From a virus: DNA of 29,227 nucleotides. The notes beneath the pieces were generated by a model. The model worked only from the letters and a program-made list of their open reading frames with translations, did not search any database and had not been told where the DNA came from. The stretch is taken from positions 1-29,227 of the IMG/VR virus record IMGVR_UViG_3300032241_002703. The stretch is one strand, 5' to 3'. Below are positions 1 through 29,227 of the stretch, one piece after another. Numbering within the stretch: position 1 is the stretch's first letter; each line of letters starts with the position of its first letter. A program made the position numbers and the translations under genes.

Positions 1-1714
1 CTGATCCTTGAAGGAGGCGGTTGAGCGCTTTGTGTGTAAATGCTCGCCTTATTTTTGGTCCCCACTTTTCTATGGCTTCCTCATAAGGCAAGTACACACT
101 GCCGTCATGGGAAAAAGTTGGCTCATACAGAGGAAAACGTGCATACCTGCCTGCAAAGGTGCGAATGTGTCCTTTTTGCGCCGCCCGCTGGCTTGCCAAA
201 TTGTAGATGTCTTTCACAAACGGAAAGGTAGAATGGTATTGCTCAAAGAGCGGTTTGACCTCTTCAAGCTCCCGCCCCAAGTTGGAGGCAAGCGCTTTTT
301 CACCCATGCCATACACTAGACCGAAATTGATACTTTTTGCCTCTTTCCTTGGCACACCTGTGAGGTTTGAAACAAATTCATGGAAATCTGTTTTTGGATC
401 AGTGCGGTATTGAGAGCGGGCGAGGTCAGCGGATTCACCGGTGCCGTAGTGTACCAGCATCCGGTATTCTATCTGAGAGTAGTCAAAAGATCCCCAAGAG
501 CTATGCCCAGCATCAGGCACAAAAATGGAGCGAATAAGAGGACCAAGCTCAGGATCACGAGCGGGAATGTTTTGCAAATTAGGCGTTGAAGAACTAAAGC
601 GACCAGAGACAGTGCCAGAATCATCAGACCGCAAAGGATGAAATTGTCCATAGATTCTGCCTCCTTTATGGCTCTCTAAAATGTAAGACCGAATAAATGT
701 ATCTCTTGCTTTGGTCAACTTTCTACACTCAGCAATCTCAGGAATGTTATCCTCCAACCACTTCGATCTGAATGATGGTTTACCCGTGTTGGTCATGGGA
801 TAAGACAATTTCCTAGCCCTTGCTACTTTCTCAACATCAGCGGCAGCATAAATGTTGACACCACCCAATGTCTTTTCTATGGTTTCAATTCTTGCACTCA
901 ACGCATCATCTACTATTTTTGCTTTTTCTAAATCCACCCTTACCCCATGCTGCCTCATCTTCAACAGGATGGGCAACAACGCACTCTCAAGGTCAAACAG
1001 GCCCATGAGCCCTTGTTCTGCAAGGATTTCTTTTTGCTTGTTCCACACATGGATTGCTAATGAGGCATCTGCCTCTGCATAGGGTCCGACCAGCGCAGGA
1101 GGGCATCGGTATATGTTGCCAGCCTGTTTTCTTTCTGCATTGCCTCCATATGCTCTAGCAGCCCAGTCATATAGTCTTTTTTCCTCTTTGGTTTCTCCAA
1201 GATATTTTTTGGAGAGCGCATTGAGAGAATAGCTGAGAGCATGCTCATCAATGAGTGGTTCAGCAATTTGGATATCCCTAATTGCTCCTTTAGTCTGTAT
1301 ACCCAAGCTGGCGAGCCATCCGATATCGTAGAGAGCGTTAGCAAATACCTTTTCTGTTTCCTCATTTTCTGCAACCGCTTTGATAAAAGCAAGAACGGAT
1401 GCCCTGTCCTGGTTTTCGCCAAGCGTGTGTGCAATCGGAAAATACCAGGCCTTGTCTTCTGTGGCAATTGAGATGCCTGCCACATAGCCCTCACCGGTGG
1501 CCCAACCCGGACCGAGGTCAAAGATTTTTGGATCATAAGTCTCCGTATCAATAGCAATCTGTTTTACACCGGTCAAATTGGGGAAGCTGTGCATTTTCCA
1601 GCCGGTGTCGGGTATAGAAGGTATGGGGCGGTTAGTTTGTTGCTTAGCGCCCTTTTTATCCGATTTGACAGTTTCAATGTCTTCCCAAAATAAGCCCTGT
1701 GAATCATGTCTCAT
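1..1714 (-). CDS. Family A DNA polymerase (PolI-like) with 3'-5' exonuclease, C-terminus cut by window edge
   Basis: This is the phage replicative DNA polymerase of the PolA family, read as an open frame of about 571 codons running off the left edge. The N-terminal half holds a DEDDy proofreading exonuclease: ExoI with D56 and E58 (AIDTET), ExoII N126 to D130 (NALYDIGWL), and ExoIII Y212 to D216 (YAEADAS). The polymerase half shows SGRFSSSTPNLQNIP, motif A at about D411 (DYSQIEYR), and the O-helix at about residues 455-470 (RKEAKSINFGLVYGMG). The frame stops at the window edge near the LLQGSA motif, so the motif C catalytic acid is outside. The start ATG overlaps the stop of the clamp-like gene as ATGA. 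There is no 5'-3' exonuclease domain, as is usual for phage enzymes. Family assignment is firm; the replicative role is inferred from context. Confidence 0.95.
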   Translation of the reverse strand, partial: MRHDSQGLFWEDIETVKSDKKGAKQQTNRPIPSIPDTGWKMHSFPNLTGVKQIAIDTETYDPKIFDLGPGWATGEGYVAGISIATEDKAWYFPIAHTLGENQDRASVLAFIKAVAENEETEKVFANALYDIGWLASLGIQTKGAIRDIQIAEPLIDEHALSYSLNALSKKYLGETKEEKRLYDWAARAYGGNAERKQAGNIYRCPPALVGPYAEADASLAIHVWNKQKEILAEQGLMGLFDLESALLPILLKMRQHGVRVDLEKAKIVDDALSARIETIEKTLGGVNIYAAADVEKVARARKLSYPMTNTGKPSFRSKWLEDNIPEIAECRKLTKARDTFIRSYILESHKGGRIYGQFHPLRSDDSGTVSGRFSSSTPNLQNIPARDPELGPLIRSIFVPDAGHSSWGSFDYSQIEYRMLVHYGTGESADLARSQYRTDPKTDFHEFVSNLTGVPRKEAKSINFGLVYGMGEKALASNLGRELEEVKPLFEQYHSTFPFVKDIYNLASQRAAQKGHIRTFAGRYARFPLYEPTFSHDGSVYLPYEEAIEKWGPKIRRAFTHKALNRLLQGS

Positions 1715-2676
1715 GAACGAACCCCAATGATCATACCTTTGAGGTTACCTGTACCGCTGAATGGACAAGGGCTAGGGTAAGTGGTGAAATCCGCCTTGAT
1801 TGCTTCATCGAGCGTTTTCTCAATCATCTCAGCCCTGAACCTTGCCTCCGGCAACTCAATGCCTTCTACTGATGCACTATGCACCCCATCCATGGTATGC
1901 ACCCCTTTAGCATCAAACACCACCACTGGGAATTTAGGATCAGGATGGAAGTGAGCGATCTTGGTTACTGCATCCGCCAACTGTCCGGGAACAGCAGGCA
2001 ATTGCTCATAGTCAAATTTGTCTAGCATTTTTTGCACATCAGGCCACTCCAAACTAGAAGGCAACACACGCATCCAAAATTTGTCATAGATAAAGTAAAT
2101 GTAGTTGTCTTGTTGCATCATGGCAACTGGGTCTTGCCCCACTCTTATCATCTCATCAATGGCAGAAATTGGAAACGATGCATTGATAGGAGAAACAAAG
2201 GGCAAGCTGACCAGAATCACATTGTTGGTGGCGTAGAGGATATTGTTCTTAAAGAGCAAGGAACAACTCCACGGCCTTGATGCATCATCAGAAATAAAAG
2301 GTTTAAGACGCTTCAATGCCGCTACCAGCCCTTTATTAACTGTCTGCGCTATACCTGCTGGTGGTGGAGGTGTGATGGGATAGTCAGCCGCTGCCATCAA
2401 AGGCAAGGTGGCTTTAAAACCAAGGCGCTTGATGGTAAGTTTACTGTCCTTTACCGTAATGGTGGGTTCACCGTCACAGGCATTGGCAGCTTTCAAAAAG
2501 CGAGACGCTGGGACAGTGGCATGCACACCGGCAAGCTCTGAGCATTCAGCATCAATCGCTACTGCCCTTCCATCCATTCCTTGGATGCGCCCGTTGTAGA
2601 TATGGATGTGTGTGAAGGCAGGGACAAGGTCCTTGTCCGCCACTGTGCCCGCTACTAGTTTGATGGTTTCTAACAT
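1711..2676 (-). CDS. Putative DNA sliding clamp (DnaN/beta-like)
   Basis: The 321-residue product resembles bacterial beta clamps in pattern rather than strong identity. VPASRFLKAANAC, then a TITVKDSKLTIKRLGFKATLPL strand pair ending in an ADYP turn, matches the end of clamp domain 1. A second unit (ALKRLKPFISDDASRPW, then LYATNNVILVSLPF) and FPISAIDEMIRVG match domain 2, and the chain ends in a strand like the clamp C-terminus. It would be a ring-shaped processivity factor for the adjoining polymerase, whose ATG overlaps this stop codon. I chose the ATG at 2676 because AGGAA lies a few bases upstream and it follows the dpdA stop by 7 bases; a longer frame to 2724 would run into dpdA. The family is fairly likely, not certain. 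Confidence 0.65.
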   Translation of the reverse strand: MLETIKLVAGTVADKDLVPAFTHIHIYNGRIQGMDGRAVAIDAECSELAGVHATVPASRFLKAANACDGEPTITVKDSKLTIKRLGFKATLPLMAAADYPITPPPPAGIAQTVNKGLVAALKRLKPFISDDASRPWSCSLLFKNNILYATNNVILVSLPFVSPINASFPISAIDEMIRVGQDPVAMMQQDNYIYFIYDKFWMRVLPSSLEWPDVQKMLDKFDYEQLPAVPGQLADAVTKIAHFHPDPKFPVVVFDAKGVHTMDGVHSASVEGIELPEARFRAEMIEKTLDEAIKADFTTYPSPCPFSGTGNLKGMIIGVRS

Positions 2677-2683
2677 TTTATTC

Positions 2684-3622
2684 CTATAAGTCAAACAAAG
2701 AATCTTGATACATGGCGTTGGCATCAGGAAGCACCTTGAGCCATTCCACCGTTTCCAATCCAGTCATCACCCGTCTTGCCATGTGCTCAGATTTCAATTC
2801 CTCAATGGTGATACCATGCAAAGCAGCCCTTGCCGCTATCACATCCACCATGTGCTTGGGCACGGTATTGATGTGAACATCTTTGGTGAATCGGTTAGGG
2901 CTTTCATTGGAGGTAGATATTTGGCACAGTTTACCATTGTGCAAATACTTCACCCCACCCATAACTGCTGTATACAACCAGTAAGCGGAATCCACAGAAT
3001 ACCACGGCACTTGTCTTAACATGGTTTCACCGGTAGCTGCCAATCCATGAGTTTTTTTGTTAGGCAATTTCCGGTGCACATAATTTGCCCATGAGCGTCT
3101 AGACACCTCTGACAAATCATTTCGAGGTGAGACACAGATGTAGTCAGCCATGTCCGCCACTTCAAACATTCTTTGCTCCGACTCATTCTGGTGAAACACT
3201 GGCAACACCACAGGTCCAAATTCTTGGGTCAGGAGTTTGAAGTTTTCATCTGATGTTTTAATAGCGTCCGCTATTTCCTCTTCACCCGCTGTAACACCTG
3301 GCGAACCAGGAATCACATCCAAGTTAATGAGCCACACCTTTACATGACTTGGGATCAACTTCATCACATCATGGTAGGTGGCAATGAGGTTGGGCAACTG
3401 CACCTGTTTCCCCTTTGACCAAGCGGTGAAGGCGCCGGAGTCAAGAATCATCTCCTTAACCGCTGCTCCTTCAATTTTGCACAGTTCAGCCCACTTTTTT
3501 GCCTCTTTAATGTAATGGTCATGGCAAGAGCATAGACGGTAGTCAAATGCCCGAGCCAGCTTTTCCTCAATGGCGTCTGAACCGCCAATGGTGCCGGAAA
3601 AGAAATACTTTACCTTACTCAC
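2684..3622 (-). CDS. dpdA: DpdA, 7-deazaguanine DNA transglycosylase (TGT-like)
   Basis: DpdA is a relative of tRNA-guanine transglycosylase that swaps guanine in DNA for a 7-deazaguanine base. The product (312 residues from this start) carries ILDSGAFTAWSKGK, matching the TGT DSGGF catalytic segment, and a later PWYSVDSAYW block whose Asp is the likely nucleophile. It also has HGLAATGETMLRQ between them, typical of phage DpdA. The family usually lacks the tRNA-binding parts of bacterial TGT, consistent with this length. It directly follows queF and precedes the clamp and polymerase genes, which places base exchange next to replication. The start is uncertain: the GTG at 3622 overlaps the queF stop by 8 bases, and a TTG at 3637 adds five residues. 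Neither has a good ribosome site, so translational coupling to queF is likely. Confidence 0.88.
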   Translation of the reverse strand: MSKVKYFFSGTIGGSDAIEEKLARAFDYRLCSCHDHYIKEAKKWAELCKIEGAAVKEMILDSGAFTAWSKGKQVQLPNLIATYHDVMKLIPSHVKVWLINLDVIPGSPGVTAGEEEIADAIKTSDENFKLLTQEFGPVVLPVFHQNESEQRMFEVADMADYICVSPRNDLSEVSRRSWANYVHRKLPNKKTHGLAATGETMLRQVPWYSVDSAYWLYTAVMGGVKYLHNGKLCQISTSNESPNRFTKDVHINTVPKHMVDVIAARAALHGITIEELKSEHMARRVMTGLETVEWLKVLPDANAMYQDSLFDL

Positions 3623-4058
3623 CGCGATAGTACTCAAAAGTAGGCCAGAAAGGAATCCCGCCTCTGGGGGTGAATTGTCCTTCTACTTTCACATATTCTG
3701 GGTCCAACAGGTCAATGAGGTCTTGAGCAATCCGGGTCACACAACTCTCATGAAACTCCCCCACCTGCCTGAATGAGCCCAGATACAATTTCCAAGATTT
3801 TGACTCCACACACCACTCCCTTGGTTGATACTTCACAACTATGGTAGCAAAATCAGGTTGACCAGTCAAGGGACAGAGAGAGGTAAATTCAGGAGAAGTA
3901 ATTTTGATGCTGGTGTTAGCAAGAGAATTCCCCGCCTTTACTCTAATTTTCATCGGGTTGGGAAAGCGCTCAAGCAACTTTGGGTCAGCGCCGTCATACT
4001 GGTAAGAGGTGTCTTTACCAAGTGCTTTTAGATCATCTGTTTTAGAAAGTTTTTTCAT
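3615..4058 (-). CDS. queF: QueF, NADPH-dependent preQ0 reductase
   Basis: QueF reduces the nitrile of preQ0 (7-cyano-7-deazaguanine) to the aminomethyl group of preQ1. At 147 residues this is the short, single-domain type. It has the thioimide-forming Cys62 in TSLCPLTGQPDF with Asp69, the QueF signature ESKSWKLYL at residues 85-93, and FHESC followed by FTPRGGI near the end. All diagnostic positions are intact, unlike in QueC and QueD of the same operon. Its ATG lies four bases after the folE stop and the ribosome site AAAGGA spans that stop. A true QueF next to DpdA implies preQ1, rather than preQ0 or archaeosine, is the base supplied for DNA modification. That last step is inference. Confidence 0.95.
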   Translation of the reverse strand: MKKLSKTDDLKALGKDTSYQYDGADPKLLERFPNPMKIRVKAGNSLANTSIKITSPEFTSLCPLTGQPDFATIVVKYQPREWCVESKSWKLYLGSFRQVGEFHESCVTRIAQDLIDLLDPEYVKVEGQFTPRGGIPFWPTFEYYRGE

Positions 4059-4061
4059 TTT

Positions 4062-4619
4062 TCATCCTTTAATTAAACGCATTAACTCTTCTTTTGCTGA
4101 GCGATCCCACTCAAACAAACCTTTCATGGCAGAGGTCACTGTAGTGGATCCTTGCTGCCTTATACCTCTTGACTCCATACACATATGGCGACATTCTACC
4201 ACCACTCCTACCGCTTTGGGCGCCAAGGCGTTTTGAATAGCCTCCGCTACCTGACTGGTCAAGCGTTCTTGCACCTGAAGACGGCGGGCGTAAATGTCCA
4301 CCACTCTTGACAACTTGGAGAGCCCTACAATTCTACCATCCGGTATGTAGGCCACATGGGCTTTTCCGAAAAAAGGCGCCAAGTGGTGCTCACAATGACT
4401 GTAGAGTGGAATGTCTTTAACCAAAATAATTTGGTCATAGTTTTCTGCACCATCTTCAAAAGTTTTAAGAACATCTGCAGGATTGATGAGGTACCCACCT
4501 GCCCAATGTTCCCATGCTTTAGCCACCCGATCAGGTGTCTCAAGCAAGCCACCCCTGTCTGGGTTTTCACCGATAACAGAATGCAGTAAGTGCTGGATAA
4601 TGGTTTTCTTATCAGGCAT
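4062..4619 (-). CDS. folE: FolE, GTP cyclohydrolase I
   Basis: The enzyme opens the GTP imidazole ring to give 7,8-dihydroneopterin triphosphate, the first step of both folate and 7-deazaguanine synthesis. The 185-residue protein has [14 protein letters not shown] near the N-terminus, the zinc and catalytic segment [19 protein letters not shown] (Cys76, His79), and [12 protein letters not shown] with the second zinc cysteine at 147. The GLSKLSR and QVQERLT segments of type I enzymes are present. Its start overlaps the queC stop by 8 bases (ATGCCTGA), and queF follows at once. Operon context assigns it to preQ0 supply rather than folate. Family assignment is essentially certain. Confidence 0.97.
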
Positions 4620-5406
4620 TCCGCAACTCCTCTATCTCCTGTACACATTGCACATACCATTCCCCTGTTTGCTTGTAGTTAGGGGTGTGAGGTAAAGGCA
4701 TCAAACCTTCTGACCACGCTCTTACCACTAAGGGGTCAGGCAAGTCAGCCTCCAAAAAGCCCTGTGCCCTTAGCACATTGGCATGATTGTTATCTACTGG
4801 TGGGTAGGTGCCGTCATAGGAAGTATGTGTGTAGGCAAGAGCAGCGTAGCCCTTAGCAGCTATCATACGCTTGATGCTTGATGCTTTGGTGTCGTTGAGC
4901 AAAGGGGCGATCACTTTAAGCTTGGAGATACCCAGCGACTCATTCGCCATAACTTCAAAATCATTGCGGTAAGCTTCTGTGCAATCTGGGTAGTTAGCGT
5001 TGTCTGCCTGGCAAATACCTGTGATAAGTGTGAAGCAATCAGCAACCACAGCTCTGTTAGCAGCAACAGTGAAAAACAGAGTATTGCGCATGGGAACAAA
5101 AGTAAGTTCCACCCGATTGCCAATGATCTTGTCCATGGACTGATAATCTTCATATTTCTCAAGCTCCTCTTGCGGATTGGTTAAAGGTGATCTGCCTTTT
5201 AAAATTGGACCTAATTCTACTACTTCATGACTTGCACAACCAGCGATTCTGGCAACTTTTTTAGCCGCCTCAATCTCAAGCCTGTGCTTTTGGTTGTAGT
5301 CAAAGGTTACTGCATGAACCTCTTCATAGTGTTGCTTGGCTAGAAACAAGCAGGTTGTCGAATCCTGACCGCCTGACAAGATGACCATCGCTTTCTCTTT
5401 TAACAT
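4612..5406 (-). CDS. queC: QueC-like preQ0 synthase lacking the zinc cysteines
   Basis: QueC converts 7-carboxy-7-deazaguanine and ammonia to preQ0 with ATP, through an amide intermediate. The 264-residue product has the PP-loop SGGQDSTTC near residues 11-19, [16 protein letters not shown] and [12 protein letters not shown], all in family order. The C-terminal zinc site is not there: where bacterial QueC has a TxTCYNG block followed by CGxCxxC, this protein reads [20 protein letters not shown] (residues 193-212), with Ser, Asp and His in place of cysteines. The fold around it (VLRAQGF) is retained, so this looks like a diverged site, not a frameshift. The ribosome site AGGGA overlaps the queD stop region. 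It should still be catalytically active if zinc is only structural; alternatively the reaction may differ. Confidence 0.9.
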
Positions 5407-5408
5407 TT

Positions 5409-5861
5409 TTAGTCCCTTAGTTTAAAAATTGCTGAATTGGCGCCGTGCTCTTTCACCTCCACACTCACCAACCGGCATCTTGGTGAATGACTGTTCTTTG
5501 CTAACCAAGAGATTGCCATGCCAGCGCAAAGTTCTGCAAAGGCCTCACAACCCACCTTATCAACAACAACAATATCTGCTATACCTCTTATGTATGCTTG
5601 CTCATACCATTCAAGCTCCGGATCATCTTTTGCAACCAGCAGCTTGTGGTCAAACCAGCTTTCAAGTTCTGCCTTTAACGATTTAAGACTGCCAAAGTCA
5701 ATGACCCAGTTGTTATCATCTAGGTATTCTGCTTCAAACTCAAACCTAATAGACAAGGCATAACCGTGAATAAAGTGGCAATGACTTTTCGCTCTCCATT
5801 GTCTAAAAGCAGCTGACAGGCCAATCTCATGACCGTATGTTTTTGTTGATCTATAACTCAT
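5409..5861 (-). CDS. queD: QueD-like 6-carboxytetrahydropterin synthase, variant metal site
   Basis: QueD turns dihydroneopterin triphosphate into 6-carboxy-tetrahydropterin, the step after FolE. The 150-residue protein matches the PTPS/QueD family: [14 protein letters not shown], the catalytic pair FDHKLL (Asp71, His72), and the late Glu in EVKEHGA (Glu138). The catalytic Cys28 lies in [11 protein letters not shown]. The usual three zinc histidines are not all present: the first (in AAHRL of bacterial QueD) is Phe19 in SAAFRQW, the second is His32, and the third (HGH) is Tyr34. His27 or His29 may substitute. An AFRQW...HGYAL form seems to be a phage-associated subfamily, from memory and unchecked. 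The ATG overlaps the queE stop as ATGA. Confidence 0.87.
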
Positions 5862-6571
5862 GGCAATCCAATCATTTTGTGGGTTTGTAAAGTTAGCCGA
5901 TAGTCATGTTCCATGCACAATTTGGCGGCTAGTTGGGTGTTGACAAAAGTGGTGTCCCAATCGGGATCGCCTTTCTTATCGTATTCCGCCATCGGTTGAA
6001 GCCAGATGGTATCAGTTGGGCGCTTGGGATGGAAAATGTACAGCTTCTCCCCTTTGCGCTGTGTAGATTTATTGGGCAAACCGTCATACGGATCTGTTTC
6101 ACCGTCTTTGATAATGTATTTCCAATGGTAACAATTGGCCTCAATCATTGGATGCACACTTCCTGTTTTAGGGGAACAAACAATTTCAATCTGCCCATCC
6201 CTTACTGGATGCCACAACTCATCTTGCCACAAAGTGCCAGCGGTTTCAATTTGAATCTTAAAACCATTAACAATGAGTGGTTTGCAGATTTCATATAGGT
6301 TTTGCCTGAAAGGCTCACCTCCGGTGATCACCACAAATTTACACGGATACTTACTTATCTCTTGCTGGATTTGAGCAGCGGTAAAATAAGTGGTTGATGA
6401 TTCAAAGTCAGTATCACAGAAGTGGCAACGTAAATTGCACCCAGCAAGCCGCAAAAACACCGCTGGCTTACCCGAATACGGACCTTCCCCTTGGATGGTA
6501 TGGAATATTTCTTGAACCCAGAAATGCCCCGTTCCTAAATCCTGCTTAAGTATTTGATTTTTTCCAAACAT
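5858..6571 (-). CDS. queE: QueE, 7-carboxy-7-deazaguanine synthase (radical SAM)
   Basis: QueE uses S-adenosylmethionine and a 4Fe-4S cluster to rearrange 6-carboxy-tetrahydropterin into 7-carboxy-7-deazaguanine. The 237-residue product starts with the substrate-binding block IFHTIQGEGPYSGKPAVFLR and then has the cluster motif CNLRCHFCDTDF with Cys45, Cys49 and Cys52. FVVITGGEPFRQ follows, then IETAGT and SPKTG, which are typical SAM- and substrate-contacting blocks. It is the first pathway gene of the operon. Its ATG shares one base with the preceding stop (TAATG), and GGAGAGGA lies upstream. All key residues look intact. Confidence 0.95.
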   Translation of the reverse strand: MFGKNQILKQDLGTGHFWVQEIFHTIQGEGPYSGKPAVFLRLAGCNLRCHFCDTDFESSTTYFTAAQIQQEISKYPCKFVVITGGEPFRQNLYEICKPLIVNGFKIQIETAGTLWQDELWHPVRDGQIEIVCSPKTGSVHPMIEANCYHWKYIIKDGETDPYDGLPNKSTQRKGEKLYIFHPKRPTDTIWLQPMAEYDKKGDPDWDTTFVNTQLAAKLCMEHDYRLTLQTHKMIGLP

Positions 6572-6789
6572 TAAATATCCTCTCCTTTTAAAAAACCTTC
6601 TTCAATCAACTTAGACACCCGTGAGAGTGTCCAGTCATACTCAGACCCAAACCCCACCAACATATAGTCCATCAAAGCGGAAAGGCGCATCTTGCCGCCT
6701 TCCAGTTTGATTTTACCAAGCACCATGCGATCAAGGGTTGCGATATTTCGCACAGGCTTGGTTAAAGTCAAGAGTACATCACTACTCAT
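6571..6789 (-). CDS. Small protein of unknown function, 72 residues
   Basis: I do not recognise this protein. It is 72 residues, mixed in charge, without membrane segments, cysteines or an evident motif. The second half (YDWTLSRVSKLIEEGFLKGED) looks helical, and could be a small winged-helix-like or adaptor fold, but that is a guess. It is real by context: its ATG overlaps the DUF932 gene stop as ATGA, and its own stop overlaps the queE start. Being locked between a DUF932-like gene and the 7-deazaguanine genes, it could have a role in DNA modification or replication. No function is assigned. Confidence 0.75.
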   Translation of the reverse strand: MSSDVLLTLTKPVRNIATLDRMVLGKIKLEGGKMRLSALMDYMLVGFGSEYDWTLSRVSKLIEEGFLKGEDI

Positions 6790-7769
6790 ACATCTACCAA
6801 TTCGTCCGCCAACCAGGCAGCTTTTGCTTTGATGTTGCGTCCATCACCAAACCAAGCACTGTCCATGCGAACATCATTGGAGCGACCTTTGTGGTGATCT
6901 ACATACTCAGTCACCGCATTGACCAATCCCCATACCGTTCCTTTAGCCGCTTTCATATCTGCGCCAATACCATCACCATGGAATAGGTTGTTGAGCAATT
7001 CTACTGTCCTGTTGGACACTACTGTATCGCCGTCATTGTCTGTGTACACAGCAACTTCTGAAAAGTAGTCAAGCGCTTGCTCATTGGACACACCTGTATT
7101 GCTCCAGGCATCAACATGCTTGATGAATGAATCCCAAGAGGTAGCTGCCAAGCCCAATTGTGCTTTGACTTTCTGATCGTCAAACACAGTGCGGTGGTTG
7201 ATACGGACAAGATTTTGAACCTTACCGCTATTGGCTTCTTCCATTGCAAAGGACAAGGTGTTATTGCACACCACCCGAATGCTTGTGAACATGGCAGTAG
7301 TTGCCATAGAACCGTCACAAGCGGTGCCCAGTAACAAGTAACCTTTGAGGGTGTCATCCAATACCTTTGCCTCTTTACCCATGTTGGCAAGTGCCCAGTA
7401 TTTGCGACCACCTTTGAGGACACCAGCAGTTTCTAATTGAAAGCCAGATTTCTCAGTCAAGTCACGATAAAATTCCAACACCTCTGCAGGTTGCACAATT
7501 TGGTAGCGGTTGGAAACCACAGCCAAGGGAGAGGAGTTATCGGAGCGGTACAACACTTTGCGATCAGGTACTTCTAAAATTTCACCCATACCAACATTTT
7601 CTTGGAAAAGGGCTCGGGTCTCAAGAATAGAAAAATCCATTCCCGCTGCTTCCTGCCATTGCTCAATGCTTGCACCTGCTTGCAATTGTTGTCCAAGGCC
7701 GTGCCAAGGGGTTTCCCCCACATAGGCCATAGCAGCAAATCCTTTAGTCATATCAATTTCGTGTGCCAT
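6786..7769 (-). CDS. DUF932-like phage/plasmid protein
   Basis: The 327-residue product looks like the DUF932 family (the phage/plasmid-like TIGR03299 type), found in many phages and plasmids with no settled function. Family-like features are the N-terminal AYVGETPWHGLGQQL, the YRSDNSSPLAVVSNRYQIVQP segment, and the middle block SIRVVCNNTLSFA, with a C-terminal region ending in KAKAAWLADELV. It has no signal peptide or membrane span. The start ATG has AAAGGAA upstream, and the preceding gene ends 19 bases away. It heads the tightly overlapped part of operon 2, so it is co-expressed with the DNA modification enzymes. A DNA transaction role is possible but unproven. Confidence 0.85.
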   Translation of the reverse strand: MAHEIDMTKGFAAMAYVGETPWHGLGQQLQAGASIEQWQEAAGMDFSILETRALFQENVGMGEILEVPDRKVLYRSDNSSPLAVVSNRYQIVQPAEVLEFYRDLTEKSGFQLETAGVLKGGRKYWALANMGKEAKVLDDTLKGYLLLGTACDGSMATTAMFTSIRVVCNNTLSFAMEEANSGKVQNLVRINHRTVFDDQKVKAQLGLAATSWDSFIKHVDAWSNTGVSNEQALDYFSEVAVYTDNDGDTVVSNRTVELLNNLFHGDGIGADMKAAKGTVWGLVNAVTEYVDHHKGRSNDVRMDSAWFGDGRNIKAKAAWLADELVDV

Positions 7770-7788
7770 GATAGTATTCCTTTAAAAA

Positions 7789-8082
7789 TTAGTTAGACAA
7801 TGCTTTTGTGGTTGCACTCAAAATGTTGTAAGTCACTGTAGTGTACTTGGCAACAATGTCTGCTGGAATGTTTGCCTCTTTAGCGGCTTTTGCCCAAGCA
7901 ACAGTTTTTTTCTCAGGAGTCACACCCACTGTGGTAACATAGATGGTGCCAGCGTATGTGCCAGGACCAAGAAGCTTGATCTGGTCTTTGTACGATTCTG
8001 CCTGTTCTTGCAATTCCTCAATCTTGTCTAGAATGAGGCCAAGTTGGTCAACAATTTGAAGAGCGTTAAGTGTAGTAGTCAT
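7789..8082 (-). CDS. Small early phage protein of unknown function, 97 residues
   Basis: This is the first gene after the 8107-8115 promoter. The N-terminal half (DQLGLILDKIEELQEQAESY) is likely a short coiled coil, followed by a small beta-rich part around GPGTYAGTIYVTTVG and a helical tail. I do not recognise the family. The ATG at 8082 is preferred over an upstream in-frame start at 8172, because the promoter and the conserved leader (8090-8104) lie between the two and would be inside the longer frame. First-gene position suggests abundant early expression. Confidence 0.75.
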   Translation of the reverse strand: MTTTLNALQIVDQLGLILDKIEELQEQAESYKDQIKLLGPGTYAGTIYVTTVGVTPEKKTVAWAKAAKEANIPADIVAKYTTVTYNILSATTKALSN

Positions 8083-8089
8083 GATGTTT

Positions 8090-8104
8090 CTTTCTTTACT
8101 TTCT
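8090..8104 (-). repeat. 15-base leader element, copy 1 (AGAAAGTAAAGAAAG)
   Basis: The minus strand reads AGAAAGTAAAGAAAG just downstream of the extended -10 element and just before the ATG of the 97-residue protein. The identical 15 bases occur at 14522-14536, in the same position relative to promoter and start codon of the SNF2 helicase gene. It is purine-only apart from one T and includes a ribosome-site-like run. It may act as initially transcribed region, translation enhancer, or binding site for a regulator. Confidence 0.65.
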
Positions 8105-8106
8105 GG

Positions 8107-8115
8107 TTTATAGCA
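8107..8115 (-). promoter_or_regulatory. Extended -10 promoter of operon 2
   Basis: On the minus strand this reads TGCTATAAA, an extended -10 element (TGn plus a TATAAT-like hexamer) typical of sigma70-type promoters. No good -35 hexamer is visible at 16-18 bases, as expected for an extended -10 site. The start of transcription would fall near 8100, some 18 bases before the ATG at 8082. It matches the site at 14545-14553 and is followed by the same 15-base leader. It would drive the small protein, DUF932, que, dpdA, clamp and polymerase genes. Confidence 0.6.
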
Positions 8116-8210
8116 GAACACTATTGTTGCTGCTTGTGTCCATTGTAATTCATAAAAATTAGGAATGTCCACCTTTTTTTAACTATTTTTAAAAAATATT
8201 TTTATCTATC

Positions 8211-9749
8211 TCAGACAGGCAATTGAAAAAACCTATTGCTCTGGGGCTGGACAATGTGCAAGTTGCGCTTTGCCCTAGTGACTCCCACATACATCACCCG
8301 TCTTTCTGCATCTGGGTGCGCCAGGTATTCTTCATAAGTTTTCTTTGCCATGTCCAAGTGAAGCACCACATTATCCGCCTCTCCTCCCTTTACTCCATGA
8401 ATAGTATTAACGTGCACCTCTGGGCGCCCAGTCAATCCCTCTGAACCCAAAGTCCTAAGAATAGTCAAATAGTATTCCACATCTTCCAATGGAATGCCTT
8501 TGAGTGCATCATGCCAAATGGCATTGGTTTGAAGACCGAAATTGACAGTTAAATCTTCTATAGTAAACATTTCTTCATCATGCATTTTAGACAATGTTTT
8601 ATATCCTCTTTTTACCCCTTCATTCACCTTCATTTGCTCATAAACTTTCTTAATGAGGTGACCAGGTTGTGGGTGTCCTGCTCTCAGCTTTTCCCATGTT
8701 TTAATGGCAATCAAATGATTGTTACTGATAGATGATGCTCCATGTCTTCTTATGAATGGTATACCAAGCAATTTCAAATTCCTCTCTATCCCTGGTAAGG
8801 CGTAGATATTTCTTGCAAGTATCAACCATGAGCCATGTCTTGGATTTATAGGAATAGCCTCTGGACTATTGTGGTATTCAATACTTCCCATTTCATTTCT
8901 TGGCACCACATCTTTATGATACCTCTTTCCCACCTCTTGAATGATTTTTTGAGACAAGTCAAAAATTTGTTTTGGCATACGGTGACTAATACCTAAAATT
9001 TCTTTTTCACCCTCAAGCTGAAGAAAAGTGCCAATGTCTGCACCTGACCATGAATAGATTGCTTGATCATCATCACCTGCTATGTAGATGCGCTTGCACC
9101 TAGCAAAGGCAACCCTTAAAACACTCCACTGAAGACTAGAAAGGTCCTGGGCTTCATCAATGAAGGCAACCTCACAACTTAGCGGCTCACCTGTGTTGGC
9201 GTAGCGGGTGAGAATATCTGTGAAGTCAAGGATACCGGCATCTTGCCTGTAGACATCAAAGGCGGTGGCGATTTGAAGAAACATATGCCAAGTGAAAGCG
9301 GGGTTGATTAGAGTTTGATATACCTCTTCCAGAGGCATTTGTTTGACCCTTGCCAATGAGGCGTAAAAAAGCATCTCATCACCGACAGTGGCACCCGCAG
9401 TTAATCCAGTAGCCTCATCCACATTAGAAGAAAAAGGCATCTGCATGATCTTAGAAAACTCCTCCATATTGGCTGAGGTGATCAATTCATTTTTCTTGAT
9501 CTCAATTTCACGGTATGCCATGGCATGAATGGTTTTGAAGTTGTACAGGTCTGCTCTTTCAAAATTAAATTTCTCACAAGTGCGCCTGACTACCTCCTGT
9601 ACCGCTTTCCGTGTGAAAGAGACAAAAGCAATATTTTGAATGGCAACCCCATCCTGTATTTCTTTGTCAAGTATGTTGAGCAAAGTGCTTGTCTTGCCAC
9701 ATCCAGGTGCACCAAGAATCAATTTTTGATGACCGGTGCCGAGCTTCAA
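8211..9749 (-). CDS. UvrD/Rep-like superfamily 1 DNA helicase
   Basis: An ATP-driven 3'-5' DNA helicase of the UvrD/Rep group, 512 residues. Motifs appear in order: Walker A GAPGCGKTS (Lys19), motif Ia FVSFTRKAVQEV, Walker B FIDEAQDLS, motif III GDDDQAIYSWSGAD, motif IV GISHRMP, motif V NTIHGVKGGEADNVVL, and motif VI VMYVGVTRAKRNL with the arginine finger. It would unwind DNA at the phage fork or in recombination. The start is a TTG whose TTGA overlaps the primase stop; GGAG lies about nine bases upstream, which supports it. It is shorter than bacterial UvrD (about 720 residues), as usual in phages. It closes operon 1; AT-rich DNA follows, without a clear terminator. Confidence 0.95.
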   Translation of the reverse strand: MKLGTGHQKLILGAPGCGKTSTLLNILDKEIQDGVAIQNIAFVSFTRKAVQEVVRRTCEKFNFERADLYNFKTIHAMAYREIEIKKNELITSANMEEFSKIMQMPFSSNVDEATGLTAGATVGDEMLFYASLARVKQMPLEEVYQTLINPAFTWHMFLQIATAFDVYRQDAGILDFTDILTRYANTGEPLSCEVAFIDEAQDLSSLQWSVLRVAFARCKRIYIAGDDDQAIYSWSGADIGTFLQLEGEKEILGISHRMPKQIFDLSQKIIQEVGKRYHKDVVPRNEMGSIEYHNSPEAIPINPRHGSWLILARNIYALPGIERNLKLLGIPFIRRHGASSISNNHLIAIKTWEKLRAGHPQPGHLIKKVYEQMKVNEGVKRGYKTLSKMHDEEMFTIEDLTVNFGLQTNAIWHDALKGIPLEDVEYYLTILRTLGSEGLTGRPEVHVNTIHGVKGGEADNVVLHLDMAKKTYEEYLAHPDAERRVMYVGVTRAKRNLHIVQPQSNRFFQLPV

Positions 9750-11257
9750 AAGTCTTTCTCCATCTCAGGTATGCTAAAGTCTTCAGATTGTTGAGCAAAT
9801 TCGTTGATAGACCAGCATTGCACACATTTCCCTTTGATGTTAAATTGGTGGTGGGATGCCCCGTTTCGTCTCAGGGCTGCCCATTGTTCTTTGTTGGTCA
9901 ATTCACGGAAATGCTGCTGATCTAAATAGCGGGCAAGATCTGCAGAACGGAAATAGGTGCGCCCCTCTGCTGACCAAGGTTTCCCTGCTAACAACTCATC
10001 TTGATGCCTTGCCTGTGCTTGTCCGGTGCAAAATGCCTCTACCAATTGAATGAACCTGCCTTCTGTAGATGCATCTGGCGGTGCCTCAATGAGCTCTACA
10101 TTTTCTAATTTCTCCTTCACCATCTTTTCCCATTTAAAGGGCTTAATGCGGTTAGGCAACTTGTTAATTTTTTCCATGCAGATTTTTCGGAATTTGTCCT
10201 GTGACAATAAGTCATCAGTATTCAATTCCAACCGCACACCATCTACATCAATGATCCATGTGGGCGGGTCAGAGAGAATTTTTACAAGTGTGCCCACATT
10301 GATGGACGGTTCATCTGAATCACCTTGACCAATACCAAATTCACGGTGCTTACAAACCTCTTTGTTGCAAAATCCCACAATAGGTGCTTTTGAGCAAGGA
10401 TAGAAATAATTCTTCCGGTTCAAGCTCTTGATGACCTGACCAACCTCTTTAAATGGCAAAGGTGGGTCTACATAGAGCCGGTTGTATTCTGTGACTTCTG
10501 ATTCCCAGTCATCTCCAAACTTCAACCTTGAATACACCCCCATAGCAAACAAACCTTCATTCCTTGCACCTTGAGGAATTTTATTAAGAGACAGTGCTTG
10601 CAAGCAGGGTGGGCCATCAGAAAAAGATTCTGTCTCTTTAATGGCAATGCTGGAGAGTTTTTCTTCAGTCAGCATATTCTGTATGCTTTCCGCTCTCTTC
10701 AAAAACTGCAACACTGCTGCTTTTTTCCCACCGATGATGGCATAGCGATCTGTTTTATCAGAATCAAAGTAAGGCATATTGATCCAGTTGCCCACATCAC
10801 GTGTACTGGCAAGCTTTACCTGCTTGGGAAATATCTCCACCCCTGGATATCCCAATACTGATGCAAACTTCATCAAATAATTTCGCACCTTATCTGCACT
10901 TACAGGTGTGTTAAGAAACAAGTACAGGTGTGCCCCTCCTGACTTGGTACGGCAAGGTACAAGAGGTAGGTTAAATTCTTTTAGCTTGGCTTCCAACTGC
11001 GGAATGTCAAGTGGGTAGGTATCAATGTCAATGGCACCCCAAGAACAAGTGGCATCGTCACGGATAGGAATCGCCCCTACCCCCAACTTGCCTTCCAAGT
11101 GGTTAATCCACTTTTCTACTGTTAACGGTTCAAGAACAGTGGTGGCTCTTCCCGCTACTTTTCCAGCTCCTAAAGAGGCTACATCAATTCTATACTGTCC
11201 ATGTGCACGGTGTAGACCTTGGAATAGCTTCTCAAATCTTTCTGCTATTTCTTTCAT
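9746..11257 (-). CDS. AEP (archaeo-eukaryotic) primase-polymerase
   Basis: A 503-residue primase of the AEP superfamily. The catalytic acids are in WGAIDIDTYP (Asp77, Asp79), followed by motif II with the nucleotide-binding SGGAHLYLF (His110), VEIFPKQ, and NWINMPYF near residue 157. This spacing resembles primases of the TOTE type and other phage AEPs. A C-terminal region near residues 286-310 has three cysteines in FYPCSKAPIVGFCNKEVCKH, which may bind metal or an Fe-S cluster. It would make primers for the phage polymerase and lies between the SSB-like and helicase genes, with the UvrD-like gene overlapping its stop. The ribosome site before the ATG is weak (TTGAGA). A relaxase-like or bifunctional primase-helicase is unlikely, since no helicase domain is seen. 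Confidence 0.85.
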   Translation of the reverse strand: MKEIAERFEKLFQGLHRAHGQYRIDVASLGAGKVAGRATTVLEPLTVEKWINHLEGKLGVGAIPIRDDATCSWGAIDIDTYPLDIPQLEAKLKEFNLPLVPCRTKSGGAHLYLFLNTPVSADKVRNYLMKFASVLGYPGVEIFPKQVKLASTRDVGNWINMPYFDSDKTDRYAIIGGKKAAVLQFLKRAESIQNMLTEEKLSSIAIKETESFSDGPPCLQALSLNKIPQGARNEGLFAMGVYSRLKFGDDWESEVTEYNRLYVDPPLPFKEVGQVIKSLNRKNYFYPCSKAPIVGFCNKEVCKHREFGIGQGDSDEPSINVGTLVKILSDPPTWIIDVDGVRLELNTDDLLSQDKFRKICMEKINKLPNRIKPFKWEKMVKEKLENVELIEAPPDASTEGRFIQLVEAFCTGQAQARHQDELLAGKPWSAEGRTYFRSADLARYLDQQHFRELTNKEQWAALRRNGASHHQFNIKGKCVQCWSINEFAQQSEDFSIPEMEKDF

Positions 11258-11275
11258 GTTGTCTCAATGTAAGGC

Positions 11276-11316
11276 GGGGTAGCATGACAAACAAAGTTGC
11301 CTGCCATCACTACCCC
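11276..11316. repeat. Inverted repeat between SSB-like and primase genes
   Basis: GGGGTAG at 11276-11282 pairs perfectly with CTACCCC at 11310-11316 across 27 bases, in the 65-base gap upstream of the primase ATG. There is no T-run after it on the minus strand, so it is not a simple terminator. As RNA it would form a hairpin just upstream of a gene with a weak ribosome site, so it may affect translation of the primase. Chance occurrence is possible. Confidence 0.4.
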
Positions 11317-11322
11317 TAAACT

Positions 11323-12111
11323 TTAGAATGGAATGTCAGCGTCAGTTTGTTGAGTAGCAGGCGCACTAGGCTTTGCTTCTCCTGTTTTTACTGCATCTCT
11401 AAAAGATTTGGCAGCTTGGTACAGGTTAGCGTCTGTTACTGCCCCAGCTGCTTCAATTTTCCAACCATACCATGAACCTTGATCGTTTTGCTCAGGAACA
11501 GTGGTCAGTTTGTAGGAGTGACTGAACATGGGTGGTGTAAATAAAAGCCCTTGAGCGTTTTTGGCTTTCAAGGATTCCATTCTTGTCATCCACTGTCTTG
11601 ACTTTTTGACCTGAGTACTTGACATAGAAATCAAGGCGGGTGCAAAGCTTTGCAAGTCATCACTCAACACCAAGACATAGTGTGTGCGAGTGTCAACCAA
11701 AATATTACCAGAAGGCAATACCAGTTGATTTTTAGCATCACGTTGAGCGGTGGTGACCAATTCATCAGAAGGCAAATGTTCGCCCACCAATCCGCCACTT
11801 CCTCCAGAATCACGTGGCACCCATTCAAGAAAGCGCCTGGTGAAGTAGGCAGGAATCACTGTGATGCCTTTACCACCATCTATGATTTCCTGACTTACCG
11901 AATTGAACAAAAATCCTTCTTCTGCACCTTTGATGTAGGCGCCATCAGATTTTTTGACCTGTGGTGATCCGGATTGCAAAATAGAAATAAATGGAATCGA
12001 ATAAGAATCGCGATCTGCATTCTCAAATCCTGCCCCACTGTCTTCCTCAAACATACTAGCTAATGCCAAAGCGTTATTTTGTTTCAACGCTACTTCTTTA
12101 CTATCTGCCAT
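11323..12111 (-). CDS. Putative single-stranded DNA-binding protein (SSB-like)
   Basis: The 262-residue product ends in acidic, tip-like DADIPF after a linker rich in Pro, Ala, Thr and Gln. This is the hallmark C-terminal peptide by which SSB proteins recruit replication partners (bacterial SSB ends DDDIPF). The body has SIPFISILQSGSPQVKK at the front, GKGITVIPAYFTRRFLEW, and a KKSRQWMTRM block with basic and aromatic residues, but no OB fold I can recognise by eye. It sits directly before the primase and helicase genes, in keeping with fork protection. AGGAG precedes the ATG. A recombination-associated phage protein is an alternative, so the call rests on tail and context. Confidence 0.6.
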   Translation of the reverse strand: MADSKEVALKQNNALALASMFEEDSGAGFENADRDSYSIPFISILQSGSPQVKKSDGAYIKGAEEGFLFNSVSQEIIDGGKGITVIPAYFTRRFLEWVPRDSGGSGGLVGEHLPSDELVTTAQRDAKNQLVLPSGNILVDTRTHYVLVLSDDLQSFAPALISMSSTQVKKSRQWMTRMESLKAKNAQGLLFTPPMFSHSYKLTTVPEQNDQGSWYGWKIEAAGAVTDANLYQAAKSFRDAVKTGEAKPSAPATQQTDADIPF

Positions 12112-12126
12112 GGTAGGCTCCTATTT

Positions 12127-12160
12127 AAAAAATGCCTGACTAGTTTAGCCTCCGTCAGGC
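12127..12160 (-). terminator. Rho-independent terminator-like hairpin within replication operon 1
   Basis: On the minus strand GCCTGAC (12160-12154) and GTCAGGC (12140-12134) form a 7-base perfect stem with a 13-base loop, followed at once by A and six Ts. This is the form of an intrinsic terminator. It lies after the 170-residue gene and only 16 bases before the ATG of the SSB-like gene, whose ribosome site directly follows the T-run. No promoter fits between them. It probably acts as a partial terminator or attenuator that adjusts SSB, primase and helicase levels. Confidence 0.65.
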
Positions 12161-12170
12161 TCAAGAGGTT

Positions 12171-12683
12171 CTACTTCACAGTAGCCTTGGTCACCTGAAA
12201 CGCACCAAAGGTTTCAAGTGGAATGTTGTTGCCTTGGGAGAGTTGCTCCTTCACAAATGCTTTGAGAGTGGATGCGTGTACTGAGCGTTTATCCTCAGGA
12301 TTCAATCCCATAGCCCTTGCTTTGGAAATGAGTTCTTGTGCAATCTCATCCTCCTCTTTAGCAAAAGAAGCAGAAACCACATGCTTGATGATACCACCAA
12401 ACCCATTATCAGTAAGCCATCTAAAAGCCTCATCTTCTTTTCCTTTTGGTATAGATGCAAATACATCTTCCTTGGTTGATACTTTCATGCCGTTTTCCAA
12501 GGTAAACGAACTTACCCCTGCCTCAAACATGGCGGTTGGCAAGTCAACCTCTGAAACCTGTTTTAACAAGTCTTTGAGCTCCTCTAGCCGCTCCTCTGAA
12601 TCTTCTATGGCATCAAGTAATTCTATCTGTTTCTTTGCCAAATCAGAAATCTGCTTAATGCTGTCGTTTGTTGGTAATGTCAT
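12171..12683 (-). CDS. Phage protein of unknown function, 170 residues
   Basis: Not recognised. The first 50 residues are strongly charged and heptad-like (IELLDAIEDSEERLEELKDLL), so a coiled coil is likely. The rest is mixed, with KVSTKEDVFASIPKGKEDEAF and FGGIIKHVVSASFAKEED, and ends in PLETFGAFQVTKATVK. There is no membrane span. The ATG overlaps the previous stop as ATGA. Its place between the SNF2-like helicase set and the SSB-like gene suggests a replication or recombination accessory. No function is assigned. Confidence 0.8.
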   Translation of the reverse strand: MTLPTNDSIKQISDLAKKQIELLDAIEDSEERLEELKDLLKQVSEVDLPTAMFEAGVSSFTLENGMKVSTKEDVFASIPKGKEDEAFRWLTDNGFGGIIKHVVSASFAKEEDEIAQELISKARAMGLNPEDKRSVHASTLKAFVKEQLSQGNNIPLETFGAFQVTKATVK

Positions 12684-13027
12684 ACTGCTCTCCCAGAAGT
12701 ATCAATTTGAATGGCGATGTAGTCACGCATGAGTTTGTCCCATTTAAGCAACTTCACCCGCCCCTTGTTGTTCTCCGCTGCCACTATTGCCGATACAGCA
12801 ATGATAGACGGATCCCCAATGGTCAGAAGGTAGTCATCATCTGAAAACCCCTCCAACTGCTCCTTGATGGTCCGGACAGTATGCACAGGTGCAAAGAGCG
12901 CCCTGCCTGCCGGTACCAGTACCTTGGGTTGACCGAATTTTAATGCGGGAGTCATATCAAACTCCGGCACCAATTCACCCAAAGAATTTCTTCTCATCTT
13001 TTCCTGCGTGATAAATACATATGACAT
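12680..13027 (-). CDS. Phage protein of unknown function, 115 residues
   Basis: Not recognised. It starts SYVFITQEKMRRNSLGELVP and has a middle YLLTIGDPSIIAVSAIVAA segment, then GRVKLLKWDKLMRDYIAIQI. It is probably a compact alpha/beta protein with no signal or membrane span. I start it at the ATG at 13027, which is three bases after the helicase stop and has AGGTGG upstream; an in-frame GTG at 13039 inside the helicase gene is less likely. It is co-transcribed and translationally linked to both neighbours. Confidence 0.78.
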   Translation of the reverse strand: MSYVFITQEKMRRNSLGELVPEFDMTPALKFGQPKVLVPAGRALFAPVHTVRTIKEQLEGFSDDDYLLTIGDPSIIAVSAIVAAENNKGRVKLLKWDKLMRDYIAIQIDTSGRAV

Positions 13028-13029
13028 TC

Positions 13030-14514
13030 TTATATCCACCTTAATTTGGGGTCACCAGTTACTAATGATGCTACATCTTGCTTATTTCTCAATGCTGCTA
13101 CTATTGCTTTGTCTATTGTGTTTACCGCTTCTACGTCTACATAGGTTACGGTTTGCGCTTGTCCTATTCGGTGTGCTCGATCTTCAGATTGAAGTCGAGT
13201 CTCAAGAGAGTAATCGTTCGAATAGTAAATTACAGTAGTGGCAGCGGTCAAGGTCAATCCAATACCGCCTGAGTGTGGTTGACCCACAAAAAAGCGGGCA
13301 CTCTTTGCCTGAAAGCGGTTCACTGCATTTACCCTATTCTCATTACTTACCTCTCCAAAATAGGTGACCACCGCATCAGCGCCGTATTCTTGAGCAATCA
13401 TTTGTTCTATTTCTTTGATTTCTGCAACAAAGCGAGCCCAAATGATCACACCGCCTTGCACTTCCTCCAAAATATCCATCAAGCACTTGATTCTCGGGTT
13501 TTGCTCGGGTTTTTCAAAAAAAGAGGTACCATCAACACGGTGTCCGCCAACAACCTGTTGTAGACGCAGTATGGCTTCAAGTTTGGATAACATTTTCAAT
13601 TCACCATCTTCCATTTGAGCACGCAATTCGTTTTTGATGAGTTTGTAGGCAGATTCCTGCGCTGTACTCATCTCATGATACACTCTTTGGTACACTTTGG
13701 GCGGTAAATCCAAACACTCCACTTTCCGTTTGCGGTAAGAATGTGGTGAGATAAGTGCTTGCAGCTTGTCAAGATTTTTCCAAATGGGTTTACCGAATTT
13801 ATCTTTTGCTATCACTTGAGGTGTAAACTTACTCCCCGTTCTTGCTGTGATGTGGCGCATCAAACCATGGTTGGCAGGTAAAAGCTCTGAATACTCAGCT
13901 TTGAAAGCATAAAAGCTGCTGGTTCCTAAAATGTTTTCATCAAGAAACAAAAATTGAGAAAAAACATCAGTGGGGCCTTGAGTGACTGGTGTTCCGGTCA
14001 TGATTCTCCGGTATTGCGCATGCTTTGCTAATTTCAGCAAATTCTTGGTTCGAGCTGCCGTTGGAGTCTTAATTCTTGATGATTCATCAACAACAAACAA
14101 TGTCTTGTGACAATTTAACCAGCTAGAAGCAATTTCTAACCCCTTTTTAGATGAGAACGCTTCTACGTTGAGGGATAACCAACGTAATCCATCAAAACCC
14201 GTTTTAAACAAGTTTTCAAGGTTTTGCTTTTCTGTCTTGTTAGCAGTAGCAGACCAATAAGCGGATTGGTATGGTGCCCAATCGGGGTGGTGAGTGGGGA
14301 TTTCGTTGTGAATCCAATTGCGGTGAACACCGTTGGGGGCAACTACAAGAACAGCATCAATCCTACCTGCACCGTAAAGGTAAGCTGCGGTATCTATGAT
14401 GACTTTGGTTTTACCTGTGCCTTGTTCCATTAACAAAGCAAAATATTCACGGTCCCGTGAAATTTCATAAGCCTCAAGCTGATGCTTGTAAGGCAAAGTC
14501 TTAAACTGATCCAT
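13030..14514 (-). CDS. SNF2/DEAD-like superfamily 2 helicase
   Basis: A 494-residue superfamily 2 ATPase of the SNF2 type. It has a Q-like N-terminus (LPYKHQLEAYE), Walker A MEQGTGKTK (Lys35), motif Ia VVAPNGVHRNW, Walker B VVDESSRIK, motif III MTGTPVTQGP, and in the second RecA domain GIGLTLTAATTVIYY and the motif VI EDRAHRIGQ typical of SNF2 proteins. Such phage enzymes likely move along double-stranded DNA to remodel protein-DNA complexes or help at forks. The ATG at 14514 is used because AAAGAAAGG lies upstream and the promoter at 14545-14553 sits before it; the longer frame from 14565 would contain the promoter. First gene of operon 1. Confidence 0.93.
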   Translation of the reverse strand: MDQFKTLPYKHQLEAYEISRDREYFALLMEQGTGKTKVIIDTAAYLYGAGRIDAVLVVAPNGVHRNWIHNEIPTHHPDWAPYQSAYWSATANKTEKQNLENLFKTGFDGLRWLSLNVEAFSSKKGLEIASSWLNCHKTLFVVDESSRIKTPTAARTKNLLKLAKHAQYRRIMTGTPVTQGPTDVFSQFLFLDENILGTSSFYAFKAEYSELLPANHGLMRHITARTGSKFTPQVIAKDKFGKPIWKNLDKLQALISPHSYRKRKVECLDLPPKVYQRVYHEMSTAQESAYKLIKNELRAQMEDGELKMLSKLEAILRLQQVVGGHRVDGTSFFEKPEQNPRIKCLMDILEEVQGGVIIWARFVAEIKEIEQMIAQEYGADAVVTYFGEVSNENRVNAVNRFQAKSARFFVGQPHSGGIGLTLTAATTVIYYSNDYSLETRLQSEDRAHRIGQAQTVTYVDVEAVNTIDKAIVAALRNKQDVASLVTGDPKLRWI

Positions 14515-14521
14515 GTAACAC

Positions 14522-14536
14522 CTTTCTTTACTTTCT
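14522..14536 (-). repeat. 15-base leader element, copy 2 (AGAAAGTAAAGAAAG)
   Basis: Identical on the minus strand to the element at 8090-8104 and in the same place: after the extended -10 hexamer and before the start codon. The spacing from TGCTATAA differs (9 bases here, 3 in the other copy). Its final AAAGAAAGG overlaps the ribosome site of the SNF2-like gene. Confidence 0.65.
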
Positions 14537-14544
14537 ATGCAACC

Positions 14545-14553
14545 ATTATAGCA
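14545..14553 (-). promoter_or_regulatory. Extended -10 promoter of replication operon 1
   Basis: The minus strand reads TGCTATAAT, a consensus -10 hexamer with the TGn extension. Instead of a TTGACA-like -35, CACGTG (14568-14573) lies 14-15 bases upstream of the TGn, at about the usual -35 distance. The start of transcription would be near 14538 and the leader about 24 bases. It is the only good promoter in the 300-base gap and faces the SNF2-like gene. Confidence 0.65.
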
Positions 14554-14565
14554 ATATTTTGTCAT

Positions 14566-14869
14566 TACACGTGAAAAAAATATTTATCCAAAAAATTTTT
14601 TAATAGGAATAAACTAAACCGATTCAACTACATTCTTCACCTGTTTTCAAAAAATGACGTGTATAGTCATTCTTATTAGTTGATAGCAGTACTTATTATT
14701 ACCGTTATTAGTAAAAATGACGTGTTTATTGAATTCTATTAGAATATTAGTAAAAAATGAAATTCAAAATAAAAAAATTTTTCCTTTTTCTTTCCTCACG
14801 TGTATAAACCAAAAAAATCCCCGCCGAAGCGGGGAAAAGCAACTGCATTGCAAAGAAAACTAAAACATT
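14566..14869. promoter_or_regulatory. AT-rich intergenic control region with four ACGTGT motifs
   Basis: This 304-base gap separates the virion genes from the replication genes. It is strongly AT-rich, with homopolymer A/T runs and the repeated word TATTAGTAAAAA (about 14706 and 14747). ACGTGT occurs four times: 14567-14572 on the minus strand, and 14657-14662, 14720-14725 and 14798-14803 on the plus strand. The copy at 14654-14670 sits in the inverted repeat ATGAC-N7-GTCAT. An exact 13-base palindrome ATTCTATTAGAAT lies near 14735. The features fit a set of operator sites or an origin, next to the helicase-primase operon. Plus-strand frames here (at most about 48 codons) look like chance. 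Confidence 0.55.
14811..14836 (-). terminator. Rho-independent terminator of the virion operon
   Basis: On the minus strand CCCCGC (14834-14829), the stable tetraloop TTCG, then GCGGGG (14824-14819) are followed by A and seven Ts (14818-14811). This is a strong intrinsic terminator, 34 bases after the stop codon of the 408-residue virion protein. It should stop late transcription before the control region and operon 1. Confidence 0.92.
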
Positions 14870-16096
14870 TTATTTCATTTCTTGGTAAATGTCATAAGCC
14901 AGTTGTGGAGCTTGTAGCCCCATGCCAATTGCTTTTGCAGCAGGATAAGGGGTCATAGCGGCAAGACCTCCCAAAGTAGAAATACCATGCAAGGCGGCTA
15001 AACCATAATTGCCTTTGTTGAATTCGTTGGCGGTTTGGGCTGCCTCATAACCAGTGCCAGCGCCACTCAAAGCACCGGCAAGTGGTAATTTACCCAAAAA
15101 TTTACCTACTGTTGAAAGTGCCCCTGGTTTCATTTTTTCAAGTAGTTTGAGTTTGTCGGTGGCGGCTTGAGCTGCCTCAGCTTTAGTAGCCACTTTTTCT
15201 TCAAACTGCCTGCTTGTAGCACCTTTTTTGGTCAAAGAATCTATTTTACCTTGATGTTGTGCAACCAAAGTTCTTGCTTCTTTTAATTTCTTTTCTGCTC
15301 TTTCTAATTCATCTTTTGCATTTTGTTGGTCCGGTGTAAGAGGTGTTTCTACAGGCAATTCATTGGGCACAATAAGACCTGCTCTATTAGCTTTAAACTT
15401 TGCTCTTTCAGTGTTTGATAAGCTTTGTTGTATTCGGTAGTTTCTAGCAGATTCAGTAACACTTTTACCGCCAGGACCCATATCACCCACTACCGCTTTG
15501 TTCCACTTATCTCCAGGTAGTGCCTTTTCTTCAGGTGTTATTTTTGCCTCATCTATTTCAGGTTCAGGACCTACCCCAAATTTATTTGCATTTGCCAAAG
15601 CGGCAGCATGCTCTGCAACTGCATCAGACAGGGATGCTTGAGCTGATCCCAATCCTGTTTGCAGGTCAGTCAATTGCTGACCAAAATTGGTTTGTTGCCC
15701 TGTCAACTGTTGTTGCATTCTTTGAGCCGCTTGCTGCTTCACTTGTGCATCAATCACCGCTTGATTGTATCCAGGAGCAGTAGGCATCTGCATAGGCATT
15801 GCTTTTCCTGCCACACTTCCTAAAACAGCGCCAGTCAATGCACCTGTGGATGGGTTGATCATGAATGGTGAAGGATTAGCGGCATTTGCGTTAATGACAC
15901 CTTGAGCGGAAGGCCCAGGTGGCATAGCAAACATAGGATCTATGCCGCTTAAAGCATCAGGTTGTTGACCAGCATCAGTAGTAGATGGTTGTGGTGCAGA
16001 TGGTGCAGGAGCAGAAGGATTGGGATTAGCGCCCACAGGGGCAGCAAACATCGGGTCAATACTGGTTAGTGAAGAAGTTGGTGCAGAGGTTGCCAT
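14870..16096 (-). CDS. Putative virion/ejection protein, Pro/Ala-rich, 408 residues
   Basis: Not recognised by family. The N-terminus is Pro-, Ser- and Ala-rich and carries two copies of the short motif S-x-IDPMFA-x-P-x-G (about residues 12-22 and 50-60). The middle is Gln-rich and then charged, with a likely coiled coil (DELERAEKKLKEARTLVAQH). The C-terminal third is Gly/Ala-rich and hydrophobic in patches (FLGKLPLAGALSGAGTGYEA). Low complexity, amphipathic Gly/Ala stretches and its place after tail genes fit an internal or ejected virion protein. AAAAGGAAC precedes the ATG. It is the last gene before the terminator. Function is inferred from context only. Confidence 0.7.
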   Translation of the reverse strand: MATSAPTSSLTSIDPMFAAPVGANPNPSAPAPSAPQPSTTDAGQQPDALSGIDPMFAMPPGPSAQGVINANAANPSPFMINPSTGALTGAVLGSVAGKAMPMQMPTAPGYNQAVIDAQVKQQAAQRMQQQLTGQQTNFGQQLTDLQTGLGSAQASLSDAVAEHAAALANANKFGVGPEPEIDEAKITPEEKALPGDKWNKAVVGDMGPGGKSVTESARNYRIQQSLSNTERAKFKANRAGLIVPNELPVETPLTPDQQNAKDELERAEKKLKEARTLVAQHQGKIDSLTKKGATSRQFEEKVATKAEAAQAATDKLKLLEKMKPGALSTVGKFLGKLPLAGALSGAGTGYEAAQTANEFNKGNYGLAALHGISTLGGLAAMTPYPAAKAIGMGLQAPQLAYDIYQEMK

Positions 16097-16097
16097 G

Positions 16098-17966
16098 TTA
16101 CTGTTCCTTTTTAGGATAGAATTGATTGAACAATTCAGAACGCAAATCTGAGTGGTGCTCTAAAATACTGTTGTATTTTGATTTTTTACCAAAGAACAGT
16201 CTTGGGTTTGCACTTGTTCCTACTTGCTCATCATGCTCCATCAAAGCATTGTAAATGTCCTCTTTTTGCTTGTTAAGCAACCTTTGTTGTCTTGCCCACA
16301 ATTGAACACTTTTAGCTTGATCTTGAGGACTTGCCATAGGAGCTGCCAACAGACGTGCATCATTGTCAGTAGGATTAACACCAAGCAATCCTCTATTGCT
16401 TTTCACATTAGACAAAAATTCTTGTCCAAATAGTCTTGAAACATCCGCTAACCGTTGTTGGTCCTCAGTATTAAGTTTTAATTTTTGTGCTACTTTGTCA
16501 ACCTCAAAACCAATCCTGGCATTGAGCTGACCAGCGCTAAGACTTGCTCCACTCTTTGCCATTTCTGCTACAGCATACAGCAATCCTTGTTTTTGCAATA
16601 TACCAAAGATATGAGGGTAGTCAGTAGCGATTTGATGAATTTGTTTTAAATTACTGTTTGAGTCACTCAACACCTTAGGATCATAGTTGTTGTAAATTTC
16701 ATCTCTTTTGGCAATCCAGGGCTTGTCTCCACTTTCAATACGTTTGCTTTCTGTTTCTGTTTCTGCTTTCAATGAAGGGAATTGCTCTTTACCGGCAGCG
16801 GGTGCAGCAGCAGCGGGTGCGGCAGCAGCGGGTGCAACTGCAGGTTTAACGGCACCAAAGGTCATGTATTGTTGTGGATCAAGCGCTTGTCCATTGTGTT
16901 GAAGACCAAATTCCACATGAGGACCGGTGGTCATTCCAGTGGTGCCTACTGTTCCAATGGGTTGTCCTTGATTGACCAAATCCCCCAACCTAACAGTAGC
17001 ATCTTTGAGGTGAGCGTAGTAAGAGGTAGATCCATCTTTGTGTTGAATTTCTACCCGGTTACCATATCCGCCCATTGGTCCTACTGACTTGACCACTCCA
17101 GGCAACACTGCGTTAACCGGTGATCCTTCAGGAGCGGCAAAATCTATTCCGCTGTGGAATTCTTGTTTAGAAGTATCGAATGGATTGGGTCTTTGACCAA
17201 AAGGACTCGATATCCTTGCATTAGCAACAGGCATATCCACAGTAGGCAACACTTGTCTTTGTGCTTCAGGTTGTTGAGCGGCACCTGCAGTGGTAGGTTG
17301 TTGAGCGGTGGGCATTACACTTCTAAGAATATCAAGCGCTTTAGGACCTTGCTCAATCAACACTTTGCCAAGGTCCATACCAACACGTTGCTCACCGGTG
17401 GCTACTTCACGTTCACGCAAAGGCACATCATGTTCTAGCTTGAATTGTCTGTCCAACTCTTGCTGCCGTATTTTTTCACGTTCTACCGCTGCTGTTCCTG
17501 CCTTAAAAATTGTGTCACCTAGATTTTTATCTAGTGTACCAATCATGGTCATTGCTTCAGGTGTTAATTTGCTAAAAGCGCTCGCTGGAACATCACCAGA
17601 TGCAATTTTGCTTTGCACCTCTTGTGGATCACTGGTGCCAATGGAAGGTCCAAGTAAATTAGATACCATGCCAAGCGCTTTTGCTTTGTTTGCTACCTCA
17701 TACTGTTGTCCTGCCAATTGTGCTTTCATCATGGCAATACCTGGTGCCTTGGCTTCATCTTGAGCTTGTTGTTGGCCCAAGATAGTTGAGGCACTGCCCA
17801 AAGCCTCGCCCACATTTCCGGTTCGACCAGGATTCAGTAAAGCGCCAGCTATAGAAAAATAGTTGGGTTGTGTTCTAGCTTCAAGCGCTGCTAGTGCATT
17901 TTTAATGGCGGTGTTGTACTGTTGTGATGCATCATCATCTCCGCCTGCTACGATTGGAAGTGCCAT
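16098..17966 (-). CDS. Virion-associated protein with M23 peptidase domain
   Basis: A 622-residue virion protein whose middle (about residues 250-365) is an M23 (LytM-like) metallopeptidase, which cuts peptide bonds in peptidoglycan. It shows ISSPFGQRPNPF, the metal ligands H271 and D275 in FHSGIDFAAP, GYGNRVEIQH, YYAHL (His319), and TTGPHVEFG. The last motif is normally HxH, with the second His a zinc ligand; here it is Glu352. A run of Ala-Pro-Ala linkers (near 375-395) follows the domain. Both flanks are helical and charged. It likely helps the tail pass through the cell wall during DNA entry. AAGGAA precedes the ATG. Whether the peptidase is active is open. Confidence 0.85.
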   Translation of the reverse strand: MALPIVAGGDDDASQQYNTAIKNALAALEARTQPNYFSIAGALLNPGRTGNVGEALGSASTILGQQQAQDEAKAPGIAMMKAQLAGQQYEVANKAKALGMVSNLLGPSIGTSDPQEVQSKIASGDVPASAFSKLTPEAMTMIGTLDKNLGDTIFKAGTAAVEREKIRQQELDRQFKLEHDVPLREREVATGEQRVGMDLGKVLIEQGPKALDILRSVMPTAQQPTTAGAAQQPEAQRQVLPTVDMPVANARISSPFGQRPNPFDTSKQEFHSGIDFAAPEGSPVNAVLPGVVKSVGPMGGYGNRVEIQHKDGSTSYYAHLKDATVRLGDLVNQGQPIGTVGTTGMTTGPHVEFGLQHNGQALDPQQYMTFGAVKPAVAPAAAAPAAAAPAAGKEQFPSLKAETETESKRIESGDKPWIAKRDEIYNNYDPKVLSDSNSNLKQIHQIATDYPHIFGILQKQGLLYAVAEMAKSGASLSAGQLNARIGFEVDKVAQKLKLNTEDQQRLADVSRLFGQEFLSNVKSNRGLLGVNPTDNDARLLAAPMASPQDQAKSVQLWARQQRLLNKQKEDIYNALMEHDEQVGTSANPRLFFGKKSKYNSILEHHSDLRSELFNQFYPKKEQ

Positions 17967-17976
17967 GTTTTATTCC

Positions 17977-19206
17977 TTAAGGTCCAAGTGATTCGCCACT
18001 ACTGTTATATGAAACACCGTCAACTGTGACGATAGTATTTCCATTAGCATCTTGTGTAAATGTTGGTGTAGATGTTTGTGCAGTAGGAGAGCCACCTGTA
18101 TCAGATGAAAACATTTTGCTTAAACCTGTTCCAAGTCCACCCAGTGCATTTCCAATTGCAGTACCTAAGTTTGTCTGACTTACACCAGCCGCTAAAGCCC
18201 CAAGACCAGCAATTTGTTGTAATGGTGAAGCTGCATAAGCCCCAGGAATCGGTCCTGTATAGCTTGATGAAACAGATGTAGGAACTGTAAAGCCTTTAAG
18301 TAATGCTGCCTCATTGGTAAGGCCTTGCATCGGAAAGTTTTGTTGGTTTTGTGCAATTGTTTGTTGCTGACCACCTAGTGTAGACAAGGCGTTTATATCA
18401 CCTAGGCCTAAATTTTGTGTGGTGCTTGCTAAATTGCCCAACTGATTAGCTGCCCCCAACTGATTAGCCTGTTCTTGCAAACCGGTTTGAGTAGCCAAGT
18501 TATAAGCGGCTTGCTCAGCGGCAGCTTGTTGAGCAGTGACTCCTAATCCAGCATTTGCAAGCACTTCACCTAGTGCTTGTGTGCCTCTTTGCGACCCAAA
18601 CCCACCAGAGCCTACTACGCCTGCATCTGCTTGCGGTGCTAGATTCTGTGCAATATTGGCTTGACCTAGATTTCCAATGGAATTAACTAAATCAGTGGTT
18701 GCTTGGTTGTTCATCAAGCCATTGATATTGCTTGTCAAATCACCCGCAGCTGATTGCGTTAAACCAGTGGCAGCATTGAGTGTGGGGATATAGTTGCCCA
18801 CATTGCTAGCGGCTTGATTGAAGGCAGCAGTTTGCAGAGCAGTAGGCCCCACAAACTGTGAGTTTTGATTAGCCTGTGCTCCTTGAGTGGCAAGCTGATT
18901 TAAATAGTTTGTGTAAAAATCAGGTGCTGCTGTGACCTGTTCTTGTGAGGTAGTGATGTTGGGAAGAGCTGCCCCTTGAGTAAAAGTTCCCGCCTGTGTG
19001 GCGCCAGGTGTTACACCTAAGTTAGGCGCAGGTGCATACCCCGTTACAGCAGGGCTTGTAGTAGAGGTAGGAGTGGTATAAGGTGTGATGGTGGGATTGC
19101 CTAAAGTAGGATCCGTTGCTGTAATTGCAGATGGCATCTGCAAATTAAGATTAGTAGTCAAAGGACTAAGAGAAGACAATGCTCCGGTGTTAGCAGTAGT
19201 GGTCAT
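17977..19206 (-). CDS. Putative virion protein, Asn/Gln/Ala-rich, 409 residues
   Basis: No family recognised. Low-complexity composition, rich in Asn, Gln, Ala, Thr and Gly. The middle is helical (LQTAAFNQAASNVGNYIP, then AAEQAAYNLATQTGLQEQAN), with Gly-rich GVVGSGGFGSQRG between. A hydrophobic Gly/Ala stretch follows (PLQQIAGLGALAAGVS, IGNALGGLGTGL). It starts MTTTAN like the 1383-residue upstream protein. Such proteins often form tail-core or ejected components in podoviruses. AAAGGTG lies near the ATG; it starts two bases after the upstream stop codon. The role is inferred from location between large tail proteins. Confidence 0.7.
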   Translation of the reverse strand: MTTTANTGALSSLSPLTTNLNLQMPSAITATDPTLGNPTITPYTTPTSTTSPAVTGYAPAPNLGVTPGATQAGTFTQGAALPNITTSQEQVTAAPDFYTNYLNQLATQGAQANQNSQFVGPTALQTAAFNQAASNVGNYIPTLNAATGLTQSAAGDLTSNINGLMNNQATTDLVNSIGNLGQANIAQNLAPQADAGVVGSGGFGSQRGTQALGEVLANAGLGVTAQQAAAEQAAYNLATQTGLQEQANQLGAANQLGNLASTTQNLGLGDINALSTLGGQQQTIAQNQQNFPMQGLTNEAALLKGFTVPTSVSSSYTGPIPGAYAASPLQQIAGLGALAAGVSQTNLGTAIGNALGGLGTGLSKMFSSDTGGSPTAQTSTPTFTQDANGNTIVTVDGVSYNSSGESLGP

Positions 19207-19208
19207 GA

Positions 19209-22200
19209 TTATTTAACACCTTTCAAATATTCTAATGGCGATTTTGCTTTGGGTGGAATTTTATCAGGAGGCGCAGATCTTTTGTGCTTTCTTATAGCTT
19301 CTCTCATTTTATCCAGCATAGCGGCACCGGCATCAGATGAGCCATTGCCTAGAGCTGCCACAGTGTCAGCATCAAATACATACTCACCATCAGCAAGCAT
19401 GGCAGGAATATCATCAGATTGCCCATCACCTTCTCCTTTAACGTAGTGACCAGTTGCACCGGTAATGAATTGCGGCATATGCTCCACACTACCACCTTTT
19501 TTAAAGGTAGGTAAAGCACCTTGTTGACCCGCCATGGTTTGCAAACCTGCTTGTGTCAAAGCATTGTAATTGCCCTGCATGAGAGGGCTGCTCAAAGCGG
19601 ATGAGGCTAAACTTGTTTGAGGTGACTGTTGTGCTTGTACAGGAGCAAGGGGAACACCTTGACCGCCACCGCTGGGAGACGCCAGCATGGCAAGACCTTG
19701 TTGAGCAAGATTAGAGCTGCCTTCAGTAGATTTGCCCATCAACATATCCATTATTTTTGGATCAAGATGGGAAAGCTCTGGGTAAAGTTGTTTTAAGTCA
19801 TTCATAAGTTTCTTTCTTTCTGCTACGGGAACACCCGCAAGCATAGTTCCAATCAATCCCATCGGCAAAGCGCCAGTAGTGCTGCTACTTCCAGAAGATG
19901 GTGCAGATGCTGAAGCAGTAGTAGTACTTGTAGTTTTAGTAGTAACAGTACCGCTACCTGTGGTGCCTGTAGTGCCTGTGCTTCCACTACTACCGCTAGT
20001 AGTTCCAGTAGTGCCTGTTTTTCCAGATGTTCCGCTACTTGTGCCTGTTGTACCCGTTGTACCTGTGCCGCCTGTACTTCCCGTTGTACCTGTGCCGCCA
20101 CTACTTGTTCCAGTAACACCAGTGGTTCCTGTTGTACCAGTAACTCCTGTGCCGCCAGTACCTCCAGATTTTCCAGTAACTCCTGTGCCACCTGACCCGC
20201 CTGATACACCTGAAGTGCCACTTAAACCAGACAAGCCAGTAGTGCCTGAGCTGCCAGTAACACCAGTGATTCCCGTAGTGCCTGAGGTAACACTAATGCC
20301 AGATGTGCCGCTTCCACCTGTGGTACCTGATGTACCAGACACTGTACTTAAACCTGATACCCCTGTAGCACCGCTTACCCCTGTGACTCCACTTGTTCCT
20401 GTTGCTCCAGAAGCGCCTGTAGTGCCGGTAACAGAGCCGCTTGTTGCGCCACTTGTAGACACTGTTCCACTTGTTCCGGCAGTCAATTTAACACCTGCAC
20501 CATTGAAATAACTATTAACTGTGTTAACAGATAAATTCATGGCAATAGCAATGTCACCAGCAGTCAAATTGTTGCTGCTTGCATAGTCCGCTATTTTTTG
20601 AGCCTGTTGTTGTGAAGATAGGCTTGGATCAGATAAAATTGAGTTGATAGCTGCTGCAGTTCCACCAGAAGGTGTAGAACCAGAAGGTGTTCCACCAGCA
20701 GGTGTTTGAGATGTTGCAGAAGTAGCAGCACCGGCACTGGTTGCTGATGTTGCTGATGTTGCTGATGTTGCTGATGTTGCTGATGTTGCTGATGTTGCAC
20801 TAGTGGCTGATGTTGCACTAGTGGCTGATGTTGCACTAGTGGCTGATGTTGCTGATGTTTGATCTGTCTGTTGTGTTTTATTTGGATCAACAGTAGTGGT
20901 TACAGGTGTGGGGGTTTGTGAAGGTACCCACACTACTTTGCTTGGATCGAATGCCACTTGTGTTGGTTGACCATCTACTACCGCTAAAGTAAATTTATTA
21001 CCATTATTGTCCTCATAAACCTCCTGTGACTGACCACCACTTGTATCTGTTGTATGTCCAATTACATTGAAAGGCAATTGCCAAACACCAGGAGATGATT
21101 CAGGAATAAAACTAGCCGCTCCTGAAGTGTCAGACTTATTTGCCATAATATTATTGGCAATAGATGCTTGTTGTGCAGGATCAAGAGTGGCAAAGTTAAA
21201 CCCAACAGTTTGCTGTTGATTTGCGTTTAAATATGAAGAAGCACTGTCAGGAGTAACGCCAATAGTTCCCAGTAAATCGTTGGCTTGTTTTGATGTTTCA
21301 GTTTGGCTACTTGCCAAAATAGAATTGCCAACTAAATTCCCTGAAGAATCAAATTTATATGTGATGTTATTAGATGGGTCATCAACAGAATAAGTTCCAT
21401 CATTATTTTTATAAACACCACTATTATTCATAGTGGATGCTGTACCCAAATAACTAGAGATAGCTGATAATTGACCTGGTGTAAAATTTAATTGTGAGCT
21501 TCCAGTGTTTCCAGAAATGGCAGTATCAGCAGAGGTGTTTTCAGCGGTTGTTATTGCAAATGCTTTTGATAATGCATTGTAAGTGTCACTTCCTGGTGCT
21601 AAGTCAGCAGAGCTTGTCTGTGTGCCAGAAGCTCCACTTGTACCTTTAATGGCGGTACCAGCCGCTGATCCTACAGAGCTTGCTAAAGATGTGATGATGG
21701 CGTTGGCTACTGCTGTTGAATCTCCTCCATTCAAAGCTGAGGTAGCAGCAGCGTTGGTCACAGAGCTTGTTGCCTTTGCAATTTGTGAAAGTGTACTAGG
21801 GGAAAACTGGTTCACAAATTGACCTGTGACCTGATTAGCAGCGGTAGTGCCCAATCCATTGGCAATCAATCCATTGGTAAAAGCAGACATAATTTTTGTG
21901 GCATCACCACCGGTAGCCGCTGAACTTACTGCTCTTGTGAATGAATTGGCAATAATACTGCTCACTTGTGTGGGTGAATAAATGCCATTGATAGATTTAG
22001 ATATGTCTGTAGTGTTAACTACACTATTAACCAAATTGGTTGCATTCGCACCCACACCTCCTGTAACTGCACCAGTAAGTGCACCTTTCGTGATGTCTGT
22101 GCCATTGATAGCAGCAAACAAAGCGCCAGTAGATGCGCCTAAGGTAGCGCCTCCAACAGTTAAAGCAGCAGTTGATGCGGCATCAGCAGTACCTAGTATA

Positions 22201-23360
22201 GATGCGCCTAAGTCACCCGCTCCTGGTAGAAAAGTATTAAGTGCAACAGTAGCAGCTATTTTACCGATAGGCCCAAGTGAGTTAATAGCGGAACCAATAT
22301 CGCCTAAAAAATTACCTACTACTGAACCTGAGCTGCCTGGTGTATAGGTTAAATTTTGACCGGGGTTACTGATTGCTGTGGTTGCACCAGTATTTGGATC
22401 AACCTGAAAAAAGTAATTTAATGACCCGCCTGACCCGTCAGGACTATTTACATAGTAAGTATTAGGAGAAGCAGTGATCATATTACCAGAGGCGTCTTTA
22501 TATGATGAGACACCGTAAATCTGGTAACCTTGGTTAAGAAGATCGTTCGCGTTAACACCTGAATTGACTTGTTGCATCACAGTATCAAGACCTGCAACCT
22601 TAACTGCATTTTGAGTTTGATTGTTATATTGACTCAAAGGATTTGTAATTGCTGATGCCTGATCTTGGCTAAGACCAAGTGTTGATGCAGCTTGAGCAAT
22701 TTGGTCACTAGTTGCAGTTGGATTAGCAGCAAACCAAGCTTTGAATGAGTCAGTATTGGTTGCAGTAATATTACTGGTGGCACCTGAAGCACCTGTAGTT
22801 ATATTACCCGGTAAAGCGCCAGATGTAGCAGTTGATGTGGAACCACCTGTAATCGTTTGAGGTGCATTAGTTTGTGCCCAATTATTGTAGTCATTGGTGA
22901 CTGTATTGGTATCTGTTCCGAAATACTGAGCAATTGTACTTGCAAATTGAGGTGTCATTCCTCCATACGATGCTACTGCATTAGCAACAGCATCAGGAGA
23001 AGCATTTGGTGTTTGTGCTAAGTAATTAGCAAGATTATTATTTTGTGAAGCGGTAGTAACACCAGAAGGTAAATTACCGGTTGAATAAGTTGATTGATCA
23101 GATGATCCAACAGGTAGTGCACCTGCTGTACTTGCAGAAGCAGACGATGACGGAGGAGTGTATAGCTGAACACCTTGTCCTGCTAAAACAGATTGATCAA
23201 ATGTTGGATTTGTCTGAGAAAGTTGAGAAGACGTAAATTGATTTTGTTGAATCAATTGGTTGAGTGCACTCATATCACCTGAAGATAAGCCAGACTGATA
23301 AGCTGCAGTAATTGCGTTTAACGCATCTGCACTAGGCAAAGAATTTGCTGTAGTAGTCAT
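19209..23360 (-). CDS. Large repeat-rich virion protein, 1383 residues
   Basis: Probably a tail or ejection protein. Parts seen: (1) three copies of a helical unit of about 45 residues (about 110-165, 207-250, 907-953), with forms like [14 protein letters not shown] and [14 protein letters not shown]; (2) a Gly/Ala-rich hydrophobic region about 350-450; (3) about 13 Ser-Ala-Thr units (about 834-873); (4) a Gly-x-(Thr/Ser) tract of about 180 residues (958-1138), collagen-like in spacing but nearly proline-free; (5) a C-terminal block with [19 protein letters not shown] and [18 protein letters not shown], a motif seen at the C-terminus of many phage virion proteins. The ATG at 23360 overlaps the preceding stop as ATGA; a longer frame to 23411 is less likely. 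No catalytic site seen. Confidence 0.8.
19947..20487. repeat. Degenerate Gly-x-Thr/Ser coding repeat
   Basis: Inside the large virion gene the DNA is built of imperfect 9-base words, such as CCTGTAGTG and CCAGTAACA on the plus strand. They encode glycine every third residue with Thr, Ser, Val or Ala between. The repeat is diverged at third positions, so it is maintained at protein level rather than newly expanded. It opens long false frames on both strands, including a 210-codon plus-strand frame full of Pro and Val. Confidence 0.8.
20741..20857. repeat. Ser-Ala-Thr minisatellite (9- and 18-base units)
   Basis: A tandem array of the 9-base unit GTTGCTGAT (plus strand) repeated about six to seven times, then three copies of the 18-base unit GTTGCACTAGTGGCTGAT, then the 9-base unit again. 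It encodes (Ser-Ala-Thr)n on the minus strand. The units are almost identical, so the array is young and likely varies in copy number between related phages. Confidence 0.9.
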
Positions 23361-23593
23361 TGTGGTGCTATCCTCATAATGCCAACTAAGTTTTGTGCCC
23401 AGTCTTGCCAAGTTTCAAAAAGCCGGTGGTCAGGTATTGCCGATTGAACAAAATATCCAATACCTTGCATACCGTCAGCCCAGTCACGCCAATGTTCTTC
23501 AGGCACAGTGCCCAATTGATTGCCAGCAAAAAGCTCCGCCATCAAAGCGCACCAATAGTCCCAAGTCATATTTCTAGGATCATAGGTTATCAT
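23357..23593 (-). CDS. Small protein of unknown function in tail module, 78 residues
   Basis: Not recognised. The 78-residue protein is strikingly rich in Trp (six) and aromatic residues: [22 protein letters not shown] and [12 protein letters not shown]. It is acidic and lacks a membrane span. Its ATG overlaps the gp10-like stop (ATGA) and its stop overlaps the large virion gene start, so it is a true gene. It may be a small tail protein or an assembly chaperone. Confidence 0.78.
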
Positions 23594-25578
23594 GGATTGC
23601 CTGTGCCTCTCTCATCACCAATGTCTGCGCTCAACAATATATTACCCATCTGGTAATTTCCGTTAAACACATTGCTCTGAAAACGAATCCTCATCTCACG
23701 CCTTTGTTCTCTCATGTCTATTTTTAAAGTAGTGGGATCAAAGGTATAGGGACCAGTGGTCACATCAGTGTCGTCAGCATAACCTTTACCGGTGATGTAC
23801 ACATTCATACTTCCCGATTGAACAAAGTCAGGTTCTATGCGCTCAACCCTAATCCACTTGTTATCACCTACCAATTGAGGATTACTAGGTCCACCAGATA
23901 CCCAACCAATATTATTAGTTTCAAAGTAAGAATTGATAGCATTTACATTGGTCAAATAAGTTTGATCTGTACCTACTTCATGTTCCCACAATGTGTAGGC
24001 AGCAGTAGTCATGGTTTGAGAGGAAACAGGAGAAGAAAAAGAATTGCTTAATGTATAAGTGCCTGTGCCACCTGCACCTGTGCCCAAAGCTGTGATATAG
24101 GTGTTGGCAAGCAATGCAGTAGTGGTTCCTGTGAGAAATTGTCCTACTGCTATTGTTCCGCTTGTAATAGAGCTTACCGTCAATGTACTGCCTGAAATGG
24201 CTCCAACAAATGTTGCATTGATACCTGCTACATTATCGGACCAAATGGGTTTGGTGAACACTTCTGAAAACACACCTGATGAGCGGTTGGCGCCCAATGC
24301 TTGTCCAGCATCATACCATACTTTTTCACGCACATTGTAAATGATGGCATCATTGCATTCTGTTGAACTACCCCTTGGATAAAACCACCAAATTTCACCC
24401 CAGCGAGGCACTTTGGTGGCAAACACTTTTTGACGATAGGCGTAATTGATATTGTCAAAAAAGTAGTTCATGTTGGTATCATTGGGTATTTCTTGAACCA
24501 CACCGTTGTAGTACAAAAAGCGGTCTACACCTACCCAATAATAAATACCGTCATACTCAATAACACAAGAGCTAGACATGATAGAGGTTTGACTAGAAAT
24601 GATGTCATAGCGCCAATAAATCGTTGATGTACCAATTGTCTGTGGTGCATAAGTGACCCTAGTCAACTGATCCAATGACCAAAATAATCCAGCGGGTGAA
24701 GTAGTACCTCCCCTAAGTGGCAATCCTTTGACCACCTTGGTTGATGAAACATTGGTTGCATTAGCGTCAGCGGCTACCCAGTTGTTAGTATTACCAGCAG
24801 AATTGTTTTGAATAAGCCCGTTATTGCCATACACAAAAAGGTATGGAAAAATCATGCAACAACCACCGGAAACAGCAATGTTATTATCAAATGTAACAGT
24901 CACCCCTGTTTGTGTGGTCATACTTGCAGATACAGTTACAGTAGTTTGCGGTGAAGGAGAGGTAACTACAGTAACTGCTGTGACTGTTGTGCCTGCTGTA
25001 ATTCCTGTACCTGATACTGTTTGACCCACACCAATCAAGTAGTTTGTGCTTGCAATAGTGATGGTAGTGCCTGATAAATTACCGGTTGCTGTAAACACGC
25101 CTACTTTGCTCATTGCCCCATATGGAAACGACCCCCGTAGCACCGGTGTATTGACGGTATTATCAATGTTTGCAAGATTCTGACCAGGATGCCCGTAGAC
25201 AGTCAAAGCGCCTGAGCCATAAGCATCATAAGCAATATCAAATTGCCAAAGATTGTTGATGTTGAATGAGAAGTCAGACGACAATGTGATTGGAACAGGA
25301 CCTGATCCTGTACCGGCAGTAGTAGAAGTTTGCCAACCATACACACCATTGTTGGTACCCGCATACAGATAGTTAGTACCTGTGGACGATTGCATAATCA
25401 TACCACGTGCAATAGCAGGGGAATTCAAAAAAATACCATTGTATCCGCCAATTTTACGGGGTTTATTGCGTTGAAACCTAACCCATTGACCATCTACATA
25501 GCGAATGGAGTTAAAAAGGGTTCCATCCCTTTGAATACCGGGGACAATACCTTGTAGTGATATAACCTTGGCAGTCAA
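23590..25578 (-). CDS. P22 gp10-like tail nozzle / DNA-stabilisation protein with two inserted beta modules
   Basis: This looks like the podovirus gp10 hub protein, which closes the portal-tail channel. The opening KVISLQGIVPGIQRDGTLF, RYVDGQWVRFQRNKPRKIGGYNG and IARGMIMQ are typical, as are the repeated propeller-like segments (LWQFDIAYDAYG, LFWSLDQLTRVTY, YWVGVDRFLYYNG) and DMREQRREMRIRFQSN at the end. Two Gly/Thr-rich beta modules interrupt it at about residues 162-231 and 456-526, both of the kind with GTTITI or GSTLTV followed by GVGQTVSGTG or AVGQFLTGT. Start is TTG at 25578 with GGGAGG upstream, its TTGA overlapping the previous stop. 662 residues compared with about 470 for P22 gp10, the excess largely in the inserts. 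Confidence 0.78.
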   Translation of the reverse strand: MTAKVISLQGIVPGIQRDGTLFNSIRYVDGQWVRFQRNKPRKIGGYNGIFLNSPAIARGMIMQSSTGTNYLYAGTNNGVYGWQTSTTAGTGSGPVPITLSSDFSFNINNLWQFDIAYDAYGSGALTVYGHPGQNLANIDNTVNTPVLRGSFPYGAMSKVGVFTATGNLSGTTITIASTNYLIGVGQTVSGTGITAGTTVTAVTVVTSPSPQTTVTVSASMTTQTGVTVTFDNNIAVSGGCCMIFPYLFVYGNNGLIQNNSAGNTNNWVAADANATNVSSTKVVKGLPLRGGTTSPAGLFWSLDQLTRVTYAPQTIGTSTIYWRYDIISSQTSIMSSSCVIEYDGIYYWVGVDRFLYYNGVVQEIPNDTNMNYFFDNINYAYRQKVFATKVPRWGEIWWFYPRGSSTECNDAIIYNVREKVWYDAGQALGANRSSGVFSEVFTKPIWSDNVAGINATFVGAISGSTLTVSSITSGTIAVGQFLTGTTTALLANTYITALGTGAGGTGTYTLSNSFSSPVSSQTMTTAAYTLWEHEVGTDQTYLTNVNAINSYFETNNIGWVSGGPSNPQLVGDNKWIRVERIEPDFVQSGSMNVYITGKGYADDTDVTTGPYTFDPTTLKIDMREQRREMRIRFQSNVFNGNYQMGNILLSADIGDERGTGNP
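24001..24213 (-). other. Inserted beta-module 2 in the gp10-like protein
   Basis: Residues about 456-526: GAISGSTLTVSSITSGTIAV, then GQFLTGTT, YITALGTGAGGTGTYTLSN and SSQTMTT. It has the pattern of a small beta-sandwich-like module repeated in many environmental phage virion proteins. It interrupts conserved gp10-like sequence and is related to module 1. Confidence 0.6.
24886..25095 (-). other. Inserted beta-module 1 in the gp10-like protein
   Basis: Residues about 162-231: FTATGNLSGTTITIASTNY, GVGQTVSGTGITAGTTVTAV and TVTVSASMTTQTGVTVTF. It has the same outline as module 2 (TTITI strand, GVGQ turn, GTGITAG, final strand) with low identity, so the two are old duplicates or independent gains of one module. 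Confidence 0.6.
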
Positions 25579-26801
25579 AATTGACCTCCCTGGATACCGT
25601 ATGGAAAGTAGGCTTGAGAAGTGCTAAGCTGAGCAACAGAGACACCGGAGGCAGCAATACCAAATGTGCCTGTAGTGGGTAAGTATAAACCAGTGGAGCT
25701 GTCTCCTACAAAATTAAGTGAAGGAGCTGCTGCTGAACCATTGCCCAAAATTAAACTTGCAAATGTATTGCTTGCACCAGAAGCGGCATTGAACACATTA
25801 GTACCATCACAAGCAAGCACCAGTGAACTGTTTGAAGTCATGGTGATGTAGGCACCGCCACCTGCAGATGTTTTTACAGTAAAGGTATATGAACCGTTAG
25901 TGCATAAGTTGGTGATGAAATAGAGTTGCACAGTTTGAGGAACAATGATCACTTGGTTGCTTGTCAATGTACCTGTGTATTCTTGTATTTGATTGGCAGC
26001 TTGAGCAGCAGTCAAAGTAGTGGTTCCGCCAGTAACATTCAAAGAAAGCAATGTATAGGCAAATGTGTTTGACCTGCCATAAGCAAATGTATTCCAACCG
26101 CTACCAGTGGACACAAATTGAGCGGATTCAGTCAACTGCAATTGCTTATTAGAATTACCGTCAATTAAATCGCCACCTGATGGTGCAACAGTTAAAACAC
26201 CTGTGCCATTATTTCTAATGTTGACAAACCAGTTTGCCCCTACTGTACTTGATGATGGTAGTGTCAATGTACCTGCACCACTTGACCACAATGCAAAAGT
26301 GGCTCTTGCAGATGTTGCAAGAGTAGTGCTTGAATAATAAGCTACTGGGTTATAGGATTGGTTAAGTGTATTGCCAATGGCGGTTAAACCAGCACCTGCA
26401 AGTGTTCCAGCATTGGCAGATGATGTACCTGTGCCAAATGTAAATGCTGCCCATGTACCATTAGTAGTGGTATTATCAGTTAGATATATGTACTCTACTG
26501 CCCCTGGCGCTACAGTTGCAATGGTGTTTCCACTATTGTCCTGAATAGTAACAGAGTATGAGCCTACATTGTTGATCAAAGAATCTTGACCGTTGGATAC
26601 CTGGTAAGCAGGAGGCATTAACAAAGCAAGATTAGCGGCGCTTGCAGACACATTGATGATAGATGCCGCTGTGGGCACATTGCCGCCCAAACCATTGATT
26701 GACCAAGAAAGTGTGGTGTTGGCAGAAATTGCTAAATATTCATACCCAACTGATGATGGTTGAATGGTTTGACCAGTAAACGGATTGGTGTAGGCAGTCA
26801 T
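25575..26801 (-). CDS. Putative tail appendage/fibre protein, 408 residues
   Basis: A Ser/Thr/Gly/Asn-rich, beta-type protein without enzymatic motif. It resembles phage fibres in composition, with repeated short strands (TLTLPSSSTVGANWFVNIRN, GTGVLTVAPSGGDLID) and the late unit AAPSLNFVGDSSTGLYLP followed by FGIAASGVSVAQLST. That unit type occurs in many phage tail fibres just before the C-terminus, often trimerising. It lies between the adaptor-like and gp10-like genes, so it is a virion component; receptor binding is inference. AGGA upstream of the ATG, two bases after the previous stop. A decoration or head protein is the alternative. Confidence 0.68.
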   Translation of the reverse strand: MTAYTNPFTGQTIQPSSVGYEYLAISANTTLSWSINGLGGNVPTAASIINVSASAANLALLMPPAYQVSNGQDSLINNVGSYSVTIQDNSGNTIATVAPGAVEYIYLTDNTTTNGTWAAFTFGTGTSSANAGTLAGAGLTAIGNTLNQSYNPVAYYSSTTLATSARATFALWSSGAGTLTLPSSSTVGANWFVNIRNNGTGVLTVAPSGGDLIDGNSNKQLQLTESAQFVSTGSGWNTFAYGRSNTFAYTLLSLNVTGGTTTLTAAQAANQIQEYTGTLTSNQVIIVPQTVQLYFITNLCTNGSYTFTVKTSAGGGAYITMTSNSSLVLACDGTNVFNAASGASNTFASLILGNGSAAAPSLNFVGDSSTGLYLPTTGTFGIAASGVSVAQLSTSQAYFPYGIQGGQF

Positions 26802-26803
26802 GA

Positions 26804-27436
26804 TTAAGAATCCTGTGCAATAGATTGACGATCGCCCAAGCGCAACAAATCCTCTGCTTTCAATGCATCCATCGCCTCTTTATATTTCTCTTGAAATATT
26901 TGGCGCTGGTCATTTTTGAGGAAAGGCATGGCTTGTAGCAAAGTACCATAAAGCATGGCATTAGGTGCATTTTGTGTTAACCAATTGGTTTGATTATCAG
27001 ATGCAAGAGGCTGGATACGCTCATAATAAAGAACCTCAAATGGATAAGCAATGTCCGGTGTGGGAGCAACCAACCAATGCTGATAATCATAGTCAGCGTA
27101 ATAGATAGGTGTTGCTTGTGAAGTTGCAGAAGCAGCGTATGTTCTTAAATACTCATACTTTCTAAGAAACACCGGTTGTAATTGCCCATTGACTGTTATA
27201 TTCATAGAAACTGTTTTGCGCCATCTTGCTGGTTTTGCTATCACTGCATTTCCAGCAATCATGGTGCTTTGAGTGACTTGTTGTTGCCCTAAACTTTTAA
27301 GCTGCTGAGCAATTTCAAATTCAGCAAGGGTAATAAAAGTTGGAATCGCATTAACAGTAGCTTGGTCACTTCTTTCCAAATACTGAAGTACAGTAGAAGT
27401 TAAATTATCATAGGTTAGTGCGAAAGAAGCGGTCAT
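26804..27436 (-). CDS. Putative head-to-tail adaptor protein, 210 residues
   Basis: The 210-residue product has a helical start (LTSTVLQYLERSDQATVNAIPTF), FITLAEFEIAQQLK, a beta middle (RWRKTVSMNITVNGQLQPV), PTPDIAYPFEVLYYERIQPL, and a helical end (QIFQEKYKEAMDALKAEDLL). This alternation is like T7 gp11 or P22 gp4-type adaptors that join portal and nozzle, and its place before the gp10-like gene fits. No catalytic motif. AGGAAG lies before the ATG. The family call is tentative. Confidence 0.55.
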   Translation of the reverse strand: MTASFALTYDNLTSTVLQYLERSDQATVNAIPTFITLAEFEIAQQLKSLGQQQVTQSTMIAGNAVIAKPARWRKTVSMNITVNGQLQPVFLRKYEYLRTYAASATSQATPIYYADYDYQHWLVAPTPDIAYPFEVLYYERIQPLASDNQTNWLTQNAPNAMLYGTLLQAMPFLKNDQRQIFQEKYKEAMDALKAEDLLRLGDRQSIAQDS

Positions 27437-27463
27437 GATTTCTTCCTGTTATCTTGTGCTCAT

Positions 27464-27490
27464 TTTATAGTGATCTTTGCATTTAGGCAA
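27464..27490 (-). promoter_or_regulatory. Weak candidate promoter ahead of the virion genes
   Basis: On the minus strand TTGCCT (27490-27485) is followed by 15 bases and TATAAA (27469-27464). The spacing is short of ideal. It overlaps the endolysin stop and would start RNA near 27456, about 20 bases before the adaptor ATG. No terminator is seen between lysis and virion genes, so it might be an extra late promoter or chance. Confidence 0.25.
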
Positions 27491-28076
27491 GAATATTTAA
27501 CGCTTTATTCGTTAAATCAATTCTGTCTTGCAACCCAAACAACCCGCCGTTGATTCGTTTACATAAACCTTCTTCATTTCCAATCTCTGCCAATTCATTG
27601 CAACTGTGAGTTTTCCAGAACCAACCGGCACTCATAGCAGCATATAAAGGCTGGGCTATAAAAGACGGGTTCATTACAAAATCTTTTCCTACTGCTTGAC
27701 CAAAGTGCCAGTAGTTGTCGTGACCTGTCAATTGAATCAAACCTCTTCCGTGAAAACGCCATCCGTCACCTGAGGTTTCATCTCGGTTGCCCATGCGGTT
27801 TGAATAAATGCGGTTGGCGATTTTTTCAGGATTATGTGCGTATAGCGGGATTTCTTCAGCTTTAAACTTATGTCCGAACAGCTTTTGGAGCGTTTCTGGG
27901 CGGTAGTTAAGATTCTCTTCAAGAGTGCGGAAGTGGTTGGATTCATGACTGCACTGCCCTATAAAAGCCGCTTGTTCTTTGACACTAAAAATTACAAATT
28001 TTGTAAAGGTATTGTTGAGCGGCTCTACCCACTCCGGTCCTATGCCAAGTGCTTGAAGTTTTTCAGCTGTAATCAT
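27483..28076 (-). CDS. GH19-type endolysin (chitinase-like muramidase)
   Basis: A peptidoglycan hydrolase of glycoside hydrolase family 19, 197 residues from this start. Diagnostic parts are the catalytic Glu in FIGQCSHESNHF followed by TLEENLNY, IANRIYSNRMGN, and the substrate groove GRGLIQLTGHDNYWHF. Such phage lysozymes cut the glycan strand during lysis. It has no N-terminal signal, so it would rely on a holin. The ATG at 28076 overlaps the stop of the 24-residue membrane peptide as ATGA, which fixes this start over the longer frame from 28118. Together with Rz/Rz1-like genes it makes a Gram-negative lysis set. Confidence 0.93.
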   Translation of the reverse strand: MITAEKLQALGIGPEWVEPLNNTFTKFVIFSVKEQAAFIGQCSHESNHFRTLEENLNYRPETLQKLFGHKFKAEEIPLYAHNPEKIANRIYSNRMGNRDETSGDGWRFHGRGLIQLTGHDNYWHFGQAVGKDFVMNPSFIAQPLYAAMSAGWFWKTHSCNELAEIGNEEGLCKRINGGLFGLQDRIDLTNKALNILA

Positions 28077-28147
28077 AGTTGAACCAAAATAATAGTGAGA
28101 ACGACCACAATAGCACACATAAGGATAAGAGTGACTTTATCATTCAT
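28073..28147 (-). CDS. 24-residue single-span membrane peptide in lysis cassette
   Basis: This small frame reads MNDKVTLILMC followed by AIVVVLTIILVQL: one polar start, then an uninterrupted hydrophobic stretch long enough to cross the membrane once. Its ATG overlaps the Rz-like stop (ATGA) and its TGA overlaps the endolysin ATG (ATGA), so ribosomes could pass through in series. Both junctions with no spare bases suggest a kept gene. It may be a small holin, a pinholin-like partner, or a lysis regulator. No family is recognised, and translation is unproven. Confidence 0.6.
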   Translation of the reverse strand: MNDKVTLILMCAIVVVLTIILVQL

Positions 28148-28722
28148 TTAACACCTTCATTGACTGTCTGCATCACTTCGTTGTATTGACTGATGCAGGC
28201 GTTGAGCTTGACAATTGCTTTGTCTCCGTCTGAGGCGATTGCGACAATATCTTTAATAGCCTGTCGAGTAGAGTCGGTTCCATCGGTTTTATCTCCATCG
28301 GAGGCATCTGAACTGGCTTGTACACCACAGGTGGAGGGGAGGCGCAACTCGCCAGTATCAACCCTAACATCAATGCTAGACTGCTTTGCTTTAATATCAT
28401 CTTTTGCCGTCTTCAGTTGGCTGGTGGCTCTTGTGAGCTTGGTGTTGAGCTCGGCTTCTTTAGCCCTAGCTTCACCATTAAGTCGCTCAATTTCTGCCTT
28501 ATCTTCTGCAACCCGTCTTTCATAGCCGTGATGATCTGAAACATAGTAACCTCCTGATATAACCATTAACAAACCCACTACCTTCATGATGAAAGCATGG
28601 GGCTTCAACATTGGCAGAAAACCTACCAAGTAACTCAACACATAGGCAACCGCTCCTACTCCCAGAGCAATGACCGCTATCCAGTAAAACAAGTCATCAA
28701 AAAACCATGATAACCAACTCAT
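28144..28722 (-). CDS. Rz-like inner-membrane spanin subunit
   Basis: A 192-residue protein with hydrophobic segments at about residues 11-34 and 45-60, then a long charged coiled coil (YERRVAEDKAEIERLN, NTKLTRATSQLKTAKDDIK) and a C-terminal part with cysteines in LPSTCGVQ and LNACISQ. This order and tail, ending after a helix, matches phage Rz i-spanins that join the outer-membrane Rz1 lipoprotein to fuse the membranes at lysis. Two membrane segments rather than one is unusual; the first or second might be a re-entrant or the N-terminus may be periplasmic. It contains the Rz1-like frame. The ATG overlaps the holin-like stop (ATGA). Confidence 0.82.
   Translation of the reverse strand: MSWLSWFFDDLFYWIAVIALGVGAVAYVLSYLVGFLPMLKPHAFIMKVVGLLMVISGGYYVSDHHGYERRVAEDKAEIERLNGEARAKEAELNTKLTRATSQLKTAKDDIKAKQSSIDVRVDTGELRLPSTCGVQASSDASDGDKTDGTDSTRQAIKDIVAIASDGDKAIVKLNACISQYNEVMQTVNEGVK
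28173..28400 (-). CDS. Rz1-like outer-membrane spanin lipoprotein, nested in Rz
   Basis: A 75-residue frame lying wholly within the Rz-like gene in another frame. It begins MILKQSSLALMLG and has a lipobox LASC (Cys19), so signal peptidase II would leave a 57-residue lipoprotein. The mature part begins CASPPPVVYKPVQMPP, then has more prolines, the typical Rz1 proline-rich section. Nested Rz1 genes are known from lambda-like phages. Ribosome site before the ATG is weak (AAGACGG). Lipobox plus Pro-rich tail plus location make it convincing even without homology. Confidence 0.82.
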   Translation of the reverse strand: MILKQSSLALMLGLILASCASPPPVVYKPVQMPPMEIKPMEPTLLDRLLKILSQSPQTETKQLSSSTPASVNTTK

Positions 28723-29192
28723 ATTGCTTCTCTTCTAGCTTGTGCCATTTTTTCCCTTTCATGGTCAGGCTCTAAGTAAGGTGGTGTTTGAGGTTGATAT
28801 GGCGGTGTCCAATTAGATGGTGTTGATGGTGTCATCATCACAACTGGAGCTGGTGGAGGTGAAGGCGGTGCAACGTAAGCATCCTTGTTAGCTTTAGCGG
28901 CATTCATCATGTTGGTGGCTTCATTGGTCAAGCCCTTGGTCAAAATGCCTCCTATACCGCCCACAATCAGCAGAACAATATCGTTCAACATCTTGGTGTA
29001 GGCTTGGTCAATAGGAGCCATAGCCTTTATAGGCTGACTGACAAAAGTCACAGAATAGAGCAACGCCATAACGATAAAAGCGAGAATCAAAGTCACCACA
29101 ATGATAACAAACGACCTAACCCTGATCTCTATCTCATCGGCATTGAGTCGTTCCTTGGGGCTGTTGAGGAATGCTAGCAGGAGTTCCTTCAA
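28719..29192 (-). CDS. Holin-like membrane protein
   Basis: A 157-residue protein with two probable membrane spans (about residues 28-50, VIIVVTLILAFIVMALLYS, and 70-86, DIVLLIVGGIGGILTKGL), a charged N-terminus, and a Pro-rich, cytosolic-type C-terminus (APPSPPPAPVVM, TPPYQPQTPP). Its place before spanin and endolysin genes suggests it is the holin. Start is TTG at 29192 with GGAGAAG upstream. The family is not recognised; holins differ widely, so this is by topology and position. Confidence 0.6.
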   Translation of the reverse strand: MKELLLAFLNSPKERLNADEIEIRVRSFVIIVVTLILAFIVMALLYSVTFVSQPIKAMAPIDQAYTKMLNDIVLLIVGGIGGILTKGLTNEATNMMNAAKANKDAYVAPPSPPPAPVVMMTPSTPSNWTPPYQPQTPPYLEPDHEREKMAQARREAI

Positions 29193-29226
29193 TTTTCTTC
29201 TCCAAAATAGGGGCTACAAGATATTC
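29134..29226 (-). CDS. Possible C-terminal end of an upstream gene, cut by window edge
   Basis: A second frame is open from the right edge to a TGA at 29136-29134 and would end the preceding gene, 30 residues: EYLVAPILEKKIEG then TPASIPQQPQGTTQCR. It has a plausible protein-like composition and would overlap the holin-like start by 59 bases. Since overlaps of this size are rare elsewhere in this genome (1-23 bases), either this frame is chance or the holin starts later. Confidence 0.3.
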   Translation of the reverse strand, partial: EYLVAPILEKKIEGTPASIPQQPQGTTQCR

Positions 29227-29227
29227 A

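Follow-up and report, generated by a model that had tools for sequence, protein, structure and literature searches.

A six-gene phage locus predicted to place preQ1 in DNA, and a DpdA loop motif associated with QueF

The window, meaning the whole stretch of DNA analysed, is IMG/VR virus record IMGVR_UViG_3300032241_002703 (29,227 bases), and the record is a fragment. The virus infects bacteria and is represented by environmental sequence alone. Open reading frames and family matches locate six 7-deazaguanine genes on the minus strand at 2684-6571, as an earlier note on this DNA had placed them. They are transcribed in the order QueE, QueD, QueC, FolE, QueF, DpdA, followed by a clamp and PolA. 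The features are as follows, in order of transcription.

6571..14565, minus strand: remaining replication block, upstream of the operon in transcription order, the same block in relatives (DUF932; helicase, 8211-9749; primase, 9746-11257; SNF2-type helicase, 13030-14565; others)
5858..6571, minus strand: QueE-like radical SAM enzyme (7-carboxy-7-deazaguanine synthase); phrog_2076 E 9.5e-48, Radical_SAM E 8.2e-10, 6nhl E 2.9e-17
5409..5861, minus strand: QueD-like 6-carboxytetrahydropterin synthase; phrog_2389 E 2.4e-41, PF01242 E 6.2e-17
4612..5406, minus strand: QueC-like 7-cyano-7-deazaguanine synthase; PF06508 E 1e-44, predicted fold compared with QueC 3bl5
4062..4619, minus strand: FolE GTP cyclohydrolase I; PF01227 E 4.9e-70, NF006825 above cut-off
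3615..4058, minus strand: QueF NADPH-dependent preQ0 reductase; PF14489 E 7.9e-30, TIGR03139, 4f8b
2684..3637, minus strand: DpdA DNA-guanine transglycosylase; phrog_887 E 2.6e-39, predicted TGT fold, SPRND loop
1711..2724, minus strand: sliding clamp; phrog_947 E 9.8e-50
2..1714, minus strand: family A DNA polymerase (PolA), cut by the window end; PF00476 E 6.3e-39

All six genes had been described as overlapping. Overlaps are found at three of the five junctions (QueE/QueD, 4 bp; QueC/FolE, 8 bp; QueF/DpdA, 8 or 23 bp), and gaps of 2 and 3 bp separate the genes at the other two. The DpdA reading frame begins at TTG; the GTG at 3622, a position occupied by ATG in relatives, is the more likely true start. 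The clamp probably starts at the ATG at 2679, its family match starting only at residue 16. No tRNA was found in the window, and there was no sign of a preQ1 riboswitch, no Rfam match reaching the gathering score. Promoter-like sites (26 in 1-15000, shuffle mean 24.2) and terminator-like sites (15 in the same stretch, 14.3 in shuffles) show no excess. Among ten close contigs retrieved via their QueF, eight have the identical six-gene order. One of the ten (G004) starts within QueD, and in another (G003) the part compared, bases 1-20000 of 21291, contains DpdA, the clamp and PolA. In a pair of relatives dN/dS is 0.02-0.13 across the six genes, and the set is under purifying selection.

As functional residues of QueF we take the catalytic Cys and Asp, the ESK(S/A)xKLY motif and a His-Glu pair. 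The window protein carries this nitrile-reductase signature when aligned with 4f8b (Cys and Asp stretch, ESKSWKLY, FHE). It scores 133.9 bits against TIGR03139, preQ1 synthase, for which the curated cut-off is 86.9, and its best match is the B. subtilis-type QueF 4f8b (E 9.1e-35). In 4fgc, Ala stands in place of the QueF Cys. Because both the family score and the active-site residues identify QueF as a nitrile reductase, preQ1 is the predicted base, and dPreQ1 is most likely the product of the window system. The earlier note had reasoned from a true QueF to dPreQ1, and the signature, the 4f8b match and the measured precedent of Dp-1 DNA bear it out, with the DpdA motif described below separately supportive. 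A view of this product as unusual is not supported, since DNA of both Dp-1 and HVTV-1 is already reported as measured to contain dPreQ1 (excerpts of PMC6884629). In Dp-1, which has QueF and DpdA, dPreQ1 amounts to about 1.7% of G, and dPreQ0 and dG+ are below detection; CAjan DNA carries dPreQ0 and 9g DNA carries dG+ (same excerpts). The earlier note had already treated 7-deazaguanine modification of phage DNA as established. Such gene sets are already known, and that of the window is a further phage lineage with known anti-restriction chemistry.

Instead, the final base could be preQ1 with a further decoration, a methyl or formyl group added by enzymes whose genes lie beyond the fragment. Cui et al. 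2023 reportedly described such bases and their enzymes in phages, and the fragmentary state of the record leaves room for them. However, no methyl- or formyltransferase is present among the PHROGs matches of the 28 window ORFs scanned, and none in 10 of the 22 ORFs of the relative G009 (bases 1-20000). We regard decoration as unlikely, and unmodified preQ1 remains the preferred reading.

DpdA of the window belongs to the phage DpdA family, with relatives in CAjan and 9g in searches with the CAjan and window proteins. It has no Pfam or NCBIfam match, and no sequence relative among solved structures at E 1 or better. The predicted fold matches TGT (Z 13.5, rmsd 4.0, 253 aligned; model mean pLDDT 67), with low confidence at residues 200-249, the region holding the second catalytic aspartate. 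Both catalytic aspartates are present (LDSGAF and VDS). The TGT zinc motif CxCxxC, present in E. coli Tgt, is absent. An S-P-x-N-D loop (SPRND, residues 170-174) replaces the GGLAVGE loop of tRNA-guanine transglycosylases, although the profile alignment that maps DpdA residues onto E. coli Tgt is weak (probability 3.3%, E 0.013).

At this motif the window DpdA was compared with about 240 other DpdA. E. coli Tgt and the DpdA of nt-1, which is of another subfamily, were removed before counting, and 80 bacterial genome loci were excluded. In set 1, 14 of 120 IMG/VR loci yielded no DpdA of at least 230 aa, and there are 125 rows including 19 named or window rows; rows lying close to those of set 1 were removed from the counts of set 2. 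Searching with one query for close relatives of Dp-1 yielded two loci. Among dereplicated, QueC-encoding loci, QueF is present with 51/51 SxxND DpdA versus 6/86 without SxxND. In dereplicated set 1, all 33 SPxND rows have QueF and none of the 52 rows lacking QueF has SPxND (Fisher p 3e-15, relatedness of rows ignored). In the dereplicated QueC-encoding loci of set 2, QueF accompanies 18/18 DpdA with SPxND versus 0/30 without it. On the tree the association comprises only four independent transitions, all concordant, for which the sign test is underpowered (p 0.125). The sister phages Dp-1 (QueF, SPAND) and MS1 (no QueF, GGLVG) differ in both traits.

The association has exceptions. Six dereplicated QueF-positive DpdA do not have SxxND (Funsized, L070, L073, L103, L131 and L259). 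A rule that QueF is always paired with SPxND was rejected, as an FGGI(V/A)I clade has QueF with ESK(S/A)LKLY. Near-motifs occur in L244 (APGQD, no QueF on the contig) and L411 (SPINN, QueC present, no QueF). In set 2, both QueC and QueF are missing from 26 SPxND loci, and the converse rule, by which every SPxND DpdA would have QueF in its own locus, was rejected for loci without QueC. When 28 such contigs were scanned whole (L391, which shares a contig with L323, was omitted), a QueC match was found in seven and neither gene in the remaining 21. In five of the seven QueC is full-length, and each of these contigs has QueF; in the remaining pair the match is weak and partial (39 bits), the loop is SSTND and QueF is absent. 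No earlier account of the SPxND motif was seen in the literature searched, and Cui et al. 2023 may contain one; the portions seen of PMC12783734 and PMC11780129 have nothing on the question.

The association of motif and QueF suggests insertion of preQ1 itself, with reduction coming first, an order that was left open in 2019 (PMC6884629, in part). It is about an even call that the SPxND loop recognises the charged 7-aminomethyl group and marks preQ1-inserting DpdA, so that QueF would work on the free base ahead of insertion and the base of a phage would be readable from its DpdA. In the opposite order, DpdA would insert preQ0 and QueF would reduce it afterwards within DNA, again giving dPreQ1. 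Archaeal QueF-L does work on tRNA-bound preQ0 (PMC6884629, in part), and the six QueF-positive DpdA above retain other loops. But the free base is the substrate of bacterial QueF (same source), and covariation of the loop with QueF is unexpected if DpdA always takes preQ0. Reduction within DNA seems a little less probable still than decoration, and reduction of the free base is preferred.

The operon had also been called complete from GTP to preQ1. All six genes are present, and completeness is inferential because QueC and QueD do not have the canonical zinc ligands. QueC, QueD and QueE fall short of their NCBIfam equivalog cut-offs, and the QueE-like protein retains CX3CX2C. H16, H31 and H33 of E. 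coli QueD are the three zinc His. The corresponding residues in the window are F, H and Y, two of three canonical His being replaced while the Cys is retained, and the protein is filed as QueD-like rather than as canonical QueD. Canonical QueC is defined by SGGxDS, YxQxHxxE, VPxRN and YPDC together with the zinc motif C(x)8CxxCxxC (excerpts of PMC13329287). The window protein retains the first four and not the zinc motif, its four Cys columns being S, V, N and N; by sequence it is QueC-like, not canonical QueC. Its predicted fold matches QueC 3bl5 (Z 21.0, rmsd 2.9, 195 aligned). The preQ0-synthesis genes FolE, QueD, QueE and QueC adjoin DpdA, QueC and QueD as zinc-less variants only. In the literature searched, seen in part, no base content has been measured for any phage with zinc-less QueC.

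The absent zinc ligands and the scores below equivalog cut-offs would fit a pathway that is not self-sufficient and draws on preQ0 or preQ1 of the host, the activity of the QueC-like and QueD-like proteins being lost or altered. Since the remaining QueC motifs are intact, dN/dS is low, and the variants are common among phages and maintained beside DpdA, we find this improbable and favour synthesis by the phage enzymes.

The same genes are found in the same replication block in Nanhaivirus Pan1, R5C and R26L (SNF2 helicase, primase, helicase, QueD, QueC, FolE, QueF, DpdA, clamp, QueE, PolA). Their QueF are 55-58% identical to that of the window, their DpdA have SPRND, and Pan1 and R26L share the zinc-less QueC and QueD. 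Unlike in the window, where the six genes are contiguous, QueE is apart from the other five with extra genes interrupting, and DpdA is 430-433 aa versus 317 aa. Streptococcus phage Dp-1 also has QueF, QueC, QueD, QueE, FolE and DpdA together, a clamp nearby and SPAND, but differs in gene order, an extra transporter, canonical zinc residues in QueC and QueD, and a distant DpdA clade. In the Queuovirinae 9g, CAjan and VpKK5, and in Me-ZS1, PSASB_03 and HD01, QueE, QueC, QueD, FolE and DpdA are followed by the clamp, and by a polymerase where the displayed stretch extends that far; these cassettes, in contrast to the window, have no QueF and a GG-type DpdA loop. In CAjan, DpdA is required for modification, and modification protects against restriction (PMC6884629, in part). 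Coupling to clamp and polymerase genes, singled out earlier as notable, is ordinary among DpdA phages. DpdA adjoins the clamp and then the polymerase in 9g, VpKK5, Me-ZS1 and PSASB_03, the clamp is one gene away in HD01, Iggy and MMDA13, and it lies within three genes after DpdA in CAjan, RHEph04, Dp-1 and MS1.

The homologous genes of Pan1 and R5C were interpreted by their authors as tRNA queuosine genes (PMC9837993 and PMC5454422, in part). The window genes could likewise be auxiliary metabolic genes raising host tRNA queuosine, with a transglycosylase acting on tRNA. However, the window DpdA shares its family with phage enzymes required for DNA modification (PMC6884629, in part), is without the TGT zinc motif and sits with clamp and polymerase, which makes a tRNA role very improbable beside one in DNA. 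Phage QueF proteins are frequently assigned to QueF-L by HHpred (PMC6884629, in part), but a QueF-L amidinotransferase in the window, giving archaeosine (dG+) in the DNA, is the least credible reading, given the NADPH-motif stretch ESKSWKLY and TIGR03139 score of the window QueF homologue, and given that Dp-1, so labelled, made dPreQ1 with no dG+ detected.

The reading that we consider likely is that the operon swaps part of the guanines of phage DNA for 7-aminomethyl-7-deazaguanine (preQ1), blocking host restriction enzymes, with reduction of the free base and insertion by DpdA. FolE and the QueD-like, QueE and QueC-like proteins would convert GTP to preQ0, and QueF would reduce free preQ0 to preQ1. 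DpdA, with its predicted TGT fold, would then exchange guanine for preQ1 in DNA synthesised by the neighbouring clamp and PolA. By analogy with CAjan, such DNA may resist host restriction enzymes. We infer the activity of each enzyme, insertion of preQ1 rather than preQ0, its reading by the SPxND loop, and insertion after replication.

The motif makes the choice between insertion of preQ1 and reduction of preQ0 within DNA testable with purified enzymes. It offers a sequence rule predicting which 7-deazaguanine a phage uses, and the final base may be readable from sequence. If the rule is true, SPxND DpdA on contigs without pathway genes would draw preQ1 from the host.

The replication block and the six genes of the 7-deazaguanine set are encoded on the minus strand of the 29,227-base window, an IMG/VR virus record. 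The replication block comprises:

13030-14565, minus strand, SNF2-type helicase
9746-11257, minus strand, primase
8211-9749, minus strand, helicase
6786-7769, minus strand, DUF932 gene; the block also has smaller ORFs

From this block, the direction of transcription leads through QueE, QueD, QueC, FolE, QueF, DpdA, and the sliding clamp to a gene for a family A polymerase, which is truncated at the window end. Within the six-gene set, three of the five junctions are overlaps (4, 8, and 8 or 23 bases), and at the remaining two the genes lie 2 and 3 bases apart. For DpdA, the GTG at 3622 is the probable start, matching the ATG starts of relatives. The clamp probably starts at the ATG at 2679, because the clamp family match begins at residue 16. 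The direct coupling to clamp and polymerase, singled out in the earlier note, is ordinary: DpdA commonly adjoins the clamp or lies one gene off, with the polymerase nearby. Elsewhere in the window, 19209-23411 encodes a long protein with weak tail-fibre matches, Thr-Ser-Ala-type runs, and Gly/Ser/Thr-rich repeats.

In ten close IMG/VR contigs, identity to the window is 76-79% for QueF (in the search that retrieved them) and 67-78% for DpdA. All six genes occur in identical order in eight of the ten; G004 starts within QueD, and G003 was compared over bases 1-20000 only. Except in G001, the FolE and QueF matches in these contigs are separated by about 260 bases, most of which is open reading frame that would extend QueF at its N terminus. 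Between two relatives dN/dS ranges from 0.02 (DpdA) to 0.13 (QueC), and synonymous sites are nearly saturated between the window and the locus L005. The set was earlier called complete, which holds by family and conservation but does not amount to proof of activity. The relative G009 also has a ferredoxin-family gene (phrog_3704; L033:17124-17765), a possible electron donor for QueE.

The Nanhaivirus phages Pan1, R5C, and R26L share the replication block with the window lineage. Relative to the 317-aa window DpdA (2684-3637), the Nanhaivirus DpdA (L003:10400-11701, L004:9740-11041) is longer by an insertion in the N-terminal part and by a C-terminal extension. In the relevant passages of their reports, the homologous genes of Pan1 and R5C are labelled queuosine genes (PMC9837993, PMC5454422), and those of R26L are predicted to protect phage DNA (PMC11806900).

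The QueC-like protein of the window retains SGGQDS, YNQKHxxE, VPMRN, and YPDC, and has S, V, N, and N at the columns of the canonical four Cys. Pan1, R26L, MMDA13, RHEph04, HD01, Iggy, and PSASB_03 have this feature too, and in Me-ZS1 the four-Cys motif is missing; the motif is present in E. coli, CAjan, Dp-1, phiSM, nt-1, 9g, VpKK5, MS1, Sabella, HVTV-1, Mufasa8, and Funsized. Among loci fetched with the window query, and hence biased, it is incomplete in 75 of 80 viral loci versus 5 of 80 from bacterial or archaeal genomes. QueD is present in 64 of the viral loci, and in 35 of these it has aromatic residues at two of the zinc His positions. The zinc-less QueC-like and QueD-like proteins (window 4612-5406 and 5409-5861; loci L062-L141) form a large phage group, in which the two variants often, not always, co-occur.

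The window QueF passes the TIGR03139 preQ1 synthase model and aligns with QueF 4f8b, including the stretches that hold the Cys, the Asp, ESKS-KLY, and FHE. The Dp-1 protein is labelled QueF-L by HHpred, yet, in the part of the report concerned, Dp-1 DNA contains dPreQ1 and dG+ was not detected (PMC6884629). Given this chemistry and the QueF signature, dPreQ1 is, as the earlier note proposed, the best prediction and the likely base of the window phage DNA. In MMDA13, gp33 (L060:5669-5965) is annotated as QueF-like and is without the ESK..KLY stretch; a PF14489 search for QueF in the whole record gives only a FolE cross-match.

The predicted DpdA model (pLDDT 67, pTM 0.71) matches TGT entries with Z of 12.6-13.5 among the matches listed, and also the R5C enzyme in BFVD. 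Both TGT aspartates are conserved, and the TGT zinc motif is absent. Bacterial TGT uses preQ1, and its GGLAVGE loop contacts the 7-aminomethyl group. At this loop the window DpdA has SPRND in the MAFFT alignment and also by hhalign, where the placement is weak (probability 3.3%, E 0.013). According to the part of the TGT report that treats this loop, its Leu231/Ala232 peptide flips so that the carbonyl faces the preQ1 pocket, with Glu235 behind (PMC3660597). Another DpdA clade with QueF (L070, L072, L073, L074, L078, L083, L084, L086, L103, L131, and L132) has FGGI(V/A)IGG(E/K), in which Glu ends the loop in 9 of 11, as in bacterial TGT.

The motif was surveyed in two sets. Set 1 has 125 DpdA rows (that of the window together with those of 18 named phages and 106 loci), with QueF called by PF14489 on whole records (real QueF at least 50 bits, FolE cross-matches at most 33) or, for the window relatives and a few others, seen within the locus. 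All 58 SPxND rows have QueF, none of the 54 QueF-less rows has SPxND, and 13 rows have QueF without SPxND, in a set where many loci were retrieved with the window's own DpdA, favouring SPxND with QueF. Dereplication at 90% leaves 91 rows: QueF is found in 33 of 33 with SPxND, 52 have neither, and 6 have QueF only. When the QueF-less rows are restricted to named phages and to contigs 30 kb or longer, 35 remain, and SPxND is absent from all of them.

Set 2 has 148 loci, to which three DpdA scans contributed 2, 80, and 66 new ones, with QueC and QueF scored inside the fetched locus. With QueC present, QueF accompanies all 19 SPxND loci, none of 37 with a GG loop, and none of 8 with other loops, including SPINN in L411. 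Without QueC, loci with and without QueF number 2 and 26 for SPxND, 1 and 3 for SxxND, 0 and 8 for GG, and 0 and 44 for other loops. Removal of eight rows similar to set 1 and dereplication leave 113 rows; among those with QueC, QueF is found in 18 of 18 SPxND and 0 of 30 others. On the whole contigs of 28 QueF-less SPxND or SxxND loci, QueC is matched in seven: five are full-length, all with QueF elsewhere on the contig, and two are weak partial matches, neither with QueF. No QueF was found on 19 whole GG or other contigs with QueC. Seven SPxND contigs (L317, L318, L320, L327, L333, L358, and L382) have no QueC or QueF match along their whole length and are candidate users of host preQ1.

In the combined dereplicated rows with QueC (n = 137), QueF is found in 51 of 51 with SxxND versus 6 of 86 others. 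A DpdA tree built without the motif region has four independent transitions on supported branches. QueF shifts in the same direction as the motif in 3.7 or 4.0 of the four (two analyses) and never in the opposite direction (p 0.125). The clearest is Dp-1 versus the QueF-less MS1, sisters with full support. The motif is strongly associated with QueF, though through few clades. This is most simply explained if DpdA enzymes with SPxND take preQ1; phages making their own base would then need QueF, while phages without the pathway genes would use host preQ1. We infer a role for the SPxND residues in this choice.

dPreQ1 is already known as a phage DNA product, and the window set is a compact, new example of a known phage gene set, with dPreQ1 the likely base. 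The order of steps in dPreQ1 formation is called unclear where the Dp-1 report discusses it (PMC6884629), and the SPxND reading bears on this order. To the known chemistry the set adds a testable sequence rule for the choice of base by DpdA.

Follow-up and report, generated by a model that had tools for sequence, protein, structure and literature searches.

QueC is among the few enzymes that turn an acid into a nitrile. A 2026 study of PF06508 gave the canonical signature as SGGxDS, YxQxHxxE, VPxRN, YPDC, Lys165 and Tyr189 together with a zinc motif (PMC13329287). Formation of Q was abolished by Y35A, R99A, Y131A and Y189A, and the zinc motif was regarded as a hallmark by which the family is defined (PMC13329287). 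The phage QueCs of CAjan, phiSM and BcepGomr and the Gat-QueC of 9g belong to the same pathway and the same type of gene cluster with DpdA as the QueC described here but, unlike it, keep the site cysteines. In an E. coli queC deletion strain, Gat-QueC of 9g did not restore Q in tRNA, yet it produced base for DNA (PMC6884629). Two further proteins, Cap9 (of type IV CBASS) and QatC, share the QueC fold and ATP site and modify proteins.

The locus and its neighborhood

The window (the whole 29,227-nucleotide, or 29.2-kb, stretch of viral DNA analyzed) encodes on its minus strand, in order, a polymerase clamp, a DpdA-like transglycosylase, QueF, FolE, QueC, QueD and QueE. The transglycosylase encoded by the dpdA-like gene (2684..3637; PHROG 887, 2.6e-39) would put the base into DNA. 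The product of queF (3615..4058), a nitrile reductase of the QueF-II type for conversion of preQ0 to preQ1, passes the TIGR03139 preQ1 synthase equivalog cut-off (133.9 bits versus 86.9) and matches PF14489 (103 bits). Also present are folE (GTP cyclohydrolase I, 4062..4619, with the HCEHH and HMCMESRG motifs), queD (5409..5861; PF01242, PHROG 2389) and a radical SAM queE (5858..6571; PHROG 2076, with QueE models scoring below cut-off). Elsewhere in the window, a primase (9746-11257, minus strand) that matches the AEP-TOTE Pfam family PF22548 and a PHROG primase adjoins an SF1 helicase.

The queC gene (4612..5406, minus strand) encodes a protein of 264 aa that matches PF06508 at 153 bits (cut-off 22) and PHROG 1550. 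Its score is just under the NCBIfam TIGR00364 equivalog cut-off (142.7 versus 150.3), so annotation based on motifs or cut-offs will under-call phage QueC. The Rhodothermus-type QueC L159, of the kind described below, passes this cut-off (216.8), and so does L109 (195.8). Like canonical QueC (E. coli, B. subtilis 3BL5, PF06508, TIGR00364), the window protein has queD, queE and folE as neighbors and shares the fold (34% identity), the PP-loop and the signature motifs. It differs in lacking the zinc cysteines and, as do its closest relatives, in having an extra P-x3-NY tail at the C-terminus.

Loss of the zinc cysteines

The knuckle segment that seats the zinc cysteines in canonical QueC corresponds to residues 193-213 of the window protein (4768..4830, minus strand) and, as the initial annotation had stated, contains no cysteine. 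In place of the C(x)8CxxCxxC motif, alignment places Ser196 (4819..4821) at zinc Cys 1 (E. coli C188), Val204 (4795..4797) at Cys 2 (C197), Asn207 (4786..4788) at Cys 3 (C200) and Asn210 (4777..4779) at Cys 4 (C203), all on the minus strand. The segment aligns in register and without gaps with that of a Cys-bearing phage cousin (L100, SHTCYSGVFPPCGKCHACVLRAYGF). All four cysteines are likewise absent from 95 of 95 close relatives, which come from isolate phages, metagenomic viruses and bacteria, and chance or sequencing error is thereby ruled out. The loss is real and is not decay.

A tblastn search against phage records matched 244, of which the best 43 (47-61% identity) form one group; the 15 loci read from this group all lack the zinc cysteines. 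Of 80 further viral contigs contributed by a profile scan, 76 lack all four cysteines and four (L078 and L100-L102) have all four. Across 218 homologues, bacteria included, the four ligand columns hold four cysteines in 89 and none in 127, with two rows incomplete, and no intermediate form with one to three cysteines occurs among the 216 readable at the site. The Cys-less form is found in Sphingomonas phage MMDA13, Pseudomonas phage Iggy and Rhizobium phage RHEph04, all of the same type as the window protein. MMDA13 QueC is the closest isolate relative (61% identity to the window QueC), and the paper on that phage terms its QueC 'canonical'. Thus many sequences of this form have been deposited, as the initial annotation had foreseen might be the case, but we came across no comment on it in print. 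A literature search returned no description of a Cys-less QueC, and an earlier mention in the 2023 NAR papers on phage 7-deazaguanines (gkad657; Olsen, PMC10484667) is possible.

Other cysteines of the protein do not rebuild the site. C19, C132 and C142 are conserved in the Cys-less clade and are present in canonical QueC too. The suggestion that C254 might complete a standard zinc site is ruled out, since the C-terminus in which this residue sits is variable and members of the clade do not conserve it. Vibrio phage GR11A (L010:4489-6055) encodes two consecutive QueC-like proteins, both with Cys motifs, the second of which is divergent.

Conserved catalytic residues and predicted fold

Apart from the zinc cysteines, the window QueC keeps every residue of the canonical signature, including the SGGxDS phosphate loop, in line with the earlier remark that the PP-loop and other blocks are retained. 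Y35, Q37, H39, E42, VPxRN, Y131, D133, K165 and Y189 are kept in 95/95 of the proteins that resemble the window QueC (type 1) and in 32/32 of a second Cys-less type (type 2); SGGxDS, too, is retained in both types. The catalytic Tyr189, which lies beside the first zinc Cys, therefore stays though the ligands go.

An AF2 model of the window protein has a pLDDT of 96.7 (95-98 in the knuckle), and its best matches among solved structures are the QueCs 3BL5 (B. subtilis; Z 22.2) and 2PG3 (Z 21.3) and Cap9 (Z 21.3). In the model, helix 208-219 starts directly after Asn207, the replacement of Cys 3. An AlphaFold model of a type 2 protein places the start of helix 219-230 directly after Asn218, the counterpart of that Asn.

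Two Cys-less types and their origins

Type 1, which comprises the window protein, phages and one bacterial order, has S/A, T/V/I, N/D and N/S/T at the four positions. Type 2 occurs in a bacterial order here called the Rhodothermus order, after the title of record L159, in a Planctomycetaceae MAG and in Adhaeribacter and has D, R/K/Q, N and S in the context THTDYNGDRSERHxWGYGRLDNPASILRARGY. The types share the absence of all four cysteines and the Asn directly before the helix, but differ at the C-terminus. A tail of the form R-x8-12-P-x2-4-NY, beyond the normal end of the protein, is present in 95/95 type 1 proteins (R229...P239-x3-N243-Y244 in the window QueC; 4675..4722, minus strand) and in 0/89 Cys-bearing and 0/32 type 2 proteins; it is absent also from Cys-bearing proteins nested inside the type 1 clade. 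Type 2 instead has GW at, or within a few residues of, its end. The QueC of phage Iggy (L007:4504-5562) continues at the C-terminus for about 90 more residues past the NY tail.

A tree built by a quick method, with the knuckle columns removed, puts type 2 on a branch of its own next to the CAjan/phiSM-like phage QueCs, and Cys-bearing rows break up type 1. In AU tests of 46 rows, monophyly was rejected for types 1 and 2 together (p 4e-6), for type 1 as a whole (p 0.001) and for type 1 minus the bacterial rows L109 and L132 (p 0.005). A single origin of the Cys-less form is thus rejected, and on these sequences type 2 appears to have arisen in bacteria, separately from type 1. The Cys-bearing rows within type 1 (L078, L100 and L102) may reflect repeated loss or exchange of the 3' end of the gene, between which the data do not separate. 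A coupling of S196/N207/N210 versus A/D/S-T had strong raw counts as a sign of direct contacts but was dropped, because it stems from just one switch in the phylogeny.

Cys-less QueC in bacteria

In a bacterial set in which several genomes are MAGs or single-cell assemblies and several are incomplete, the Cys-less protein is the only full-length QueC in 12 genomes of the Rhodothermus order and in the Planctomycetaceae MAG, all of which also encode QueF, TGT and QueA. In the order to which G004 belongs (genomes of ~1 Mb), one full-length type 1 QueC and QueF are encoded in 14/14. TGT and QueA were present in all 15 genomes checked, those of the latter order being G004 and G005. The Rhodothermus queC follows immediately on queD, with a divergent queF nearby. 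This gene content suggests that bacteria with a Cys-less enzyme as their sole QueC make queuosine.

Adhaeribacter aerolatus (L162:4467-9847) encodes consecutively queD, a type 2 Cys-less queC, DUF6884, NurA and HerA. A weak TGT-like match was identified on the same contig, and QueF was not found in Adhaeribacter. The row of genes resembles a 7-deazaguanine DNA-modification or defence island.

Function of QueC without the zinc site

Because a large phage family and the sole QueC of two bacterial groups are Cys-less, zinc is probably not needed for the chemistry of the enzyme. The best reading of the sequences is that zinc is a structural staple that would have been replaced more than once in enzymes that still make preQ0. 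For the window protein, we consider it quite likely that it is a working QueC without structural zinc, with a knuckle held metal-free and preQ0 passed on to QueF and DpdA. On balance we also favor a wider claim: that zinc is dispensable for the nitrile chemistry, that it has been lost at least twice with different replacements, which share the Asn before the helix, and with different C-termini, and that bacterial orders and many phages use a metal-free QueC. The initial annotation had listed dispensable zinc as one of three options, and it is this option that gains from the sole Cys-less QueCs of bacteria with QueF, TGT and QueA, from the retention of the other residues and from the ordered knuckle predicted in the AlphaFold models.

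Such an enzyme would convert 7-carboxy-7-deazaguanine to 7-cyano-7-deazaguanine (preQ0) in two ATP-dependent steps. In canonical QueC the four cysteines pin the loop bearing the essential Tyr189 onto the following helix. In the Cys-less proteins the Asn or Asp that replaces Cys 3 would cap that helix, with Ser/Asn/Thr and Thr/Val filling the other positions, and the helix cap and the conserved C-terminal tail would together stand in for the zinc staple. The product would then go to QueF, for conversion to preQ1, and to DpdA for DNA modification. We infer in this way the activity of the window QueC, its lack of metal, the role of its tail and the final base in the DNA.

It seems unlikely that Asp, His208, Asn or Ser, of which the initial annotation had proposed Asp and His, take over from the cysteines and still hold a metal at the site. 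All rows of the type 1 alignment have H208, and many members have Asp at position 3, as type 2 has at position 1, but C, H, D or E is found at none of the four positions in 56 of the 127 Cys-less proteins and at just one in the other 71. This composition excludes a four-ligand zinc site at the knuckle; weaker metal binding may occur there. Nor is H208 a newly arisen ligand, as Cys-bearing cousins (CHAC/CHSC) already have its counterpart. The third option of the initial annotation, that the enzyme stops at the amide (ADG) without zinc, so that the DNA base would be dADG or derived from it, is rather improbable, given that the window QueF needs the nitrile preQ0, that QueF-bearing bacteria have no full-length QueC other than the Cys-less one, and that the DNA of phage Iggy, whose QueC is Cys-less, is reported to carry dPreQ0 (Olsen 2023, as cited in PMC11008142). 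These points favor a nitrile product, although the preQ0 of Iggy could come from a host QueC. In a scan of 87 Cys-less viral loci (L103-L108 were left out), QueF occurs near queC in 30, ten of which carry its CP Cys in the form THICP, as queF lies beside queC in the window. The same scan shows DpdA with no QueF in view at 46 loci, as would suit an amide product; queF was not found near queC of Iggy or RHEph04. Consistent with an amide product, too, QueC acts via an ADG intermediate (PMC13329287) and dADG-modified phage DNA exists (PMC8306585).

That a degenerate or inactive phage enzyme leaves the supply of preQ0 to a host QueC is, in our view, very unlikely. Some phages with DpdA and no synthesis genes do have 7-deazaguanine DNA, for which the host pathway could be the source (PMC6884629; PMC8306585). 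However, the catalytic signature is complete throughout type 1, the replacement residues and the tail are conserved across many phages, and bacteria rely on the Cys-less form as their only QueC. The QueC fold is known to have been repurposed (PMC13279940, PMC13329287), and Cap9 is structurally almost as close to the window model as QueC is, but another reaction such as protein deazaguanylation, as in Cap9 and QatC, is the least probable of these alternatives. Both of those proteins retain the zinc cysteines and sit in defence operons, whereas the window gene keeps the substrate Tyr and Asp and lies in the order folE-queC-queD-queE beside queF and dpdA rather than with CD-NTase or QatA/QatB/QatD.

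Natural Cys-less QueCs in otherwise complete pathways make it possible to test directly if the zinc has a structural or a catalytic role. They also supply ready-made sets of sequences with which a zinc knuckle could be exchanged for a metal-free version.

Zinc residues in neighboring enzymes

A general saving of zinc by the phage is not supported, as the CEHH/C motifs are intact in FolE, although QueD departs as well. In the window QueD (5409-5861, minus strand), Phe and Tyr replace H16 and H33 of E. coli QueD, two of the three zinc histidines, and HGH has become HGY; C27, H31, H71 and E110 are kept. The altered QueD is encoded at 44 of 77 type 1 loci and also at three Cys-bearing viral loci such as phiSM, and so this change does not track that in QueC. 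The HGH motif is kept in QueD of CAjan and 9g.
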